64,000 bases of DNA from Gillisia hiemivivida. Lineage in GTDB: Bacteria > Bacteroidota > Bacteroidia > Flavobacteriales > Flavobacteriaceae. A program made the position numbers and the translations under genes. The notes under the pieces are model-generated. The model searched no databases, had not been told where the DNA came from, and saw only the letters and a list, made by a program, of their open reading frames with translations. The DNA lies in the NCBI RefSeq assembly GCF_007997295.1, contig NZ_VORY01000002.1, positions 62,001-126,000 of the forward strand. The letters run 5' to 3'. Position 1 is the stretch's first letter. Each line of letters opens with the position of its first letter. Below are positions 1 to 64,000 of this stretch, piece after piece.

Positions 1-959
1 CCTTCGTAATCACTCCTGGCCTGATTCTCATAATTACTATAAAGACCATTATCTCCATACACTCTCGTGAATTCAGCATTTTCAGTATTTTGGATGTATT
101 GGTTTACTTGTCCTTCAATCCAAAGGCCTTTAAACTGATCATTGTTGATTAACTTTTCTTCAGTAAGATTCTGACTCCAACCTGTTTCAACACCTAATGT
201 AATTTCCGTTTCTCCTTTTTTTCCATCTTTGGTAGTTATAATAATAACTCCATTTGCAGCTCTGGATCCATAAAGAGATGAAGCCGCTGCATCTTTTAAA
301 ACAGTGATGCTTTTTATATCTTCTGAATTAATTGTCGATAATGGGTTATACGAGGTAGAACCTACCATATTATCCCCAGCTCTTAAATTTGAATTGGTAT
401 TAATAACAACACCATCCAAAACATACAAAGGCTGAGTATTACCGTTAATAGAACCAATACCCCTTATCTGAACATTTGATCTTCCTCCCGGCTGTCCTGA
501 AGTAGAAACATTAATCCCGGAAACCTTTCCTTGAAGAGCAGTTTCAAAACTAGCTGTTGATCCACGTGTAAGTGCCTCGGATTGAACAGTCTCTGCTGCA
601 CCGGTAAAACTTCTTTTATTAGAAACTCCATATGCAACAACCATCACTTCATCAAGAGATTGTGCGCTATTCTCCATTTTCACATCAATAACATCTTCAG
701 CGCCAACAGTACGGTTTACAACTTTCATACCTATATAACTAAAGTTAAGCACATCCCCAACATTAGCTTTTATTGAATATAATCCGTCAAAATCGGTTTG
801 AGTTCCTGTTCTGGTATTTTCAATACTAACATTCACGCCTGGCATTGTCATTCCGTTTACATCTGTAACAGTACCTGAAATCGTTTTTTCCTGTGCAATG
901 GTCAACTGCACAACTAACACTAAGAATAGTGTAAAAACTGTTTGAAATTTATTTTTCAT
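1..959 (-). CDS. SusC/RagA-family TonB-linked outer-membrane receptor, N-terminal part (runs off the window)
   Basis: The frame opens at the ATG complementary to 957-959 and stays open to the window edge, so only about the first 319 residues are seen. It starts with a signal peptide (MKNKFQTVFTLFLVLVVQLT, ending ...IAQ). A carboxypeptidase-like regulatory domain follows (ISGTVTDVNGMTMPGVNVSI), then a TonB-dependent plug domain containing VQIRGIGSINGNTQPLYVLD and a VLKDAAASSLYGSRAANG stretch, both typical of SusC proteins. Such receptors import oligosaccharides or peptides across the outer membrane, normally with a SusD lipoprotein encoded just downstream; that partner would lie outside the window. 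The substrate cannot be told. It is divergent from the LysR gene. Confidence 0.93.
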   Translation of the reverse strand, partial: MKNKFQTVFTLFLVLVVQLTIAQEKTISGTVTDVNGMTMPGVNVSIENTRTGTQTDFDGLYSIKANVGDVLNFSYIGMKVVNRTVGAEDVIDVKMENSAQSLDEVMVVAYGVSNKRSFTGAAETVQSEALTRGSTASFETALQGKVSGINVSTSGQPGGRSNVQIRGIGSINGNTQPLYVLDGVVINTNSNLRAGDNMVGSTSYNPLSTINSEDIKSITVLKDAAASSLYGSRAANGVIIITTKDGKKGETEITLGVETGWSQNLTEEKLINNDQFKGLWIEGQVNQYIQNTENAEFTRVYGDNGLYSNYENQARSDYE

Positions 960-1056
960 AAATATTTGATTTTTAGATAATAATGTTTCTGAGGGGAATA
1001 TGTACTGGCTTTTCCAATGTATTGAACACTAAATTCATAATAATCACTCTCCAAAC

Positions 1057-1087
1057 TTTGTACAATTCAAACTTAGCGTTATTTTTG
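1057..1087 (+). promoter_or_regulatory. Promoter of the LysR regulator gene
   Basis: TTTG (1057-1060), 19 bp, then TATTTTTG (1080-1087) is a full match to the Bacteroidetes consensus TTTG-N19-TAnnTTTG, with a start site expected near 1094 and a leader of about 30 nt. The -7 box overlaps the inverted repeat TTATTT-N8-AAATAA (1079-1098), a possible autoregulatory site. Confidence 0.65.
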
Positions 1088-1095
1088 ATACCAAA
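1068..1095 (-). promoter_or_regulatory. Candidate promoter of the SusC-like gene
   Basis: On the minus strand TAAGTTTG (1075-1068) fits the Bacteroidetes -7 element TAnnTTTG. A TTTG (1095-1092) lies 16 bp further upstream, slightly closer than the usual 19. The predicted start near 1061 would leave a leader of about 100 nt, common for susC-like genes. It overlaps the lysR promoter back to back. Confidence 0.4.
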
Positions 1096-1125
1096 TAAGA
1101 CCAACTTAGTTAATTATTGATACTT

Positions 1126-2004
1126 ATGAGTGATCAAATAGAAATTAGACATCTTAGATATTTTTTAGCAGTTGCTGAAGATTTACATTTTAGAAAAGCT
1201 GCGGAGCGATTATACATTTCTCAGCCTGGGCTGAGTAGACAAATAAAACAAATGGAAATTGATCTGGGAATCCAATTATTTGAACGACACAATAGAAAAG
1301 TGAAATTGACACATGTGGGAGAATATCTTAAATTTGAAATAACAAAAAATTTAAAAAATTTAAATCAAATAATTAACCATGCCAAATTACTCCAAAATGG
1401 TAAGGAAGGTAGTTTGACTATTGGTTATGTGGGGTCTGCGATACAGAAAATCATTCCAGAATTATTATTAAAATTTGAGGAGAGATCCCCAAACATTATT
1501 TTCGTTCTGAAAGAAATGGATAACCAAAAACAAGTAAAAAATTTACTTTTACAAAATATTGATATAGGCTTTGTTAGACTAGATAGGGTACCGGTAGGTT
1601 TGAGTATTCGATCTGTTTTAATAGAAACTTTCTGTTTAGTTTTACCTAAAGATCATCCAATCGATAGCTCTAATTTCAAGAGCTTATCTCAATTTAAAGA
1701 TGAATTTTTCATATTGTTTGACCCCAAATTTAGTCCGCCATATTATGAAAAAGTAATGCGAATTTTTGACGATAATGATTTTACTCCAAAAGTATCTCAC
1801 AGCACTATACATGCTAATTCTATTTTCAAGCTAATTGAAAATAATTTTGGCATTTCTATTGTGCCCAAATCTTTACAAATGCCATATTATGAAAATATCA
1901 AGTTTATTGAATTAATAGATATTCCACAGCGAACAACTTTATCGGTGGTATGGGATAGGAAAAATACAAATCCTGCTTTAGATGATTTTTTGAAATTACT
2001 TTAG
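1126..2004 (+). CDS. LysR-family transcriptional regulator
   Basis: About 292 residues, the usual LysR length. The N-terminal winged helix-turn-helix is clear (HLRYFLAVAEDLHFRKAAER, then LYISQPGLSRQIKQMEIDLG), followed by a LysR substrate-binding domain from about residue 90. I use the ATG at 1126 rather than the upstream TTG at 1117 because it starts the standard pattern and follows a strong promoter. It is divergent from the SusC-like gene and convergent with the hut operon (82 bp between stops). Its place next to hut suggests, but does not prove, that it controls histidine use. The palindrome at 7136-7160 upstream of hutH shares the TTGATA half-site with the lysR leader, which supports that idea. 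Confidence 0.9.
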   Translation: MSDQIEIRHLRYFLAVAEDLHFRKAAERLYISQPGLSRQIKQMEIDLGIQLFERHNRKVKLTHVGEYLKFEITKNLKNLNQIINHAKLLQNGKEGSLTIGYVGSAIQKIIPELLLKFEERSPNIIFVLKEMDNQKQVKNLLLQNIDIGFVRLDRVPVGLSIRSVLIETFCLVLPKDHPIDSSNFKSLSQFKDEFFILFDPKFSPPYYEKVMRIFDDNDFTPKVSHSTIHANSIFKLIENNFGISIVPKSLQMPYYENIKFIELIDIPQRTTLSVVWDRKNTNPALDDFLKLL

Positions 2005-2085
2005 GGTAATATCTACGAAATGAAAGTTTCATTTCGTAGATTTATTATCATTAATTTTTATTGTATTCATTTCTCTAATTTCATT

Positions 2086-3090
2086 CTAGTTAGTGTTATT
2101 CATAACTATAAAATCTACTAGTTTAGCTGCTAAATTCGCAGTAAGATCATCTCTATCATATATTGGGTTTAATTCTGCAATATCGCAGGATATTACTTTC
2201 TTAGAATTAAATAAAAAAAGTAGCATTTTAAACACAAAATAAGGTGTAAAACCTAAGGAAGATGGTGCACTTACTCCTGGAGCGTAAGCAGACGAAAACC
2301 CGTCTAAATCTATTGTGATGTATAAATAATCATTTGATTCAATAAATGGAATTAAACGTTGTTGGAGTAATTTCATTTCTTCATTAGATGATTCGCATTC
2401 GAAGTTAATTGCATAATCTACCTGATATTCTTTTGCGATTTCAAATAGTTTCTTGGTATTAGATTGCCGCTGAATGCCAATAATAAAATAATCGACAGTT
2501 TCATTACTTTTTTCTAATTCTGTAATGATTTGATTAAAAGGGGTTCCCGAATTCGATTTTCTTTCTATAGAACGTAAGTCAAAATGAGCATCAAAATTTA
2601 TGATGCCAATTTTTCTTTTAGGTCTATTTTTAATAGCATCACGAATTCCCATAAAATGACCATATGCCATATCGTGCCCACCACCAATAGCTATGGGAAA
2701 AATTCGTTTAGAAATTAACAAACCTATGACTTTAGAAAAAGCAAGTTGACATGATTCCATGTCTTTGTCAATGCAAATAATATCCCCAACATCTGCAACA
2801 TGCTTATTATCAAAATGCACTGGTAATTTTGCCAATCGTTCTCTAAGAACTCTGGGGCCTTGTGCCGACCCTACTCTTCCTAAATTTCTACGTACACCTT
2901 CATCACAAACATAACCCAATATGGCGATATCAAGCTTTTCTTTATTTTTTAAATCAGAAATATCGTATAATTCAATTTTTTGATACCAATATTGATTTCC
3001 TATATCTGGGTTTGACTTTCTTCCTGTCCAGCATACTCTCTGTGCAGATTCATAATCTGTATTTATATTATTTAATTCACGCATCTTCAT
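2086..3090 (-). CDS. hutG: Formimidoylglutamase (arginase/ureohydrolase family), last step of histidine degradation
   Basis: 334 residues with the three metal-binding ureohydrolase motifs: GGGHD (136-140), DAHFD (167-171) and IDLDGF (260-265) followed by SSAYAPGVSAPSSLG. The enzyme hydrolyses N-formimidoyl-glutamate to glutamate and formamide using two manganese ions in the cytoplasm. Agmatinase or arginase would carry the same motifs, but the position at the end of hutH-hutU-(hutI) makes HutG the best call. The start lies just past the end of the hutI pseudogene. The frame is intact, so the last gene of the operon has survived although hutI has not. Confidence 0.88.
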   Translation of the reverse strand: MKMRELNNINTDYESAQRVCWTGRKSNPDIGNQYWYQKIELYDISDLKNKEKLDIAILGYVCDEGVRRNLGRVGSAQGPRVLRERLAKLPVHFDNKHVADVGDIICIDKDMESCQLAFSKVIGLLISKRIFPIAIGGGHDMAYGHFMGIRDAIKNRPKRKIGIINFDAHFDLRSIERKSNSGTPFNQIITELEKSNETVDYFIIGIQRQSNTKKLFEIAKEYQVDYAINFECESSNEEMKLLQQRLIPFIESNDYLYITIDLDGFSSAYAPGVSAPSSLGFTPYFVFKMLLFLFNSKKVISCDIAELNPIYDRDDLTANLAAKLVDFIVMNNTN

Positions 3091-3098
3091 TCAAACAT

Positions 3099-3565
3099 TT
3101 ATTTAATCTTCAATCCTCTTGAAAAAGCTTTCTCTATTTGGTTAATACTAAAAGATTATGGGATGGTTGCATAGGAATTAATTGCCTTTATAAGTATTAA
3201 AATGACATTCTTACCAATAGTTATTAAGCCAACTTTATGTTCTAAATCCACGGCATTAGCACCATTAATTTTGGCCCCATTTACTGCCTCTTCAGGACCG
3301 ATTTTCAATTTAATACAGATCGGGGAAACTACTAAATTTATATTTCCAGAAGGTGCAAAACCAAGGTTGTAATCTTTAGCCAGAGCTAACAGCAAGCCTG
3401 AATTAATTACTTTTTTGGGCATTCATCCATTTTACCGAAGCCAGAAATCGAACTTTTTTCAAAAAGTAACTGTAGTCAATTCATTTATATCTTTTCCAGA
3501 AACTAGTAGAATTGAATTTGTAAAACTTGGATTATTTCATTAAGGTTCTTGAATAAGATAACCAT
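3099..3565 (-). pseudogene. hutI: Imidazolonepropionase (hutI) pseudogene, deleted in the middle and frameshifted
   Basis: The ATG (3563-3565) overlaps the hutU stop as TAATG, the usual coupled arrangement. Reading on, HutI-like pieces appear in changing frames: LFKNLNEIIQV, then VSGKDINELTTV, then ISGFGKMDEC. These are the N-terminal 60 or so residues of a HutI. The sequence then jumps to the C-terminal part (KVINSGLLLALAKDYNLGFA, INLVVSPICIKLKIGPEEAV, NGANAVDLEHKVGLITIGKN), losing roughly 250 residues including the metal-binding centre. After ATIP a TAA replaces an expected Tyr codon; the old frame continues SFSINQIEKAFSRGLKIK to a stop at 3099. A functional HutI is about 400-420 residues. 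This copy cannot be active. Confidence 0.87.
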
Positions 3566-5562
3566 TAAAATAAATTATTTAAAATAGTATCTTCAACTAA
3601 ATTTGGAAGTGTAACTTTTAGATTTGGCGATCTTTTCATTTCCCTTTTAATAGCAAAGGTAGCTTCCTTATTTCTGGCCCAACTTCTACGTGCAATTCCA
3701 TTGTTAACATCATAAAATAACATATTCCTTAAATTTGCTTCAGCCTCTTGTGTACCATCTAATACCATTCCGAATCCCCCATTTATTACTTCTCCCCAAC
3801 CTACTCCACCGCCGTTGTGAATAGACACCCAGGTTGCGCCTCTAAAGCTATCGCCAATCACATTATGAATGGCCATATCTGCAGTAAATTTACTACCATC
3901 ATAAATATTAGAGGTTTCACGATAGGGTGAATCAGTTCCACTTACATCATGATGATCTCTTCCTATAACTACAGGTCCCATTTTTCCAGCTGCTATGGCA
4001 TTATTAAATGCTTCTGCAATTCTTAATCGACCTTCTGCGTCTGCATATAATATACGTGCTTGTGAACCAACAACCATTTTATTTTTTTTTGCGTTTTTGA
4101 TCCATATAATATTATCTTGCATTTGCAATTGAATCTCTTCTGGAGAATTCTCCATGATTTCTTGCAATACGGTTGCAGCTATTTCATCTGTAGCGTCTAA
4201 ATCTTCAGGTTTTCCTGAAGTACAAACCCAACGGAATGGCCCAAAACCATAGTCAAAAAACATTGGTCCTAGTATGTCTTGTACATATGATGGATATCTA
4301 AAATCGATATTATTCTCTGCCATTACATCTGCACCTGCTCTGGAAGCTTCTAATAGAAACGCATTTCCGTAATCGAAGAAATAGGTGCCTCTTGCAGTAT
4401 GTTTGTCTATTGCGGCTGCATGTCTTCTTAGAGATGCCTGCACTTTATCTTTAAACAAAACTGGTTCTTCACGAATCAATCGATTAGATTCTTCATAAGA
4501 AATACCTACAGGATAATATCCTCCTGTCCATGGAATATGCAACGAGGTTTGATCTGAACCAATATGAATATAAATGTTTTCTTCATAAAAACGTTCCCAG
4601 ATCTCAACTACATTACCTATATAGGCAATGGAAACAACTTGGCTATCCGTTTGCGCTTGTTTTGCTTTTTCAACTAGTTTATCCATATCATCAATTAGGA
4701 CATCTACCCAACCTTGTTCATGTCTTTTGATTGCTGCATTTGGATTAACTTCTGCACAAATTGTAATACAATTGGCAATGTTTCCTGCTTTTGGTTGTGC
4801 ACCGCTCATTCCACCTAATCCGGAGGTTAAGAATATTTTTCCATTTGGCTTTTCACCTTTTGGCAAGATTTGTCGAAATGCATTTATTACAGTAATTGTG
4901 GTTCCATGAACAATTCCTTGTGGACCAATATACATAAATGAGCCTGCAGTCATTTGTCCGTATTGAGAAACGCCCAACGCATTGAATTTTTCCCAGTCAT
5001 CTGGTTGCGAATGATTGGGTATCACCATACCATTAGTAACAATAACTTTAGGAGCACTTTTCGATGAGGGAAATAATCCCATTGGATGTCCAGAATATAA
5101 GTGCAATGTCTGTTCGTCGGTCATAGTAGCTAAATACTGAACTGTCAAAAGATATTGTGCCCAATTTTGAAAAACCGAACCATTACCTCCGTATGTAATC
5201 AATTCTTCAGGGTGCTGTGCCACTTCTGGATCAAGATTGTTATGAATCATTAATATAATTGCTCTGGCTTGTAAAGATTTCCCGGGATATTCAGCAATAT
5301 CCCTTGCATAAATTTGATAATCCGGTTTAAATCTATACATATAAATACGACCAAAATTGATCAATTCTTGAGCAAATTCAACAGCTAATTCTTGATGCCA
5401 ATCTTTAGGAAAGTATCTCAAAGCATTTCTAATTGCTAATTGTTTTTCATTAGCTGATAAAATATCTTTTCGCCTGGGTGCTCTATTAATATTCTTAGCG
5501 TATGCATTTTTTGCAGGAAGACTATTTGGTATTCCTTGCAGAATTTTTTCTTGAAATGTCAT
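3565..5562 (-). CDS. hutU: Urocanate hydratase (urocanase)
   Basis: 665 residues, the long form typical of Bacteroidetes and eukaryotes rather than the 555-residue form of proteobacteria. Conserved urocanase blocks are present: YGGNGSVFQNWAQYLLT, HLYSGHPMGLFPS, FLTSGLGGMSGAQPKAGN (NAD-binding region) and FFDYGFGPFRWVCTSGKPED with the conserved active-site cysteine. It hydrates urocanate to 4-imidazolone-5-propionate with tightly bound NAD in the cytoplasm. It lies 12 bp after hutH and its stop overlaps the start of the hutI pseudogene. With hutI dead, its product has no enzyme encoded here to use it. Confidence 0.95.
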   Translation of the reverse strand: MTFQEKILQGIPNSLPAKNAYAKNINRAPRRKDILSANEKQLAIRNALRYFPKDWHQELAVEFAQELINFGRIYMYRFKPDYQIYARDIAEYPGKSLQARAIILMIHNNLDPEVAQHPEELITYGGNGSVFQNWAQYLLTVQYLATMTDEQTLHLYSGHPMGLFPSSKSAPKVIVTNGMVIPNHSQPDDWEKFNALGVSQYGQMTAGSFMYIGPQGIVHGTTITVINAFRQILPKGEKPNGKIFLTSGLGGMSGAQPKAGNIANCITICAEVNPNAAIKRHEQGWVDVLIDDMDKLVEKAKQAQTDSQVVSIAYIGNVVEIWERFYEENIYIHIGSDQTSLHIPWTGGYYPVGISYEESNRLIREEPVLFKDKVQASLRRHAAAIDKHTARGTYFFDYGNAFLLEASRAGADVMAENNIDFRYPSYVQDILGPMFFDYGFGPFRWVCTSGKPEDLDATDEIAATVLQEIMENSPEEIQLQMQDNIIWIKNAKKNKMVVGSQARILYADAEGRLRIAEAFNNAIAAGKMGPVVIGRDHHDVSGTDSPYRETSNIYDGSKFTADMAIHNVIGDSFRGATWVSIHNGGGVGWGEVINGGFGMVLDGTQEAEANLRNMLFYDVNNGIARRSWARNKEATFAIKREMKRSPNLKVTLPNLVEDTILNNLF

Positions 5563-5574
5563 ATTTTAGGTAAT

Positions 5575-7065
5575 TTATCTTACAATAAAAGATCGATTTT
5601 TAACCAAATCAATCATATTGTCGATGTCATATTTTAATATTCTATCATCCTCTAACTTATTTACTCTACTTCGTACAATTACAAAATTTTCCTCTATAAT
5701 TTTCGAAAATGTATTGGGTCTTCTAAATTCCATAGCCTGTACAGCAAACATCAATTCTATAGCTAGTATCTTTTCTATATTTTCTAAAATCTGATTTAGT
5801 TTACGACCTGAAATACTTCCCATGGATACAAAATCTTCTTGCCCCAAAGATGTTGGAATACTATCAGCAGAAGACGGAAAACACAATGATTTATTTTCTG
5901 AGGCCAATGCAGCTGTCGTATATTGCGGAATCATATAACCTGAATTTAAGCCTTCATTTTCCGTAAGCAATCTTGGCAAACCATACTTGCCTTCTAATAA
6001 TAAATAACACCGTCTATCAGAAATATTTCCTAATTCTGAAGCAGCTAAGGCAACATAATCAATAGCCATTCCCAAAGATTGTCCATGAAAATTACCACCA
6101 GAAATAGCTTCGGTTTCACTTAACACAATCGGGTTATCTGTAACAGAATTCATTTCTATTCCTGTCAATTCTTTTAAGTGATAATAAGCATTTCTAGAGG
6201 CACCATGTACTTGGGGCATACAACGAATTGAATAAGGATCTTGTACACGGTTGCACTCCAAATGGCTTTCTATATTCTGGGAATCTTTAAGCAATTTTCG
6301 AATTCTCTTGGCTACTTTTAAATTCCCTGGAAAAGGACGTATTTCATGCAAAGCTTTTTTAAACGGAGCAGCGCTTCCCTGAAACCCTTCTAAACTCATA
6401 GTCCCTGATACATCTGCTAAATCTAATAAGTATTCCATTTTATCAAGCCCTTTGATAGCATGCGCCAAAATAAATTGTGTTCCGTTTATTAGCCCTAGAC
6501 CTTCTTTAGCTTCTAATTGTAATGGTATCAATCCGTGAGACGATAAGACTTCTTTGGCTGAACAAATAGCATCCTCAATCCAAAAATCACCTTCTCCTAT
6601 TAAAGGCAAAAATAAGTGAGATAGTGGAGCCAAATCTCCTGAAGCACCTACGGAGCCTTGTTCTGGTACTACTGGTAATAAATCATTTTCTATAAAATAT
6701 ATAATTCGCTCAATCAAGCTAAGCCGTACTCCAGAGTACCCCTGACATAAAGCATGTACTTTACAAATCATCATGATTTTTGATAATTCTTTTTCAATTG
6801 GCTTTCCTACCCCAACTGCATGACTAATCAATAAATTTTCTTGTAACTTTTGGGTTTTTTCTGGGGCTATTTGTTTATCACACAATGGACCAAATCCAGT
6901 ATTAATACCATATACTGCTTTATTGCCCTTGGCCATTACTTCTACTTTTTTTCTACATGAATTTACTCTATCTATAGCAGTATTTGTTAAACTCCCTTTC
7001 AAAGTCCCATTGGCTATGTCTTTTACTTTTTTTATAGTTAGTTGATCAACTCCATATTTAAACAT
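5575..7065 (-). CDS. hutH: Histidine ammonia-lyase (histidase)
   Basis: 496 residues. The ASG triad at 141-143 within GSVGASGDLAPLSHLFLPL forms the MIO electrophile. Other family blocks are YGINTGFGPLCD and NGTQFILAHA; a QDPYSIRC-like region and EDFVSMGSISGRKL are also present. It deaminates L-histidine to urocanate, the first step of the hut pathway. It is the first gene of the minus-strand hut operon and has a candidate promoter very close to the start codon with a palindromic operator further upstream. Phenylalanine or tyrosine ammonia-lyase is unlikely given its partner genes. Confidence 0.95.
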   Translation of the reverse strand: MFKYGVDQLTIKKVKDIANGTLKGSLTNTAIDRVNSCRKKVEVMAKGNKAVYGINTGFGPLCDKQIAPEKTQKLQENLLISHAVGVGKPIEKELSKIMMICKVHALCQGYSGVRLSLIERIIYFIENDLLPVVPEQGSVGASGDLAPLSHLFLPLIGEGDFWIEDAICSAKEVLSSHGLIPLQLEAKEGLGLINGTQFILAHAIKGLDKMEYLLDLADVSGTMSLEGFQGSAAPFKKALHEIRPFPGNLKVAKRIRKLLKDSQNIESHLECNRVQDPYSIRCMPQVHGASRNAYYHLKELTGIEMNSVTDNPIVLSETEAISGGNFHGQSLGMAIDYVALAASELGNISDRRCYLLLEGKYGLPRLLTENEGLNSGYMIPQYTTAALASENKSLCFPSSADSIPTSLGQEDFVSMGSISGRKLNQILENIEKILAIELMFAVQAMEFRRPNTFSKIIEENFVIVRSRVNKLEDDRILKYDIDNMIDLVKNRSFIVR

Positions 7066-7072
7066 ATCATAT

Positions 7073-7101
7073 CAAAATTAATTTACAGCAAAGTAATTCA
7101 A
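7073..7101 (-). promoter_or_regulatory. Candidate hut operon promoter
   Basis: On the minus strand TAATTTTG (7080-7073) fits TAnnTTTG and a TTG (7101-7099) lies 18 bp upstream. The start site would fall within a few bases of the hutH ATG at 7065, implying a nearly leaderless message. That is unusual enough to keep confidence low. Confidence 0.35.
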
Positions 7102-7135
7102 TTTTTCCATACGTTATAGGACTAATATTATGAAT

Positions 7136-7160
7136 AATTGATAACTATAAGGTATCAATT
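7136..7160. promoter_or_regulatory. Palindromic operator candidate upstream of hutH
   Basis: A perfect inverted repeat AATTGATA-N9-TATCAATT about 80 bp upstream of hutH, the spacing at which LysR-type activators bind. The gene-free stretch 7066-7361 holds this site and the candidate promoter; I see no gene or terminator hairpin in the rest of it. Confidence 0.5.
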
Positions 7161-7361
7161 TAAAAAACTGATCTTTTTTGTTTTTTGATTTTTTAAATGA
7201 ATATTGCTATATAAGTATGCTTGTATTAATCAATCGCTCTTAAACTTCATTTGAGGAATGATACCGATTATTGGATTAACATTTGTTTTTTTTATGCGTT
7301 TTGGATTTTTATAAATTATAAGTTGAATATCCAAAATTTAAGTTATTCCTTGAACATTAGA

Positions 7362-8606
7362 TTATTTTAGAGTCTTCCCATCTTTTGATGTAAGAAGCGA
7401 ATTGCTTTTAAAATAATGCAGTAATCCTATAGCAACCAAAACAATGCTTCCAGCAATTATGAAAGGATAGTAAAAACCACCTGCAATCAGCCAAGTTCCT
7501 AAAACTGGCCCTAAAATCTGTCCTATACTATTTGCCGAGGTTTGGAGAGAAATATTACTGCCCGCATTTTCTTTTGAAAGTAAGGAAATGGCTGAAAGCA
7601 GGTTCGGGGTCACCATAGCACCCCCTGCGGCAAATGTGATGATTAGTACATATACATAAAATTCATTATTAAAAAAGGGAAACGCGATCATTGATATTCC
7701 TGAAATAAATAATCCGGCTCCAATTTGTTGCTTTGCAGTTAATAATTTTTCACCGTAGGTCGCAAATACGGGCTGTAATACCGCCATTACAGCTCCACAA
7801 AGCATAAAACCAATACCTATCTGATTACTGGAAAATAATAATTCATCTTTTCCATAGATTGAAAAAACCGTTTCAAATAGGGTAACGACGAACTGCATTA
7901 CAAAAGAGAGTAGTAACAATACAATTAAGAACCGACTGAAGTTAAATATTTTTTGTTTTCCTGATACAAGTCTGCTTACAGGGGTTGTATTTCTAAGCCA
8001 TTTAATCAGTATGCCCAATACAATAAAACCCAAAAAGGCCACCAGAAGAAAAGGGATTGAAAAACGATCCAGATGTAATATCCCCAGTGAATATTTAAAG
8101 TGTAGATTGGTTTGGGAAAGAAAGCTGCCTAAAACAGGCCCGAAAATGACCCCTGAGCTTATAGCTACCCCAGACCAGGCCATAATCTTGGTCCTATGCT
8201 TTATAGAAGTAATATCACTAAGGTATGCGTTACTGACAGGAATTACCGCCGATGTGAATATACCTCCAAGGATACGCGCTATATAAAGCATTGTAAGGGA
8301 AGTTGCCAACCCTGTTAGCAGTTGCATTACTATAAACCCTATCAATCCAACAATGATAATAGGCTTACGCCCGTATTTATCGGATAGCCTGCCCCAAAGT
8401 ACAACGAAAAGAAGCTGGAAAAAAGGATAAATACTGGTCAATAAACCGATATGAAAGTTGATCGAATCAGGGTCCAGGTTATCTTCTAATGCAAGCCTTT
8501 CGGTATAGTATGGAAGGGTTGGCAATAAAATACCGTATCCCAACATCACTACAAATAAACTCAATAGGATTAAAAATATCTTGTTGAGTTTTTCTTTCTT
8601 ATTCAT
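7362..8606 (-). CDS. MFS drug/proton antiporter, Tet(A)/MdtG-like
   Basis: 414 residues with about 12 hydrophobic segments. The motif-A signature GRLSDKYGRKPIIIVG lies between the second and third helices, and motif C-like GVIFGPVLGSFLS is in the fifth. This places it in the inner-membrane major facilitator drug:H+ antiporter group related to tetracycline and multidrug exporters. The substrate is not evident. It starts directly at the end of the CopB gene (stop and start adjacent at 8607/8606), so it is co-transcribed with a copper pump and may export a metal complex or toxic compound; that is inference. Confidence 0.88.
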   Translation of the reverse strand: MNKKEKLNKIFLILLSLFVVMLGYGILLPTLPYYTERLALEDNLDPDSINFHIGLLTSIYPFFQLLFVVLWGRLSDKYGRKPIIIVGLIGFIVMQLLTGLATSLTMLYIARILGGIFTSAVIPVSNAYLSDITSIKHRTKIMAWSGVAISSGVIFGPVLGSFLSQTNLHFKYSLGILHLDRFSIPFLLVAFLGFIVLGILIKWLRNTTPVSRLVSGKQKIFNFSRFLIVLLLLSFVMQFVVTLFETVFSIYGKDELLFSSNQIGIGFMLCGAVMAVLQPVFATYGEKLLTAKQQIGAGLFISGISMIAFPFFNNEFYVYVLIITFAAGGAMVTPNLLSAISLLSKENAGSNISLQTSANSIGQILGPVLGTWLIAGGFYYPFIIAGSIVLVAIGLLHYFKSNSLLTSKDGKTLK

Positions 8607-10793
8607 CTATTTTTTACCGATTTTTCGCTTTAATAATTGCGCATTAATAGCCACAATAACGGTACTTAAACTCATAAAAACAGCTCCAACGGCTGGTCCC
8701 AAAACGAAACCAGAAGAATAGAGTACACCAGCGGCTAGTGGAATGGCTACGACATTATATCCAGTTGCCCATATTAGATTCTGAATCATTTTGTTGTAAG
8801 TAGCTTTACCAAATAAAATTAGGTTCGCAATATCCTGTGGATTACTGTTTACCAATATAATATCGGCTGTTTCAGCTGCCACATCGGTTCCCGACCCAAC
8901 TGCAATACCAACGTTTGCTTGTGCCAAAGCAGGTGCGTCATTTACGCCATCGCCCGTCATTGCCACAAATTCCCCTTTTACTTGCAATTCTTTAACGATT
9001 TCTACTTTTTGATGTGGTAATACTTCAGCATAGTAACCGTCCAATCCAAGTTTATCGCTAACCGCTTTTGCCGTAATTTCATTATCTCCGGTTGCCATCA
9101 GGACTTTAATGTTATTCTTTTTAAATATTTTGATAGCCTCAGCAGATTCTGGTCTTATCTCATCAGCAAGAGCTATATATCCCGCCAATTGACCATCAAT
9201 CAACACAAATACCACAGTTTCCGCGGCATCGCTATAGGCATCTTCAGGAATGGTGATCTTTTCGTCTTTTAAATAACCAGGACTCACCACTTTTATTTGC
9301 TTACCTTCTACATTTGCCTCTACACCTTTGCCCGTAATCGCATTAAAGTTTTCAAGTTTTGGAATGGTAATATTGTCTTCTTTAACTTTTTTGATAACAC
9401 CTACAGCAATAGGATGTTCTGAACTTTGTTCTAATGCGCTAGAAAGCCTCAAAATTTCTTCTGATGAATACGTTTCATTTACAGATTCAATTCGGGTAAC
9501 GCCAAAATCCCCTTTGGTCAATGTTCCTGTTTTGTCAAACAATAAAACAGATATTTTACGCGATTCTTCAAACGCAGTTCTATTTCGGATTAACAATCCA
9601 TTTTGGGCAGAAACTGCGGTAGAAATGGCAACTACTAAAGGAATTGCAAGACCTAAAGCGTGTGGACAGGCAATAACCATAACGGTAACCATTCGTTCCA
9701 ATGCATATACAAAAGGAAATCCTAAAATCAACCAAACTGCCAGTGTTCCAAAACCAATTGCCAGAGCAATATAAGTCAACCACTTTGCAGCTCTATCAGA
9801 AAGGTTTTGCATTTTGGACTTGGTCTTTTGTGCTTCCTCTACCATCGTAATGACCTTGTTGAGGTAGCTGTCTTTTCCTGTATGTTCTACTTTTACTTGG
9901 ATACTTCCATTACCATTTACTGAACCTCCAATAACTTTATCTTTTTCTTCTTTTTTTACTGGTTTCGATTCTCCTGTAAGCATAGATTCATTCAGGTAAC
10001 TGGAACCTTCAATAATAATTCCATCAGCGGGAACTTTTTCTCCCGGCTTTACTAGAATTAGGTCATCCTTTAAAAGGTCTTCCAGTTTTATATCTTCTAT
10101 AGTATCGTCTTTTACCCGATGGGCTTCGGCGGGCATCATACTTACTAACAATTGCAATGCTTTGGACGCTCCAAGTACACTTTTCATCTCTATCCAGTGA
10201 CCTATAAGCATAATAGCGATAAGCGTAGCCAATTCCCAGAAAAAATCGACACCTTCTAGACCGAACACCGTGGCCGAACTATACACATAAGCCACGGTAA
10301 TTGCCATTGCTATAAGTGTCATCATACCAGGAGCACCCTTTTTGATTTCGGACCAGAATCCTTTTAGAAACGGCCAGCCACCATAGAAATAAACCACAGA
10401 GGAAAGGGCAAATAAGATATATTGGTTTCCCGGAAGCAGAAACTCATAGCCGATAAAGTCCTGAATCATCGGTGAGAAGAACAGTATGGGAAATGTAAGT
10501 ACAAGCGTTACCCAAAAACGTTTCTTGAAGTCGGCAATCATCATTTTATGATGATCGTGACCCATTTTCCCATGACCTGGGTTATGTCCTGAATGGTCAT
10601 CTTTTCCATGGTTCATTTTAGAATGATCTTCTTTTTTATTTTTCATCTTGGAATGATCCATTGCCGCATCTTGGCCGTGCTTGGTCTTTTCGGTGAAATT
10701 ATCTTTAATTTCAGTTTCTTTTTCCTTCCCTTCTTCCTTTGCGGGATCCTTACCTTTACCCTTATGACCGGGATGATGTTCGTGATTTTCCAT
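8607..10793 (-). CDS. copB: Copper-exporting P1B-type ATPase, CopB type
   Basis: 728 residues. The first ~90 residues are rich in His, Met, Lys and Asp (HEHHPGHKGK, HDHHKMM), a cytosolic metal-binding tail in place of CxxC HMA domains. Eight membrane helices are predicted, with the ion-binding motif CPH in VIACPHALGLAIPL, which marks the P1B-3 (CopB) class rather than CPC CopA. The actuator motif LTGESKPV, phosphorylation site DKTGTLTKG, SSEHPIAVG and the hinge TGDGVNDAPAL are intact. It pumps copper out of the cytoplasm. It is the first of the metal-resistance genes after the nucleotide/glycolysis cluster and drives the adjoining MFS gene. Confidence 0.95.
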   Translation of the reverse strand: MENHEHHPGHKGKGKDPAKEEGKEKETEIKDNFTEKTKHGQDAAMDHSKMKNKKEDHSKMNHGKDDHSGHNPGHGKMGHDHHKMMIADFKKRFWVTLVLTFPILFFSPMIQDFIGYEFLLPGNQYILFALSSVVYFYGGWPFLKGFWSEIKKGAPGMMTLIAMAITVAYVYSSATVFGLEGVDFFWELATLIAIMLIGHWIEMKSVLGASKALQLLVSMMPAEAHRVKDDTIEDIKLEDLLKDDLILVKPGEKVPADGIIIEGSSYLNESMLTGESKPVKKEEKDKVIGGSVNGNGSIQVKVEHTGKDSYLNKVITMVEEAQKTKSKMQNLSDRAAKWLTYIALAIGFGTLAVWLILGFPFVYALERMVTVMVIACPHALGLAIPLVVAISTAVSAQNGLLIRNRTAFEESRKISVLLFDKTGTLTKGDFGVTRIESVNETYSSEEILRLSSALEQSSEHPIAVGVIKKVKEDNITIPKLENFNAITGKGVEANVEGKQIKVVSPGYLKDEKITIPEDAYSDAAETVVFVLIDGQLAGYIALADEIRPESAEAIKIFKKNNIKVLMATGDNEITAKAVSDKLGLDGYYAEVLPHQKVEIVKELQVKGEFVAMTGDGVNDAPALAQANVGIAVGSGTDVAAETADIILVNSNPQDIANLILFGKATYNKMIQNLIWATGYNVVAIPLAAGVLYSSGFVLGPAVGAVFMSLSTVIVAINAQLLKRKIGKK

Positions 10794-10810
10794 AGTTTTT
10801 AGTTTGCTAG

Positions 10811-11104
10811 TTATCGTAATTTCTTTCTCATAGCTTCTGAAATATTTTCGGCATATACACCGTAGGCATCTACCAAGAGACCTTTTATTCCGTCTTTGGA
10901 AGATATAGCATATAGAATACTATTATCATCTGTACTACTCATTCCTTCAAAGCGATAGGTTTCATCCACTTTAAAATCTTCAGGATGGATCTCAATTTTG
11001 AGTGAAGCACATTTCAAACATTCAGGCGTTAAGTTGAAGTCATAGGGATATTCGTTTGCCTGTAAATCGTTTATTGCTTCTGAAAGTGTATCGTAATTTT
11101 TCAT
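10811..11104 (-). CDS. Conserved small protein (often labelled 'phosphoribosylpyrophosphate synthetase' in flavobacteria)
   Basis: 97 residues, soluble, no signal peptide: MKNYDTLSEAINDLQANEY at the start, one CxxC-like pair in LTPECLKCASLKI, and a conserved-looking core YRFEGMSSTDDNSILYAISS then KGLLVDAYGVYAENIS. From memory, relatives in Bacteroidetes genomes carry the name phosphoribosylpyrophosphate synthetase, but I see no PRPP loop or Prs fold elements in it, and it is far too short to be one. The name may come only from sitting near real prs genes, as here. Function unknown. Confidence 0.75.
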   Translation of the reverse strand: MKNYDTLSEAINDLQANEYPYDFNLTPECLKCASLKIEIHPEDFKVDETYRFEGMSSTDDNSILYAISSKDGIKGLLVDAYGVYAENISEAMRKKLR

Positions 11105-11110
11105 TTTTTT

Positions 11111-11749
11111 TTATTTATAGTTCATAGTAAAATAACTACCATCGTCTTCGGTAAATTTCTGAAAGGTCAATAAACCTTTTCCATTTAATTTCTCGTTAAC
11201 GATATAGTTGAGTTGCTTAATGCGAATTCCCCAAGCATAGGCCTTAATATTAATTTTTGATTTAATATTGTTACGGTCTAATTTTCGGTCGTAGATCTTT
11301 ATTATGCTTTTAGAACCAAAGAAATTCAACAAGCCCGAGTCAAAACTTATTTCCAGTTCAATGTCCTCTAGGTTATCCAAATCGTATAGATTTTTAAACT
11401 TTTTGGAGGTGGTATTGATTTCGGTTTCCTTAGATTTTGGGTTTGAAAACGGAAATGCCATAACCATTATACTAGCTTCATCTGGTTTACAGCGATAGGT
11501 CGTTGTGTATTTGTCGGTAGATTGTTTGTCCTTGTCAAACAGTTCGGTGATCACCATAATTTCATAATATCCATTCTTCTTTATAGCTTGGGCAGCTTCA
11601 AAAGTTTGTTTGTTTAAAAAAGCACTTTCTTCATCAAAATTTTCCCGAATTACAACTCTACCTGAAATCTGCCCAATGAGCATTTCGGTTTGTCCATTCA
11701 TCGTAAGGTTGAATAGGATAAAAAGTAGAATGAAACTTTGCTTTCTCAT
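11111..11749 (-). CDS. Secreted protein of unknown function
   Basis: 212 residues. The N-terminus MRKQSFILLFILFNLTMNGQ is a signal peptide, so the protein is periplasmic or exported. The remainder is a mixed, probably beta-rich domain with no motif I recognise (ITELFDKDKQSTDKYTTTYR, then ISFDSGLLNFFGSKSIIKIY). Its ATG overlaps the stop of the PRPP synthetase-like gene (ATGA-type overlap at 11746-11749), so it is translated from the same message. Nothing indicates a link to nucleotide metabolism beyond that. Confidence 0.7.
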   Translation of the reverse strand: MRKQSFILLFILFNLTMNGQTEMLIGQISGRVVIRENFDEESAFLNKQTFEAAQAIKKNGYYEIMVITELFDKDKQSTDKYTTTYRCKPDEASIMVMAFPFSNPKSKETEINTTSKKFKNLYDLDNLEDIELEISFDSGLLNFFGSKSIIKIYDRKLDRNNIKSKINIKAYAWGIRIKQLNYIVNEKLNGKGLLTFQKFTEDDGSYFTMNYK

Positions 11750-12639
11750 ATATGGTGCATTAATTTTTTAACTTCTTTTGCCATTACATCGCTCAAGTCA
11801 ATAGCATTTGAAGGATGTGGAATGGTATTGCAGGTTACTATTTTTTCGACTCCTGAATCCAACAGATCTTGATAGGCATTACCCGAAAAAACTGCGTGAA
11901 TGCCAATACATATTGGTGGTTTCATGCCTGCTTTTTTCAAATGTTTCACAGTTTCAATCATTGTTCGTGCAGTCGAGATAATATCATCCACCAAAATAGG
12001 TGTGGCCTCTTTGTATTTATCTACATCAGGAACCGAGACTTCCACATCACGGTCGCCGTAACGTACTTTCTGTAATACTGTAAAAGGTACCCCTGCATTT
12101 TTGGCAACCTCGGAAACCCATTGTTCGCTTTCAGAGTCGGGACCGATAAGAACAGGATTTTCGACGTTTTCCTTAATCCATTCTGAAATAGCATCAGCAG
12201 CGTGAATGACTTTGTTTGGGATGTGATAGACTTCACCCAAAGAGCTTATCCTGTGTAAGTGGGGATCTACAGTGGTAATACTATCGGCAAAACCAGAAAT
12301 CAATTTCCCGAAGTAAGCGGAGGTTACACCTTCACCTTCATTAAATACTTTGTCCTGACGCATATAGGCAAGGTATGGCGCTACCAAACAGGTACACATC
12401 GCTCCGAGAGATTTTGCAGTATGGCTCAAAAAGTAGAGTGGTAATAGTTTTTCGTCTGTTTCGTGCAGCGTGCAGACCAGTACTACACATTTATCCTTTA
12501 CATCGGATAATATACGTGTATAGGATTCTCCATCGGGAAAACTGCGTAACGTGGCTTTGCCTATTTCGGCATCCATTTTTGTGGCCAAAAGTTCTGTGAG
12601 CTTTTCATTTCCGGGAAGACTGAATAATATTGATTTCAT
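11746..12639 (-). CDS. Ribose-phosphate pyrophosphokinase-like (PRPP synthetase family, archaeal class III-like)
   Basis: 297 residues. The N-terminal half has FPDGESYTRI and DPHLHRI (ATP/Mg site, compare DxHxxQ in Prs). The C-terminal half has LIGPDSESEQW and the PRPP loop VDDIISTARTM. The loop replaces the GG/DTG pattern of bacterial Prs by an ISTART variant, closer to archaeal enzymes. Prs makes PRPP from ribose-5-phosphate and ATP; archaeal forms can also run in reverse. It sits 10 bp downstream of an AMP-phosphorylase-like gene, so a role in nucleotide recycling rather than biosynthesis is likely. This is probably not the housekeeping prs. Confidence 0.88.
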   Translation of the reverse strand: MKSILFSLPGNEKLTELLATKMDAEIGKATLRSFPDGESYTRILSDVKDKCVVLVCTLHETDEKLLPLYFLSHTAKSLGAMCTCLVAPYLAYMRQDKVFNEGEGVTSAYFGKLISGFADSITTVDPHLHRISSLGEVYHIPNKVIHAADAISEWIKENVENPVLIGPDSESEQWVSEVAKNAGVPFTVLQKVRYGDRDVEVSVPDVDKYKEATPILVDDIISTARTMIETVKHLKKAGMKPPICIGIHAVFSGNAYQDLLDSGVEKIVTCNTIPHPSNAIDLSDVMAKEVKKLMHHI

Positions 12640-12649
12640 AATATATTTT

Positions 12650-14152
12650 TTAAATAATGGTTATGATGTCGTCGTGGCTATTTTTATATTCCAAGGCATA
12701 ATCAAGTTCGCCTTTGGATTCTGCATATATAGTATATAGCAATTGGTTCTTTTCAATAATATCTTTCAAATGAACATTAAGAAGAATCCCTGCGGATTTA
12801 GATTGTGGCGCACCCGAAAGCTTTGCAAGTTTGGCAATCTTTCTGTTATCGATTCTTTCTAAAACTCCTGACTTTTCTGCCTTAATTTTGATTTTATAGG
12901 GTGCTAAAACAGGTAGTGTAAAGCGACCTTGAGCTTTACAAATGGCAATAAATTTTTCATAAGCTTTGCCAGATTCTAAAATTTGTCTTGCAATCTGGTT
13001 TCCCATTCCCGATTTAACTTTTCCAGAAAGTTCCAATAGTTCCCCTGCTAAAAGCAAGGCTCTTTCCGCTAGGTCATTTGGTGCATCAGATTCATTCTTC
13101 AAAACCTTTAATATATCGATAGCTTCTAAAGTAGGACCAATACCATTTCCAACAGGCTGCGTACCATCTGTAATAATAACTTTTACTTCTAAACCAACAG
13201 CTTTCCCCACGGTTTCCATATGTCCTTTTAATTGCTCTGCCATTTCTGTACTGCGTACTTTGGCGGTTTCTCCCACAGGAATATCAATTAAAACGTGTGT
13301 GGATCCTGCTGCAGCTTTCTTTGAAAGCACAGAGGCTATAAGCTGGCCTTCGCTATCAATATCTAAGGCTTTTTCTATTTTTATGAGCACATCATCCGCA
13401 GGGCTCAATTGTGCCGTGCCTCCCCATACTAAGCAGCCACCTTCCTTTTTAACCACTTCTTTTATTTCTTCTATAGAAAGTGCAACATTGGTTAATACTT
13501 CCATAGTGTCAGCCGTTCCCGCTGGAGATGTAATTGCCCGGGATGACGTTTTGGGCATCGTAAGGCCATAAGCAGTAACGATAGCCACCACGATAGGTGT
13601 GGTTCTGTTACCAGGCAAACCTCCAATACAGTGTTTGTCCACAACGATTTCTTTGCGCCAGTCCATCTGTTTTCCAGATACAATCATTGCTTTTGTGAGG
13701 TTTGATATTTCTTCAATATCCATCCTTCCTCCTGCACAGGCTGTAATGAATGCAGAAAGATGTATGTTGGAATAATCGCCTTCAACGATATCGGTTATAA
13801 TTTCGCTATAAGCGTTATAATCCAGTTTTTGATTATAGATTTTTGCCCGAACGTGGCTCAAAGATTCAATAGGTTCCAAATGTGAAACATAGAGGGTTTC
13901 ATTATGGGAAAGGTTCAGTTTTTTTTCCGCTGCATCCGATAGTCCAATTTCATTAGGCAACAGAATATCTGAATTTATAATATTGAGGCTTGCCACAATG
14001 GAAATATCTAGATTTGAAATACGAATTCTGGTAAGGGCTTCAAATCCTTCCGAAACACACACGTGACAATCTTCCCGCATATACACGACATTCTCGTTTT
14101 GTGTGTAGATTCCGAGATGTTTGTATTTCAATATATTTGAGTGTTGTTCCAT
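12650..14152 (-). CDS. AMP/thymidine phosphorylase-like enzyme (archaeal-type, 500 residues)
   Basis: An N-terminal extension of about 85 residues precedes a pyrimidine/AMP phosphorylase body, matching the long 'archaeal' thymidine phosphorylase family (TIGR02645-type) rather than the 440-residue DeoA. The phosphate-binding signature is DKHCIGGLPGNRTTPIVV; also seen are TSSRAITSPAGTADTMEVL, LSPADDVLIKIEKALDID and ITDGTQPVGNGIGP. In archaea the family phosphorolyses AMP, CMP or UMP to ribose-1,5-bisphosphate and base. No ribose-1,5-bisphosphate isomerase or RuBisCO is in the window, so the fate of the product is open. Thymidine phosphorylase activity is the alternative. Confidence 0.9.
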   Translation of the reverse strand: MEQHSNILKYKHLGIYTQNENVVYMREDCHVCVSEGFEALTRIRISNLDISIVASLNIINSDILLPNEIGLSDAAEKKLNLSHNETLYVSHLEPIESLSHVRAKIYNQKLDYNAYSEIITDIVEGDYSNIHLSAFITACAGGRMDIEEISNLTKAMIVSGKQMDWRKEIVVDKHCIGGLPGNRTTPIVVAIVTAYGLTMPKTSSRAITSPAGTADTMEVLTNVALSIEEIKEVVKKEGGCLVWGGTAQLSPADDVLIKIEKALDIDSEGQLIASVLSKKAAAGSTHVLIDIPVGETAKVRSTEMAEQLKGHMETVGKAVGLEVKVIITDGTQPVGNGIGPTLEAIDILKVLKNESDAPNDLAERALLLAGELLELSGKVKSGMGNQIARQILESGKAYEKFIAICKAQGRFTLPVLAPYKIKIKAEKSGVLERIDNRKIAKLAKLSGAPQSKSAGILLNVHLKDIIEKNQLLYTIYAESKGELDYALEYKNSHDDIITII

Positions 14153-14181
14153 ATTTATCTTAATTGAAAAGATTTTATGAT

Positions 14182-15558
14182 CTATTCTAATTCTTCAATA
14201 GTATATAATTGTGGTATTATAGCATCCCAAGAATAGGTTTCTTTGATACCTTTTTGTAATGCTTCCGCGCTTTCCTTTTCACCGTGAACTATGAAAATCC
14301 GTTCAGGTTTGTCTTTTATCTTACTCATCCAACCTATAAGCTCTGCGTGGTCGGCGTGTGCCGAAAGGCCTTCAATTTCAGCTACCTGCATTTTGAAAGG
14401 AACCCATTTACCATAAACTTTCAGTTCTTTTTCGCCTTCCAATAATTTTCTTCCACGGGTTCCTTCAGCTTGATAACCCACGAAAAGTAAAGTGTTATTA
14501 GGATTTTGCGCCTGTGTTTCAAGATAGTTGAGCATTCTACCACCTGTAAGCATACCACTTCCTGCAATAACGATTTTGGGTTTGTTATCAGTTCGTAATT
14601 CCATAGTTTCACGATAACTTTTTACGACCGTGAAATGTGAACACATTTCATCACATTCATTGTCTTCTAACCTGTGCCAATCCCTAGTGCGGTGGAACAG
14701 TTCCAATACACTAGCTCCCATTGGGCTGTCCATAATCATTTGTACTTTGGGTATTTTGTTCTCTTTTATTAATTTCCAAAAAATAAGCATCATTAATTGT
14801 GCACGTTCTACCGAAAAGCTCGGAACAAATAGACTACCACCTTTATTGACTGTATCCTTGACTAATTTTTCAATCTGCGGAATGGCTTCCACTTCATCAG
14901 GATGAAACCTTCCGCCGTAAGTAGATTCTATGAATAGCACATCTGCCTTTTTTGGTTTTAAAGGTGGAAACAATAGTAAATCATTAGTTCTTCCAATATC
15001 GCCTGAAAAAACAAAGCGTTTTCCGTGTAAATCCAACTCGATATAGGTAGCACCAAGAATGTGTCCGTTATATTGAAATCGAGCCTTGATACCTTCAAAC
15101 AATGAAATCCATTGTGCTTGCGGAACGCCCTTAAAATGCGGAATTGTTTTTTCTACATCGTTTAAATCGTATAATGGTTCTGCTGGGCTATGCTTTGAAT
15201 AACCTTCCTTATTAGCACGTTCGGCTTCCTGTTCCTGTATTTTCGCACTATCATTAAGTATAATTTTTGCGATGTCCAAGGTTGGATTTGTACCATAGAT
15301 AGGACCCTTAAATCCTTGTTTTACTAACCTTGGCAAGTATCCAGTATGATCTAAATGGCCGTGGGTAAGCAATACAACATCAATATCTGAAACTTCAACA
15401 GGTGGATGTTCCCAGTTTTTGAGACGTAACTCCTTAAGTCCCTGAAAAAGGCCACAGTCTACCAGTATTTTTCTATCTCCCGTGTCCAACAAATATTTTG
15501 AGCCAGTTACTGTACCTGCTGCGCCCAAAAAGTGGATATTAATTTTATTGTTTCTCAT
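14182..15558 (-). CDS. MBL-fold beta-CASP ribonuclease-like protein (YSH1/CPSF type)
   Basis: 458 residues with the zinc-binding motif THGHLDHTG (65-73), the FSGDIGRTNDLL motif with the bridging Asp, and the beta-CASP motifs (FVPSFSVERAQ, IVIAGSGMLTGGR, EIEGLSAHADHAEL and FIVHGEKESAEAL). Such proteins are RNA endo/exonucleases in archaea and eukaryotes and occur sporadically in bacteria. There is no KH domain, unlike archaeal aCPSF1. Its place between AMP phosphorylase and an ATP-cone/endonuclease protein suggests that RNA turnover feeds mononucleotides to the phosphorylase; this is inference. Confidence 0.9.
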   Translation of the reverse strand: MRNNKINIHFLGAAGTVTGSKYLLDTGDRKILVDCGLFQGLKELRLKNWEHPPVEVSDIDVVLLTHGHLDHTGYLPRLVKQGFKGPIYGTNPTLDIAKIILNDSAKIQEQEAERANKEGYSKHSPAEPLYDLNDVEKTIPHFKGVPQAQWISLFEGIKARFQYNGHILGATYIELDLHGKRFVFSGDIGRTNDLLLFPPLKPKKADVLFIESTYGGRFHPDEVEAIPQIEKLVKDTVNKGGSLFVPSFSVERAQLMMLIFWKLIKENKIPKVQMIMDSPMGASVLELFHRTRDWHRLEDNECDEMCSHFTVVKSYRETMELRTDNKPKIVIAGSGMLTGGRMLNYLETQAQNPNNTLLFVGYQAEGTRGRKLLEGEKELKVYGKWVPFKMQVAEIEGLSAHADHAELIGWMSKIKDKPERIFIVHGEKESAEALQKGIKETYSWDAIIPQLYTIEELE

Positions 15559-15573
15559 TTTTATAATATTAGT

Positions 15574-15864
15574 TTAGTGACCGCCACAACAGGAAGATGT
15601 GTTTCCTATATCTTGGTTCAACGTATATAACTCCACTATCTCATTAAATAAATTGCGAGAATCGACTTTAATAAGTAGAGCCAGCTTCTTTATGGATTTT
15701 TGCTCGGAGTTTACCATTTCCAATAATATTTCTAAGGCTTCTTCAAGAAGCTTTGGGTCATCTTCCAATGCTTGGTAAAATGGTTCGAAATCTATTTTGC
15801 ACTGTTGTTGCGGTTCTTCAGTTTTCATAAGTTTTGTATTTAAGATTGTTAAACTTTTTATCAT
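15574..15864 (-). CDS. Small acidic helical protein with C-terminal SSCCGGH
   Basis: 96 residues, no signal peptide or membrane segment. It is mostly alpha-helical and acidic (FYQALEDDPKLLEEALEILL), ending in IGNTSSCCGGH, a likely metal-binding tail. The ATG overlaps the stop of the upstream ATP-cone gene as TAATG, which supports the start at 15864; an alternative start, MKTEEPQQQC, is 12 codons later at 15828. I do not recognise the family. The Cys-Cys-Gly-Gly-His end and the metal-resistance context hint at metal binding. Confidence 0.65.
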   Translation of the reverse strand: MIKSLTILNTKLMKTEEPQQQCKIDFEPFYQALEDDPKLLEEALEILLEMVNSEQKSIKKLALLIKVDSRNLFNEIVELYTLNQDIGNTSSCCGGH

Positions 15865-16706
15865 TAAGTGCTTTTACATAGCGCTTCTGCATCTTCTAAA
15901 ATTTTCTTGTGTCTTTTCTTATCAATTCCTATCTGCTCCAATAGCGCAGGGTTTTCCTGAAGCTCATCACAGAGCACAATACCTTTATCCAATAATTTTG
16001 TTTTTTCAGCTTTGGTTATCGTTGTTAAGGCGGTAAGCGGGTGTAAGCCTGACTTGTCTATTCTATCCTTTAATCCGTTTCCCATAGGGTAATCCCAACT
16101 TGTCAATAGTAATCCTACACATTTACCATATTTTATAGCGTCACTTGTAAATCGAGTATTGGTGTACAAACCTCCTTTATGAAGTATAGTTTCGTGGCCT
16201 TTTTGATGCTCCCACTTCGCTTTTACATCCAAAAATCTTGATTGTATATATAATGGAATTTTCACATTGCAAAATCGTCCTTGGTCGCTGTGGAATTTAC
16301 ACTCAATCATATAATGGTTATTATCTTTTTGCGCTATCACATCCACTTCATGCTGCACACAATTACCTTGAACAATCTCACCAACTTTTGCATCATAACC
16401 TTCGTGCGTAAATAATTTACCCACCAGCTTTTCAAAAGGAAAGCCAGAGGGACCCAATTCCATCAAGGCTTTTTTGAGTTTGTACTTTGATGCACTTAGC
16501 CTTGATTTACCCTTTAGCATATTGAATGCTAATTGGTAAATTTTTTTAGTGGTCATTCCTTCTTCAATCTGCTCCTGTACCTTACGGGCTATATTCTGAA
16601 TAATATCTTCATCTGCCCCTGAACGCCGTAGGGAGTTGATGAGTTTGTTTACATCAAAAGCTTGGTACTCACCAGAGTATTTTTTTATTAAAACTGATTT
16701 ATTCAT
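15864..16706 (-). CDS. ATP-cone domain fused to an Mrr-like restriction endonuclease domain
   Basis: 280 residues. Residues 1-90 form an ATP-cone (KYSGEYQAFDVNKLINSLRR and KGKSRLSASKYKLKKALMEL), a nucleotide-sensing domain usually found in ribonucleotide reductase and NrdR. Residues 90-200 carry a PD-(D/E)xK nuclease core, with VDVIAQ (Asp122) and MIECKFH (Glu135-x-Lys137) as the catalytic set. The last ~80 residues are helical (KAEKTKLLDKGIVLCDELQE). A nuclease gated by (d)ATP level would fit the nucleotide-recycling neighbours. It has no partner methylase, so it is not a classical restriction enzyme. Confidence 0.85.
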   Translation of the reverse strand: MNKSVLIKKYSGEYQAFDVNKLINSLRRSGADEDIIQNIARKVQEQIEEGMTTKKIYQLAFNMLKGKSRLSASKYKLKKALMELGPSGFPFEKLVGKLFTHEGYDAKVGEIVQGNCVQHEVDVIAQKDNNHYMIECKFHSDQGRFCNVKIPLYIQSRFLDVKAKWEHQKGHETILHKGGLYTNTRFTSDAIKYGKCVGLLLTSWDYPMGNGLKDRIDKSGLHPLTALTTITKAEKTKLLDKGIVLCDELQENPALLEQIGIDKKRHKKILEDAEALCKST

Positions 16707-16708
16707 CG

Positions 16709-17539
16709 TTACACTTTAATGGTCATCACAGGCAATTCGGAATGATTGGTTATACCTTCAGCGATACTTTTGGAGAACAGGCTTAAAAAACCTGTACGTC
16801 CGGAGGTACACATAGCGATCAAATCGGCATCTTTATATTTTAAAAAATTGTTTATTCCTGTTTCTACGTCAGGTTCGTTATATACATTCAAGGTATACTT
16901 TTCCAGATCCGGAAATTTTTTCAAGAACTCCTTAATAGGGTTTAGCCCCTGCTCAATATTGTTAAAATCAGTCTGAGTATTGATTCTTAATAAATGGATA
17001 TTCGCTCCGCATTTTTCAGCAATCGAAATAACCTGCTCAAATGCTTCGTTCACATCTTGAAGAAAATCTGAAACAAAAATGATATCTTTGAAAGGAAAGG
17101 ATACTTCCTGGTCCTTAACCACGATTACTGGGACATCAGCTTTTCTCACAATTTTTTCTACATTGCTTCCCATTAATTCACGCACTCCGCCGCGTGTGCC
17201 GCTGCTTCCCGTAACTATAAAATCGTGATGAAAATGACCAGAATGTTTAAGGATATTTGCTTGTCCGCCATCAAATTCCAAAAAGGTACTGCATTCAATT
17301 CCTTGTCGTTCTGCTTTTTTCTGCAGTTCCCTCAGGTCGGCTTTTATACTCCCTATTTGTTTCACTGTTTCTGGATACCGCATTTCCTTTTGTTTATCCA
17401 ACTTTACCCAATCGACAGGGGTTTTTATCAAGTGGAAAAAATGGATTTCAGAATTATAAAGCTTCGCCAATTTAATTCCGAGTTCTGCCGCTTTATTGCA
17501 GTTTTCTGAAAAGTCTGTAGGTACGAGTATGTTATTCAT
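16709..17539 (-). CDS. Universal stress protein, two UspA domains in tandem
   Basis: 276 residues made of two Usp domains of about 140 residues each. The first ends with the ATP-binding pattern TGSSGTRGGVRELMGSNVEK and VPVIVV; the second has the weaker CTSGRTGFLSLFSKSIAEGI. These are cytoplasmic stress proteins that bind ATP and often accumulate under starvation, anaerobiosis or metal stress. It lies 2 bp from the ATP-cone/endonuclease gene, forming one operon with it and the genes below. The 321-bp gap upstream probably holds its promoter. Confidence 0.92.
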   Translation of the reverse strand: MNNILVPTDFSENCNKAAELGIKLAKLYNSEIHFFHLIKTPVDWVKLDKQKEMRYPETVKQIGSIKADLRELQKKAERQGIECSTFLEFDGGQANILKHSGHFHHDFIVTGSSGTRGGVRELMGSNVEKIVRKADVPVIVVKDQEVSFPFKDIIFVSDFLQDVNEAFEQVISIAEKCGANIHLLRINTQTDFNNIEQGLNPIKEFLKKFPDLEKYTLNVYNEPDVETGINNFLKYKDADLIAMCTSGRTGFLSLFSKSIAEGITNHSELPVMTIKV

Positions 17540-17860
17540 TTCATTAAATTTTAATTATTTTGTTTCCATTTAAAATCACAAATTTCTGCTCCGGTTACAA
17601 CAACGTTTGTTCGTCATAATTTGGCATTTTATAGTTCAGCCAAAAGAAAAACCAATACATGCTAAATATTTATACAAATCTCTATGAACCCTTTCGCTTC
17701 GTAATATCATAATGGGATCCTTCATATAATTGAAGTAAAAAAGATGGTCTGTTTTTGAGATATTCTTAAAATCTCGTAAAAGACCTATTTTTGCGGATTT
17801 TAAACCCACAGTTTTATACCAACAAAGGATCGTTTTCTATTTTTTAAATTACCCTATAAT
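17540..17860. other. Gene-free stretch between the aldolase and the stress-protein operon
   Basis: No open frame of note on either strand. It should hold the terminator of the permease-GAPDH-aldolase unit and the promoter of the Usp operon, but I find neither a strong hairpin with a T-run nor a good TAnnTTTG on the minus strand. It is AT-rich throughout. Confidence 0.5.
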
Positions 17861-18922
17861 TTAAGCAATATTAATTTTGTCTTCCAGATATACACTTTGT
17901 ACTAAATTGAGTAATTCCAAACCTTCTTTAAAAGGCTTTTGAAATGCCTTTCTTCCCATAATCAATCCAGAACCACCAGCTCTTTTATTGATGACAGCAG
18001 TTGTCACAGCTTCAGTTAGATCTGATTTCCCTTTGGAACCTCCTCCTGAATTTATCAATCCTATTTTTCCCATATAGCAATTGGCTACTTGTAATCGACA
18101 AAGGTCAATTGGATGATCTGTGGTAAGTGTTTTATACATAGCATCATCATATTTTCCAAATCCTATATCTTTAAAGCCATAATTATTTGTTGGTAATTTT
18201 TGTTTGATAATATCTGCTTGAATGGTTACACCCAGATGATTAGCCTGTCCTGTTAAATCAGCTGCCGCGTGATAATCTTCTTTTTCGGTCTTAAAGGCTT
18301 CATTGCGCAAATAGCACCACAAGATGGTTACCATACCCAGATTATGTGCTTCTTCAAATGCTTCGGCAATTTCCTTGAGTTGCCTGTTGCTTTCTTCTGA
18401 GCCAAAATAAATGGTGGCTCCTATGGCAACAGCTCCCATGTCCCAAGCCGCTTTTACCTTGCCAAATAATGTTTGGTCATAGGTGTTAGGGTAGGTAAGT
18501 AGTTCATTATGGTTAATCTTGACGATAAACGGAATTTTATGGGCATATTTTCGGGCGTTCAATCCCAATACACCAAACGTAGATGCCACACCATTACAAC
18601 CAGCTTCGATCGCAAGTTTTATAATATTCTCCGGGTCAAAATAATCGGGGTTTTTATAGAATGAAAAGGCTGCGCTATGCTCAATACCTTGATCTACAGG
18701 TAGGATACTTAAATATCCAGTACCTCCTAAATTTCCATGATTGTATAATTGGGCAAGACTTCGCAGTACCTGAGGATTTCTGTTGCTATTGGCAAACACC
18801 TTATCAATGTTATCTTTGCTCGGAGCCTGTAGTTCATCCTTTGTTATTTTTTCGCAAACGTGATCCAAATAGAAGGATGCTTTTTCTCCTAAAATTTCTG
18901 TGATATTTTTCTCTGTTTTCAT
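17861..18922 (-). CDS. fbaB: Class I fructose-bisphosphate aldolase, DhnA/FbaB type
   Basis: 353 residues with the DhnA signature [16 protein letters not shown] (around 73-88), [10 protein letters not shown], the block [19 protein letters not shown] (132-150), [15 protein letters not shown] and the phosphate-binding end [16 protein letters not shown]. It is a Schiff-base, metal-independent aldolase of the archaeal/E. coli FbaB kind that cleaves or forms fructose-1,6-bisphosphate. It is 11 bp downstream of a type II GAPDH gene, and the two together are the archaeal-style pair of lower-glycolysis/gluconeogenesis enzymes. The housekeeping aldolase of flavobacteria is usually class II. Confidence 0.93.
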
Positions 18923-18933
18923 TTTAATAAGAA

Positions 18934-19947
18934 TTAATGAATTCCTAAACTTTCATTGGTTTTAGAAATGGATTTTGCCCCATCCATTTCAATTCCAGTA
19001 AGTGCCCGAATGGCATCGATAGTTTCAGGTATAACAATGGCTTGGTTATCCACTACATAGGCATAGAACAGTTCATCGCCCACTACTTTTAGCATATCTT
19101 CCCAAAGGGCTACTTCATACATATCGCCCCAAGGCCTTCCCATATCCAAGAACATTTCCTTAATGGTATTGTTGGAAACTAAACCTTGGTCATATTGAAT
19201 TAGTTTAATACGGCTGGACGTTTTAAAAGCATTAAGCACTTCTTCCTTCGTGGCCTGCTTTTTCAATTTTACATTCCAGTAGTGCATATGGCTTAAGGTT
19301 TCAGGCACTTTTACTGCGGAAGTGATTACGTCCAAATCAGGATCAACACTTTTAGCGTCAGGGCCTTGATGGCTTGGAATATCTTTTTCGGGAACCATTG
19401 TGTTCATAATACCACCTAAATGGCTTTCCCAAGGATCTGTCGCTCTTCTTAAAAGTGTACCCCTGGCATAATCCAATAAATCGGCTCTTTTTAGGGCAGT
19501 CAGCGTTCTTAAAATCGAGGTGGTATTGCAGGAAACAACCCTTGTGGCATTTAGGTTTATAGCCGATTTGTAATTATTTTCGGCACTAAAGGAATGGCCT
19601 GTGGTTTCGTGTTTTTCGCCACCCTGAACAATAAATTTGACACCTCTCTCTTTATAGATTTCTACATTTTGAGCTGCAATTTTTTTAGGCGTACAGTCCA
19701 CGACGAGATCTGATTTTTTTAGAAGTTCCTGCATATTGCCTTTAATTGAAATCCCTTCGGATTTCATTTTATCAGCTGCTTCTTCGGTAGCTGCATAGAT
19801 GTCATACTCCTTTCTTACGGCATTTTGAATGCGCCAATCACTTATGATATCACACACTCCCACAAGCTTCATATCGTTTTGTAGATTAATGGCATCCGCC
19901 ACCCTCTTACCAATGACTCCATATCCTATAACTGCTATATTTTTCAT
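18934..19947 (-). CDS. Type II (archaeal-type) glyceraldehyde-3-phosphate dehydrogenase
   Basis: 337 residues. The N-terminal Rossmann motif is [17 protein letters not shown], the catalytic cysteine is Cys140 in [14 protein letters not shown], and the [13 protein letters not shown] block is typical of archaeal Gap (type II) and clearly different from bacterial GapA (INGFGRIGR, SCTTN). The enzyme oxidises glyceraldehyde-3-phosphate to 1,3-bisphosphoglycerate with NAD(P). Type II enzymes are rare in bacteria, so horizontal acquisition of this gene with its aldolase partner is the simplest explanation. It shares an operon with the aldolase (11 bp) and a permease upstream (44 bp). Confidence 0.92.
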
Positions 19948-19991
19948 ATAAATTGGTTTTCTAATTAACTCTGTTTTATTTTTGCTTTGCT

Positions 19992-21323
19992 TTAAGTTTC
20001 CATTCCCATCGGCATATTACCTTCATCGTCTGTATGTGAAATCATAAAAACACGTTCCGAAACAATTATTAAAACAATCCCAATTGCAGCTACAATAAGG
20101 ACTAAAGGATCACTCAGGTATTTTATGTATAGAAAGGCAGAGAGTACCCCAATATCAAGTATGATGGCGATTAAGGGGATTATAGGTTGAAAATCAACTT
20201 CTTTTCTAAGATGTCTAAAAAGTCCCCAATGGATTGCAATATCCATAATGAGATAAAAAATAGCCCCAATAGAAGCAATTCTTGTTAGATCGAATAGAAC
20301 GGTCAATAAAATAGCGAGTGCAACCGTGAAAATGAGCGCGGGATTTTTAAGTTTGCCTATTCTTTTTAAAGATGGTACCTGTTTCATATTGCTCAGCATA
20401 GCCAACAAGCGTGATGCCGAAAACACACTTGCTATAACGCCTGAAAAAGTTGCAACAATAGCTATTGCGATGGTAATCCAGGAACCCCATTCCCCAAAAA
20501 CTGGTTTTGCAGCAGCAGCCAAAGCATAGTCCTTTGCTTCGATTATTTCAGGGATGCTTAAACCTCCTGCTACGGCAAGTGCCAAGGCTACATATATGAA
20601 AGTGCAGATAAGTATAGAAAACACAATAGATCGCCCGAGGTTTTTGTGAGGATTTTTGATATCTCCACCCTGATTTGTAATAGTCGTGAACCCTTTATAG
20701 GCAAGAATTGCTAAAGCCAAGGCAGCAACAAAACCTAATCCCGGTGGTAAGGCTTCGGTGTTTTTTGGAATATAGTTTCCGGTAATATTTGCAAACCCAG
20801 AAACTATTAGACCTGCAATAGCGAGCAATGCGATACCAACCACCTTTATAATTGCTGTAAAGGTGGCTGTTGCGCCAATTACTTTGTTTCCTAGAATATT
20901 CACTATATATGCTGTTACCAAAAGCAGAATACCAAGAATGGACGCGTAACCAGCAAAACTATCTGGGAACAAGCGAAGCGTATAGGCTCCGAAAGTGCCT
21001 GCTACCAAACTTTCTGAAACCACCATTGACAAATACATCAACAAAGAAAAGACACCTGTTGTTGTTCCAGGCCCGTAGGATTTACTTAAAAATTTGACGA
21101 CACCTCCAGAGGAAGGAAAGGCGTTTGAGAACTTTACATAGGAATATGAGCTGAAACCTACTACAACAGCACCAGCAATAAAAGCAATCGGGAATAAATC
21201 GCCCACCAACTCTGCTATTTGCCCCATAAGGACAAATATGCCGGCACCAATCATTACGCCAGTGCCAAGAGATATGGAACCTATTAAGGAAAGCTTATTA
21301 TTTTTGCCTGTGGTGTTTTTCAT
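19992..21323 (-). CDS. APC-family amino-acid/polyamine permease
   Basis: 443 residues with 12 predicted membrane helices. The first helix carries the substrate-binding kink GVMIGAGIFVLMGQIAE typical of the amino acid-polyamine-organocation family, and FPSSGGVVKFLSKSYGPG follows TM2. An ATFSGVIASVFSASRLL block precedes the last helices. The substrate cannot be told. It heads the unit permease-GAPDH-aldolase. Confidence 0.88.
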   Translation of the reverse strand: MKNTTGKNNKLSLIGSISLGTGVMIGAGIFVLMGQIAELVGDLFPIAFIAGAVVVGFSSYSYVKFSNAFPSSGGVVKFLSKSYGPGTTTGVFSLLMYLSMVVSESLVAGTFGAYTLRLFPDSFAGYASILGILLLVTAYIVNILGNKVIGATATFTAIIKVVGIALLAIAGLIVSGFANITGNYIPKNTEALPPGLGFVAALALAILAYKGFTTITNQGGDIKNPHKNLGRSIVFSILICTFIYVALALAVAGGLSIPEIIEAKDYALAAAAKPVFGEWGSWITIAIAIVATFSGVIASVFSASRLLAMLSNMKQVPSLKRIGKLKNPALIFTVALAILLTVLFDLTRIASIGAIFYLIMDIAIHWGLFRHLRKEVDFQPIIPLIAIILDIGVLSAFLYIKYLSDPLVLIVAAIGIVLIIVSERVFMISHTDDEGNMPMGMET

Positions 21324-21739
21324 ATTTAAACGATTTCTTTGCGTTGTTGACTGATGGCTTTGGATTAAAATTTCTAATAATCAGTAGCATACTCTTTTCA
21401 TAGCTGAAATAACTAATGGCTCAGTTAAGGCCAACCAATACTTTATTTCGAAAACCGTTGGCGTACATTAGGGAGTCGTAAAGAACTTTTCACCAGTTGA
21501 CAAAATAATGGCTGAACCTGATGGAAAACATCTCTATTGAATAAAACCATCTGTAACCCTTTGTGTCTGACTTTTTCTAACAAAGACAATTCTGAAATCC
21601 GCCACCTATAATTACCACACGTGGCAACGAGGAATCTGGTAGACAGATAATATCTGTTAATTTGCAATCCGATTCCTTTATTTTGTTTTGCGCGTGTTTC
21701 ATTTAAACTTACTTATTCACGTTTTTTTCAAAATCGCCT
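21324..21739. other. Gene-poor stretch between stress-protein genes and the permease
   Basis: Contains one 74-codon minus-strand frame (21443-21667) with no recognisable family and an odd Leu/Arg/Phe-rich composition; I do not call it a gene. The stretch likely holds the promoter of the permease unit and the end of the Usp pair. Confidence 0.4.
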
Positions 21740-22210
21740 TTACTTCTCATCTTTGTTTCTTGCAATCATTACCGAACACTTCGCGTGTGTTGCGATATAT
21801 TGTGAAACAGAACCCAACAATAAACGTGAAAATGCCCCGTGGCCTTGGGAACCGAGTATAATTAAATCTGCATTAAAGGCTTCTGCTTTTTCTAAAATTT
21901 CTTTTTTTGGAAGACCAATAACAACAGCGGTGGTTATTTTAAGCGTGCTATTTTTATTTTTCAATGAATCTGCAGCTACGGAAACAATTTTTTCTGCAGA
22001 TTTTTCTGCAAATTCTTCTGCATTGGATATGACCTCTTGATAGTAGGAGCGAACGCTGTCCACCGTAAGTAGATCTGGTGCCCACACATTGGGATTCTCA
22101 TATACGTTTATAATACTAACTTCACTATCATTTGGTAATGGAATTTTTGCAAGTTCACTTACAGCAACTTTGCTAAACTCTGAACCATCTACTGCAAGTA
22201 TTATTTTCAT
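21740..22210 (-). CDS. Universal stress protein, single UspA domain (copy 1)
   Basis: 156 residues, one complete Usp domain: MKIILAVDGSEFSKVAVSEL at the start (Asp in the ATP-binding VDGS), and GSQGHGAFSRLLLGSVSQYI with the G-x2-G-x9-GS ATP-binding pattern at the end. Its neighbour at 22249 is a close paralogue over the whole length, so the pair arose by tandem duplication. Together with the two-domain protein at 16709 the cluster has five Usp domains, consistent with a stress-response island. Confidence 0.93.
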   Translation of the reverse strand: MKIILAVDGSEFSKVAVSELAKIPLPNDSEVSIINVYENPNVWAPDLLTVDSVRSYYQEVISNAEEFAEKSAEKIVSVAADSLKNKNSTLKITTAVVIGLPKKEILEKAEAFNADLIILGSQGHGAFSRLLLGSVSQYIATHAKCSVMIARNKDEK

Positions 22211-22248
22211 AATTGATTATTTTATAGATTAGATTGATTAATGCCTTA

Positions 22249-22713
22249 TTATTGTGCATCTTCTTTTTCTTTCACAATCAATACCGAGCATTTGGCGTGG
22301 GTTGCTAGATATTGTGAAACAGAACCCAATAAAAATCGTGAAAATGCCCCTTGCCCTTGTGAACCGACTACAATTAAATCAGCGTCAAAAGATTCCGCTT
22401 TTTCTAAAATTTCTTTTTTAGGAAGGCCGTTAACAACAGTTGTTGTGATGTTAAGCGAATCATTTTTTCTTTTTAATACTTCAACAGCTTTGGAAACAAT
22501 TGATTTTCCTATTATTTGTGCATTTTTTATAGCATCCTCAGGGTATTTGTAAAGTGTTGCTTTTGTTGAAACTAAACCAGGCATTGGCATTGCGCGATGC
22601 TCATAAATGTTTATAATATTAACTTCACTATCATTTGGCAAAGGTATTTTTGTAAGTTCCTTAACAGCTGCTTTACTGTAATGAGATCCATCTATTGCTA
22701 ATACTATTTTCAT
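22249..22713 (-). CDS. Universal stress protein, single UspA domain (copy 2)
   Basis: 154 residues: MKIVLAIDGSHYSKAAVKEL start and GSQGQGAFSRFLLGSVSQYL ATP-binding end. It closely matches the downstream copy (for example LPNDSEVNIINIYE against LPNDSEVSIINVYE, and GLPKKEILEKAE in both). The 38-bp spacing suggests one message. It is probably cytoplasmic, ATP-binding and dimeric like other small Usp proteins. Confidence 0.93.
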   Translation of the reverse strand: MKIVLAIDGSHYSKAAVKELTKIPLPNDSEVNIINIYEHRAMPMPGLVSTKATLYKYPEDAIKNAQIIGKSIVSKAVEVLKRKNDSLNITTTVVNGLPKKEILEKAESFDADLIVVGSQGQGAFSRFLLGSVSQYLATHAKCSVLIVKEKEDAQ

Positions 22714-22742
22714 GATTTGAATATTTTATCGATTGCGATCTC

Positions 22743-22901
22743 TTATGCTTTATTCTTATTCATAAATGCTTGTGCATCTTCTTTAGAAGCGAAGTAAAAA
22801 ACAATTCCGCTGCTTTTATCTTGAATAATAAAAAGCGAAGCTTTAGCTACTTTTTTTACTAAATAGATTGCATCCAAAAAATTTCCTAGGAAGAATAACA
22901 T
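22743..22901 (-). CDS. Small membrane protein, start uncertain
   Basis: 52 residues from the only ATG: MLFFLGNFLDAIYLVKKVAK, then SLFIIQDKSSGIVFYFASKE and AQAFMNKNKA. The reading frame is open further upstream (KARRKFIATGVVSTAG, up to 22952), which would give a full N-terminal membrane helix, but there is no ATG, GTG or TTG there; a normal start codon may have been lost or a rare start may be used. It is located between the Usp pair and a DUF5676 gene. Family not recognised. Confidence 0.5.
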   Translation of the reverse strand: MLFFLGNFLDAIYLVKKVAKASLFIIQDKSSGIVFYFASKEDAQAFMNKNKA

Positions 22902-22952
22902 TCCAGCAGTCGAAACAACCCCCGTGGCTATAAATTTTCTTCTTGCCTTAAA

Positions 22953-23228
22953 TTATTTGGATTTTATTTGAGCATTATAAAAAGCTCCAATACATGCACC
23001 AATAAGCCAACCTAAAATAAAGGTTTGAACAATACCAAATAGTGCTTCCAATAAAGGTACATCCATCCTGATGATACTTGAGACATCTAAGCCATGTAAA
23101 AGACTATTAAAAAAGGTGATTGAACCTTCTTGTCCTGCCGTTGCCATTACGATCATACAGCCCAAATAAATTAAGGCTCCTGTAAGACCCAAAGCAAAAC
23201 CGAGTTTTTTAACGTTTAATCGATACAT
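22953..23228 (-). CDS. DUF5676-type small membrane protein
   Basis: 91 residues with two membrane helices (FALGLTGALIYLGCMIVMAT and LLEALFGIVQTFILGWLIGA). The intervening SITFFNSLLHGLDVSSIIRM is the hallmark of the DUF5676 family, small inner-membrane proteins that are common in bacterial metal-resistance clusters. No activity is known. It is followed by two SHOCT genes upstream in the same orientation and is probably part of the same copper-responsive run. Confidence 0.85.
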   Translation of the reverse strand: MYRLNVKKLGFALGLTGALIYLGCMIVMATAGQEGSITFFNSLLHGLDVSSIIRMDVPLLEALFGIVQTFILGWLIGACIGAFYNAQIKSK

Positions 23229-23246
23229 GATTTTTTAGTTTTTAAA

Positions 23247-23453
23247 TTAATTTTTTGAGTTTAAAATCTTTCTTGATGCTACAAATTCATCCTTGGATAA
23301 TTCGCCTTTGGCAAATTGCTCTTTCAAAACATCCAGCGGGCTTTCTTTCTTGGTTTTTTGATAAGGTATGTCTGTGGGAATGAAAAATATCCAGGCCAAG
23401 AAAAGAAACCAGACAATCCACCATATAAAATGCATACCGCCGTAGTGATTCAT
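23247..23453 (-). CDS. SHOCT-domain small membrane protein (copy 1)
   Basis: 68 residues: one N-terminal membrane helix (GMHFIWWIVWFLFLAWIFFI) and a C-terminal SHOCT motif, LDVLKEQFAKGELSKDEFVA. SHOCT is a short helical oligomerisation or binding motif. The upstream gene (23465) is a paralogue with the same layout. Spacing of 11 bp suggests one operon. Confidence 0.85.
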   Translation of the reverse strand: MNHYGGMHFIWWIVWFLFLAWIFFIPTDIPYQKTKKESPLDVLKEQFAKGELSKDEFVASRKILNSKN

Positions 23454-23464
23454 AATATTAGTTT

Positions 23465-23701
23465 TTAAGAATTTATATTTTTAGGACTGTCTGAGTTCAA
23501 AATATTTTTTGACTCTTCTAATTCTTCCTTGGATATTTCGCCTTTGGCAAAACGCTTGTTCAAAATATCCTGTGGACTTTCTCTCTTTGATTTTTGGTAT
23601 GGAATATCAATAGGAATTAAGAATATCCAAACAATAAAAATGATCCATATAAACCACCATATTAGGTGCATTCCTCCAAAACTTCCATCGTAATAGTGCA
23701 T
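23465..23701 (-). CDS. SHOCT-domain small membrane protein (copy 2)
   Basis: 78 residues: GMHLIWWFIWIIFIVWIFLI helix, then ESPQDILNKRFAKGEISKEE, the SHOCT motif. It is a tandem duplicate of the gene at 23247; a third member is at 33249 and a dead one at 29327. All sit in the metal-handling region next to Met-rich or HMA proteins, so a supporting role in copper handling at the membrane is likely but unproven. Confidence 0.85.
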   Translation of the reverse strand: MHYYDGSFGGMHLIWWFIWIIFIVWIFLIPIDIPYQKSKRESPQDILNKRFAKGEISKEELEESKNILNSDSPKNINS

Positions 23702-23721
23702 GATTTTTAGTTTTTAATTTG

Positions 23722-23937
23722 TTAATTTATTTCTGTGATTGTATACCACTTAAGTATATTGAGTTGCTTTTGTAATTCAGCAACTGTAAGTGTTTTATTC
23801 ATCGTGATAAATGTAGCACCTATTGGGTTTAAGAATATTTCAGTATTTTCTATTGCTGGATGCTTTTCCAAAGTTTCTTTTACCTTAGTGACACAGCCTC
23901 CACAACCAATCCCGTCTATTTGATATTTTTGTTTCAT
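23722..23937 (-). CDS. HMA-domain copper chaperone-like protein
   Basis: 71 residues forming a single heavy-metal-associated ferredoxin-like domain. The metal site is GIGCGGCVTKVKETLEKHP, a CxxC motif with the preceding Met/Thr of classical GMTCxxC replaced by Ile-Gly. Such proteins bind Cu(I) and pass it to P-type ATPases. The cognate pump here could be the CopB at 8607, although CopB pumps usually do not need HMA chaperones. A second HMA protein is at 38200. Confidence 0.88.
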   Translation of the reverse strand: MKQKYQIDGIGCGGCVTKVKETLEKHPAIENTEIFLNPIGATFITMNKTLTVAELQKQLNILKWYTITEIN

Positions 23938-23951
23938 ATCTTATCTTAAAG

Positions 23952-24188
23952 TTAGTGATGATGATTCCCTTCTTGATTTTCTTTTTTATCCTTCTTATTT
24001 AAGTTCTCATCAGATAATCCGTGAGTATGGTTCCCATGCCCCATTGGCATTAGCAAGTGGATAACGAATAATATTATGATAAATGTAAATAGCCCAGTCC
24101 CACCTCCAATCCCTATTGAAGGTGCTAAAAAGATGAACAAAAGTGGTAGTCCGCAACCGATAACCATCCATAACCAGTGATTTTTCAT
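23952..24188 (-). CDS. Small membrane protein with His-rich tail (DUF2933-like)
   Basis: 78 residues: a hydrophobic N-terminal half with two helices (HWLWMVIGCGLPLLFIFLAP and GLFTFIIILFVIHLLMP) and a hydrophilic tail with His clusters (MGHGNHTHG and GNHHH at the end). The layout matches small DUF2933-like proteins found in copper clusters. The His-rich tail probably binds metal. Gap to the HMA gene is 14 bp. Confidence 0.75.
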   Translation of the reverse strand: MKNHWLWMVIGCGLPLLFIFLAPSIGIGGGTGLFTFIIILFVIHLLMPMGHGNHTHGLSDENLNKKDKKENQEGNHHH

Positions 24189-24239
24189 GATTTTAGTTTT
24201 TTATGTTGTCATAAATTAACGATGCTCGATCTGTTTTGC

Positions 24240-24722
24240 TTAGGTCCGGCTATCCACATCGTCCATCTTGTTCATTCCCTGCATATCCATTCCCTTATCG
24301 CTCATCATCTTCATGCTGGACTGCATACAATCTTCGCTCATTATCCCTTTTTCCTGCATCATTATCATGATAGGTCCCATCATTTTTTCCTCATTCATCA
24401 TTTGAGACATCATTTGAGACATCATTTGAGACATCATTGAGTGCCTCATTTGTTTGTTGTCCATCATCATCATTTGCATCCCTTCTCCTTGCATCATATA
24501 ACCCATCATTTTTTTATTGCCCTGCATCATTTGCATTGCCTGTTCGCTGTTTTGCATTTGGCTCATTAACTCGGTCATATAATTCTGATTTTCCATAATG
24601 GTATTAAAAACCTCTGTGCGGGTTTCAGGGTTTTCCATCAATGCTTGGGGATCTGTTTCTTGTTTGCAACTGTTTAGGCTTAAAAGCCCAATTGCCGATA
24701 AAATTATTATTAGTGTTTTCAT
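24240..24722 (-). CDS. Methionine-rich lipoprotein
   Basis: 160 residues with a lipoprotein signal (IILSAIGLLSLNSCKQ, lipobox LNSC). The mature part is extremely rich in Met and Gln, including KMMGYMMQGEGMQMMMMDNK and the tandem block SQMMSQMMSQMM. Methionine clusters bind Cu(I) or Ag(I) in the periplasm, as in CopC/CusF/PcoE-type proteins, so this is probably a copper buffer anchored in a membrane. There is no homology to a named enzyme. The block is repeated at DNA level too. Confidence 0.8.
   Translation of the reverse strand: MKTLIIILSAIGLLSLNSCKQETDPQALMENPETRTEVFNTIMENQNYMTELMSQMQNSEQAMQMMQGNKKMMGYMMQGEGMQMMMMDNKQMRHSMMSQMMSQMMSQMMNEEKMMGPIMIMMQEKGIMSEDCMQSSMKMMSDKGMDMQGMNKMDDVDSRT
24397..24441. 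repeat. Tandem 15-bp repeat inside the Met-rich lipoprotein gene
   Basis: CATTTGAGACATCAT is repeated three times head to tail on the plus strand, encoding SQMMS-type repeats on the minus strand. Near-identity of the units at DNA level suggests recent slippage expansion. Confidence 0.8.
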
Positions 24723-24814
24723 ACTATTTAATTATTTCTAATTCTTAGGGTATTTCAACCAATTTCAAATAGCCATTAAATTCATTGCCTAATTAAAATA
24801 AGTCATTGCTACTT

Positions 24815-25495
24815 TTATAATTTTTGTACTGGAAGACCTAACGTAATCCAGTCATGCATTCCTCCCCGGTAATATAAAATTCTATCAGCCGGATAACCTG
24901 CATCCAAGAGATTCTTTATAGCTGTTGATGACTGTGGGCATTGAGGACCATTGCAAAAAAATATACTGGGGTTGTTCTCGTCCAATTCATCCATTCTTTC
25001 AATCAATTCTTCATAAGGAATATTTTTTGAGCCTGGAATAGTTACTCCATCTGAGGTATCAGGTTTTCGCGCATCGATAATGGAATAACCCTTCATGTGG
25101 TGCTGATAAACTTCTAACTCACCAATTGTCTGCACGGATTGTGCAGCCTTTATCGATTGAATACTGCCCCATGTTACATCAACTTCCACTACGCCAGGTT
25201 CTGTTCCTATATTTTTAGGAATCATATGATTCTTATCCCTTTTAGAGATTCTAATCTCTGAAAAATCTCTATTTCTTGCCTTTAGATCGTTTACTATATC
25301 TATTTCAGGCATACCAACAGATTCTACTTTTCCATCTACAATTAATAATGGTGAGTGCTTCAATTGATATTTTTCAAATATTTCTGGATGATCCTCGAAA
25401 TAATTTATTCTGTAGGGCAACCAAGCTTCTTGAAATAATTTCTCAAGCGATGGTCTATGAGGACAAGTTTTGGTTGCTGCTATTATAATTTCCAT
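24815..25495 (-). CDS. Thioredoxin-like domain fused to a rhodanese domain
   Basis: 226 residues. Residues 1-75 resemble a thioredoxin/glutaredoxin fold of the metal-resistance type (EIIIAATKTCPHRPSLEKLF, one Cys followed by Pro, then LLIVDGKVESVGMPE). The C-terminal half is a rhodanese domain with the loop FFCNGPQCPQSSTAIKNLL; two cysteines are close together in it, the second one in the sulphur-accepting position CPQSSTA. It may transfer sulphane sulphur or sense redox state. It lies alone between two Met-rich lipoprotein genes. There is no signal peptide, so it is cytoplasmic. Confidence 0.82.
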   Translation of the reverse strand: MEIIIAATKTCPHRPSLEKLFQEAWLPYRINYFEDHPEIFEKYQLKHSPLLIVDGKVESVGMPEIDIVNDLKARNRDFSEIRISKRDKNHMIPKNIGTEPGVVEVDVTWGSIQSIKAAQSVQTIGELEVYQHHMKGYSIIDARKPDTSDGVTIPGSKNIPYEELIERMDELDENNPSIFFCNGPQCPQSSTAIKNLLDAGYPADRILYYRGGMHDWITLGLPVQKL

Positions 25496-25583
25496 AAAAA
25501 TTTTCTTTAATTAATTTTAGAATTAAAAACTGTTTTAAATTTTATATCACTAGTATTGCTACCATTAGTGTGTTTCATCATGC

Positions 25584-26132
25584 CTATTTCATTTTTCCTT
25601 TCATCTTCTTCATCATCTCAGGGTTTTTATCCATCATTTTCTGCATCAATTCTTCCATCATTTCAGGGTTATCATCCATCATTTGCATCATCTTTTCTTT
25701 CATCTCTTTTTTCATCGTTTTGTTGTTATGGATTTCATTCATCAGCATTTTACGTCCCATTTCACTCTCCATCATTTTTTCGAGCATTTTGGATTGCATC
25801 TTTTGCATCATTTCCGGATTTTTATCCATCATTTTCTGCATATGGGATTGCATTCTTTCCTTCATTTCGGGGTTTTTGTCCATCATCATTTTCATATTTC
25901 CAGATTCCATCTGTTCCATATGTGCCTTCATCAATATCTTTTTGGCTTCTTCATTTTTTTGTGCCTCGCTGATGAAATCAGTCATCTGAACAGGGTTTGA
26001 AATGATTTCTTGATAAATAGCACTTCTATTTTGCTCAACCTGCATTGTTTCGGTAGCATTGAAGGATGATTTGCAACTAAGCATTGTCCCAACTAATCCA
26101 ACCATCATTAAAATTTTTACTGTTGCTTTCAT
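25584..26132 (-). CDS. Methionine-rich lipoprotein with NPEM repeats (copy A)
   Basis: 182 residues from the ATG at 26132 (MKATVKILMMVGLVGTMLSC is a lipoprotein signal); an earlier ATG at 26141 gives three more residues. The mature protein has a conserved head (SSFNATETMQVEQNRSAIYQ) and a long Met/Lys/Glu-rich helical tail with four NPEM units (MMDKNPEMM, DDNPEMMEEL). It is a paralogue of the gene at 33510, from which it differs by substitutions all along. Likely copper binding in the periplasm. Confidence 0.8.
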   Translation of the reverse strand: MKATVKILMMVGLVGTMLSCKSSFNATETMQVEQNRSAIYQEIISNPVQMTDFISEAQKNEEAKKILMKAHMEQMESGNMKMMMDKNPEMKERMQSHMQKMMDKNPEMMQKMQSKMLEKMMESEMGRKMLMNEIHNNKTMKKEMKEKMMQMMDDNPEMMEELMQKMMDKNPEMMKKMKGKMK

Positions 26133-26168
26133 ATTTTTCATTTTTAAAAGTTTAATTAAAAATTTCAA

Positions 26169-26657
26169 ATTAGCGAAAAATGAGACTATTAAACATGATA
26201 AAAGTCAGGCATTTAATGATTTACTAGAATTACCCAACTGCATTATTCAATTATTTAAATTTTTGAGAGTTTGCTTTATCAAGGGTTTGGAATAGGAATA
26301 GTATATACCCTTGTTATGGTTCATTTCCCATAGACCTAAACTCATTTCAATTGATTAATCACTAAAAATTTTGTAGAAAAACGTCCTTTAAACATTTTAG
26401 AAAAAATGCTCACATCCTAATAAAACATTTGGATGTTTGTGACGAAACTAATTTTTAAATATTACTGGGAAGATTTATACTTACAATAATGGAGTGTTTT
26501 TAAAATAAAAAGCCTTGAACATATTGCTCAAGGCTTTTTTAGTTGGGGTGGCAGAACTAAGTCGATTTCTAACAATATTTTGATTTCCCTACAATTAGTC
26601 TATTTCAATAAATCGAAGAAACTCCATAGTGTCTTTATAATTTCAGTCTTTAGAGGT
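26169..26657. other. Gene-free stretch before the potassium-channel gene
   Basis: No convincing frame. It carries the terminator hairpin at 26507-26540 and a weak inverted repeat ACATCC/GGATGT (26412-26436). The rest is AT-rich. Confidence 0.5.
26507..26540 (+). terminator. Rho-independent terminator-like hairpin
   Basis: AAAAAGCCTTGA, loop acatattgc, TCAAGGCTTTTTT: a 9-10 bp stem with A-rich and T-rich flanks on both sides, so it can work in both directions; it probably ends minus-strand transcripts from the channel gene at 26658. Confidence 0.7.
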
Positions 26658-27215
26658 TTAATTATTGACGTGTATTCTATTAATATTGGCAATGCCAAAG
26701 ACCAGCACCAAAAAGCTTAAAAAAATCTCCATCATCACCAAAAGTTTGCCCGCAATGGATACTGGAACCATATCGCCATAACCAACGGACGAAAAAGTGA
26801 TCAAACTGAAATACGAAAAATCAAAGAATTGCAATAAAACCGGACCACTAATTAATGTAGCGGTTTTAAAATTTTCTGAATTCAAAACATATAATGCTTG
26901 ATAATCTGCTGAAAAAGATAGGATAATCATAAAAATTAATACACTAAATAAAGTGAGCACGTGGGTAAGCTGATGACTTTCCCCTATTATTTTACTTAAC
27001 TGTATTAAAGTAAGTCTAACGATAAAAAATGTTTTAATCAAAGCCAAACAAACAATTAAAAGAGATAGAACAAGGCTATCGGAATTCGCATCAACCCATA
27101 GTGTATAACTTAAGGATAGCGCAATAACTGTGCTTACAGTAAGTAATACCTTTTTAAACAGTTGTTTATAAAAACCTGCTATTTTAGAGGTATCGTCATT
27201 ATTTTCGATAACCAT
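26658..27215 (-). CDS. Two-pore-helix-type potassium channel protein
   Basis: 185 residues with four hydrophobic segments. The pore loop FSYFSLITFSSVGYGDMVPV contains the selectivity filter SVGYGD, the hallmark of K+ channels (Ion_trans_2 family), between the last two helices. No cytoplasmic RCK domain follows, so it is a minimal channel subunit. It probably sets membrane potential or potassium leak; a direct role in metal stress is not evident. Confidence 0.87.
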   Translation of the reverse strand: MVIENNDDTSKIAGFYKQLFKKVLLTVSTVIALSLSYTLWVDANSDSLVLSLLIVCLALIKTFFIVRLTLIQLSKIIGESHQLTHVLTLFSVLIFMIILSFSADYQALYVLNSENFKTATLISGPVLLQFFDFSYFSLITFSSVGYGDMVPVSIAGKLLVMMEIFLSFLVLVFGIANINRIHVNN

Positions 27216-27229
27216 TTTATCTTATTATT

Positions 27230-27364
27230 TCAACTAAATATTTGAAACACTAAAGTCCCAATAATTACTGCGGCTATAATTGCATACAAAATGTAATTAA
27301 ACCATTTTTTGAAGCCTCCTTGCTTTTGATCCTTTTCGATACCTGTTTTGCAACAATCTTTCAT
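27230..27364 (-). CDS. Very small Cys-Cys membrane peptide
   Basis: 44 residues: MKDCCKTGIEKDQKQGGFKK, then one membrane helix (WFNYILYAIIAAVIIGTLVF) and QIFS. The N-terminal Cys-Cys could bind metal on the cytoplasmic face. Start at the ATG 27362-27364, stop just before the channel gene (14 bp). I recall similar tiny proteins next to Bacteroidetes metal genes but cannot name the family. Confidence 0.6.
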   Translation of the reverse strand: MKDCCKTGIEKDQKQGGFKKWFNYILYAIIAAVIIGTLVFQIFS

Positions 27365-27621
27365 CGGATACTTTTTTTACTTTTTTTTTAGTGCCTAAGC
27401 AAGAGAAAGGTCTTTACTAACCAAACAATGAAAAAAGTTTCCCTTTCTCTCTATTAGGACTTTAATTTGTGCCTGGCACGGGAAGGAATTAACACTAACC
27501 TTGAATATTGTTTTCCTTCCCACGACAGGGCTTTAAAACTATTCATATATCCTTATCATCTTATGACCTTCTGTTAACTAATTAACCAGAACATTGAAAA
27601 GATTATTAAGGAAGGGATTAT

Positions 27622-28182
27622 CTAATTAATAGTCTTTTGGACTTTCCCGCATTTAGGCATTTTGCTTCCGTAATATGGGTTTTTAACTTCATTGCTTGTG
27701 CTCAACCAAGTACTTCCTTTATCATACATTGGGCAGAACTGTTCGTAAAGTGTGATTTTTGTACCTGTAATTGCAACCATATCTGTTATGTCCTTACTTA
27801 AGATCTTAAAATGCTCACGTTGGTGATCTATCGCACTTTTAATGATATGCTCGGCATGCTCGGTAGCATCTTCAATGATATCGGCCAACTCTTTTTGGTT
27901 TTCTTTTGAATAACTACTGGCATCAAAAGCCTTTAGGGAAGCTACCAATTTGGATCCAAACTGGGCAGCTTTTTTAGTATCGTCTCCCACCAAAGCATCT
28001 TTTAAGTTGAAGTAATCACCTAAAATAGCCTCTGCTTTTGCATCACTTTTCATATTCGTCATTTTACTATGATCCATTTGCATATCTCCGTGTTCTTGGC
28101 TCATTTTTTCTTTTTCCTGTGCATTGGTAAAAGAAACTGCCATAAATAGTATTGCTACTATACTCATTTTTAGATTTTTCAT
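27622..28182 (-). CDS. DUF3347-domain periplasmic protein (copy 1)
   Basis: 186 residues with a signal peptide ([20 protein letters not shown], cut after AQ), a short His/Met-rich stretch ([11 protein letters not shown]), then a DUF3347 domain: [59 protein letters not shown]. The family resembles the C-terminal domain found on some CusB adaptors and probably binds copper by conserved Cys/His/Met. Function beyond that is unknown. It forms an operon with a haem-binding protein and a second DUF3347. Confidence 0.88.
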
Positions 28183-28199
28183 TTTTAGATTTTTTAATG

Positions 28200-28652
28200 T
28201 TATAAACTATTTTTCAGCTGGGCCATATACTCAATAATTTCAGATTTTTCATCTTCGGAAAATTTTGCATCCGCATGAATAATTGTATAAGAGTCCAGTG
28301 GCATTTCATCATCTTCAATTTGACTGATAATTGACCTTAGTTTGCTGTTTTTTCTTCGGTCAGAATATTCATCCCATTCATTAAAATTTAATTCAGCCTT
28401 TCCTTCTTTTATATGATCTCCCAGAAACCAGGCAACTGGTTGTATTTTATTGTACCAAGGATAAGCTGTATTGTTGCTATGACAGTCATAACATGAGACC
28501 TGAATTTTGTTCTCTATGCTGGCTGGCACATTATTAACAACCATAAAATCGGTGTCAAGGACAACACTGCTTTGGTTGCGATCTGTAGGTATGAATTGTA
28601 TGCCAATAAAAGCAACCAACAAAACCAGTGCTATGATTTTAATTACTTTCAA
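28200..28652 (-). CDS. Haem-binding-domain (Haem_bd) cytochrome-like protein
   Basis: 150 residues: an N-terminal signal anchor ([19 protein letters not shown]), then [20 protein letters not shown] with a CxxCH haem c-attachment motif, followed by [19 protein letters not shown] and [20 protein letters not shown], the pattern of the Bacteroidetes Haem_bd domain. A periplasmic monohaem protein is inferred. Its start touches the stop of the upstream DUF3347 gene (28653), so the two are coupled. Confidence 0.87.
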
Positions 28653-29261
28653 TTAGTTTATCTGTTTCTGAACTTCTCCACAATTCATCATTTTGCTTCC
28701 GAAGTAAGGATTTTTAATTTCTTCAGAACTGCTCAGCCATTGAGCCCCTTTCTTGTCATTGTACATAGGGCAAAAATCCTGGTACAACTTCTTATCGGTT
28801 CCCGTAATAGCAATCATATCGATAACATCCTTGCTTAAAATACCAAAATGCTCCCGTTGGTGTTCCATTGGACTTTCTGAAATATGTTCAGCGTGTTCTT
28901 TAGCATCTTCAATAATATCTTTTAATTCCTGTTGTTCTTCGGAAGAATAACCGCTCGTATCAAAATCATCAAAATTGGCGACCAACATACCTCCTGCCTT
29001 GGCAGCTTCCTCTTGATTATCTGCAACCAGGGCATTTTTAATTTTGAGGTAATTATCAATAATAGCGTCAGAAGCAGTGTTGCCTGAATCGTTTGCCATC
29101 AATCTTTCTGAATCAGCATTTTTAGTTCCATCTTCCTGATACATTTCATTGGACATTGGTTCTGCGGCACCGTTATCCTGGTTGGCGTCCTTACAGGATA
29201 TTGCTGTAATGGTTACCAAAGTCATTATCAAGGCACCCATTGTTGTTCTCGCTTTTTTCAT
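28653..29261 (-). CDS. DUF3347-domain lipoprotein (copy 2)
   Basis: 202 residues. N-terminal lipoprotein signal (MGALIMTLVTITAISCKDAN, lipobox ISC), a long acidic linker, then DUF3347: YLKIKNALVADNQEEAA, HQREHFGILSKDVIDMIAIT, LYQDFCPMYNDKKGAQWLSS, NPYFGSKMMNCGEVQKQIN. It is a paralogue of the gene at 27622, with the haem-binding gene between the two. Confidence 0.88.
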   Translation of the reverse strand: MKKARTTMGALIMTLVTITAISCKDANQDNGAAEPMSNEMYQEDGTKNADSERLMANDSGNTASDAIIDNYLKIKNALVADNQEEAAKAGGMLVANFDDFDTSGYSSEEQQELKDIIEDAKEHAEHISESPMEHQREHFGILSKDVIDMIAITGTDKKLYQDFCPMYNDKKGAQWLSSSEEIKNPYFGSKMMNCGEVQKQIN

Positions 29262-29326
29262 TTTTGATCTATTTTGAATTAATTATTGTTTATTTTAAAA
29301 TTGTTCCTTCTATGGGAACTTTAATA

Positions 29327-29460
29327 TTAATCAGAAGATATTGTAAGCTTTCGTTCTAAATATTCTCCTTCTGTTATTTCACCTTTGGCACATCCTCCAG
29401 GTTTTCATTGCTTCTTTGCGCTTTTATAGCTCTTTGCATTTCTTTCCCGGGTATAAAAAA
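29327..29460 (-). pseudogene. SHOCT-domain protein remnant
   Basis: In one minus-strand frame QRAIKAQRSNENLEDV can be read, and in another CAKGEITEGEYLERKLTISS up to a TAA at 29327-29329. Joined, they make the normal SHOCT pattern (ENLEDV...AKGEITEGEYLERK), so a few bases have been lost between. No start with a membrane helix remains. It is a fourth, dead member of the family in this region. Confidence 0.65.
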
Positions 29461-29469
29461 AAACCCGGG
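29446..29469. repeat. Hairpin CCCGGGT/ACCCGGG
   Basis: CCCGGGT (29446-29452) and ACCCGGG (29463-29469) with an A-rich loop of 10. It stands out by its G+C content. No T-run follows on either strand, so it is not a typical terminator. Confidence 0.5.
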
Positions 29470-29776
29470 ACTATAACTCCCCCTTTAAATTCAACCAATT
29501 CCATTCGTTTATCATACTATTTCATTTTTAAAACCTTTCGAAAACCCAAAATGAAGGTCTATGTCCCGAAAAATATTTTAACGAAATAGGATGGTTAAGA
29601 ACTTAAATCGAAATTTAGGGAGAATGCTAAAGAAATCTTTTAATAATTATGGATCATATTTATATAATTTGATATAGATAATCTCTTTATTTTATAAAGT
29701 GAATCCAAAACCGGAGATTTCACAGGGCAGAATTTCCCATATTCGAACCTTTGAGAGGGGGTACTGCTGTGTTAGA

Positions 29777-30193
29777 TCAAATTAAATACGTCTCGTGTAG
29801 TTTTTGCACATCCCGTATGAGAAAGGGCGGCGAGTAATTTTTGAAAGGGATGACATTTTCATCAAGTCCCTCAAATAGATTGATATATGTATAGAAGAAA
29901 GTAGCAACAAATGTTTGTTGCTCAAAAGTTAATTTATTGAATGATGACTTCAAATCATCGTGACCATCAACCGATATTTGTTTATCCGTACAACAGGCCT
30001 TTTTAGAAAAACCCTTTTCGCAACTTTTTTTGGATTGTTCTTTTTCCATACCACAGGTCTGGACATTTTGAACTAAAGAAAAATCAACCAGTGCCTTTCC
30101 GCAGAAGTGCATATCAACTGTGAATGACGTGGTAGTGAATAGTACTCCAAGCGCCATACAAACAGACAATACTCTATGAAAGTTGTTCTTCAT
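29777..30193 (-). CDS. HYC_CC_PP family secreted protein
   Basis: 138 residues: signal peptide (MKNNFHRVLSVCMALGVLFT), then SFTVDMHFCGKALVDFSLV, a Cys pair in KKACCTDKQ and YSPPFLIRD near the end. These are the His-aromatic-Cys, CC and PP landmarks of the Bacteroidetes HYC_CC_PP family, often next to copper and TonB genes. Cys residues (7 or so in the mature part) suggest metal binding. Function is unknown. Confidence 0.83.
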   Translation of the reverse strand: MKNNFHRVLSVCMALGVLFTTTSFTVDMHFCGKALVDFSLVQNVQTCGMEKEQSKKSCEKGFSKKACCTDKQISVDGHDDLKSSFNKLTFEQQTFVATFFYTYINLFEGLDENVIPFKNYSPPFLIRDVQKLHETYLI

Positions 30194-30590
30194 AAATGTA
30201 AAATTAGATAATATAAACTTAAAAACGTGTCTTTTAGTGGAATTTTATCTGCAAATTAATACATTCCCAGATAAAAATGAACTCACTACTGGATATGCAT
30301 ATGCGAAGCCATTTTTGAATAAAAAAGTAAGCAATAGTAATCTAATGTTAGCTTTTGAGGAGCAAATAACGTTGATTGAGAACCTAGGGTCAGCTAAGAG
30401 TATCTTGGTGATTTAGGTTAATGTAAGGAAGATTCAGGTATACATCCACTTCAATATATATAATTTCAGGATTTCAATTTTACTTTCAAAGCTAAATACA
30501 GTCCTATCCCTAAGATGAATTTTGGGAGAAACGAATCTTTTTTGATTTAATATTAGATATTAGTAAAATGATTATAAATTTATTTCGCTA
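30194..30590. other. Gene-free stretch before the multicopper oxidase
   Basis: A 77-codon plus-strand frame (30183-30416) exists but resembles nothing and overlaps the start of the HYC_CC_PP gene; I do not call it. AT-rich, no hairpin of note. Confidence 0.45.
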
Positions 30591-32267
30591 TTATTCAATT
30601 TTAAAATTCCTCATCATACCCATATCCTCGTGTTCCAGGTTATGACAATGGTAGAGGAACAATCCTTTAAAATCCTCAAAACGCATTACGAGATCCATGT
30701 ACATTCCAGGTAGTAGATACACGCTATCTTGACGTCCTTCATCTATGAACCCGTCTTTAACAGCATTCCATAAGTTTTGGTCAACGTTTTCATGATTTCT
30801 GTTTATAATATTGAACTGCAATTGATGAATGTGTACAGGGTGTGGCATTTGCATCATATTTCCCATACCGCTACCATTGCCCATCATACCCCTGTTATTT
30901 CCCATCATACCCCGTCCATCCTTTTGATTTTTAGTAGAAATGTTTCCTCCATTGTTTATTCGCCAGACCTCGGTGGTATTAAGCTTCACAATTTCATCTT
31001 CCGTCACCTCCATCCCATTGTAAGTTCTTCCGTTTATTGTCCATTTCATCATTCCCTCCATTGCAAAATTGAATGTTCTTGGAGAATTCCTGTTCTCGGC
31101 ATCGGCCGGGTCTAAAGCCTGGGAAACCGACAACCTCTCCGGCAGTTGCGCATCATTCTTCCTTGATGCTCCTACATTGATGTTGATAATATCAAATTGA
31201 CTATTGTAAGGCAGTGAATTATCACTTTTGTTCCCCATCATTCCACCACCCATCATTCCACCGCTCATCATATTATCCAATGGTATAGGCAGGTGAATTA
31301 ATTTTAACTCCTCGTTTTCCGATTTCTTGGATAAATCTAGCCAAACGTCGACCCGTTGCGCGGGACCTAATAATAAATAGGGTAATTTTTTAGGACTTTC
31401 CAAAAGCCCACCATCAACCCCAAAAACCGTAATGGGTTCTTTAGTATTCCAGGCCAATTTGTAGGCGCGGGAGTTTGAACCATTTAGCAGTCGTAACCGA
31501 TATTTTCCGTCTTTGTTTAGGGATAGAGTATTATCCACTTTTCCATTTATAAGTATTCGATTCCCCAAAAAGCCCTGCATTTGGTCCATTCTTCCATTCG
31601 GCAGATAGAGCAATTGGTTACTTTCATCAAAAGTTCTGTCCTGAATAACAACAGGAATATCATAATCCCCAGTTGGCAGGTTCAAGGCTTTTTCCTCTTC
31701 ATCGGTAACTATAAACAAACCTGCCAGCCCTTTATAAACCTGTTCTCCAGTATGCCCGTGGGGATGTGGGTGAAACCAGTAGGTGCCTGCCCTGTTCATA
31801 ACTTCAAACTCATAGATATAAGTTTCCCCTTTGTCTATTACGTGTTCTGGATGCCCGTCATTTTCGTGCGATACGTGCAAGCCATGCCAGTGGATAATTG
31901 ATTTTTCAGAAATCTCATTTTCAAACCGTATCCGTACCCTATCTCCTTTCTTTACCCGTATTATGGGTCCAAGAGCACTTCCTTCTAACTGTTGTAAAGT
32001 TTGTTTAACCCCCTTTATTAAAGAACCCTTATACGAATAGGTATCCGTATTTTTGACGGACAGAATTGTAGTACTTGATTGTACTGCCTTTAATTGAATA
32101 TCCACGTCGGCATTAAAATCGCTATTGATAGTAGTTCCAACATTGGGATGAGCAGAAGACGTGTCCATTTTACAAGAACTAAATAATGGCATCACATAAA
32201 ACCCCGCAGCAAACAGGCTAGCTGTTTCAATGAAACTTCTTCTATTGTACTTATTACTATCTTTCAT
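30591..32267 (-). CDS. Multicopper oxidase (CueO/CopA-like), Met-rich, Tat-exported lipoprotein
   Basis: 558 residues from the ATG at 32267 (two in-frame TTGs lie just upstream). The N-terminus has a twin-arginine motif (YNRRSFIETASLFAAG) and a lipobox-like FSSCK. All four copper-binding motifs are intact: HWHGLH, HPHPHGHTG, HPVHIHQLQF and HCHNLEHEDMGMM. Two Met/Gly-rich insertions (MMSGGMMGGGMMG; GRGMMGNNRGMMGNGSGMGN) resemble the methionine-rich segment of CueO and should bind extra Cu(I). It oxidises toxic Cu(I) to Cu(II) in the periplasm. Confidence 0.93.
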   Translation of the reverse strand: MKDSNKYNRRSFIETASLFAAGFYVMPLFSSCKMDTSSAHPNVGTTINSDFNADVDIQLKAVQSSTTILSVKNTDTYSYKGSLIKGVKQTLQQLEGSALGPIIRVKKGDRVRIRFENEISEKSIIHWHGLHVSHENDGHPEHVIDKGETYIYEFEVMNRAGTYWFHPHPHGHTGEQVYKGLAGLFIVTDEEEKALNLPTGDYDIPVVIQDRTFDESNQLLYLPNGRMDQMQGFLGNRILINGKVDNTLSLNKDGKYRLRLLNGSNSRAYKLAWNTKEPITVFGVDGGLLESPKKLPYLLLGPAQRVDVWLDLSKKSENEELKLIHLPIPLDNMMSGGMMGGGMMGNKSDNSLPYNSQFDIININVGASRKNDAQLPERLSVSQALDPADAENRNSPRTFNFAMEGMMKWTINGRTYNGMEVTEDEIVKLNTTEVWRINNGGNISTKNQKDGRGMMGNNRGMMGNGSGMGNMMQMPHPVHIHQLQFNIINRNHENVDQNLWNAVKDGFIDEGRQDSVYLLPGMYMDLVMRFEDFKGLFLYHCHNLEHEDMGMMRNFKIE

Positions 32268-32373
32268 CAACAAATCTTTTTAAATTAAAACTATACAATT
32301 ATGATGTTGCCGTAAAGGTTAACAGTACGATTACTAAAACTCCCTTTGCTATTTTCTCTTTGTTTCATTTTAA

Positions 32374-32850
32374 TTATAATTTTACGTGAAGTTGTTCGAT
32401 ATTGTCAAGCACCTTTATCAAGGTGTTCTTCGTGTTTTTTGCCACATCCATTACGTCTTTTTTCATGGAGGACGACCAAGTAGTATCGGTATTTTCTATT
32501 GACACTTCTATAATAGAATTATCTTCCACTTCTTTAATAGTTACATGGCACGGAAAAAGAATGCTCATTTGAATGTCGCTAGCTATTAATTTTGATGCGG
32601 TTTCTATTTCACATACCATTAGAATGAGATGCCTTGGCATCTTTTCAAAGCTAGAGTCTAGATACTGTTTAACGTCAAATTCGCCAACAAGGTCAAGACC
32701 TAGTTTTTCAAGGTTATTTTTTACGTTTTGTACTGCTTCCTCAAAGGTTATACTGCCAAACCTCCTAGTGATACAGTAAGTGGTATTTCGACTTTCTGAA
32801 TAATTTTGTTGCGAAACCTGTTTGTTTTTTCCCTTGTCATTTTCCATCAT
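32374..32850 (-). CDS. DUF302-domain protein (copy 1)
   Basis: 158 residues. The DUF302 core is ITFEEAVQNVKNNLEKLGLD with VGEFDVKQYLD, a central LMVCEIETASKLIASD and LFPCHVTIKEVED. Two conserved Cys sit in those last blocks. No signal peptide. DUF302 proteins occur often beside metal and sulphur genes; their activity is unknown. It pairs with a second, shorter DUF302 gene 8 bp upstream. Confidence 0.85.
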   Translation of the reverse strand: MMENDKGKNKQVSQQNYSESRNTTYCITRRFGSITFEEAVQNVKNNLEKLGLDLVGEFDVKQYLDSSFEKMPRHLILMVCEIETASKLIASDIQMSILFPCHVTIKEVEDNSIIEVSIENTDTTWSSSMKKDVMDVAKNTKNTLIKVLDNIEQLHVKL

Positions 32851-32857
32851 GTCGCTT

Positions 32858-33244
32858 TTAAAGTTTCTCGATTACATTTTCCAATTTAGTGGTAATGTCA
32901 CTTGCTATTTCTGCCAGTATTTCATTATCGACCGCTTGCATGGATGCCATCGGATTTACCGCTGCTACTTCTATGACCCCTTTTGATACTTCCTGGACAA
33001 TTACGTTACAGGGCAACATGGTGCCTATCTTATCTTCGGCTTCCAATGCCTTATGTGCATAGGACGGATTACAGGCACCTAGAATTCGATATTTTTTGAA
33101 GTCTACATCAAGTTTCTCTTTCAATGTTTCTTTGATATCTATATCGGTCAATATGCCGAATCCTTCCTTTTTTAACTCATCCGTTACCTTATCGATTACT
33201 TTTTCAAAATCTTCGTGAAGGGTTTTATTGAAATAATATTTCAT
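32858..33244 (-). CDS. DUF302-domain protein (copy 2)
   Basis: 128 residues: FEKVIDKVTDELKKEGFGIL, TDIDIKETLKEKLDVDFKKY, ILGACNPSYAHKALEAEDKI and LPCNVIVQEVSKGVIEVAAV, the full DUF302 pattern including the GACNP and LPCN cysteines. It is closer to the canonical family than its neighbour, which has lost GACNP. It follows a SHOCT gene at 4 bp spacing, so SHOCT-DUF302-DUF302 is one unit. Confidence 0.88.
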   Translation of the reverse strand: MKYYFNKTLHEDFEKVIDKVTDELKKEGFGILTDIDIKETLKEKLDVDFKKYRILGACNPSYAHKALEAEDKIGTMLPCNVIVQEVSKGVIEVAAVNPMASMQAVDNEILAEIASDITTKLENVIEKL

Positions 33245-33248
33245 CGGT

Positions 33249-33443
33249 TTAATTTTTAGTGTTCAACGTTCGTTTTTGTTCTTCATATTCTTCTTTGGAC
33301 ATTTCGCCCTTGGCAAACCGGTTGTCCAGAATATCCATAGGATTTCCCCTCTTCGCTGTATTTCGCCTATTTCTTCTATTGTACGGAAATATGACCAATA
33401 CAAGAACGACAGGTATCAGTATCCACCACCACCACATCATCAT
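33249..33443 (-). CDS. SHOCT-domain small membrane protein (copy 3)
   Basis: 64 residues: MMMWWWWILIPVVLVLVIFP membrane helix, basic linker (YNRRNRRNTAKR), then NPMDILDNRFAKGEMSKEEY, the SHOCT motif. Related to the tandem pair at 23247-23701 but with a different helix sequence. Confidence 0.83.
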   Translation of the reverse strand: MMMWWWWILIPVVLVLVIFPYNRRNRRNTAKRGNPMDILDNRFAKGEMSKEEYEEQKRTLNTKN

Positions 33444-33509
33444 AATTGTATAGTTTTAATAGTTAACTAAATGTTTAATTTGTAATTATCCCAATCTTAG
33501 GGCAGGAAT

Positions 33510-34070
33510 TTATTTTCCTTCATTTTTCATTTTTTCTTGCATCTTCTTCTTCATCTCAGGATTTTTTTCCATCATTTTCTGCATCATATCTTCCATCATT
33601 TCAGGGTTTTCATTCATCATTTGCATCATCTTTTCTTTCATTTCTTTTTTCATCGTTTTGTTGTTATGGATTTCATCCATCAGCATTTTACGACCCTTTT
33701 CACTCTCCATCATTTTAGCGAGCATTTTGGATTGCATGTTTTCCATCATTTCTGGATTTTTTTCCATCATCTTCTGCATATGGGATTGCATTTTTTCTTT
33801 CATTTCGGGATTTTTTTCCATCATCATTTTCATATTTCCAGATTCCATCTGTTCCATATGAGCTTTCATCAACATCTTTTTGGCCTCTTCATTTTTTTGC
33901 GCCTCACTGAGTAAATTGGTCAACTGAACAGGGTTTGAAATGATTTCTTGATAAATAGCACTTCTATTTTCTTCTATCTGCATAGTTTCGGTTGCATTGA
34001 AGGATGATTTGCAACTAAGAATTGTTCCAATTAACCCAACTGTCATAAAAATTTTTACTACTGTATTCAT
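33510..34070 (-). CDS. Methionine-rich lipoprotein with NPEM repeats (copy B)
   Basis: 186 residues from the ATG at 34070; the open frame extends 24 codons further but only this ATG puts the lipoprotein signal (NTVVKIFMTVGLIGTILSCK) at the N-terminus. The body repeats Met-rich units: MMEKNPEMKEKMQ, MMEKNPEMMENMQ, MNENPEMMEDM and MMEKNPEMKKKM. It matches copy A at 25584 over its full length, with D-to-E changes in most repeats. Likely a periplasmic copper sponge. Confidence 0.8.
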   Translation of the reverse strand: MNTVVKIFMTVGLIGTILSCKSSFNATETMQIEENRSAIYQEIISNPVQLTNLLSEAQKNEEAKKMLMKAHMEQMESGNMKMMMEKNPEMKEKMQSHMQKMMEKNPEMMENMQSKMLAKMMESEKGRKMLMDEIHNNKTMKKEMKEKMMQMMNENPEMMEDMMQKMMEKNPEMKKKMQEKMKNEGK

Positions 34071-34151
34071 ATTTTCATTTTTAGATGTTAAATATTCATT
34101 TAAACTGATATTTTCATTTTTAATACTTACTGTACTCAACATTTTTTTTAG

Positions 34152-34438
34152 ATGAGGAAACGATCAAAAGTCTCATAGCTTTCGCTTTTTTCAACTTCAG
34201 CTAGAGAAGGGAGTTTTCCCATTTCTAAGATGCTGTTTTTGGTAAATACAGATTTCTAGATTCGCTTGATTTTAGCTATTTTATGTATTAAATCAGCCCA
34301 TTCCGGGTAGATCGTTTCTTTCCGATTAGTAAAAGTTATTTTAGCTTTCACCACTTTAGCATCAACCATTTTCTCCGTCATTTCTTAGAATGACTTTACT
34401 ATCTAATTTGTGATTGGATTAATTGTTTGTATGGACAT
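34152..34438 (-). pseudogene. Decayed N-terminal copy of the aldehyde dehydrogenase gene
   Basis: Reading from an ATG at 34436-34438: MSIQTINPITN, a TAG, IVKSF, a TAA, then EMTEKMVDAKVVKAKITFTN and WADLIHKIAKI, and later LEMGKLPSLAEVEKSESYET. Each piece matches the start of the intact gene at 38459-39841 (MSIHTINPNTNKTVKSFEEM, VDAKVAKAQLAFTN, ADLLHKVATLM, LEMGKLLAQAEGEI). Two in-frame stops and loss of everything beyond about 95 codons make it dead. The upstream region is duplicated too. Confidence 0.85.
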
Positions 34439-34572
34439 ATTGATTCGTTTTTCATAATACAGGCATGATTTTCAATTTTTAATTGATCATAAAAATACAC
34501 TCGCGTATATTCTTAAAATATGACGTTAAACATTTATGCTAACCTTTTTAAGCATGGAGGAATTCAAATGAA
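34439..34572. repeat. Duplicated upstream region, copy 1 (direct repeat with 39842-39975)
   Basis: Aligns with 39842-39975 in the same orientation: shared TATTGATTCG, ATTCTTAAAATATGA, CTTTTTAAGCA and GAATTCA at matching distances, with many substitutions. The remaining bases to 34727 show no gene. The palindrome present in the other copy is broken here (TGACGTTAAACA). Confidence 0.75.
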
Positions 34573-34727
34573 TCAAATTCTATGAATGTTTGATGTAGTC
34601 AAGATATTCAATGCGTCCTTTTTTAGATTTTGTTTAGTGTAAGCATTGTGTTTTTAATTGAACCAAAACCTGTTTTATCCTTTATTCGTGCATGAGCATG
34701 CTCTACAGTATTCGCCACGACTATTTA

Positions 34728-36263
34728 TCACACTACATATTTATCCCAAAGCCCATAGGTTTCTTTGATTTTTCCTTTTGCAAAGGAAAGTGCTATAATG
34801 ATAAGCCCGGCAAGACTAGTGGTTAGATTGAGTGTCATATTGGTATCTTCTATTAACCAGGGCAGCACTGCCAGTGCCAGGCCTAATAATATGTTGAAAT
34901 AGCGAAAACTTCTGAGCACTTCAGCCATAGCCACTACTGCAAAAACGATTACTAGTGCTCCTCCTAGATGGTTCAAATTTGCAGCAGATGTTTGAATTCC
35001 CAACCCGAAAACCTTGGGAGAAATCATCAACCAAAGCCCAATGACTACTGAAACTGTTAATTGCCAAGGGGCAGTCATTCCCCATATGGATGATTTTAAA
35101 ACCTTCCAAGGCTTGTCCACAAACGTTACCAATTCAGGGGTACGTTCATCGTTTTCAGTAGAAAGTGCCTCGCCTCCTTTCCAAAACACTGTCCATAAAG
35201 AATCTCCTTTTTGTTTTCGTTGCATCATGTGTTGCCACATGGCAATAACCTCATCAATTTGTAAAGGGATCATGGGAAGCATAATAATAGCAGAAAACAG
35301 GCAAAGGGCACACCAGGCGCCTACGGTAAGTGGCTGAGAAATCACTAAGAATATACTCACTAAACCTAGTGGAATAACCAAGATACCAAAAAAGGTGACC
35401 ATCCACGGCATAGTTCGCCATCGGGAAGTACCGCCCATAAATCCCATCAGAAATTCTATGGTGTAGGCGAGCGTGCCTAGTGCCGCATCTGAAATGGGCA
35501 AGCTATGCGACATATCGGAGTTCAAAACGTTTAAGGTACCTTCCCCAAAAAATGGATCCCAGGCTGTATCTATATAGCCCAATTGAAATGCTCCCAAATA
35601 GCGTGATGCCAGCCACCCTATAAATGCCAGGCCAATCATAATAGCGCGCTGTGGCCAGCTGGAGGGGTTATAACTCCAGCCCGTTGGCACATTGCCCCCC
35701 ATTTTCATAAAGGTGATCATATTAGGCATTCCAGGAATGAGAATAGACAAGGCAATAATTAAGACCCCCACCAAGGTGCCGTTATAATAGGCTATAGCAG
35801 TTGGCGCCCAAAAAATTAGTGGAGCCATGCTGATCCATATCCCGATAAAACAAATGATCCAAACACTATAAGGACGGTTAGGCTTCAGGGATCTCCAACC
35901 AAAAACAACCAGTAATAATCCACTGATGATATCACTCCAATACATGGCGGCAATACGATCTCCGAGCGACAACCAGATGGGTCTTCCGCCTGCAGGTTCT
36001 ACCACATTCTTTCCATAATCAAAAGTGAGCGGAGAAGCGATCATCCAAAAACCCAGCAATACAATTACCCAATACACCCAAAGGGTTTGTTTGTGATGAT
36101 CTTTCAACATTATCATACGATCATCTGCACTCATTTTCATGTCACCCATGTCCGTATCCATGTGCTCATGATCTTTTTTGTGTTCGTGGCTTTTCATATC
36201 CATCATCGGCCTGGTTACACCTCGTGAGCCCATGCCTTCCATATTGTGTGGTTGATCTGTCAT
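34728..36263 (-). CDS. SPW-repeat / vitamin K epoxide reductase-like membrane protein
   Basis: 511 residues. A His/Met-rich cytoplasmic or periplasmic head (KSHEHKKDHEHMDTDMGDMK) is followed by about 12 hydrophobic segments. Two SPW-type units are visible (LLGFWMIASPLTFDYG; VVIGLWLMISPKVFG), and in the middle a VKOR-like four-helix part with the redox motif GAWCALC (Cys318, Cys321). VKOR proteins regenerate disulphides by reducing quinone. The second loop Cys pair of full VKORs is not evident, so electron transfer may differ. It is the last gene of the ALDH-HMA-SDR operon. Confidence 0.82.
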   Translation of the reverse strand: MTDQPHNMEGMGSRGVTRPMMDMKSHEHKKDHEHMDTDMGDMKMSADDRMIMLKDHHKQTLWVYWVIVLLGFWMIASPLTFDYGKNVVEPAGGRPIWLSLGDRIAAMYWSDIISGLLLVVFGWRSLKPNRPYSVWIICFIGIWISMAPLIFWAPTAIAYYNGTLVGVLIIALSILIPGMPNMITFMKMGGNVPTGWSYNPSSWPQRAIMIGLAFIGWLASRYLGAFQLGYIDTAWDPFFGEGTLNVLNSDMSHSLPISDAALGTLAYTIEFLMGFMGGTSRWRTMPWMVTFFGILVIPLGLVSIFLVISQPLTVGAWCALCLFSAIIMLPMIPLQIDEVIAMWQHMMQRKQKGDSLWTVFWKGGEALSTENDERTPELVTFVDKPWKVLKSSIWGMTAPWQLTVSVVIGLWLMISPKVFGLGIQTSAANLNHLGGALVIVFAVVAMAEVLRSFRYFNILLGLALAVLPWLIEDTNMTLNLTTSLAGLIIIALSFAKGKIKETYGLWDKYVV

Positions 36264-36275
36264 AATTTTTTGGGC

Positions 36276-37370
36276 CTAGCCTAGTTTATTTTCTTTGTAA
36301 AATTTCTCTGGATTGGCCTTTAAATTGTCAATCATTTTAGGCAAAGTATCTCGCAAACCGTGTTTGGGTTTCCATCCTAACAAATTTTTAGCCTTGGAAC
36401 TGTCCATTTCAAAATGATCATTGGCCAGATCTATCATCCAGGGTTTTATAAAGGCTTTTCCAAATAGGTTTTGCATAAATGCACCGGCTTTAGCAAACCA
36501 CTTTGGTATGGCGATGATGGGCGTTTTCTCGTCATGAATTTCTGTACTTATAATATCTTGCAATTCCTTATACGATAAGGTCTCATCATCACCAATATTA
36601 ATGACAACTTCCGCTTGTAGGTCTTTCCGATTATCTATGGCTAAGGCTATCGCATTGATAACATCATCCCGGTGTACATAGGTGCTCCCATGGGCGGTGT
36701 TGGCTGGATAAAGCCGTGCTGAAAGTTGCTTTTCATAAATACGCTGAACCTGATTGGTGATGGGAATTGAATTGCCATCTTCACTATATACCCCAGCTAT
36801 GCGCATAATCACTACAGGAATTTCACCCCGCTGCTCATGCATTACTTTTTCTGTGGTTACTTTAGATTTCGGATAATCCCATTTGGGTTCCAAAGGTGAT
36901 TCTTCTGTAATCAGCACACCTGGTGAAGAAGGTTTGTACACAAGCATACTGCTTGAAAAAATGAATTGCTCTACTTTGAAATCTTGCAAGTATTTCAGCA
37001 TACGTTCTGTGCCTTTTACTGTCACTTTATCATAGAGATCAGAGGGCTCCCCCAGAAAATCATAATAAGCAGCCAGATGCACAACCGAAGCTATTTTATT
37101 GCCATAGGCATAACGAATTCTTTTAAAGGCAAAGTCCATTCGTGAATCGCTGGTGAGGTCTACACATACACATTCTGCCTCTACCGGTGGAAAAGGATAG
37201 CCATCCTGATCAAATCCAACCACATGGTATTTTTCAGAAAGCTTATGGATTAAGGCTGAGCCTATCATTCCACTGCTTCCTGTCACAATTACTACTTCCT
37301 TGTTAGGTTTTTGGGCGCCTATATCCATTTGTAAATTCTGATTCTGTAAATTTTTGTTGCTTGTTTCCAT
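36276..37370 (-). CDS. NAD-dependent epimerase/dehydratase family protein (extended SDR)
   Basis: 364 residues. N-terminal Rossmann motif VIVTGSSGMIGSALIHKLS, a catalytic YPKSK (Tyr-x3-Lys) preceded by the Ser block FSSSMLVYKPSSP, and a C-terminal substrate region with GWKPKHGLRDTLPKMI. It resembles nucleoside-sugar epimerases or hydroxysteroid-type dehydrogenases; the substrate is unknown. It lies 12 bp upstream of the SPW gene in the same operon. Confidence 0.88.
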   Translation of the reverse strand: METSNKNLQNQNLQMDIGAQKPNKEVVIVTGSSGMIGSALIHKLSEKYHVVGFDQDGYPFPPVEAECVCVDLTSDSRMDFAFKRIRYAYGNKIASVVHLAAYYDFLGEPSDLYDKVTVKGTERMLKYLQDFKVEQFIFSSSMLVYKPSSPGVLITEESPLEPKWDYPKSKVTTEKVMHEQRGEIPVVIMRIAGVYSEDGNSIPITNQVQRIYEKQLSARLYPANTAHGSTYVHRDDVINAIALAIDNRKDLQAEVVINIGDDETLSYKELQDIISTEIHDEKTPIIAIPKWFAKAGAFMQNLFGKAFIKPWMIDLANDHFEMDSSKAKNLLGWKPKHGLRDTLPKMIDNLKANPEKFYKENKLG

Positions 37371-37429
37371 TGCTTTATTTTATTAAAAATCGGAATTGAA
37401 TATTTGAGTTCTAATCGGTACCAAATACT

Positions 37430-38185
37430 TTATTGAGCAGTATAGCCACCATCTACTGTGTAATAAGAACCTGTTACAAAAGAAGATTTTGAAGAACTTA
37501 ACCAAAGCACTAATTCGGCAACCTCTTCGGCAGTACCTAATCTGCCAACTGGATGAAGCCCGGCTAATGATTGAATAGTATCTTCATCGAGTGTATCGGA
37601 CAGTAAAGGAGTATCGATATATCCCGGTCCAACAGAATTAACACGAATTTGTTTCTCAGCATATTCCAAAGCAGCGGTTTTAGTAAGTCCTACCACACCA
37701 TGTTTTGCCGCAACATAGCCACCCGAATTTTTGGAACCCACCATACCAAGAATGGATGCCATATTTACAATACTTCCACCTTCGCCAGTTGCTAACATAG
37801 CAGGAAGCTGGTAATGCAAGCCATAAAACACACCCGAAAGATTGATACTGATAATTTTGTCCCAACCATCAATAGGATATTCACCTACTGGAGCTAAATC
37901 TCCACCAATGCCCGCATTATTGCATGCAATATGCAAACCACCATATTTTTTTATGGTTTGCTCTACGAGTGATTGGTGATCACTTGGTTTTGAAGTATCA
38001 GCTTTTATAAAAAAAGCTTCTCCGCCTTTTGATTTAATTACGGACACCGTCTCATTTCCACCCTTTTCATCTATGTCGGACACAACAACTTTTGCACCTT
38101 CTGATGCGTACAGTGTTGCTATTGCTTTGCCAATGCCAGAACCTGCTCCTGTAACAATGGCCACTTTGTTTTCTAAGATTTTCAT
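37430..38185 (-). CDS. Short-chain dehydrogenase/reductase (classical SDR)
   Basis: 251 residues. Cofactor motif VTGAGSGIGKAIATLYASEG, NNAGIGG, catalytic Ser in NMASILGMVGS, YVAAKHG (Tyr-x3-Lys), and PGYIDTPL. An Asp after the second strand (VVSDIDEKGG) predicts NAD(H) rather than NADP(H). It probably oxidises or reduces a small alcohol or ketone. The operon pairing with an aldehyde dehydrogenase suggests an alcohol-aldehyde-acid route, which is inference. Confidence 0.92.
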   Translation of the reverse strand: MKILENKVAIVTGAGSGIGKAIATLYASEGAKVVVSDIDEKGGNETVSVIKSKGGEAFFIKADTSKPSDHQSLVEQTIKKYGGLHIACNNAGIGGDLAPVGEYPIDGWDKIISINLSGVFYGLHYQLPAMLATGEGGSIVNMASILGMVGSKNSGGYVAAKHGVVGLTKTAALEYAEKQIRVNSVGPGYIDTPLLSDTLDEDTIQSLAGLHPVGRLGTAEEVAELVLWLSSSKSSFVTGSYYTVDGGYTAQ

Positions 38186-38199
38186 TTTTAAAAGTTTAA

Positions 38200-38427
38200 T
38201 TAAGCTGCGCTATGTTCCGAAATGGTATAATGCGTATTCTTTAATGCATCTTGAAGTGCATCTGCTTTAATTTTTTCAGTTGAAGTAATTTCTGCTTCCT
38301 TCTTTGCTAAGTCAACTTGCACGGATGTTACACCATTGACAGTAGATAATTTATTTTTAACGGCCGTAACGCATCCGCCACAACTCATACCACTGATGTG
38401 ATAAGTATGTTTGATTGAATTTTCCAT
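38200..38427 (-). CDS. HMA-domain copper chaperone-like protein (CopZ type)
   Basis: 75 residues from the ATG at 38427; the longer frame to 38472 runs into the dehydrogenase stop region and lacks a sensible start. The metal site is ISGMSCGGCVTAVKNKL, a textbook GMxCxxC Cu(I) site. The C-terminus ends HYTISEHSAA. It lies between the aldehyde dehydrogenase and the SDR genes in one operon, tying that operon to copper. Confidence 0.92.
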   Translation of the reverse strand: MENSIKHTYHISGMSCGGCVTAVKNKLSTVNGVTSVQVDLAKKEAEITSTEKIKADALQDALKNTHYTISEHSAA

Positions 38428-38458
38428 GATTAATAAATTTTGTTGGATTTTTAATATT

Positions 38459-39841
38459 TTAAAACGGATCATTCAGTCCGCTTACTCTTATCAGTTTCTT
38501 ATTTACAAACTCCTGAATCCCCAACTCTGATAATTCACGACCGAAGCCTGAACGCTTTGTTCCACCAAAAGGAAGATCAGCTTGTGTCCAGGTAGGGTGA
38601 TTGATAAAGACCATTCCGGTATCAATTTGATCGGCAACTCTCTTTCCGCGTTCTATATCCTGTGTAAATACAGAACCTCCCAGGCCATAATCAGAATCAT
38701 TAGCCAGATCAATGGCAGCTTGTTCGTCTTTTACCACATAGAAAGAGGCAACCGGGCCAAATAATTCTTCATGATAAGCAGCAATTCCAGGTTTTAAATC
38801 GGTGAGTATGGTAGGTTCCATAAAGGCACCTTCACGATCGGCACGTTTGCCGCCCAATAGTATTTTTGCACCTTCATCAACGGAACGTTTCACTTGATCG
38901 GCTAAATGGACTGCGGCTTCTTCACTACTTAAAGGGCCTAATTCTGTTTCTGCATCCATTGGATCACCCACTTTCATTTTTGATAATTTTTCCTTAAACT
39001 TTTTAATAAATTCATCTGCTATTGCTTCCACTGCGATAAATCGCTTGGAGGCTACACAACATTGACCGTTGTTATTCATCCTGCCTACAACTGCCCACTC
39101 AACCGTTTTTTCCATGTCCGCATCCTCCAATATGATAAACACATCATTACCGCCAAGTTCCAGTACAACCTTTTTTAAATGTTTTCCGGCTTCCTTAGCA
39201 ATACTTGCACCTGCTTCTTCACTTCCTGTTAAGGAAACACCTTTTATCCTTTTATCAGAAACCAATTTTGATGCATGGTTGCCGGTGATGAATAAATTGG
39301 TGTACAATCCTTCTGGAGCTTCTGCTTCTTGGAATAGTTTTTCTATAGCAGCAGCACATTGTGGAACAATGGAGGCATGCTTAAGCAATATTGTATTACC
39401 CACCATAATGTTGGGAGCTGCAAAACGAGCTACTTGATAGTAAGGAAAATTCCAGGGCATCACACCCAACAATACGCCAATGGGACTATTTCGAATTATA
39501 GCCTCTCCATATTCCGGGTCAAGAACTTTATCGGCAAGAAAAGTTTCTCCGTGATCGGCATAGTAATCAAAGATATCTGCACTCAAGTCAATTTCACCTT
39601 CCGCTTGGGCAAGGAGTTTGCCCATTTCTAAGGTGATGGTTTTGGCAAGTTCAGATTTTTTATTTCGCATGAGTGTAGCTACTTTATGTAGCAAATCAGC
39701 CCGTTGCTGGTAGCTCGTTTTTTTCCAGTTAGTAAAAGCCAGTTGAGCTTTCGCCACTTTAGCATCAACCGTTTTATCCGTCATTTCTTCGAATGACTTT
39801 ACTGTCTTATTTGTGTTCGGATTAATTGTGTGAATAGACAT
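38459..39841 (-). CDS. Aldehyde dehydrogenase, succinate-semialdehyde dehydrogenase-like
   Basis: 460 residues. The catalytic Cys is in MNNNGQCCVASKRFI, the general base Glu in VLELGGNDVFIILEDADM, and NAD contacts in VMPWNFPYYQVARF and SLTGSEEAG. Length and blocks fit the succinate-semialdehyde dehydrogenase (GabD/YneI-like) branch. It heads the minus-strand operon ALDH-HMA-SDR-epimerase-SPW/VKOR and has an FNR/CRP-like palindrome about 85 bp upstream. A decayed copy of its 5' end is at 34152. Confidence 0.93.
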   Translation of the reverse strand: MSIHTINPNTNKTVKSFEEMTDKTVDAKVAKAQLAFTNWKKTSYQQRADLLHKVATLMRNKKSELAKTITLEMGKLLAQAEGEIDLSADIFDYYADHGETFLADKVLDPEYGEAIIRNSPIGVLLGVMPWNFPYYQVARFAAPNIMVGNTILLKHASIVPQCAAAIEKLFQEAEAPEGLYTNLFITGNHASKLVSDKRIKGVSLTGSEEAGASIAKEAGKHLKKVVLELGGNDVFIILEDADMEKTVEWAVVGRMNNNGQCCVASKRFIAVEAIADEFIKKFKEKLSKMKVGDPMDAETELGPLSSEEAAVHLADQVKRSVDEGAKILLGGKRADREGAFMEPTILTDLKPGIAAYHEELFGPVASFYVVKDEQAAIDLANDSDYGLGGSVFTQDIERGKRVADQIDTGMVFINHPTWTQADLPFGGTKRSGFGRELSELGIQEFVNKKLIRVSGLNDPF

Positions 39842-39975
39842 ATTGATTCGTATTTAATTAAATAATCAAGAATTTCATTTTGAAATGACTATAAAAATAA
39901 ACCTGTATCTATTCTTAAAATATGATGTAAATCATATAAGTTAATCTTTTTAAGCAAGGATGAATTCAGATGAAT
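39842..39975. repeat. Duplicated upstream region, copy 2 (direct repeat with 34439-34572)
   Basis: Functional copy of the region described at 34439, contiguous with the intact aldehyde dehydrogenase. The gap that follows (39976-40322) contains AT-rich sequence without a recognisable gene. Confidence 0.75.
39922..39935. promoter_or_regulatory. FNR/CRP-type palindrome upstream of the aldehyde dehydrogenase operon
   Basis: ATGAT-GTAA-ATCAT is a perfect 14-bp palindrome close to the FNR/CRP consensus TTGAT-N4-ATCAA, about 85 bp from the start codon. The duplicated copy at 34.5 kb has lost one half. It may make the operon respond to oxygen, nitric oxide or a similar signal. Confidence 0.5.
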
Positions 39976-40322
39976 AATAATCTCGTTTTTGTCGTGTTAG
40001 TTGTTTGTTTCGTGGCCTCTAAAACATTATTTTTTGGTATAACCCTCCTTTCTTTTCCGAAATAGTTGCTCCATCTACTAGCTTCAAGGTATATTACTGT
40101 ATCCTTAACTTAAGAAGTCTAAGTATAACAATAACAATCTTTTAACTTTAGTTTTTATTTCTACACATTAATATTATTGGTAATGAGAGGGAGAATTCCG
40201 TTTGATCTCCACTTTTTATTAATCCTCTTAGATTTTTAATCAATGTTTTAACACCCAAAGGATTTGCAATTAATTCATTGATGTTGAAACCAGATCCGGC
40301 CTTTGCCTGCCTATTTCTTTAA

Positions 40323-40556
40323 CAATTTGACACCGATAACGAGGAACTTGCAAAAGCCCTGCAATGTTTCATTCAGGCTTTCGCAGGGAAAAGGGTAGAT
40401 CCCGAAAATTATGACCTGCTCATGGAAATCTATACGGAAGAGTTCAACTATCTGGAAATAATGACTTCCTTTTTCACAAGGAGTCTTATCTATATTCCTC
40501 TTATTATTAGATTTTTAACTCAATCTATAAAAAACTATCAAAATAGTAAAGCCTGA
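40323..40556 (+). pseudogene. Orphan coding remnant on the plus strand, family unknown
   Basis: The frame is open from a TAA at 40320-40322 to a TGA at 40554-40556 without a start codon. The first 50 codons read like real protein (DTDNEELAKALQCFIQAFAG, then RVDPENYDLLMEIYTEEFNY) and are clearly richer in G+C than the surroundings. After LEIMTSFF it becomes AT-rich and unlike protein. It looks like an internal piece of a gene from another source, probably a mobile element. I do not know the family. Confidence 0.5.
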
Positions 40557-40561
40557 ATCAC

Positions 40562-41689
40562 TTAAAAAGTGAAATCCCCCCAAATCGCAGGATGTTCACT
40601 AGCCGCATGATTTTTTTGATTCATGCTTGGATAGGTAGTCCACTTAGGCTGCTTCTCCGGCCACATACCTTTCCTGTTTAATCCGCAGCTTTTTACTTTG
40701 GAAAAAAGTTCTGGGGACAATAAAAGGTAATCCTTTTGTTTAATATTTACTCCCATTCTGTAAGCGCCAAGACTGTGGTATCCAGCATCCTTTCCTTTAT
40801 CGAAATCTACATTAAAAGATGGGTGTTTGGTAACATCCTTCAGATTAGTTTTCAGCAGTAAGGGCGTAAGAGAATAACAATAGGATACGGCATTTAGAGT
40901 ACCCACTACTGCAATATGCTTTTTGCCTTCAGAATATAATTGATTATAAACCGCGGCAATTCTCTCGGTCTGTTTTTCTCTGGTATCATCGGAAATGTCT
41001 TTATCTTCTGTTTGATGCTGTAAATGTGTTGCCAGAATCCAAATTGTATTTCCTTTAGGGGTACGGATTTCATATTCCATAAAATCTTTGTTGAAAACTA
41101 GTTGTCCTAAGAAATTTAAATCATAACTGTGGCTCCGCACCGATCGGATCTCAAAACCGTTCCGGGTAAGAATTCCTATTTCCTGGCCTCGTTTGTCGTT
41201 TCCCTGCACCACAAAAGTTTGTTCAAAAGACTTACAATGAAACCTAGGGAGAAACTCCTGATTAAATTCTGCTAGGGATGCACGGTCTTCAATTTCCTGA
41301 AGAATCAAAACATCTGGATTCACATCGGCGATTACCCGGGCCTTATTTTCCACAGCTACAGGATCTAATGGATAATTCTGAAGTGCTATCCAGCCATTCC
41401 AGTCGGTTAAATCCCCGGCCTTTAACTCCTTTGAATAATTCATGCCTTTCAAAAAAAGGAATCCGGCTTTTCTCCTTAAAACTGCGTATGGTAGCTGAAA
41501 GCTATTATCCATACCCAGTAAAAAGGATAACTCCCTCAAACGTTCATTTTCCTGATTGGTTTTTTTGAATTTTCCCATCAATTGATCTATCTCCATTAAC
41601 CAATCATTATAACATTTGCTGAAAGGCTTTTCCAAAAAACTTCTGTCTCGATGAAATAAATTCTGAATATTAAATGTGGCTATTTTCAT
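40562..41689 (-). CDS. Endonuclease/exonuclease/phosphatase (EEP) family protein with altered active site
   Basis: 375 residues from the ATG at 41689, one base after the upstream stop; the frame extends 10 codons further into that gene. EEP motifs are KIATFNIQNLFHRD, VLILQEIEDRASLAEF (catalytic Glu), ILATHLQHQ and SEHPAIWGDFTF (catalytic His). The usual GDFN is GTLNAV here, so the conserved Asp is missing, although the Asn remains. It could be a weak or redirected nuclease/phosphatase. It is part of the island's replication-type gene run. Confidence 0.82.
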   Translation of the reverse strand: MKIATFNIQNLFHRDRSFLEKPFSKCYNDWLMEIDQLMGKFKKTNQENERLRELSFLLGMDNSFQLPYAVLRRKAGFLFLKGMNYSKELKAGDLTDWNGWIALQNYPLDPVAVENKARVIADVNPDVLILQEIEDRASLAEFNQEFLPRFHCKSFEQTFVVQGNDKRGQEIGILTRNGFEIRSVRSHSYDLNFLGQLVFNKDFMEYEIRTPKGNTIWILATHLQHQTEDKDISDDTREKQTERIAAVYNQLYSEGKKHIAVVGTLNAVSYCYSLTPLLLKTNLKDVTKHPSFNVDFDKGKDAGYHSLGAYRMGVNIKQKDYLLLSPELFSKVKSCGLNRKGMWPEKQPKWTTYPSMNQKNHAASEHPAIWGDFTF

Positions 41690-41690
41690 A

Positions 41691-42347
41691 TTATTTTCTC
41701 TTGTCTTTAATTTTTTCATCGAAGGCTACCAGGTTAAACATATTTTTCATTCTGCTCCTTACACGTAAGCCATATAAATCTTCAAGTTCATAGGCACTTA
41801 AATTTGTGGTAGCATGAGTTTTTAAATTAGTTTGTAGGAATAATTCATATCTCGAAAGTAGGATTTCACCAATCACATTACAATCCCGACCGTAATGCCT
41901 ACCTATAGGCTCCACCCCCATATCATCAAAACAAAAATTACTACTGTCCCCGTAATCTTCAATAGTTTTGTAACCCAGATGGTTAAATGCAAAAACGATA
42001 TTCCTGCATGGCATTACGACATAATTACGCTGATGTGGAACTAAATACCTTAAAAGTTTCATCATGCTGGTTTTGCCGCATCCCACAGGTCCAGAAAGCA
42101 AAATTCCTTTTTCAGGATCCATTTCAAATTTCTCGCAGTAATTCTGATCCTTTATATAATAATTACATAGCTTGAATAAAACATTTTTATCCTCTTCATA
42201 AATTTTAAAATGTTGGCCGAATAGGATTTTACCTTTTGCTTCAAGAAACACCAGGATCTTTGGGAAGTCATAGACTATTTTAGTTCCGTCAAAATTCCCC
42301 AGGGAATACTCAATTCCATCTTCTATAATACTAGAGGGGTTCGCCAT
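41691..42347 (-). CDS. DnaC-like AAA+ ATPase
   Basis: 218 residues. Walker A GPVGCGKTSMMKLL, Walker B-like SSNFCFDDMGVEP, and a sensor region LKTHATTNLSAYELEDLYG then RVRSRMKNMFNLVAF, the arginine-finger pattern of DnaC/IstB-type helicase loaders. Its start overlaps the end of the preceding gene by 17 bp. This gene set (HTH, Rep-like, ATPase) is common on Bacteroidetes integrative elements, where it is thought to help replication of the excised form. Confidence 0.82.
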   Translation of the reverse strand: MANPSSIIEDGIEYSLGNFDGTKIVYDFPKILVFLEAKGKILFGQHFKIYEEDKNVLFKLCNYYIKDQNYCEKFEMDPEKGILLSGPVGCGKTSMMKLLRYLVPHQRNYVVMPCRNIVFAFNHLGYKTIEDYGDSSNFCFDDMGVEPIGRHYGRDCNVIGEILLSRYELFLQTNLKTHATTNLSAYELEDLYGLRVRSRMKNMFNLVAFDEKIKDKRK

Positions 42348-42978
42348 AGTTCTTGTTTTTACTTGTTTTCAGGTTATCCCGATTTTGAAATGCTGCCGGA
42401 ACCTTTTCAAATTCGTTTGCTTTTAGCATCCAGTTTTCAGCGGTTGCATGCCAGTCAATGATATTAAGTTCATTCCTAAGCTTCCATCCAATAGAGCTGT
42501 AATGATTGAAGAATTTTTTTCCTTCATTAGCAGACCAATTTTTATTTTTAAAATGGTTTAAAACTTCATTTTCATTTTGCGGGTGCTCTCGTTTATTAAA
42601 GTTTATTTTTTGTTTATTATTGTTTATTAAAGGGGTTAATGCTTGTTTACTACTTGTTTCGGACTTGTTTACAGCTTGTTTAGCACTTGTATCAAAAATG
42701 AGCATGTTAACCCTACTGCCCTTATAGGGATTATGGGACGGCAGATATTGAATATATTTTTGTTCATGCAATTTTTTCAAACAGCGATGATAGGTTGGGT
42801 TGGAACCAATTTTTCCCATTCTCATAATTTCTTCTCTGTGGATATAGAAAATATTTTGGAATCGATGAATATTCCAGGTCTGGAATAAAGCCATATACAA
42901 ACTTATGTGAGTGGCATTAAGACTGGAATCCTTTGAAAATTGCTGGAATACAGCATTCAGATGCGTGATATAATTCAT
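42331..42978 (-). CDS. Replication-initiation-like winged-helix protein of a mobile element
   Basis: 215 residues. The N-terminal 90 residues look like a winged helix as in DnaD/RepA-type initiators (HISLYMALFQTWNIHRFQNI, MRMGKIGSNPTYHRCLKKLH, YIQYLPSHNPYKGSRVNML). A low-complexity linker follows, then NEGKKFFNHYSSIGWKLRNE and IIDWHATAENWMLKANEF, a DnaD-like C-terminal piece. No enzymatic motif. I infer a DNA-binding initiator working with the adjoining DnaC-like ATPase. Confidence 0.72.
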   Translation of the reverse strand: MNYITHLNAVFQQFSKDSSLNATHISLYMALFQTWNIHRFQNIFYIHREEIMRMGKIGSNPTYHRCLKKLHEQKYIQYLPSHNPYKGSRVNMLIFDTSAKQAVNKSETSSKQALTPLINNNKQKINFNKREHPQNENEVLNHFKNKNWSANEGKKFFNHYSSIGWKLRNELNIIDWHATAENWMLKANEFEKVPAAFQNRDNLKTSKNKNYGEPL

Positions 42979-42981
42979 AGC

Positions 42982-43257
42982 TCAATCATTTATATTAAGG
43001 TTATTTGCAAGTACTTTATGAATTGCGGCGGAATCGTAATAAATAATCCCTCCTATCTTACTAAATGGCAGTGTGCCATTAACCCTAAAATTATTAAGTG
43101 TTCCGGCGCTAATTTTCAACATTTCCCTGACCTCTGTAGATTTCAGCCATTTTGTTGATACATGTCTCGATTCCTTTTCGAGTAGTTTTTGAATCTCTTC
43201 CAGAAGTTCCACCTTGAAATCCATTAAATCTTCTGTGGTTACAATTGATGCTGGCAT
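42982..43257 (-). CDS. Excisionase-like helix-turn-helix protein
   Basis: 91 residues: an acidic coiled N-terminus (DLMDFKVELLEEIQKLLEKE), then KWLKSTEVREMLKISAGTLN and FRVNGTLPFSKIGGIIYYDS, a MerR/excisionase (HTH_17) domain. Such proteins control excision or the first promoter of integrative elements in Bacteroidetes. It lies 3 bp upstream of the Rep-like gene. An inverted repeat about 20-60 bp upstream may be its binding site. Confidence 0.85.
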   Translation of the reverse strand: MPASIVTTEDLMDFKVELLEEIQKLLEKESRHVSTKWLKSTEVREMLKISAGTLNNFRVNGTLPFSKIGGIIYYDSAAIHKVLANNLNIND

Positions 43258-43275
43258 AATTAAATGATTTTAAAA

Positions 43276-43316
43276 CAATCCCACCGCAGGTTAAAAGGTT
43301 TAAAGCGATGGGATTG
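43276..43316. repeat. Inverted repeat upstream of the excisionase-like gene
   Basis: CAATCCCA (43276-43283) and TGGGATTG (43309-43316), perfect 8-bp arms around a 25-bp centre. It could be an operator or a hairpin. The rest of 43258-43570 has no gene beyond a doubtful 21-codon frame at 43477. Confidence 0.5.
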
Positions 43317-43570
43317 CTCTGGTTTAATTTATTATTACAAAATTGCAGCGGATAAATGATTTAAAATCACCATATCAACGGACTCCGGTGAAAATTTAAC
43401 ATTCCTAATATGAATATAATTGGATATATTTAGAAGAAAGTTGAATAATTTTATAACCCAAAACCCTTCAAAAAACATGAATTTTATTTACAATGATGAA
43501 TACCCAAGATCATCCTGGTTGAGTAGTTTTTTAACATCTTAAATAATAAAATAGCAATTTTTTGAAAGGT

Positions 43571-44395
43571 TCAATAGTCGGAATCCCTCATCTTAGTAAG
43601 TAGATTGATAGATAATTCCTCTAAGAATGGAGTGCGGCTTTTTTTTCTAGATTTTAATTCTGAAAAGGTCCTATATATATCACCTGTATCAAAATGAAAT
43701 GCCTCTTTGAAAAATGCCGCAATATCTTTTAAATCAGTATTTCCATTATTAAAAACCTTTTGTTCATGAAGTGCATATATAAGTTCTGTTAAACCTGCTT
43801 TAGACCCTGTCCACTTAAGTTCATTCTTGCTTTCGGAAGTATCTGAATAATCAGAATCCAACCTCTGTAACTGTTGTTTAAGAAATTTTATGAAAAGTTT
43901 ATTTGCTTTTACTTCCCCCAACAGGAAATCATGGGACGTATTAAAATCAGGATTTCTAAAATGGAGCAAAGCTTCTGTAATCACTATATTGTTAAATTCA
44001 CGAGTAAAATAAAACGCATCTAGATAGCTTTGATTAGTCTCTATATATTCTCCAAATTCTGAATTGATCAAAAAGAATTTGTTCAATTTCTTAAGTTTTG
44101 TATTAATAAATTCTGTCAAAAATTTCTTTCCGCCTTTTGGCGCTTGAACATAAAAGGAATGCAGCTTCGAATAGTAAATTAATTGGCTTAAGGGAAGTTG
44201 TTTCTGTGTTTTAAAAAAAAGGATTTCTGAAGAGATATCCTGGAAACCTCCAGAATTGATCTCTTTTCTATAAGATTCCAATATCATACGACAATAATTA
44301 ATAATTTCTCTGCAGACAACAAGCTTGTTGAGAAAAGTTCGTTCGATTCTCCAAATTTCAGCCTCTATTTCTTCTTTTGTAATCTGAAAGTCCAT
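43571..44395 (-). CDS. rteC: RteC-family regulatory protein
   Basis: 274 residues: FQITKEEIEAEIWRIERTFL at the start, YSKLHSFYVQAPKGGKKFLT in the middle, and a C-terminal ELKWTGSKAGLTELIYALHE block followed by DIAAFFKEAFHFDTGDIYRT, the conserved RteC end. RteC of the tetracycline-inducible Bacteroides conjugative transposons activates excision genes by binding DNA. Its presence supports a mobile element. Two half-conserved copies of the palindromic box used by the peptide locus lie 70-110 bp upstream. Confidence 0.9.
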   Translation of the reverse strand: MDFQITKEEIEAEIWRIERTFLNKLVVCREIINYCRMILESYRKEINSGGFQDISSEILFFKTQKQLPLSQLIYYSKLHSFYVQAPKGGKKFLTEFINTKLKKLNKFFLINSEFGEYIETNQSYLDAFYFTREFNNIVITEALLHFRNPDFNTSHDFLLGEVKANKLFIKFLKQQLQRLDSDYSDTSESKNELKWTGSKAGLTELIYALHEQKVFNNGNTDLKDIAAFFKEAFHFDTGDIYRTFSELKSRKKSRTPFLEELSINLLTKMRDSDY

Positions 44396-44463
44396 TTTAT
44401 TGATATTAAGAATGTCATCTTAAATATCCGTCTATTTCATAAATTCAAAAAATAGATAAACAT

Positions 44464-44502
44464 TCCATTTATAAAGAAGGGGAGTCATTTATAAAGAATA
44501 GG
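44464..44502. promoter_or_regulatory. Two direct copies of the CATTTATAAA box upstream of rteC
   Basis: CATTTATAAAGAA occurs at 44466-44478 and again at 44486-44498, exactly 20 bp (two helical turns) apart. The first 10 bases equal the palindromic box at 46985 and 52263. On the transcribed strand they read TTTATAAATG, about 70-105 bp upstream of the rteC start. Confidence 0.6.
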
Positions 44503-44546
44503 AAAATTAATTATGGAAATCTGAATTTTAACTGGAAAGGATTATT

Positions 44547-46715
44547 TTAATTCTTCATGTTGGATTTGGCAAAACTGAAAATCTTGCTATACAGTCTTAT
44601 CGTTTCATTATAATCACCAAAAGTTTCATGGCCAGAATCATAATCTATATCCATTAAAATGGCTGTATTTGCTGTATTGTATTTCTGAAGCTTGGCGATA
44701 TACTTACCGTTATCCCACAAAGGAATCCGGTCATCATTGTAGCTTGGCATTATAAGAGTAGCTGGATAGTTGGTGTTAGGTTTAATATTTAAATAGGGGT
44801 CCATTTTTATTAGTCCCACATATTCCGCACTGTCCTTTACAGTTCCATATTCTAGATAACTTGTGCTGCTAGCAGTATTGGAAGATTCTAGACCGAAAGG
44901 GTTTAATCGGGGCACTTCGGCAATAAAAGATGAATAAAGATCAGGTCGTTCATTAACTGCCATTGCTGCTGTAACACCTCCCGCGCTGTTTGTATATAAA
45001 GAAATCAAACCTTCTTTAGTAAGATTCATGTCTATTAAAGCTTCCGTACAGGCTATAAGGTCCTTCCATGAATTATATTTAAGATTTTTCATGCCCTGTT
45101 CATGCCACTCCTTTCCTTTCTCCCCTCCACCTCTAACATGCGGAAATGCCAGAATTCCTCCCTGTGCCGCCCAGTCTAAGAAAATAGGAGAGAAAAATGG
45201 ACTCAGGCTTTCACCATAAGCTCCATAAACAAAAATGAAGACTTCATTATCTGAATTCTTCTTAATCCCTTTCTTATAGACCAATGACATAGGAACTTTT
45301 ATTCCGTCATGCGAGGTGACCATTACTTGCTCAGAAATAACATTTGCAAAGTCATGGTATTCACTTTCATTTGAAAGTTTCTCTTTTTGAACATTATCTT
45401 TTTTATCTATTATATAGCGAGTATAATTCGAAGTCCAACCATCCAATCCTACTCCTATGTTATTATGAGAAAGAGATTCTCCAAAAAAAGAAATATAGCC
45501 GGGCGTAAAAGGAAGGTCGAATTGGGTAAGCTGATTCCCAGAACTTATTTTAAATAAGGAAACATTTGCACCGTACAAAGATCTTGTGAAAAATATATGA
45601 TCCCTAGTTAATCCAAAATTCGTGATTGGATCGTCTTTGGTTCCTTCTACTAAGATAATGGGATTATTAAAATCTGGTCTTGAAATATTTATCTTTGCTA
45701 AGCTATTTCCCTTCAATTTTCCTTGGCGGAAAATAAACTCTTCCCCGCGCAGTTCGCCTTGGTCATAGTATATTTTATCATCCTTTTTAAAAAAAGGTTT
45801 CCAATCTGGTTTTCCATTAATAACATCACTCATTTCAGCGATAAAACTGTCATAATAATCATCTGAGCTGGCCACATATCCAATAATAAACTTATCCTTG
45901 CTCGAGCCAATCTTTACTTTAGGATAAAAATCTGCTGAAATTTCTAAATTTGTATCAGATCCAAAAATTGGTGTAACATTTATACTATCCTCCCCTATTT
46001 TATGTAGTACTGAAAACGATTTTTTTTTGAAATCTGGCTTAGATGTGTCAACCTCTGGAAAATATAAATAGATAAAACCAGAGTTATCTGGTAGCCATTC
46101 TATTCCGCCAAAATCAGGATTTATATTTGTTATTTCATCATTTAGGAATTTGCCTGCTTCCAAATCGTATATTTTAATCTTACTGGAAAAATCATTATTT
46201 TCATTAAATCCAATGGCTATTTTTTTTCCATCGAAAGAAGGTTTAAGGTAGCTGATCTCTTTATCCCCAATAGCATAATGGTTAGGATCGAATAATTCTT
46301 TTTCCTCGGCATCAAGTTTCTGTTTATAAAATAATTTTTCCATTCCTAGACTGTCATCTTTTTTCAAGTAGAAATAATTTCCAGTCTCGTTTACAGTAAT
46401 CATACTCACTTTAGATTGAGTAATATTTTGAAGTTGTTTAAATCTTTCCAGGTATTTCTGCATTGATTCAATGGTATCAAAATATGCTTCTGCCAAAGAA
46501 TCCTGTAATTTGAACCACTCTTTAATTTTCTCATTTTCAATATCGTTTAGGTTATAAAAATCATCTGTAACTTTTACGCCAAATTTTATCTCATGTTTAA
46601 TCTCCCCATTAATATTGGGATATATCAACTGGTTAATTTGTTTTTCCTGAGAATAACAAAATATTGGTAACAGGATCAGGTAATTGGTCAGAAAAAGTTT
46701 CTTAAATGTCTTCAT
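44547..46715 (-). CDS. Secreted prolyl-oligopeptidase-like serine peptidase (S9A)
   Basis: 722 residues: signal peptide (MKTFKKLFLTNYLILLPIFC), a beta-propeller from about 40 to 460, and a C-terminal alpha/beta-hydrolase domain. The triad is Ser577 in LYTNSAGG, Asp661/662 in SYNDDRIPLWDNG and His696 in DSGHETFG. The usual GGSNGG around the nucleophile is changed to TNSAGG, the first Gly being lost. Prolyl oligopeptidases cut short peptides after proline. It directly follows the GG-leader peptide gene, whose core contains Gly-Pro and Arg-Pro, so it may process or destroy that peptide in the periplasm; this is inference. Confidence 0.9.
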   Translation of the reverse strand: MKTFKKLFLTNYLILLPIFCYSQEKQINQLIYPNINGEIKHEIKFGVKVTDDFYNLNDIENEKIKEWFKLQDSLAEAYFDTIESMQKYLERFKQLQNITQSKVSMITVNETGNYFYLKKDDSLGMEKLFYKQKLDAEEKELFDPNHYAIGDKEISYLKPSFDGKKIAIGFNENNDFSSKIKIYDLEAGKFLNDEITNINPDFGGIEWLPDNSGFIYLYFPEVDTSKPDFKKKSFSVLHKIGEDSINVTPIFGSDTNLEISADFYPKVKIGSSKDKFIIGYVASSDDYYDSFIAEMSDVINGKPDWKPFFKKDDKIYYDQGELRGEEFIFRQGKLKGNSLAKINISRPDFNNPIILVEGTKDDPITNFGLTRDHIFFTRSLYGANVSLFKISSGNQLTQFDLPFTPGYISFFGESLSHNNIGVGLDGWTSNYTRYIIDKKDNVQKEKLSNESEYHDFANVISEQVMVTSHDGIKVPMSLVYKKGIKKNSDNEVFIFVYGAYGESLSPFFSPIFLDWAAQGGILAFPHVRGGGEKGKEWHEQGMKNLKYNSWKDLIACTEALIDMNLTKEGLISLYTNSAGGVTAAMAVNERPDLYSSFIAEVPRLNPFGLESSNTASSTSYLEYGTVKDSAEYVGLIKMDPYLNIKPNTNYPATLIMPSYNDDRIPLWDNGKYIAKLQKYNTANTAILMDIDYDSGHETFGDYNETIRLYSKIFSFAKSNMKN

Positions 46716-46729
46716 AACTGTAGTTTTAA

Positions 46730-46764
46730 AAATTCCCGAGCCATTAAATTTGACTCGGGAATTT
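46730..46764 (-). terminator. Strong hairpin between the peptide gene and the peptidase gene
   Basis: AAATTCCCGAG (46730-46740) and CTCGGGAATTT (46754-46764), an 11-bp perfect stem with a 13-nt loop, followed on the transcribed strand by TTTTAAAA. It lies 21 nt after the peptide stop and ends only 15 nt before the peptidase start codon. It could act as a partial terminator, giving much more peptide than peptidase message, or protect the peptide mRNA. Confidence 0.75.
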
Positions 46765-46785
46765 AGGAAAATGACACGATTAAAT

Positions 46786-46908
46786 TTATACTCCTGCCTT
46801 GGGTCTTTTAATTTTGTCCCTATCTATAGGTCCATCCTCTCCCCCACCTCGAATTTTATCCAAATTCTTCAGTTCTCTTCCTTTGAAATCTTTTAGTACT
46901 TTTTTCAT
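46786..46908 (-). CDS. Double-glycine-leader peptide precursor (secreted peptide/bacteriocin-like)
   Basis: 40 residues. The leader MKKVLKDFKGRELKNLDKIR is followed by GGG (21-23). With cleavage after Gly22, hydrophobic Ile19, Leu16 and Phe8 fall at -4, -7 and -15, the positions read by C39 peptidases. The ELKNLDKIRGG pattern matches CFB-type GG precursors. The core would be about 18 residues (GEDGPIDRDKIKRPKAGV), charged, near neutral, without Cys or a hydrophobic stretch. It therefore looks like a signalling peptide or unmodified export product rather than a lanthipeptide or pore former. The neighbours are the matching C39 ABC exporter, HlyD adaptor and regulator. Confidence 0.82.
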   Translation of the reverse strand: MKKVLKDFKGRELKNLDKIRGGGEDGPIDRDKIKRPKAGV

Positions 46909-46984
46909 AATTTAAGTATTTGATTAATAAAAATTTACACTCACTAAGTAATCACAAATGAACACAATCAGCAAAAAATTTAAA

Positions 46985-47001
46985 CCGTCATTTATAAATG
47001 G
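46985..47001. promoter_or_regulatory. Palindromic box upstream of the peptide gene
   Basis: CCGTCATTTATAAATGG, with the 12-bp palindrome CATTTATAAATG inside. It overlaps the stop codon of the AraC-type gene and lies about 80 bp upstream of the peptide start. The same 17 bases occur inverted at 52263-52279. A weak -7-like TTCATTTG (46962-46955) sits between box and gene. Confidence 0.65.
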
Positions 47002-48710
47002 CGACTAGTTTCCCTCGATTTTAGTTCATTTAAAAACATTGAAGGAGAAACTCCAGTTTTCTTATAAAAAGCTTTGGAAAAAGATTCTCCTGTCTTAAAT
47101 CCGAAAATTTCTGCCAAGCCCTGATGATTGTATTTTAATAAATCTGGATCCTTGCTAAGGCGATTGATGGCGGCTCTTATCCTCAGATCCTTAAGATAAT
47201 TGGGGAAATTCACTTTTTTGTAATGGTTAATAATGGTTGAAAGGTATGTTGTGTTAGTGCCTAGATCATTGGCTAGATTGGACAAATCAAGATCTTTATT
47301 TAAATATCGGTCTGAATTTTCAAAGGCATTAAGTTTTGATAAGATCTCTTTTCTAATTTCTATTGGTACCGAAGATGGGTGCTCAGTAACTTGCTTCGTT
47401 TCATATATTTGAACTTCACCACCTTCCATTAAAATATTTAATCTTTTTCTTATGTTTCTTGAACGGAGGAAAAAGTAAATACCGATTAAAATAGCAATCC
47501 CTGCAAACACAGCTATTCCAATTATATAAAAAGTTTTTGCTTCTAATTGTTTTTCAGCTTTCAGTTTTTGCCGTTTAAGATCGGGTATATCATATGCTAT
47601 TACGACCTGATTATTCACATTTTCCTGAGCAGATGATAATATGCTGTCATTATGAATCAATTTTTCTATGTATTCAATTTGCTCTTTTTCGTTATCCTCA
47701 AGAACAGAATAGATAATAAGCTGCTGATAAACATCTTTAACTTCTCCAAAAGGATCCCCAGATAAGGAAACAATAGAATCTATTTCTTTAAAATAAGCCA
47801 TTGCAAGCTTATCATTTTTTAAAAATTTTTCGATTTTTCCTAGGTAATAAAGTTTAATTGCTCTCTCGGTACCCTCTAACTTATTAATATATTTCAACAA
47901 GCTATCTTTTGATTTTTTGTAATCTTTCTGATAGTAATTTATCTGGGCATCAACAAGTACGAAATCCCTGAAATCATCAGTTTTTTTGAGAGATTGCGCC
48001 AGTTTTAGACCTTTTCGCACATAAAATTTTGCAGTGTCTATTTGTGATAATCTTAAGTAAGTAAGGGAAAGATTATATAACAAGGTGGAGTAATCTTCAT
48101 AATACGCATCAGGAAAATTTTCATTCTGCTTTAATAAGTTTAGGGACCGTTTATATAGATCGGCGGCGGCATAATGCTGACCATTTATATTTCGAATTGC
48201 TGCGATTGCCAGTGATATTTCCCCTTGGTCTTCTTTGTTTTCTTTTTCTAAGGCCAGATTATACGCTTTTAAAAAATTATCAAGTGCCGGTTGGAATTTT
48301 CCCTGATCATAAAACAAATTTGCTTTAAGGGTGTATCCTAACGTAGGATAACTTTTATGATCACTATTTTCTGTAATTAAAATAATAGAATCTGCATAAG
48401 CTAAAGCGAGCTGCGACTCTTCAATAAAAATTAAATGATAGAATGCCCTTGCAAGTTCTATAGGATTGTTTTCTTTTTTTGACTTGCTTACATGAATTCT
48501 GATTATATTTCGAAGTTTATCAAATTCTGATGCTTCCGCAGCATCTGCTTCTATAATATGCAGTTGCTCATAAGAGGTAGTAATTGAATAGTCAGCAGGT
48601 GACTTAGTGTTTATAGTTTGTGAAAACCCGATCTGAGTTACACAAAATACGAGTGCTAGGCAGATCAGGGCCTGGAATCGAAAATATTGTATTAGAGAAG
48701 AGAAGATCAT
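46992..48710 (-). CDS. Membrane-spanning TPR-AraC transcription regulator
   Basis: 572 residues: signal peptide (FQALICLALVFCVTQIGFSQ), a helical TPR-type region from about 30 to 370 (ALDNFLKAYNLALEKENKED, AADLYKRSLNLLKQNENFPD), one membrane helix (FYIIGIAVFAGIAILIGIYF) and a C-terminal AraC HTH (LSNLANDLGTNTTYLSTIIN, AEIFGFKTGESFSKAFYKKT, GVSPSMFLNEL). The sensor part is thus periplasmic and the DNA-binding part cytoplasmic. It ends the exporter operon and is the best candidate to bind the palindromic boxes and to sense the exported peptide. Confidence 0.87.
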   Translation of the reverse strand: MIFSSLIQYFRFQALICLALVFCVTQIGFSQTINTKSPADYSITTSYEQLHIIEADAAEASEFDKLRNIIRIHVSKSKKENNPIELARAFYHLIFIEESQLALAYADSIILITENSDHKSYPTLGYTLKANLFYDQGKFQPALDNFLKAYNLALEKENKEDQGEISLAIAAIRNINGQHYAAADLYKRSLNLLKQNENFPDAYYEDYSTLLYNLSLTYLRLSQIDTAKFYVRKGLKLAQSLKKTDDFRDFVLVDAQINYYQKDYKKSKDSLLKYINKLEGTERAIKLYYLGKIEKFLKNDKLAMAYFKEIDSIVSLSGDPFGEVKDVYQQLIIYSVLEDNEKEQIEYIEKLIHNDSILSSAQENVNNQVVIAYDIPDLKRQKLKAEKQLEAKTFYIIGIAVFAGIAILIGIYFFLRSRNIRKRLNILMEGGEVQIYETKQVTEHPSSVPIEIRKEILSKLNAFENSDRYLNKDLDLSNLANDLGTNTTYLSTIINHYKKVNFPNYLKDLRIRAAINRLSKDPDLLKYNHQGLAEIFGFKTGESFSKAFYKKTGVSPSMFLNELKSRETSRHL

Positions 48711-48720
48711 TCTTTATCAT

Positions 48721-50004
48721 TTAAAATTCCTGATTTGACCATAAATGCCGAACTTGAAAAAAGACCCGGTCCATAAGCGTTACTTCATTAAGCAAAATTT
48801 CAGCAGTACCTTTCAACTCTTGATGAAATTGCAAATTTTTACCATACGATGTCCTAAGGTTACCAATATCTAGATAAACAATATAAGCAGGATTTTCACC
48901 TATTTTCGGTACTTCAGATATCGATCTTACCTTCGCTCTTACCATGCCCCATTCACGGTATGGATAATTTTCAAGTTTCAAATTTACCTTTTGGCCGGCT
49001 TTAAGCTTACCAGAATTTCGTAATGGTACTTCACATTTCCCGATTAGGTTTTGCTGAATTAAAGGAACCACCGTGAAAATATTTTCGCCTTCGGTAATAT
49101 TCTGATACTCTCCCCAAACTTCGAAAAATGAAAGCCGTCCCTCAATAGGGCTTTTTAGAAGATATTTATCTTCCCATTCTGTAATGGAATTAAGTAAATT
49201 TTGCCTGGATAGCTCTAAATCCATTTCTAATTTATTTTTATTCCTAACAGAACTGTGTATGGTCAGTTTTTGTTTGTTTTGAAATCCGCTATTCTCTAAC
49301 TTCAACTGGTTAAATTCTTGTTTTAATAAATAAAATTGCCGTTGTACACTTAAAAGTTCTTTTTCTGTTGTTTCCAGGTCCAGTTGAGATATCACACCCT
49401 TTTGAAACAACTGCTTATATCTACTATAATTATTTTGAGAAACATCCAGGTTTCTTTCCATAGTAATTAATTCCTCTTTTTTGTTCTGAATTGAATTTTT
49501 CTGATTGAATAATTCTGCTTTGATCTGTTCATCATAAATATTAAAATCCTGAAGAGATTCATCTAATATCAATTGCTGATAATTATTCCAAAAAGTATTA
49601 TAATACAATTGGATATCGCTTCCTAAATGCAATTGTGGTGAAAAAGTTTTTGATAAAACTTCAAGAGAGTAAATTTCATCTAAGTAACTCTTTAGTTGAT
49701 TTTTAAGATAAAGAATATCCTCTCTATTTCCGTTATTTTCTAATTCACCTAAAATATCACCTTTAATAACCGTATCTCCAGCTTTATAATTAATTGCCAA
49801 GATCTTTCCAGTATTTTTTGCCTTAATATGTGCTGGTGGATTATCTGAAGTAACCATGACATTTCCTTCAACCACTTCATTAAATGGGAAGAAGGAAGCA
49901 AAAAGGAGTATAAGAATTAACATTACAAAAATAAAGATAGTACCGTAGCGTAATATCCATCCAGGCTCCTTTTCAAGCTTACTATCTTTATTTGAATTAA
50001 ACAT
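48721..50004 (-). CDS. HlyD-family membrane-fusion protein of the peptide exporter
   Basis: 427 residues: one N-terminal membrane helix (YGTIFIFVMLILILLFASFF), a biotinyl-lipoyl half-motif (HIKAKNTGKILAINYKAGDTVIKGDI shortened here to its GKILAINYKAGDTV core), a long coiled coil (100-270), the second lipoyl half (YLLKSPIEGRLSFFEVWGEY) and a beta-barrel end (GKLKAGQKVNLKLENYPYRE). It bridges the ABC exporter to the periplasm or outer membrane. It lies 15 bp downstream of the exporter gene. A TolC partner is not in the window. Confidence 0.9.
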   Translation of the reverse strand: MFNSNKDSKLEKEPGWILRYGTIFIFVMLILILLFASFFPFNEVVEGNVMVTSDNPPAHIKAKNTGKILAINYKAGDTVIKGDILGELENNGNREDILYLKNQLKSYLDEIYSLEVLSKTFSPQLHLGSDIQLYYNTFWNNYQQLILDESLQDFNIYDEQIKAELFNQKNSIQNKKEELITMERNLDVSQNNYSRYKQLFQKGVISQLDLETTEKELLSVQRQFYLLKQEFNQLKLENSGFQNKQKLTIHSSVRNKNKLEMDLELSRQNLLNSITEWEDKYLLKSPIEGRLSFFEVWGEYQNITEGENIFTVVPLIQQNLIGKCEVPLRNSGKLKAGQKVNLKLENYPYREWGMVRAKVRSISEVPKIGENPAYIVYLDIGNLRTSYGKNLQFHQELKGTAEILLNEVTLMDRVFFQVRHLWSNQEF

Positions 50005-50019
50005 TTTATAGTATTTATT

Positions 50020-52194
50020 TTAAAGTTGATTCTGTATTAATTGGTAATAAAAACCTTGCCGTGATAGCAGTTCCTGATGATTACCTTCTTCGACTACCTT
50101 ACCTTTATGCATGACTAGAATTTGATCAGCATTTTTTACCGTGGACAATCGATGAGCTATTATGACTACAGTTTTGTTTTTATAAAACTGATTTAAATTT
50201 TCAGTAATTACTTTTTCATTTTCCGCATCCAGAGAACTAGTTGCTTCATCGAAGAACAGATAATCAGGATTCTTATAAATTGCTCTTGCAATAAGTAATC
50301 TTTGCTTTTCTCCTCCGCTTAATAGCTGGCCTTGCTCCCCAATTTTAGTCTGATATTTAAATGGCAGTTCATCAATGAAATTCGACAAATTTGCCAGTTT
50401 CACTGCTTTTTCAATTTCGTGTTGGTTCACAGGCTCTTGGGATTTAGATTCTGTAATGTTTCTTTCTATGGTATCATTGAAAAGTATTCCATCTTGTAAT
50501 ACCGCGCCACAAACCTGTCTCCATTTGTCTGCTTTAATATTCTCAAGATTTTGATCTCCAATGCTAATTTTTCCTTCAATGGGGTTATAAATTTTTAGTA
50601 ATAATTTCAGAAGTGTTGTTTTACCCGAACCACTGGCACCGACAATGGCAGTAACTTTACCTTGAGCTATGGTTATAGAAATATTATGAAGTATAGATCT
50701 TGAACTTATGGGATTGAATTTAAAACTTACGTTTTTAAACACTATGTCACCAGGATCCATATAAAATCCGCTATAAGCATTTTTAACTTCAGGTTCTTGA
50801 TTATGAATTTCGGATAACCTATCTAAAGAAAGTCTGGCTCTTTGATAACCTACAAGGAAATCCATGCTGTTTGAAATGGGAACATATAAACTTCCAACGA
50901 TAAATTGAATCGCAAGCATAGTACCTAAGCTAATTTCTCCTGTTATTACAGCCTTTGCAGACCAGAATATTATAAGGATACTCGTAAATTCATTAATAAA
51001 TTTACCTCCATTGATTTGTGCCTGATCTACTCTCAAAATACTTGACTGCAGCCCAAAAAGCTGGGTTTGGTTGATTCTCCATTCAGATTTTCTTCTTTCC
51101 TCAGAATTATTTAGTTTGATTTCCAAAACACTTAATATTATTTGAAGGAATAAGGACTGGTCTTTTCGATTTAAATCGAATAGCTGATGATCCAGCACCT
51201 CCTTTTTCTTCATAAATAACAATGACCATCCCATAAACAAAATGGTTCCGGTAATAAAAATCATTAAAATGGAAGTATTAAAAATTCCCAGGATAATAGC
51301 AAAAATGAAAATTGTGAGTAGATCAAATAGAATTGTAAGTGATCTTCCACTTAAAAATTCCTCTATTCTTTGATGATCATAAATACGCTGCATAAAATCC
51401 CCGGTAGTTTTAGAATCGAAAAAGGTTATGGGAAGTTTTAGAATCTTATCAAGGTAATCGGAAATCATTGCGATTGTAACCTTAGTTCCAATATGTAATA
51501 ATATCCAATCCCTTATAATTCCTGAAGCAGATCTTACAAGAAATAAAAAAAGTTGCGCTATAACGATGAGGGATATAAAATCAATATTCTCGTAATTAAT
51601 ACCGTAATCAACGATACTTTGAGTTAGAAAAGGTAGGATTAACTGAACAACAGAAGCGATGAACAATCCTAAAAAAACCTGATAGATATTTTTCTTATAC
51701 GGTTTCAGATAATCGATTAGAAATCCTAAACCCTGTGCTTTGTTTTCTTCTAAATCTAGAGCGCCAAAATTTTGATTAGGTTCGGCCAAGAGCAATACGC
51801 CTTCATTATTTTTTTCAACCCAGCTATTCCGAAATTCAGTATGAGAGTATTTCATTCGTCCTAGAGCAGGATCTGATACAAAAACATTCCTTTTATCTGT
51901 TCTATAAACTACCAGAAAATGATTGTTTGACCAATGAGCGATTGCAGGAAGCGGGACTTCATGAAGAAGCTCCTGAACAGTTGCCTTAATCCCTATGGAA
52001 TCCATCCCTATTCTTTTTAAGGCATCTGAAAGACCCGCCAAGGACACACCTCCTTTTTGAAGACAAGATATTTCTCTGAGATAATTCAAATTATAATTTC
52101 CACCATAAAAATCTGTAATTATCTTTAGGCAGGTTGGACCGCAGTCCATCTGATCGAGCTGGCGATAAACGGGAAAATTATTAGCTCCAAACAT
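50020..52194 (-). CDS. C39-peptidase-containing ABC transporter (PCAT) for a GG-leader peptide
   Basis: 724 residues in three parts. Residues 1-130 are a C39 peptidase with complete triad: Cys18 in QLDQMDCGPTCLKI, His92 in NHFLVVY and Asp108 in VSDPALG. Residues 160-450 hold six membrane helices. The C-terminal ATPase has Walker A GASGSGKTTLLKLL, signature LLSGGEKQRLLIARA, Walker B YLFFDEATSSLD and H-loop IAHRLSTV. The peptidase cuts the leader after Gly-Gly while the transporter exports the core. It heads the operon PCAT-HlyD-AraC and is matched by the GG precursor at 46786. Confidence 0.95.
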   Translation of the reverse strand: MFGANNFPVYRQLDQMDCGPTCLKIITDFYGGNYNLNYLREISCLQKGGVSLAGLSDALKRIGMDSIGIKATVQELLHEVPLPAIAHWSNNHFLVVYRTDKRNVFVSDPALGRMKYSHTEFRNSWVEKNNEGVLLLAEPNQNFGALDLEENKAQGLGFLIDYLKPYKKNIYQVFLGLFIASVVQLILPFLTQSIVDYGINYENIDFISLIVIAQLFLFLVRSASGIIRDWILLHIGTKVTIAMISDYLDKILKLPITFFDSKTTGDFMQRIYDHQRIEEFLSGRSLTILFDLLTIFIFAIILGIFNTSILMIFITGTILFMGWSLLFMKKKEVLDHQLFDLNRKDQSLFLQIILSVLEIKLNNSEERRKSEWRINQTQLFGLQSSILRVDQAQINGGKFINEFTSILIIFWSAKAVITGEISLGTMLAIQFIVGSLYVPISNSMDFLVGYQRARLSLDRLSEIHNQEPEVKNAYSGFYMDPGDIVFKNVSFKFNPISSRSILHNISITIAQGKVTAIVGASGSGKTTLLKLLLKIYNPIEGKISIGDQNLENIKADKWRQVCGAVLQDGILFNDTIERNITESKSQEPVNQHEIEKAVKLANLSNFIDELPFKYQTKIGEQGQLLSGGEKQRLLIARAIYKNPDYLFFDEATSSLDAENEKVITENLNQFYKNKTVVIIAHRLSTVKNADQILVMHKGKVVEEGNHQELLSRQGFYYQLIQNQL

Positions 52195-52262
52195 ATTATA
52201 AAATTGAAAGTCAGAACACTAAATTAATTTAGAAAAATGATATCTGTAGACGAACTAACTAT

Positions 52263-52279
52263 CCATTTATAAATGACGG
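52263..52279. promoter_or_regulatory. Palindromic box upstream of the exporter operon
   Basis: CCATTTATAAATGACGG, the exact reverse complement of the box at 46985-47001, about 70 bp upstream of the exporter start codon. The gap 52195-52497 holds this site and otherwise AT-rich sequence with no gene. Confidence 0.65.
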
Positions 52280-52497
52280 TAAATTCAACTAAAATTTATG
52301 TATCTATCTATTGGGGAAAATAGATGTTATTTTGGGGGAGAAAGGAAATATACTTAAAGTATGTAGCTTTGTAAATAATTTGATAACTATCAAATTTATA
52401 AAAAAAGTGAATACTATATCATAAGTTTAAAAAAGAATAATAGTATTCTTTAAAAAGAATCTATATCGTGCTAAAAACCTCTAAGAATAAAGAGCTT

Positions 52498-53754
52498 TTA
52501 CCCCACAATTAGATCATTAGCATCATCTAAAACAGAATTATCAAAACTTTTAAGGTAAATTTCAGTGGTCTTCAAGGAATGGTGGCCTAAGCCCTCACTG
52601 ATTATTTCAGTCGAAACACCCATGTTCTTAGCAATAGTAGCCCATGAATGCCGGATGTAATATGAAGTGATTTTTTCTTCAATTCCTGCATCTTCAGCAA
52701 TTTTTTTAAGCAATTTATTCACCAATCTTCTATCAGATTTGTATTTTGTAAAATTGTTTACTGAACCATCATAACCTATTGGAAAAATAAAATCATCTTT
52801 ATCTTTACCTTTAATATAATAACTGAGTATTTCAGCAAATTCGGTAGTTATCTTAACCGATAACGGATCGCCTGTTTTACTTCGACCGTAAAATATCCTC
52901 TTATTAGTAATATTTTTCACTCTCAATTTTGCTAAATCTATAAGATTCATCCCTCTACCATTAAACATACTCAGAAGATAGTTTTTTGTATGCCAAAGAT
53001 TAGAGTTTTCTTTATATCGCAAATTTCTTATAGCAATAATCTTTTCTTTTGATAAAGCTTTCTTTTTAGTCCTACCAGTAGTTGGAATTTTATAATTAAA
53101 AAATGGGCTTTTTATTGGTATAAACCTATCTTCCTTGATGGCACTATTATAAATTGCACGAGCAGCTCGAATGTAGGAACTTATTCCATTGTTGGAGTTT
53201 CCTCTTGAAACATGTTCCATTTCAAATTCTTTAAGAAAGGAAACCGTTATCTGATAAAGCTTTACCGGTTTACCATTGTTGAATTGTGTGAAAGCATTAA
53301 TGGAATCTTGATACCATTTCGCTGTAGCCGGCTTATTGGCTTTCAATTTTCGATTTATCAGAATTTGTCCCCATTCATCCAATCTAATTTCATTAGATAA
53401 ATCTTTTTTGATTTTAGAATCAAGTTGCTCATCCCAGGACATTTTAATATTCTCTACCAATGTATCAACGGAAATAATATTTATAGTCTCTCCAAGTTTG
53501 TTAATAGTAGATTTTGCTATATGTAATTTGTTATAAATTGAGGTGTTGATTACATCACAATCCAAATCTTTATTTGCAGCAACCGATTTTTTAAGTGCCA
53601 TACTTTTATCATCCCATCCTGCTCTCGAAGTACTATAAGAAAGTCGAATCATCCTAGGTTTCTTGTGAAAAATTCTAATTACAATTGGAAATAGGCCTTC
53701 ATTCGTACTTTTGGACTTAGATCGGGTGTCGAGAATCAGTCTTGCTTTTGCCAT
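52498..53754 (-). CDS. int: Site-specific tyrosine recombinase (integrase) of Bacteroidetes type
   Basis: 418 residues from the ATG at 53754 (MAKARLILDTRSKSKS, the usual start of this family); the frame is open 24 codons further up. An Arm-DNA-binding N-terminal domain and SAM-like domain (ISVSFLKEFEMEHV-like region ITVSFLKEFEMEHVSR) precede the catalytic domain. Catalytic residues are Arg in FNGRGMNLIDLAKL, RHSW in YYIRHSWATIAKNMG, His in GLGHHSLKTTE and Tyr in TTEIYLKSF. It directs integration of the island at the tRNA sequence 160 bp away. Confidence 0.95.
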   Translation of the reverse strand: MAKARLILDTRSKSKSTNEGLFPIVIRIFHKKPRMIRLSYSTSRAGWDDKSMALKKSVAANKDLDCDVINTSIYNKLHIAKSTINKLGETINIISVDTLVENIKMSWDEQLDSKIKKDLSNEIRLDEWGQILINRKLKANKPATAKWYQDSINAFTQFNNGKPVKLYQITVSFLKEFEMEHVSRGNSNNGISSYIRAARAIYNSAIKEDRFIPIKSPFFNYKIPTTGRTKKKALSKEKIIAIRNLRYKENSNLWHTKNYLLSMFNGRGMNLIDLAKLRVKNITNKRIFYGRSKTGDPLSVKITTEFAEILSYYIKGKDKDDFIFPIGYDGSVNNFTKYKSDRRLVNKLLKKIAEDAGIEEKITSYYIRHSWATIAKNMGVSTEIISEGLGHHSLKTTEIYLKSFDNSVLDDANDLIVG

Positions 53755-53914
53755 TTCAAACTCTTTTAATAATATAAATTTAGCTAAAATTACGCACACT
53801 TTACGCACACATATTCCTGAACACAAATGTGATTAAACGAGTACAAAATTTACTAAAATATTGATAACCAATATTTTAGATTATATATTTTGCTTAAGTG
53901 TTTGAAAATTCACC

Positions 53915-53958
53915 GCCTTCTAAGCAGGCGGTCCCAGGTTCGAATCCTGGCGCGATCA
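53915..53958 (+). repeat. 3' fragment of a tRNA gene (tRNA-Arg(TCT)-like), probable attachment site
   Basis: From the second half of the anticodon stem on, a tRNA can be read: loop CTTCTAA (anticodon TCT), GCAGG, variable CGGTC, T-arm CCAGGTTCGAATCCTGG, acceptor CGCGATC and discriminator A. There is no D-arm or 5' acceptor half upstream, and the upstream strand of the anticodon stem does not pair. The intact gene must be elsewhere, at the other end of the element. Such a fragment next to an integrase is the standard mark of an att site. Confidence 0.8.
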
Positions 53959-53970
53959 CTTTGTAATTAA

Positions 53971-53998
53971 AAGCCCTTGTTTTTACAAGGGCTTTTTT
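53971..53998 (+). terminator. Terminator after the tRNA fragment
   Basis: AAGCCCTTGT-tttt-ACAAGGGCTT followed by TTTT: a 10-bp stem with T-run, the natural terminator of the tRNA gene left at the border. Confidence 0.85.
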
Positions 53999-54291
53999 AG
54001 TTTTAATTTTTCTTCTGTCCAATATCACAATGTTTAGGGATCAAGCCTGTTTATTCTGTTATTTCAAACTTAATCTTCTACTCTTTTTTTACCAATAACT
54101 TAGTGTCAATCTTTGAGCCGTTTCAATTCCTCTAAAAGTTTGAACTCTCTTAAATAAATGTCAAAGTGGACCTATTTCAGTAATAAGCTTCGATTAATTT
54201 ATAAATTTAAGAATATAATTTTTATTTAATTCGTTGTAGACCTTGTAAACAATAGGTTTCGAGTTTTTAAATAATTAAATCTTACTAATTT

Positions 54292-56154
54292 ATGAACTCA
54301 GACTTAACCGAAATATCAGAATTATCAGAAAAATCGATTAAGCTCATATTAACAATAGTTGAAAATGAAATTGAAATTAATGCATCTCTTCCCGGAGGAG
54401 GGATTTTGCATATAGAGAAAGAACTACCCTATTTAATTATTTACCGGCAGATACCAAATGATCCAGAAACTCATAGAATGGTCATTAGTGAATCATCATA
54501 TTTAATAATTGGCACGTCAGATTTTACTGGGTATCAAAAATTGTTATTTGAACTATCTAATTTATTGTCGACAAAATTCAAATCTTACTTATTACTAGAG
54601 CTATATTCTGGAGAACAAACTAGTACAAGTTTTATTCTAAAAGGTCCAGAAAAGAAATTACCCACAACTCTTAAAGTACTTAAAGAAGAATTGGATTCTA
54701 TAAATTCAACATTTTCTGGACTATACTTAAAAACTGAAATCAAAGACACCACCCATAGACAAGCGAAGGGCGAAAAAGAGCTTTTAAGTATTGAGGAAGC
54801 CAAACAATGTGGAGCGCTGGTACTGGGTCTCGAAATCCCTCCTATTTACCGGGATGAAACTTTTAAAACCTATCCTGTATTCTTCAGAAATTTCAGAGAT
54901 TTTATAAATAGAGCGGTACACATTGCTATTTTTGATTACATCAGGGTACAAACTTCGTGTGGTGTAGCTAGTTTTAATGCGCTTGGAAGAAAATATTTAA
55001 AAGAGAAAGTTTTCGAGATCGATAAAAAACTCGCAGACATTGAAAATTCATTTCAATTTTTGTGGCTGGTCTCTCCAATAAATATTCATGAAATTAAGGA
55101 GACTTTTATTGAAAGTAAGTACAAGAAATTATTGGATTATCATTACAGATTGCTCCCAATAGATCCAGATGTCCTTAAGCGTAAACTTTACAATCTCAAG
55201 ATCGAAGATATAGACGATCCTGCAATGTCTTATCTCTTCAGAGAAAAAAGAGAGGAGCTAGATCAGCAAATTACAATGTTAAGCGAGAGGGGTACTAAGA
55301 ATTTCCTATATGACAGTGTGAGGTTATACCAAGGAATAAATCCTCATTTATTTAGCGAGGCAAAACAAATTCTTGAAAAAATACCTGAAGTAGCATATAC
55401 TGAAACCGATCAAACCTTGGATTGCAAAGCTTTTAGTAGTCTCGCCAGAAAAGAATTTGATTTCTTCAGAAATCAAGATGAAAATTTTAAATGCAAAGTA
55501 CACATTCGCAAAGATGTGAATATTATGATGGTTTCTCAAGGGGAACTTTATATTCCAGAAGATTATAAATTAAGTGAAATTGATGCCAAGGGTCTTATCC
55601 AGCATGAAGTAGGAACACATGTGCTTACCTATCATAATGGTCTACAACAACCCTTGAAACAACTAAGTATAGGACTGGCAGATTATGATCCGCTACAAGA
55701 AGGATTGGCTGTAATGTCTGAATATCTTGTGGATGCACTTACTCCAAATAGGCTTAGAACACTTGCGGGAAGAGTGATAGCTGGAGAGGCAGTTAAACAA
55801 GGAGGCGATTTTCAAGAGATCTTTAGGCTACTTACTCTTACTTACGATTTTTCTCCGGAAAGAGCTTTTAATATCACTTCCAGAATTATGCAAGGAGGTG
55901 GTTTTTTGAAAGATATTATTTACTTGAAAGGATTGGTAGACCTAAGAAAATACTTGCAGGAAGGTGGCGATTATGAATCTTTACTAACTGGAAAATTTGC
56001 TTTGAAACACACTAAGATCATAGAAGAACTAACAGATAGAAAAGTGCTTAAAACTGGCACGTTACGCCCAAGCTATCTCCTAAATGAAGAATCAGCTAAA
56101 AGAATTAAATTAATCAGAGACGGGCTACCTATCTCGCAAATGATAACCAAATGA
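54292..56154 (+). CDS. DUF1704 'QEGLA motif' metallopeptidase-like protein
   Basis: 620 residues, soluble. The putative zinc site is IQHEVGTHVLTYHNG (HExxxH) and the family motif is DYDPLQEGLAVMSEYL, with ERAFNITSRIMQGGGF further on. The family (TIGR02421, 'flavohemoglobin expression-modulating QEGLA') is related to MATCAP tubulin tyrosine carboxypeptidases, so a carboxypeptidase activity is plausible. It overlaps the next gene by 4 bp (ATGA), which encodes an ATP-grasp ligase; the pair suggests making and cutting of a small peptide or amide. It lies outside the island border. Confidence 0.9.
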   Translation: MNSDLTEISELSEKSIKLILTIVENEIEINASLPGGGILHIEKELPYLIIYRQIPNDPETHRMVISESSYLIIGTSDFTGYQKLLFELSNLLSTKFKSYLLLELYSGEQTSTSFILKGPEKKLPTTLKVLKEELDSINSTFSGLYLKTEIKDTTHRQAKGEKELLSIEEAKQCGALVLGLEIPPIYRDETFKTYPVFFRNFRDFINRAVHIAIFDYIRVQTSCGVASFNALGRKYLKEKVFEIDKKLADIENSFQFLWLVSPINIHEIKETFIESKYKKLLDYHYRLLPIDPDVLKRKLYNLKIEDIDDPAMSYLFREKREELDQQITMLSERGTKNFLYDSVRLYQGINPHLFSEAKQILEKIPEVAYTETDQTLDCKAFSSLARKEFDFFRNQDENFKCKVHIRKDVNIMMVSQGELYIPEDYKLSEIDAKGLIQHEVGTHVLTYHNGLQQPLKQLSIGLADYDPLQEGLAVMSEYLVDALTPNRLRTLAGRVIAGEAVKQGGDFQEIFRLLTLTYDFSPERAFNITSRIMQGGGFLKDIIYLKGLVDLRKYLQEGGDYESLLTGKFALKHTKIIEELTDRKVLKTGTLRPSYLLNEESAKRIKLIRDGLPISQMITK

Positions 56155-57200
56155 AAATATGTTTTGTAGTAAATGGTATTGATACAGAAACCTGTGGTAC
56201 CACAGTATATATTATGTTTGAAGCTTTAAAAAGAAAACATGAAGTACATATGATGGGAGTTGGGGATTTCAACTTTAAACATGACGAAGCAATAAGTATA
56301 AATAGTGTTTCTCTATCCAAAAATGTAGATCCAAAATCTCCGGAAGAATATTTGGAGTTATTGCAAAGTGAGAAGGCTAAAAAGAAGACTATTGTTGCAA
56401 AAGATCTTGATGTATTGTTTATAAGAAATAATCCTACAGAAGAAGGGAGTTCCAGACAATGGGCAGAACAAGCGGGAGTTGCTTTTGGAAGAATGATACA
56501 ACAAGAGGGAGTCTTAGTTTTAAATGATGCTTATGCCCTATCCAATGCATTTATAGATAAGCTTTATTTTGAAGAGCTTCCAAGTAGTATTAAACCAGCT
56601 TCTTTAATTACAAGAAAAAAGGAAGATATTTTAGATTTCTTTGAGAAGCATAAGAAGAAAATGGTTTTGAAACCACTGGAAGGTTCTGGAGGAAAAGATG
56701 TGTATTTAATAGATAAAAATGAAAAAAACCTGAATCAGATAATCGAAAATATAACACAACAAGGATATGTAATTGCTCAGGAATTTCTTCCTGCAGTTAA
56801 AGATGGAGATGTTCGTGTTTTACTCATGAATGGTCGGGTAATGGAAAAAGATGGTAATTATGGTATAATTCGTCGTGTTGCGGGAAAAGGTGAGTTTAGA
56901 AGTAATTTCGCCTTAGGAGCTTCTGCAGATAGCAGTCCATTAACAGATGCTATAAAAAAGATTATAGATATTACAGCTCCAAAATTAATTAGAGACGGAT
57001 TATTTTTTGTTGGTTTAGACATAGTAAAAGATAAATTAATTGAGATCAATGTCTTAAGTCCAGGTGGATTGGATCATTTTAAAGATATTGGTTTACCAGA
57101 TTTTAGTGATGTAATTGTGGAGTCTATCGAGAAAAAAGTGGAATATAAAAGATTATATGGTAATACAATTTCCAATAGGGAATTAGCTACTATGGCCTAA
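56151..57200 (+). CDS. ATP-grasp ligase, glutathione synthetase-like
   Basis: 349 residues with a GshB-like order: N-terminal MKICFVVNGIDTETCGTTVY, LDVLFIRNNPTEEGSSRQWA, the ATP-grasp core KMVLKPLEGSGGKDVYLI and VRVLLMNGRVM, and a metal-binding end LIEINVLSPGGLDHF. It would couple a carboxylate to an amine with ATP hydrolysis. True glutathione synthesis is unlikely without gshA here. The start overlaps the DUF1704 gene, and an aspartoacylase-like gene follows. Confidence 0.9.
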   Translation: MKICFVVNGIDTETCGTTVYIMFEALKRKHEVHMMGVGDFNFKHDEAISINSVSLSKNVDPKSPEEYLELLQSEKAKKKTIVAKDLDVLFIRNNPTEEGSSRQWAEQAGVAFGRMIQQEGVLVLNDAYALSNAFIDKLYFEELPSSIKPASLITRKKEDILDFFEKHKKKMVLKPLEGSGGKDVYLIDKNEKNLNQIIENITQQGYVIAQEFLPAVKDGDVRVLLMNGRVMEKDGNYGIIRRVAGKGEFRSNFALGASADSSPLTDAIKKIIDITAPKLIRDGLFFVGLDIVKDKLIEINVLSPGGLDHFKDIGLPDFSDVIVESIEKKVEYKRLYGNTISNRELATMA

Positions 57201-57209
57201 ATCAAGAAC

Positions 57210-57252
57210 CTCGAGGCAAGCCCGCCTGAATGTTTCGGGCAAGCCTCGGGGG
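57210..57252. repeat. G+C-rich intergenic hairpin element
   Basis: Outer arms CCTCGAGGC (57210-57218) and GCCTCGGGG (57244-57252), inner arms GCCCG (57221-57225) and CGGGC (57237-57241). It is far more G+C-rich than its surroundings, like the dispersed intergenic palindromes of flavobacteria. It may also end the upstream message. Confidence 0.65.
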
Positions 57253-57288
57253 AATTAAACCCTTAATGAGGGATTAAAACATTGAACT

Positions 57289-58188
57289 ATGGAAAACAAC
57301 TCCAGAATAATAGGGAAATATTCAAGTGGAAACAAAGGAGCATTATTATTTATAACTGCGGCGGTTCATGGTAATGAGCCTTCTGGGGTAGAAGCATTAA
57401 GGCGAGTATTTACGGCTTTAGAGAATATTAAACCAAAAATAAATGGATGTATCGTTGGGGTTTTAGGAAATAAGTTAGCCCTAGAGAGAGATGTTCGTTA
57501 TATAGACGAGGATTTAAATAGGACTTGGACAGAAGACAATATAATCCAAAATAAAAAAGAGACAAGTGAGCAGCGGGAAACGCTAGAAATAATTGAGGTT
57601 TTAGAGCAATTCCCAGAAGCTGAATATTCCAAACGCTATTTTATGGATTGCCATACGACCTCTTCAGATAGTTTGCCCTATGTTTCGGTTCAATTGGTAA
57701 ACGACAATAACAAATGGGCGCAAAATTTCCCTACCTATATAGTTCAAGGATTTAGTGACATTGTATATGGGGCGATCGATCACTATTTAAGTAGAATAGG
57801 TTTAACAGGTTTTACTTTTGAAGCGGGCCAACATACTAATAAAAATTCTACCGAAAATCATGAAGGTATGATGTGGCTTGCACTGAAGGAAGCTTGTGAT
57901 TTAGACCTTACCCAAATCCCCGAATATCCTTTATGTGTAGAAAAGTTTTCAGTGAAAAATGCACCAGATCAAAAAACCTTTAGAATAATCTATAGACACG
58001 GACTTGAAGAAAATGATACCTTCAAAATGAAATCTGGATTTAATAATTTTCAGAAAATATATAAAGGAGATCTTATAGCTTTACAAAATGGCAAGAAAAT
58101 AAAAAGTGAATGGGATGCACGAATATTTATGCCACTATACCAATCTCAAGGGAATGATGGCTTTTTTGTTATTGAGGAAGTAAAATAA
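57289..58188 (+). CDS. Succinylglutamate desuccinylase/aspartoacylase-family metallohydrolase
   Basis: 299 residues. Zinc ligands are in AAVHGNEPSGVEAL (HxxE) and FMDCHTTSSDSLPYV (His), with VRYIDEDLNRTW between, the standard AstE/AspA pattern, and TFEAGQHTNKN supplying the general-base Glu. The enzyme removes an acyl group from an N-acyl amino acid or cleaves a small amide. With the DUF1704 protein and ATP-grasp ligase it forms a three-gene set that would build and break an unknown amide. Confidence 0.9.
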   Translation: MENNSRIIGKYSSGNKGALLFITAAVHGNEPSGVEALRRVFTALENIKPKINGCIVGVLGNKLALERDVRYIDEDLNRTWTEDNIIQNKKETSEQRETLEIIEVLEQFPEAEYSKRYFMDCHTTSSDSLPYVSVQLVNDNNKWAQNFPTYIVQGFSDIVYGAIDHYLSRIGLTGFTFEAGQHTNKNSTENHEGMMWLALKEACDLDLTQIPEYPLCVEKFSVKNAPDQKTFRIIYRHGLEENDTFKMKSGFNNFQKIYKGDLIALQNGKKIKSEWDARIFMPLYQSQGNDGFFVIEEVK

Positions 58189-58664
58189 AAATGGTTCATC
58201 TTAAAAAATCAATAAGGGTTAGTAATGTCACTAACCTTTATTGATTCTACCAGGATAAGTTCTATTCCATGAATTGAATTAAGTATTTGATAACTATAGA
58301 ATTTTCCCGCTCGGTTCCTGCAAGAGCACCAAATCTTGCTGTCACGATTTAAGCTTTTCATACCCAGATATCGCCAGATTTTGATCAGCTGTTAAGTTAG
58401 TGGAAAGTGAAAATAGACATGCTTCTAAGATGATAGAATAGTAACACCCTGAGACCTGTGATAAAAAATGATCTAGCGTAGGATATTGACGTAGTAAAGA
58501 TGCTGAAACGAGTTCAGATGACGGAATTTAATATCAGTATCGTCACCCTGAACTGGTTTCAGGGTCTCTTATTTTGGGGAAAACTCAATAAATCCTATTT
58601 ACAAACATAGGATGACGTCTTTTAACAATTTATGACACTAAACGGACAATAAAAACAAATTTAA
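58189..58664. other. Intergenic stretch with repeats
   Basis: No gene. It holds the inverted-repeat element at 58444-58570; the rest is unremarkable. Confidence 0.5.
58444..58570. repeat. Dispersed-type inverted repeat element
   Basis: CTGAAACGAGTTCAG (58503-58517) followed by ATGACG faces CGTCACCCTGAACTGGTTTCAG (58541-58562). With CACCCTGAGACC at 58444 and GGGTCTC at the end, it has the form of the common flavobacterial palindrome 'caccctgaac...gtttcagggtctc'. Confidence 0.65.
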
Positions 58665-59828
58665 TCAATTTAAAAATTCAATACATACTGGGGTCATGAC
58701 TGCCAATTTTTTACCTGTTTCGGTTAATTTACCAGTTTCTATATCAATCTTAAAACTTACAAGATCGTTGGAATCCTGATTGGCTACATACAAAAATGTT
58801 CCATCTGGAGAGATGGCGAAATTTCTTGGAGTAGCCCCCTGGGTATTAGTAAAACCTATATTCTGCAGGGTACCTGTTTTTTGGTTTATAAGAAATGCTG
58901 CAATACTGTTATGCCCCCGGTTAGATACATATAGAAAGTCACCTGAAGGATGTACATGTATGTCTGCTGCAGAATTTTCTCCTTTAAAGTCTTCAGGTAA
59001 GGAAGAAATATCCTTGAGGTGGGTTAGCTTTCCACTTTGCTCTATTTTAAACGTACTTATACTTCCGTTGAGCTCATTGATAGTATAGGCATAATCATTC
59101 GATTTGGAAAAAGCAAAGTGTCTTGGTCCTGATCCTTCAGCAAGTTGAATGAAAGTTGTTTTGTTTGATTTTAATGATTTTGAATCGGGATCCAGATCAA
59201 AAATCCAAATACGATCATTACCAAGGTCTGTGATATAAACAAATTTATTATTTGAAGATATATTCACCGAATGTGGATTGGATCTTTCAGGATTTTCAAG
59301 GCTGATCTTCTGCAGCTTTTTCAGACTTCCATCAGCATTTTTCTCATACATCATCACCACTCCTCCTACATAATTGGCAACAAATACAAAGCGGCCAGAT
59401 TGATCTTCTGCAATATAGCAAGGCGCAAAACTTTCAGTAGAAATACTTCCTGTTTGCTCCAAGCTGTGATCTTCATTAATTTTATAGGAATAGATCAATC
59501 CCGCCGGCCCATCATCTGGACCAAGTTCACTCACCGCATAAAGATATTTATTGTCACCCGAGGTTTTCACAAAGGAAGGATTAACTACACTGGCAACAGT
59601 TTCACCCATTTCCAAAGCTCCGGTCTCAGGCTTTTGATAAACCAAATAAATTCCTTCAGCCTGACCATTTACATGGCCCTCTTTTTTAGTGTAGGTTCCA
59701 ATATAAATTGTATTCATTGTGGAGGTGGAATTAACAGCTACATCAGCTTTTTGTTCATCTTTTGTTTCGTTCTTACAGGAAGATAAAAAAAGTAGCATAC
59801 ATAAACTGCCTAAGAAAATTCTTTTCAT
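58665..59828 (-). CDS. Lactonase-family beta-propeller lipoprotein (6-phosphogluconolactonase-like)
   Basis: 387 residues. Lipoprotein signal (IFLGSLCMLLFLSSCKNE), then a seven-bladed propeller of the YbhE/Pgl2 type: TIYIGTYTKKEGHVNGQAEG, VNPSFVKTSGDNKYLYAVSE, SNPHSVNISSNNKFVYITDL, GSGPRHFAFSKSNDYAYTIN, DIHVHPSGDFLYVSNRGHNS and TPRNFAISPDGTFLYVANQD. Cytoplasmic members hydrolyse 6-phosphogluconolactone; an exported lipoprotein is more likely to act on other sugar lactones. It is monocistronic on the minus strand. Confidence 0.9.
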   Translation of the reverse strand: MKRIFLGSLCMLLFLSSCKNETKDEQKADVAVNSTSTMNTIYIGTYTKKEGHVNGQAEGIYLVYQKPETGALEMGETVASVVNPSFVKTSGDNKYLYAVSELGPDDGPAGLIYSYKINEDHSLEQTGSISTESFAPCYIAEDQSGRFVFVANYVGGVVMMYEKNADGSLKKLQKISLENPERSNPHSVNISSNNKFVYITDLGNDRIWIFDLDPDSKSLKSNKTTFIQLAEGSGPRHFAFSKSNDYAYTINELNGSISTFKIEQSGKLTHLKDISSLPEDFKGENSAADIHVHPSGDFLYVSNRGHNSIAAFLINQKTGTLQNIGFTNTQGATPRNFAISPDGTFLYVANQDSNDLVSFKIDIETGKLTETGKKLAVMTPVCIEFLN

Positions 59829-60092
59829 TGTGAAATAATATTAACTAATTAAGCTGAGGCCTTTGATTCACCTCAAACAATAAATACTACCCCAAGATAT
59901 AATTTTGATAACTGAGGACCAGATTTGCAAGCAGTAGAATCGTTAAAAAAATAATAAACAATATTAATAATATTCAATTAATGTTAAAAAGCAAAGATAT
60001 CATAAAATAAAAGTCATTAGGCGCTTGGGTTATTCGCTAATATCGATATCTTTAAAAGGTATTAAATATAACATATAATTTAAACCACAATT

Positions 60093-60380
60093 ATGAAAAA
60101 AACATTTTTAAGTTTAGCAATTGCAATTTTAGTTACAACAGGTTTTACTTCTTGCAAGGATGAAACTAAACTCGACAATCTCGAAGATAAACTTGAAAAT
60201 CGTTCAGATGATTTAGAAGATGCTTCCGATGATATCGGTGATGCTGCTGATGACGTGGAAGAGGCAATAGATAATTTGAAAGACGCTTTAGAAGAAATAG
60301 ATAATCCAGCTGATAGAGAACTAGTACGTGAAAGAGTGAATAAGATTTTTGATGAGATAGAATTAAATACGAATAAATAG
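60093..60380 (+). CDS. Small acidic lipoprotein
   Basis: 95 residues. Lipoprotein signal (LAIAILVTTGFTSCKDETK, lipobox TSC) and an acidic, helical, coiled-coil-like body with a repeated D-A-x-D-D pattern (DLEDASDDIGDAADDVEEAI). No known domain. Ends in EIELNTNK. Similar small Asp-rich lipoproteins are common in Bacteroidetes; function unknown. Followed by a terminator. Confidence 0.8.
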   Translation: MKKTFLSLAIAILVTTGFTSCKDETKLDNLEDKLENRSDDLEDASDDIGDAADDVEEAIDNLKDALEEIDNPADRELVRERVNKIFDEIELNTNK

Positions 60381-60474
60381 TTTTTATTTTATACCAAAAC
60401 ACTTTTTTAGGTTGTGCAGATCTATTGCCAATTTTGAAATATAAAACTAGTATTTATACTATATAACTCTACTT

Positions 60475-60500
60475 AAACCCCTTGTAAAAGCAAGGGGTTT
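60475..60500 (+). terminator. Terminator after the small lipoprotein gene
   Basis: AAACCCCTTG-taaaag-CAAGGGGTTT followed by TTATTTT: a 10-bp stem and T-run on the plus strand, just before the stop of the convergent corA gene. Confidence 0.85.
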
Positions 60501-60505
60501 TTATT

Positions 60506-61588
60506 TTACAACCACTTCTTTCTTTTAAAATATAAGATCATTCCTATAAAAACCAAGATCATAAAACCCCAAAGCACATAATAACTGTATTTCCATTGTA
60601 ATTCTGGCATATACTCGAAATTCATTCCGTAGATACCCGCCATAAAGGTTAAAGGAATAAATATGGACGCCATAATGGTTAACACTTTCATTACTTCGTT
60701 CATTTTATTGCTAATGGTAGTCATATACATATCCATTAACCCCCAAGTCATTTCTCTGTAGATCTCAATATTCTCTGAAACTTGGATGATATGATCGTAC
60801 AAGTCCCGAATATAGTTCAGTGTTTTTTCCTGAATGAGTGTACTATCTATTTTCTCCAACCTACTAATTACTTCTCTCAAAGGAAATACTGCTCTCCGAA
60901 TCCTGAGCACTGTTCTTTTTAGTTCCTGAATCTCAAAAGTAATATCATCGTTAGGTTGAGCAGTAAATAATTGCTCCTCTAAAGTTTCTATTTTATCGCT
61001 TATCTCTTCAATAACTACAAAATAATTATCTATAATAGCATCCAAAAGCGCAAATACAAGATAATCTGGCCCACTGTTTCTTAATCGACCTTTAGAGTTG
61101 GTTAAGCGTTCCCGAACAGCATTAAACACGTCGCCATCTGCTTCTTGGAATGTTAGAACGTGATCTTTCCCTATAACAATACTAATATGCTCATGTTCTA
61201 AAATGCCATTTTCCTTATGGTATAACATTTTGGCAACGATAAATAAGTAGTCCTGATATTCATCAATTTTAGGGCGCTGATTAGTATTTACAATATCCTC
61301 AATGATAAGGGGATGAAGTTTGTAATATTTCCCTAGCTTTTCAATTTCAGCAGTATTACTTAAACCATCTACATTTATCCAAGTAATTTTTTCCTCATTT
61401 TCAAATTTAAACGTGGCTTCCACATTATCAAAAATAAACCGTTCGTAGTTTACTTTATTGTAGTCTATAACCTCCACTTTAATTTCTGCGGATTCCTTTC
61501 TACCAACATAAGCAACGGTTCCTGGAGCTTTATTAAGTGCATTGGTAGATTTAGGTCTTCGCTGTAGGTGCCTATGTCGTTTTGCCAT
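60506..61588 (-). CDS. corA: CorA-family magnesium/cobalt transporter
   Basis: 360 residues. A long cytoplasmic N-terminal domain (DVFNAVRERLTNSKGRLRNS, ADGDVFNA) leads into two C-terminal membrane helices. The first ends with the selectivity signature AGIYGMNFEYMPEL (GMN), the hallmark of CorA. It forms a pentameric Mg2+ (also Co2+, Ni2+) channel in the inner membrane. It is divergent from recQ. Confidence 0.95.
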   Translation of the reverse strand: MAKRHRHLQRRPKSTNALNKAPGTVAYVGRKESAEIKVEVIDYNKVNYERFIFDNVEATFKFENEEKITWINVDGLSNTAEIEKLGKYYKLHPLIIEDIVNTNQRPKIDEYQDYLFIVAKMLYHKENGILEHEHISIVIGKDHVLTFQEADGDVFNAVRERLTNSKGRLRNSGPDYLVFALLDAIIDNYFVVIEEISDKIETLEEQLFTAQPNDDITFEIQELKRTVLRIRRAVFPLREVISRLEKIDSTLIQEKTLNYIRDLYDHIIQVSENIEIYREMTWGLMDMYMTTISNKMNEVMKVLTIMASIFIPLTFMAGIYGMNFEYMPELQWKYSYYVLWGFMILVFIGMILYFKRKKWL

Positions 61589-61707
61589 AAATTGAAAGTT
61601 TGCATAAAAATAACAAAGTTTTTCGTTTAAAGTGTTTCTCGAACTTTTTAGGCTAAGTTTTGCGATTCTACTTCGGAATACTTAAACCTATCTCCTATTT
61701 TTGCCAC

Positions 61708-63816
61708 ATGGAAGAAAAGCAACTTTTTGGTGCGTTAAAGGAATATTTTGGGTTCGATAGCTTTCGTCCTCTTCAGAAGAAAATTATAGATGCCGTTTTT
61801 AAAGGGAAAGACAATGTAGTGATCATGCCAACTGGTGGTGGTAAATCTATTTGCTATCAGTTGCCGGGAATCCTTTTGCCAAATATCACCCTTGTGATCT
61901 CTCCTTTAATCGCTCTAATGAAAGATCAAGTAGATGGCCTAAAAGTAAACGGGATTGCTGCAGCATATTTAAACAGCAGTCAGTCTGAAACCGAACAGCA
62001 GCAAATTATTGCTGACGTTGAAAAAAACGAACTGAAATTACTTTACGTTGCTCCAGAAAGTTTACAGTTTGTAGACAGATTTCTTACAGATGGAAAAGTG
62101 AGTTTAATTGCCATAGATGAAGCGCATTGTATCTCTAGTTGGGGCCATGATTTTAGGCCTGCCTATACTCAATTAGGTTATTTAAAAAAACGCTTCCCCT
62201 CTACTCCTGTTATTGCCTTAACCGCCACTGCAGATAAAGCAACGAGAAAAGATATTTGCCAACAGTTAAATATTCCTGATGCAAAAATACATGTAGCCTC
62301 TTTTGACAGAAAGAATCTTTCCCTGGAAGTGCGGCCTGGAACAAAGCGACTGGAACAAATTCTTCAGTTTACTGAAGGTCGAAAAAATGAAAGTGGAATA
62401 ATATATTGTTTAAGCCGAAAGAATACTGAAGACGTTGCAGCTAAGTTAAAAGCGAATGGTTTAAAAGCCGAAGCATATCATGCAGGTTTAAGCCATTTAG
62501 AGCGAAGTAGAATTCAGGAGGATTTTATAAATGATAAACAACAGGTTATTTGCGCAACTATAGCTTTTGGGATGGGGATCGACAAATCCAATATTCGCTG
62601 GGTGATCCATTATAATATGCCAAAAAATCTGGAAGGTTATTATCAGGAGATCGGCCGTGCAGGGCGAGATGGATTGCCTTCAGAAACCATGCTTTTTCAT
62701 AGTTATGCAGATGTGATCCAGCTTCAAAAATTTGCTGCTAACGCAAAAAATGAAGCAGTTCAAATGGCCAAACTGGACCGAATGAAACAATATTCTGAAG
62801 CACTTACCTGTAGAAGAAAAATTTTACTAAGCTATTTTGGCGAGTTAAAAAAAGAGGATTGCGGCAATTGTGATATCTGTAGGAACCCACCACAGTTTAT
62901 GGATGGAACCTTAATCGCTCAAAAGGCGCTTTCGTGTATTTATCGCCTAAAAGGAAAAGAACCTATAACTGTATTGATAGATGTACTTAGAGGTGCGCAG
63001 AATGAGGGAGTCTTAGGAAAAGGCTATCAGGAGTTAAAAACTTATGGAATTGGAAAAGATATTTCTTGGAAAGATTGGCAACTTTATATAATTCAGCTTA
63101 TCAATCTTGGGTATGTAGAGATCGCTTTTCATCTTCATAACCATCTTCAGCTAACTCCAATGGCCAAGGATATCTTATTCAATGGAGGCAAATTAGAGTT
63201 AGCAAAAAATCTGGATCAGAAAGAAATTCAGGCAGAACAATCTAAAACAACTAAAACTAAAGACAATAGTCTTTTCGAAAAACTTCGTCAACTGAGATTA
63301 GGTCTCGCACAAGAAGAAGGAATTCCAGCATATCTTATTTTTAATGATGCTACTTTAAAGGAAATGGAAAAAGAACGCCCAATGACCGATGAAGATTTTA
63401 TCCAAATAAATGGAGTTGGGAGAAAGAAAATGGAGGATTATGGATATCAATTCATTAAAGAGATCATAGCTTTCAATAAAGAGAAACGCTTTAAGAAGAA
63501 ACCTAAAAAATCTGGCAACTCACATAAAGAAACACTACAACTTTACACGGATGGACTTAGTGTAGAAGAGATCTCTGTGTCCAGAAAATTGGCGCCTTCT
63601 ACCATTTATTCTCATCTTATAAAACTTTATGAGGAAGGTGAAAAAATAGATCTATTGCAATTAATTTCTAAAGCTGATGTGGATGCAGTAAGAAAAGCTA
63701 AAGATGAAATTGAAGATCCCAAAGGTTTGAAAACCTATTACGAATACTTTGATGAGGCCTTAGATTACTGGACTATTAAATTTGCATTAACGATCTTAGA
63801 AAAAGAAGAGAACTAA
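61708..63816 (+). CDS. recQ: ATP-dependent DNA helicase RecQ
   Basis: 702 residues from the ATG at 61708; the frame reaches 61660 but MEEKQLFGALKEYFGFDSFR is the normal start. Helicase motifs: MPTGGGKSICYQLPG (I), DEAHCISSWGHDFRPAY (II), ALTATADKATRKDI (III), and ATIAFGMGIDKSNIRWVIH with YYQEIGRAGRDG (V/VI). The RecQ zinc site is CRRKILLSYFGE...CGNCDIC. RQC and HRDC domains (FEKLRQLRLGLAQEEGIPAY) and a C-terminal HTH (LSVEEISVSRKLAPSTIYSH) follow. It unwinds recombination intermediates. Confidence 0.96.
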   Translation: MEEKQLFGALKEYFGFDSFRPLQKKIIDAVFKGKDNVVIMPTGGGKSICYQLPGILLPNITLVISPLIALMKDQVDGLKVNGIAAAYLNSSQSETEQQQIIADVEKNELKLLYVAPESLQFVDRFLTDGKVSLIAIDEAHCISSWGHDFRPAYTQLGYLKKRFPSTPVIALTATADKATRKDICQQLNIPDAKIHVASFDRKNLSLEVRPGTKRLEQILQFTEGRKNESGIIYCLSRKNTEDVAAKLKANGLKAEAYHAGLSHLERSRIQEDFINDKQQVICATIAFGMGIDKSNIRWVIHYNMPKNLEGYYQEIGRAGRDGLPSETMLFHSYADVIQLQKFAANAKNEAVQMAKLDRMKQYSEALTCRRKILLSYFGELKKEDCGNCDICRNPPQFMDGTLIAQKALSCIYRLKGKEPITVLIDVLRGAQNEGVLGKGYQELKTYGIGKDISWKDWQLYIIQLINLGYVEIAFHLHNHLQLTPMAKDILFNGGKLELAKNLDQKEIQAEQSKTTKTKDNSLFEKLRQLRLGLAQEEGIPAYLIFNDATLKEMEKERPMTDEDFIQINGVGRKKMEDYGYQFIKEIIAFNKEKRFKKKPKKSGNSHKETLQLYTDGLSVEEISVSRKLAPSTIYSHLIKLYEEGEKIDLLQLISKADVDAVRKAKDEIEDPKGLKTYYEYFDEALDYWTIKFALTILEKEEN

Positions 63817-63820
63817 GAAA

Positions 63821-64000
63821 TTATATAAATTCTATTTTGTGTAGAATTAATCCAGAAGCAGGTGCTATATAGGTCATTTGGTTATCTAAATCTGCTTTCA
63901 AACTTCTTTCTATGTCCTTTAAGCCTAATTCACCTTTTCCAAGTTGAATAAGCGTTCCCATCATTAACCTTATTTGGTATCTTAAAAAACCACTTCCTTT
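63821..64000 (-). CDS. truA: tRNA pseudouridine synthase A, C-terminal end (runs off the window)
   Basis: The last 59 codons are seen: GSGFLRYQIRLMMGTLIQLG, a helical LKDIERSLKADLDNQM and YIAPASGLILHKIEFI, ending at the TAA 63821-63823. These are the conserved FLRxMVRxMxGTLI and APAxGLxL blocks of TruA, which isomerises uridines 38-40 in tRNA anticodon stems. It converges with recQ, 4 bp between stops. Confidence 0.9.
   Translation of the reverse strand, partial: KGSGFLRYQIRLMMGTLIQLGKGELGLKDIERSLKADLDNQMTYIAPASGLILHKIEFI

Follow-up and report, generated by a model that had tools for sequence, protein, structure and literature searches.

In a 64,000-nucleotide stretch of the Gillisia hiemivivida genome (the window), a short frame with a double-glycine (GG) leader is found among genes for a C39-peptidase ABC exporter, a HlyD-family adaptor, a TPR-AraC regulator and an S9 enzyme, and these five genes adjoin rteC. 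What could a secreted peptide do at this place? We think it somewhat probable that the five genes form a secreted-peptide autoinduction circuit, borne on an integrative conjugative element (ICE), which controls rteC and hence transfer of the ICE. The features concerned are listed in Table 1.

Table 1. Positions of the peptide module, rteC and the ICE end in the window
Feature	Position	Strand	Remarks
ICE part in window	1..53959		rest at C23:21102-62000 with MobB, MobC and Tra genes
Conserved rteC-linked gene	40562..41719	-	no Pfam family at E<=0.001
Two conserved rteC-linked genes	41691..42978	-	42331-42978; 41691-42347 is a DnaC-like ATPase
91-aa HTH_17 protein, candidate excisionase	42982..43257	-	after rteC; putative function
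RteC, homologue of CTnDOT excision/transfer regulator	43571..44395	-	Pfam RteC, E 4e-63
Operator-like site, weak	44466..44477		upstream of rteC, one of two in tandem; matrix score 11.0
Operator-like site, weak	44486..44497		upstream of rteC, 20 bp from tandem partner; matrix score 6.3
S9 prolyl-oligopeptidase-family enzyme	44547..46715	-	signal-like N-terminus; triad S577/D661/H696
14-bp hairpin, terminator/attenuator-like	46730..46764	-	between peptide and S9 genes; z -5.7 for window
GG-leader peptide gene	46786..46908	-	leader, residues 1-22; core GEDGPIDRDKIKRPKAGV
Operator palindrome CGTCATTTATAAATGGCG	46986..47003		upstream of peptide gene, overlaps end of TPR-AraC gene
TPR-AraC membrane regulator	46992..48710	-	Pfam TPR_12/HTH_18, AF2 model, fold matches
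HlyD-family periplasmic adaptor	48721..50004	-	Pfam HlyD
C39-peptidase ABC exporter	50020..52194	-	Pfam C39 and ABC; C39 residues
Operator palindrome ATCCATTTATAAATGACG	52261..52278		upstream of exporter operon
Tyrosine recombinase (integrase)	52498..53826	-	adjoins right attachment repeat
Right attachment repeat	53915..53959	+	3' part of tRNA-Arg(TCT)

The peptide gene and the proteins encoded beside it

The original prediction had described a 40-codon GG-leader frame with a Cys-free core, and this is indeed what we found: the leader of the precursor ends in ...LKNLDKIRGG and is followed by the core GEDGPIDRDKIKRPKAGV. As had been proposed, we searched for the leader and core in relatives beside exporter and regulator genes. 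Of the 80 exporter loci retained, 19 had a homologue between the TPR-AraC and S9 genes; in two additional loci (L011 and L021), contig ends fall inside the module. In an alignment of 22 precursors, M1, G21, G22, I28 and D31 were invariant, and K3, I19, D29 and K32 were conserved in at least 90% of the rows. The core motif ID-x-DK, mostly preceded by GP, was kept in several Flavobacteriaceae genera, like the GG leader, and the C-termini of the cores differed in length and sequence. The proposed check of frame conservation also came out in favour of the gene. Over all pairs of 16 sequences, pN was 0.18 and pS 0.75 for the leader codons, versus 0.16 and 0.87 for nine core codons (no dN/dS ratio is given, because synonymous sites were saturated), and the cores of L007 and L017 differed by seven synonymous and no nonsynonymous changes. 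A chance ORF is ruled out by the cross-genus conservation and by pN lying far below pS; judged from these comparisons, the peptide gene is a genuine, conserved coding frame. No NCBIfam or Pfam family matched it at E<=0.1, so that the term 'uncatalogued' was apt for these two collections.

A phylum-wide search, which scored at most 18 candidates per genome and from which distant members may escape, gave weak matches (E 6e-4 to 4e-3) in 8 of 395 genomes besides that of the window. Seven of these were GG-leader frames with other cores, DPID being present in two; the eighth (L146) looked like chance. G025 (L095) was rejected as a family member, as there was no TPR-AraC or S9 gene beside its match. 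The hairpin between the peptide and S9 genes was absent from the output of a terminator scan. Among seven loci, a chosen subset, its z was -2.4 or lower in five, -1.9 in L109 and -0.8 in L108.

The identities foreseen for the exporter, adaptor, regulator and S9 genes were confirmed by their Pfam domains, and the C39 triad Cys18/His92/Asp108 was present as predicted, together with Q12. The regulator, of which the AF2 model had a pLDDT of 82.5, comprises a signal-like N-terminus, a TPR superhelix (residues 47-361), a long hydrophobic helix (375-428) and an AraC-type HTH (450-571); the Pfam TPR_12 match was barely above its cut-off. According to this model, the TPR part appears to be periplasmic and joined via the hydrophobic helix to the AraC HTH. 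It aligned with RapI (Z 20.9, rmsd 4.6, 304 residues) and NprR (Z 20.4, rmsd 4.7, 301 residues), its best fold match being eukaryotic LGN (Z 25.3). TPR superhelices are a generic fold, which weakens the likeness to RapI and NprR as evidence for peptide binding. The AraC gene is apparently broken in L018. A plasmid search with the regulator gave seven records, none with more than 80% coverage, and the matches were mainly to the HTH part.

The S9 enzyme contains PF02897 and PF00326, i.e. a propeller and a hydrolase domain with Ser-Asp-His, and its triad was unchanged in 20 of 20 aligned rows. Its model aligned equally with hydrolases and macrocyclases, as observed with the hydrolytic prolyl oligopeptidase 2bkl (Z 36.0, rmsd 4.1, 652 residues) and the macrocyclases PCY1 (5o3u; Z 36.9, rmsd 3.7, 658 residues) and OphP (7zb1; Z 36.5). 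Broken copies of the gene occur in L002 and L097, which may be the same genome.

The ICE and the conserved linkage with rteC

Most of the window is spanned by a 94.8-kb ICE inserted in a tRNA-Arg(TCT) gene and ending in 45-bp direct repeats, the second copy of the attachment repeat being within the intact tRNA (C23:21102-21146). The empty site was found in four relatives, with an intact tRNA identified by ARAGORN in L151, L152 and L153 and by sequence in L160. TraG (TIGR03783) and MobB (NF041495) scored above the curated cut-offs; TraK, TraM, TraN and MobC gave significant matches, yet under theirs. Three features of a CTnDOT-like ICE were found, namely Tra and Mob proteins, site-specific integration with repeats and an empty site, and RteC (PF09357). 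From rteC to the right end of the ICE, the genes in this stretch are S9, peptide, TPR-AraC, HlyD, ABC and integrase. The original prediction was right as to the group of peptide, exporter, regulator and peptidase, but it had overlooked the ICE itself, the operator common to several genes and the connection to rteC.

All 19 of the 80 loci that bear the peptide have the ABC, HlyD, TPR-AraC, peptide, S9 and rteC genes in linkage, though these loci share descent and counts across them are not independent. In three distant loci (L103, L104 and L106) the five genes occur in a different order, still beside rteC. They therefore remain together despite the differing gene order, and S9 neighbours the peptide gene in both orders observed. 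The relative G144 (L105) has the module, with no rteC in the 19 kb read, no palindrome (see below), and no TraG or MobB matches on the module's contig.

A palindrome upstream of the peptide, exporter and rteC genes

A palindrome, CATTTATAAATG, is present upstream of the peptide gene, and we searched for it in 25 peptide-bearing loci. With a matrix built from 18 peptide-upstream sites only, and counting the best site of at least 9 bits within 200 bp, sites were found before ABC in 14 of 18 loci and before rteC in 15 of 19. None was found at this threshold before HlyD, AraC or S9 (0/19 each), before three neighbouring genes (0/18, 0/18 and 0/16) or in random segments (0/658). The peptide site of L065, which scores 17.1, was missed in the upstream count through a wrongly placed gene start, and L003 had too little sequence upstream of ABC. 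Five further module loci had such a site before ABC in one case and before rteC in two. The perfect 18-mer occurs once in the 3.7-Mb genome, at the peptide gene. The two rteC sites of the window rank 4 and 14 in 111 kb; an off-target site of 11.7 bits lies within an unrelated gene at 36405, and scattered matches in related loci reached 13.2 bits. The idea that the palindrome is common to all exporters of the family was rejected, as in loci lacking a peptide homologue 0 of 58 ABC upstream regions contained it.

We also compared rteC genes with and without the module, taking in the 30 of 41 rteC rows with loci; 'without module' means no module gene in the flanks of about 1.5 kb and says nothing on rteC lying on an ICE. 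A site of at least 9 bits was present within 200 bp in 5/9 versus 0/21, and within 400 bp in 5/9 versus 1/21; a non-palindromic 9.7-bit match lies 243 bp upstream of the module-less rteC of L121. The module-bearing loci devoid of such a site were L124, L131, L135 and L136 (4/9). For 12 of the 21 module-less genes, the genome carries the peptide elsewhere. In the sequences compared, the palindrome follows the module, not rteC or the genome.

Where a -7-like box was recognised, the centre of the palindrome was 42-44 nt from it, except in the exporter promoter of L109 (73 nt); the box pattern was hand-chosen and went unrecognised at 5/13 peptide, 3/12 exporter and 2/9 rteC promoters. When 39 chosen promoters, only those with a detected site, were aligned without any chosen pattern, T47 and T48 were the most conserved of the columns 30-61 nt downstream. 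At the peptide and exporter promoters, the operator is upstream of the -7-like box. A scan with the sigma-70 consensus was of no use, giving 47 matches versus 39.8 in shuffles; Bacteroidota promoters differ from this consensus.

Models for the function of the peptide

In the autoinduction circuit, the exporter would cut after GG, and the released core of about 18 residues would be bound in the periplasm by the TPR domain. The regulator would then occupy the palindrome and activate the peptide gene and rteC as well as its own operon; RteC would in turn start excision and transfer, as in CTnDOT. S9, once secreted, would trim or destroy the peptide, and the element would in this way tune transfer to the number of neighbouring cells carrying the ICE. 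We prefer to read the peptide as a signal because the five genes are not separated when their order changes, core residues are kept from genus to genus and the same operator type precedes the peptide gene, the exporter operon and rteC. The earlier proposal of a signal read by the TPR-AraC protein thus fits better than a bacteriocin, while the binding of the peptide to its receptor, its cleavage as S9 substrate and the sign of the response are what we infer. Many pheromones are hypervariable, and the lack of hypervariability in the core counted against the pheromone reading. Further points against the circuit are the weak rteC sites of the window, the off-target and scattered matches, the four module-bearing rteC loci devoid of a site, the match before the module-less rteC of L121, the module of G144 with neither rteC nor palindrome, and the broken S9 and AraC genes.

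The same circuit might operate with the opposite sign, the peptide inhibiting the TPR-AraC protein so that transfer is off when neighbours carry the ICE. This PhrI-like self-recognition, which the operator layout would accommodate as well as activation, is how PhrI of ICEBs1 acts (PMC6540685); we consider it unlikely, since positive feedback more simply explains why the regulator shares an operon with the exporter and why the operator precedes the -7-like box at the peptide and exporter promoters. Slightly less doubtful, and compatible with the autoinduction circuit, is that S9 makes the active signal through a second cleavage or macrocyclisation. Such a role would agree with S9 adjoining the peptide gene in either gene order and with the equal closeness of its model to hydrolases (2bkl) and macrocyclases (PCY1, OphP), but most members of the S9 prolyl-oligopeptidase fold are hydrolases, core C-termini are variable both in length and in sequence, and the gene is broken in L002/L097.

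A microcin-like antibacterial cargo, with S9 degrading the peptide to protect the producer and rteC merely co-regulated, appears quite improbable. Class II microcins of the MccV type have a GG leader, a C39 ABC exporter and a HlyD adaptor, and this export set is present in the window module; a secreted S9 enzyme could also serve as immunity. However, the core is short, polar and Cys-free, and, as had been claimed, no modifying enzyme was found among the neighbours scanned with NCBIfam and Pfam. Furthermore, no separate immunity gene was seen within the conserved gene order, the core is conserved across genera, and an operator common to rteC is needless for a toxin. Finally, the palindrome could be bound by RteC rather than by the TPR-AraC protein, the module being part of the RteC regulon. 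Its presence at rteC itself would be in keeping with this, but its near absence from module-less rteC genes (0/21 within 200 bp, 1/21 within 400 bp) makes it very improbable.

The autoinduction circuit bears a likeness to the RRNPP systems RapI-PhrI of ICEBs1 and Rap-Phr of pLS20, in which a small peptide of a mobile element and a TPR receptor control conjugation; the TPR domain of the regulator is about the size of Rap/NprR (Pfam TPR_12, AF2 helices 47-361, RapI/NprR alignment). RRNPP systems are from Bacillota, with an imported peptide and a cytoplasmic, anchor-free receptor, whereas the TPR domain in the window is apparently periplasmic and fused to an AraC HTH, as modelled, the protein having a hydrophobic signal-like N-terminus and the hydrophobic helix 375-428 (sequence, AF2 model). 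RRNPP propeptides have no GG leader and undergo general export followed by re-import, while the window peptide has a GG leader and its own C39 exporter. In streptococcal systems of the ComC/ComAB type, a C39 ABC transporter, aided by an accessory protein, cleaves and exports a GG-leader pheromone; unlike the window module, these are Gram-positive, with a two-component receptor, no S9 enzyme and no tie to an ICE regulator. Bacteroidota GG-leader natural-product precursors (e.g. L140, L144 and L147) have the same leader style and different cores.

CTnDOT and the present element are both Bacteroidota ICEs with homologous RteC and TraG-type proteins and, putatively in the present element, a sensor system acting on rteC. 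As stated in PMC1976400, RteC of CTnDOT controls excision and transfer genes, and the two-component system (RteA/RteB) acting on rteC is made only upon tetracycline exposure, whereas in the window a TPR-AraC one-component regulator, a peptide, an exporter and an S9 gene lie beside rteC. According to PMC10352776, two RiPP clusters of Bacteroidales contain TPR genes, and binding of pheromones is mentioned there for other bacteria; neither 'prolyl' nor 'HlyD' occurs in its text. Among the matches listed from open-access full text, excluding preprints and subscription papers, there was no description of peptide-pheromone control of conjugation in Bacteroidota.

Peptide pheromones that govern conjugation have been described for plasmids and ICEs of Gram-positive bacteria, and CTnDOT-type ICEs of Bacteroidota carry resistance genes. 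We lean slightly towards the view that a peptide released by the C39 exporter and read in the periplasm by the TPR-AraC protein drives rteC, as a Bacteroidota counterpart of Gram-positive pheromone-controlled conjugation in which S9 would mature or quench the signal. With a similarly narrow preference, we regard this counterpart as made of parts unlike those of RRNPP except for the TPR fold, and as coupling excision and transfer to the density of ICE carriers. If this is true, a Bacteroidota ICE has yielded the sequence of a transfer signal together with its receptor, its operator and the gene at its output, and the timing of transfer becomes testable. A further suggestion is that rteC is flanked by a modular regulatory slot, in which different elements carry different sensor modules.

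Conservation and architecture of the module

A C39 exporter with the triad Cys18/His92/Asp108 had been proposed next to the GG-leader peptide gene, and this was borne out, C18, H92 and D108 all being present, as was Q12. The identities given to the adjacent exporter, HlyD adaptor, TPR-AraC regulator and S9 enzyme also held. The original prediction had called for a search of relatives for the peptide beside such genes. We used the exporter as query over genome contigs and retained 80 loci, 19 of which contained a peptide homologue between TPR-AraC and S9 (contig ends interrupt the module in loci L011 and L021). The hosts were Gillisia, Christiangramia/Gramella, Salegentibacter, Arenibacter, Cerina and one Flavobacteriaceae MAG. 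The predicted frame is indeed conserved, with nonsynonymous change far below synonymous change, the latter being saturated.

In the core, the motif ID-x-DK stands directly before I, V or L and usually comes after GP. This motif was retained in three distant loci (L103, L104 and L106) despite a clearly different leader, while the divergent locus L105 (genome G144) has IRRDKL at this position. The order ABC exporter, HlyD, TPR-AraC, peptide, S9, rteC was found in all 19 peptide-bearing loci. In the three distant loci the order was TPR-AraC, peptide, S9, ABC, HlyD, with rteC again adjacent; the retention of all five parts despite rearrangement argues for joint function. In L105, with the core GPIRRDKLKRPKHGF and no palindromic operator, no rteC was found within the 19 kb read, and this module may have another operator and another output. 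Damaged copies were also seen, of S9 in L002 and L097, which may come from a single genome, and apparently of AraC in L018. A strong hairpin (z -5.7) separates peptide and S9 in the window, and 5 of 7 loci folded had one there with z <= -2.4, though of differing sequence; because of these hairpins 3' of the gene, the peptide may have a short transcript of its own.

Coordinates of the features (C23 and contig, positions on the whole contig; L-numbers, homologous loci; TPR-AraC domains, residues of the AlphaFold2 model)
Feature	Location	Strand	Remarks
GG-leader peptide frame	window 46786-46908	-	reads MKKVLKDFKGRELKNLDKIRGGGEDGPIDRDKIKRPKAGV
TPR superhelix	47-361		TPR-AraC
Long hydrophobic helix	375-428		TPR-AraC
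AraC domain	450-571		TPR-AraC
45-bp exact repeat, right	window 53915-53959		integrase adjoins
45-bp exact repeat, left	contig 21102-21146		within intact tRNA-Arg(TCT)
ICE cargo	window 27622-33244; C23:27323-32005		CusA/CzcA-type RND pump, adaptor, multicopper oxidase, DUF302, DUF3347, haem-binding proteins; likely copper/heavy-metal functions
Three neighbouring ICE genes	C23:37892-43477		first partly similar to BREX PglX methyltransferases; possible defence or modification island
Genes in series beyond ICE	window 54292-58188		QEGLA/MATCAP protein, glutathione-synthetase-like ATP-grasp, AstE/AspA-family gene
Tandem pair of peptide genes	L065:7663-7943		Flavobacteriaceae MAG; cores differ in a few residues
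Other GG-leader-like small ORFs	L022:21955-22125; L043:9790-9903		near related exporters; cores unrelated

A putative shared operator

The 12-mer CATTTATAAATG (at most one mismatch) was found upstream of the peptide in 24 of 25 loci scanned, the exception being L105; the wider consensus is approximately CGYCATTTATAAATGRCG. In 111 kb of the window contig it was present at exactly two places, ahead of the peptide and of the exporter, and the 18-mer with up to three mismatches matched twice in the window against 0.12 expected. Genome-wide, the only perfect 18-mer match was the peptide site; allowing two mismatches added the exporter site as well as two positions on another contig, and a reversed-pattern control likewise matched at one place.

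We then built a matrix from 18 peptide-upstream sites alone and applied it elsewhere (threshold at least 9 bits, 200 bp upstream). It detected sites upstream of ABC in 14/18 and of rteC in 15/19 loci, which are related, so that these counts are not independent. No such site was found upstream of HlyD, AraC or S9 (0/19 each), of three neighbouring genes (0/18, 0/18, 0/16), of ABC where the locus lacks a peptide homologue (0/58), or in random 200-bp segments (0/658; maximum 8.0). Five further module loci (L103, L104, L106, L108, L109) had sites before ABC in 1/5 and before rteC in 2/5.

The sites before rteC often form tandem pairs spaced by 20-21 bp, both reaching 9 bits in L008, L010, L013, L019 and L108, and one or both being weaker in L003, L004, L016 and the window, where they score 11.0 and 6.3 bits. 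Since matches of up to 13.2 bits are scattered in related loci, and one of 11.7 bits lies within an unrelated ICE gene (window 36405), the window rteC sites are unconvincing if judged on score only; what favours them is that they are conserved and arranged in tandem.

The site could go with RteC or with the module. Among 30 rteC loci, a site of at least 9 bits within 200 bp was present in 5 of 9 with adjacent module genes and in 0 of 21 without, 12 of the latter belonging to genomes with the peptide elsewhere; one module-less locus (L121) had a non-palindromic 9.7-bit match 243 bp upstream. By this sequence distribution, the site tracks the TPR-AraC module, not RteC. Where a -7-like T-rich box was recognised, it lay 42-44 nt from the palindrome centre in all three promoter types (one exporter promoter excepted), and when 39 promoters in which a site had been detected were anchored and compared, conservation over columns 30-61 was highest at T47 and T48. 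This common geometry suggests a single activator for all three. In module-less loci, the slot upstream of rteC held a protein with several TM segments and a LuxR-like C-terminus in 5 of 20 read by eye (L115, L118, L123, L130, L133), and may take alternative sensor modules.

The conjugative element

The two repeats are separated by 94,813 bp. Two proteins encoded between them pass curated cut-offs, TraG and a relaxase of the MobB type (E 7e-118); the interval also holds weaker matches to MobC, TraK, TraM and TraN, ssb and radC homologues, and RteC. Four related genomes, G401, G404 and G403 (ARAGORN) and G400 (judged by sequence), have an undamaged copy of this tRNA gene some hundreds of bases ahead of the right-flank gene and thus show the empty integration site; in G000 and G409 only the 3' fragment is present there. 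Repeats, tRNA-Arg, conjugation genes, integrase and empty sites together indicate that the window up to 53959 is part of an ICE.

The peptide is patchily distributed, with profile matches (E<=0.01) in 9/397 sampled family genomes, one of which (G025) was rejected as a true member, and in 7/16 genus genomes. TraG and MobB were sought in 13 peptide-bearing genomes, and in 9 of the 11 that were at least 90% complete both lay within 85 kb of the peptide on the same contig. The exceptions were G225, with tra/mob on contigs other than the peptide's (the corresponding locus, L019, breaks off 3.7 kb beyond the peptide gene), and G144, on whose peptide contig neither was found.

Predicted receptor and proposed circuit

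The TPR-AraC model (19 sequences; mean pLDDT 82.5, pTM 0.53) was compared with known structures by VIA-align. Its TPR matched LGN (Z 25.3, rmsd 5.7, 326 residues), RapI of ICEBs1 (20.9, 4.6, 304), NprR (20.4, 4.7, 301), phi3T Rap (20.2, 5.7, 306) and Rap of pLS20 with Phr* (19.1, 7.9, 294). The model shows a fold predicted to be capable of holding peptides, which is not proof of peptide binding. With a signal-like N-terminus and a hydrophobic helix after it, the TPR would most simply be periplasmic. The S9 model (20 sequences; pLDDT 80.7) reached Z 36-37 against prolyl oligopeptidases as well as against two macrocyclases, PCY1 and OphP.

From sequence and models, we propose that exporter and adaptor would release the cleaved core outside the cell, where its build-up would be detected by TPR-AraC, which would switch on the exporter/regulator operon, the peptide and rteC. 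The nearest concept is RapI-PhrI of ICEBs1, but parts and compartment differ here (PMC6540685); our claim that the circuit is novel is based on searches of open-access full texts. In CTnDOT, rteC is activated by RteB, and excision and transfer genes are under RteC (PMC1976400). The HTH_17 protein after rteC is a candidate excisionase, and the peptide module appears to stand in for RteA/RteB.
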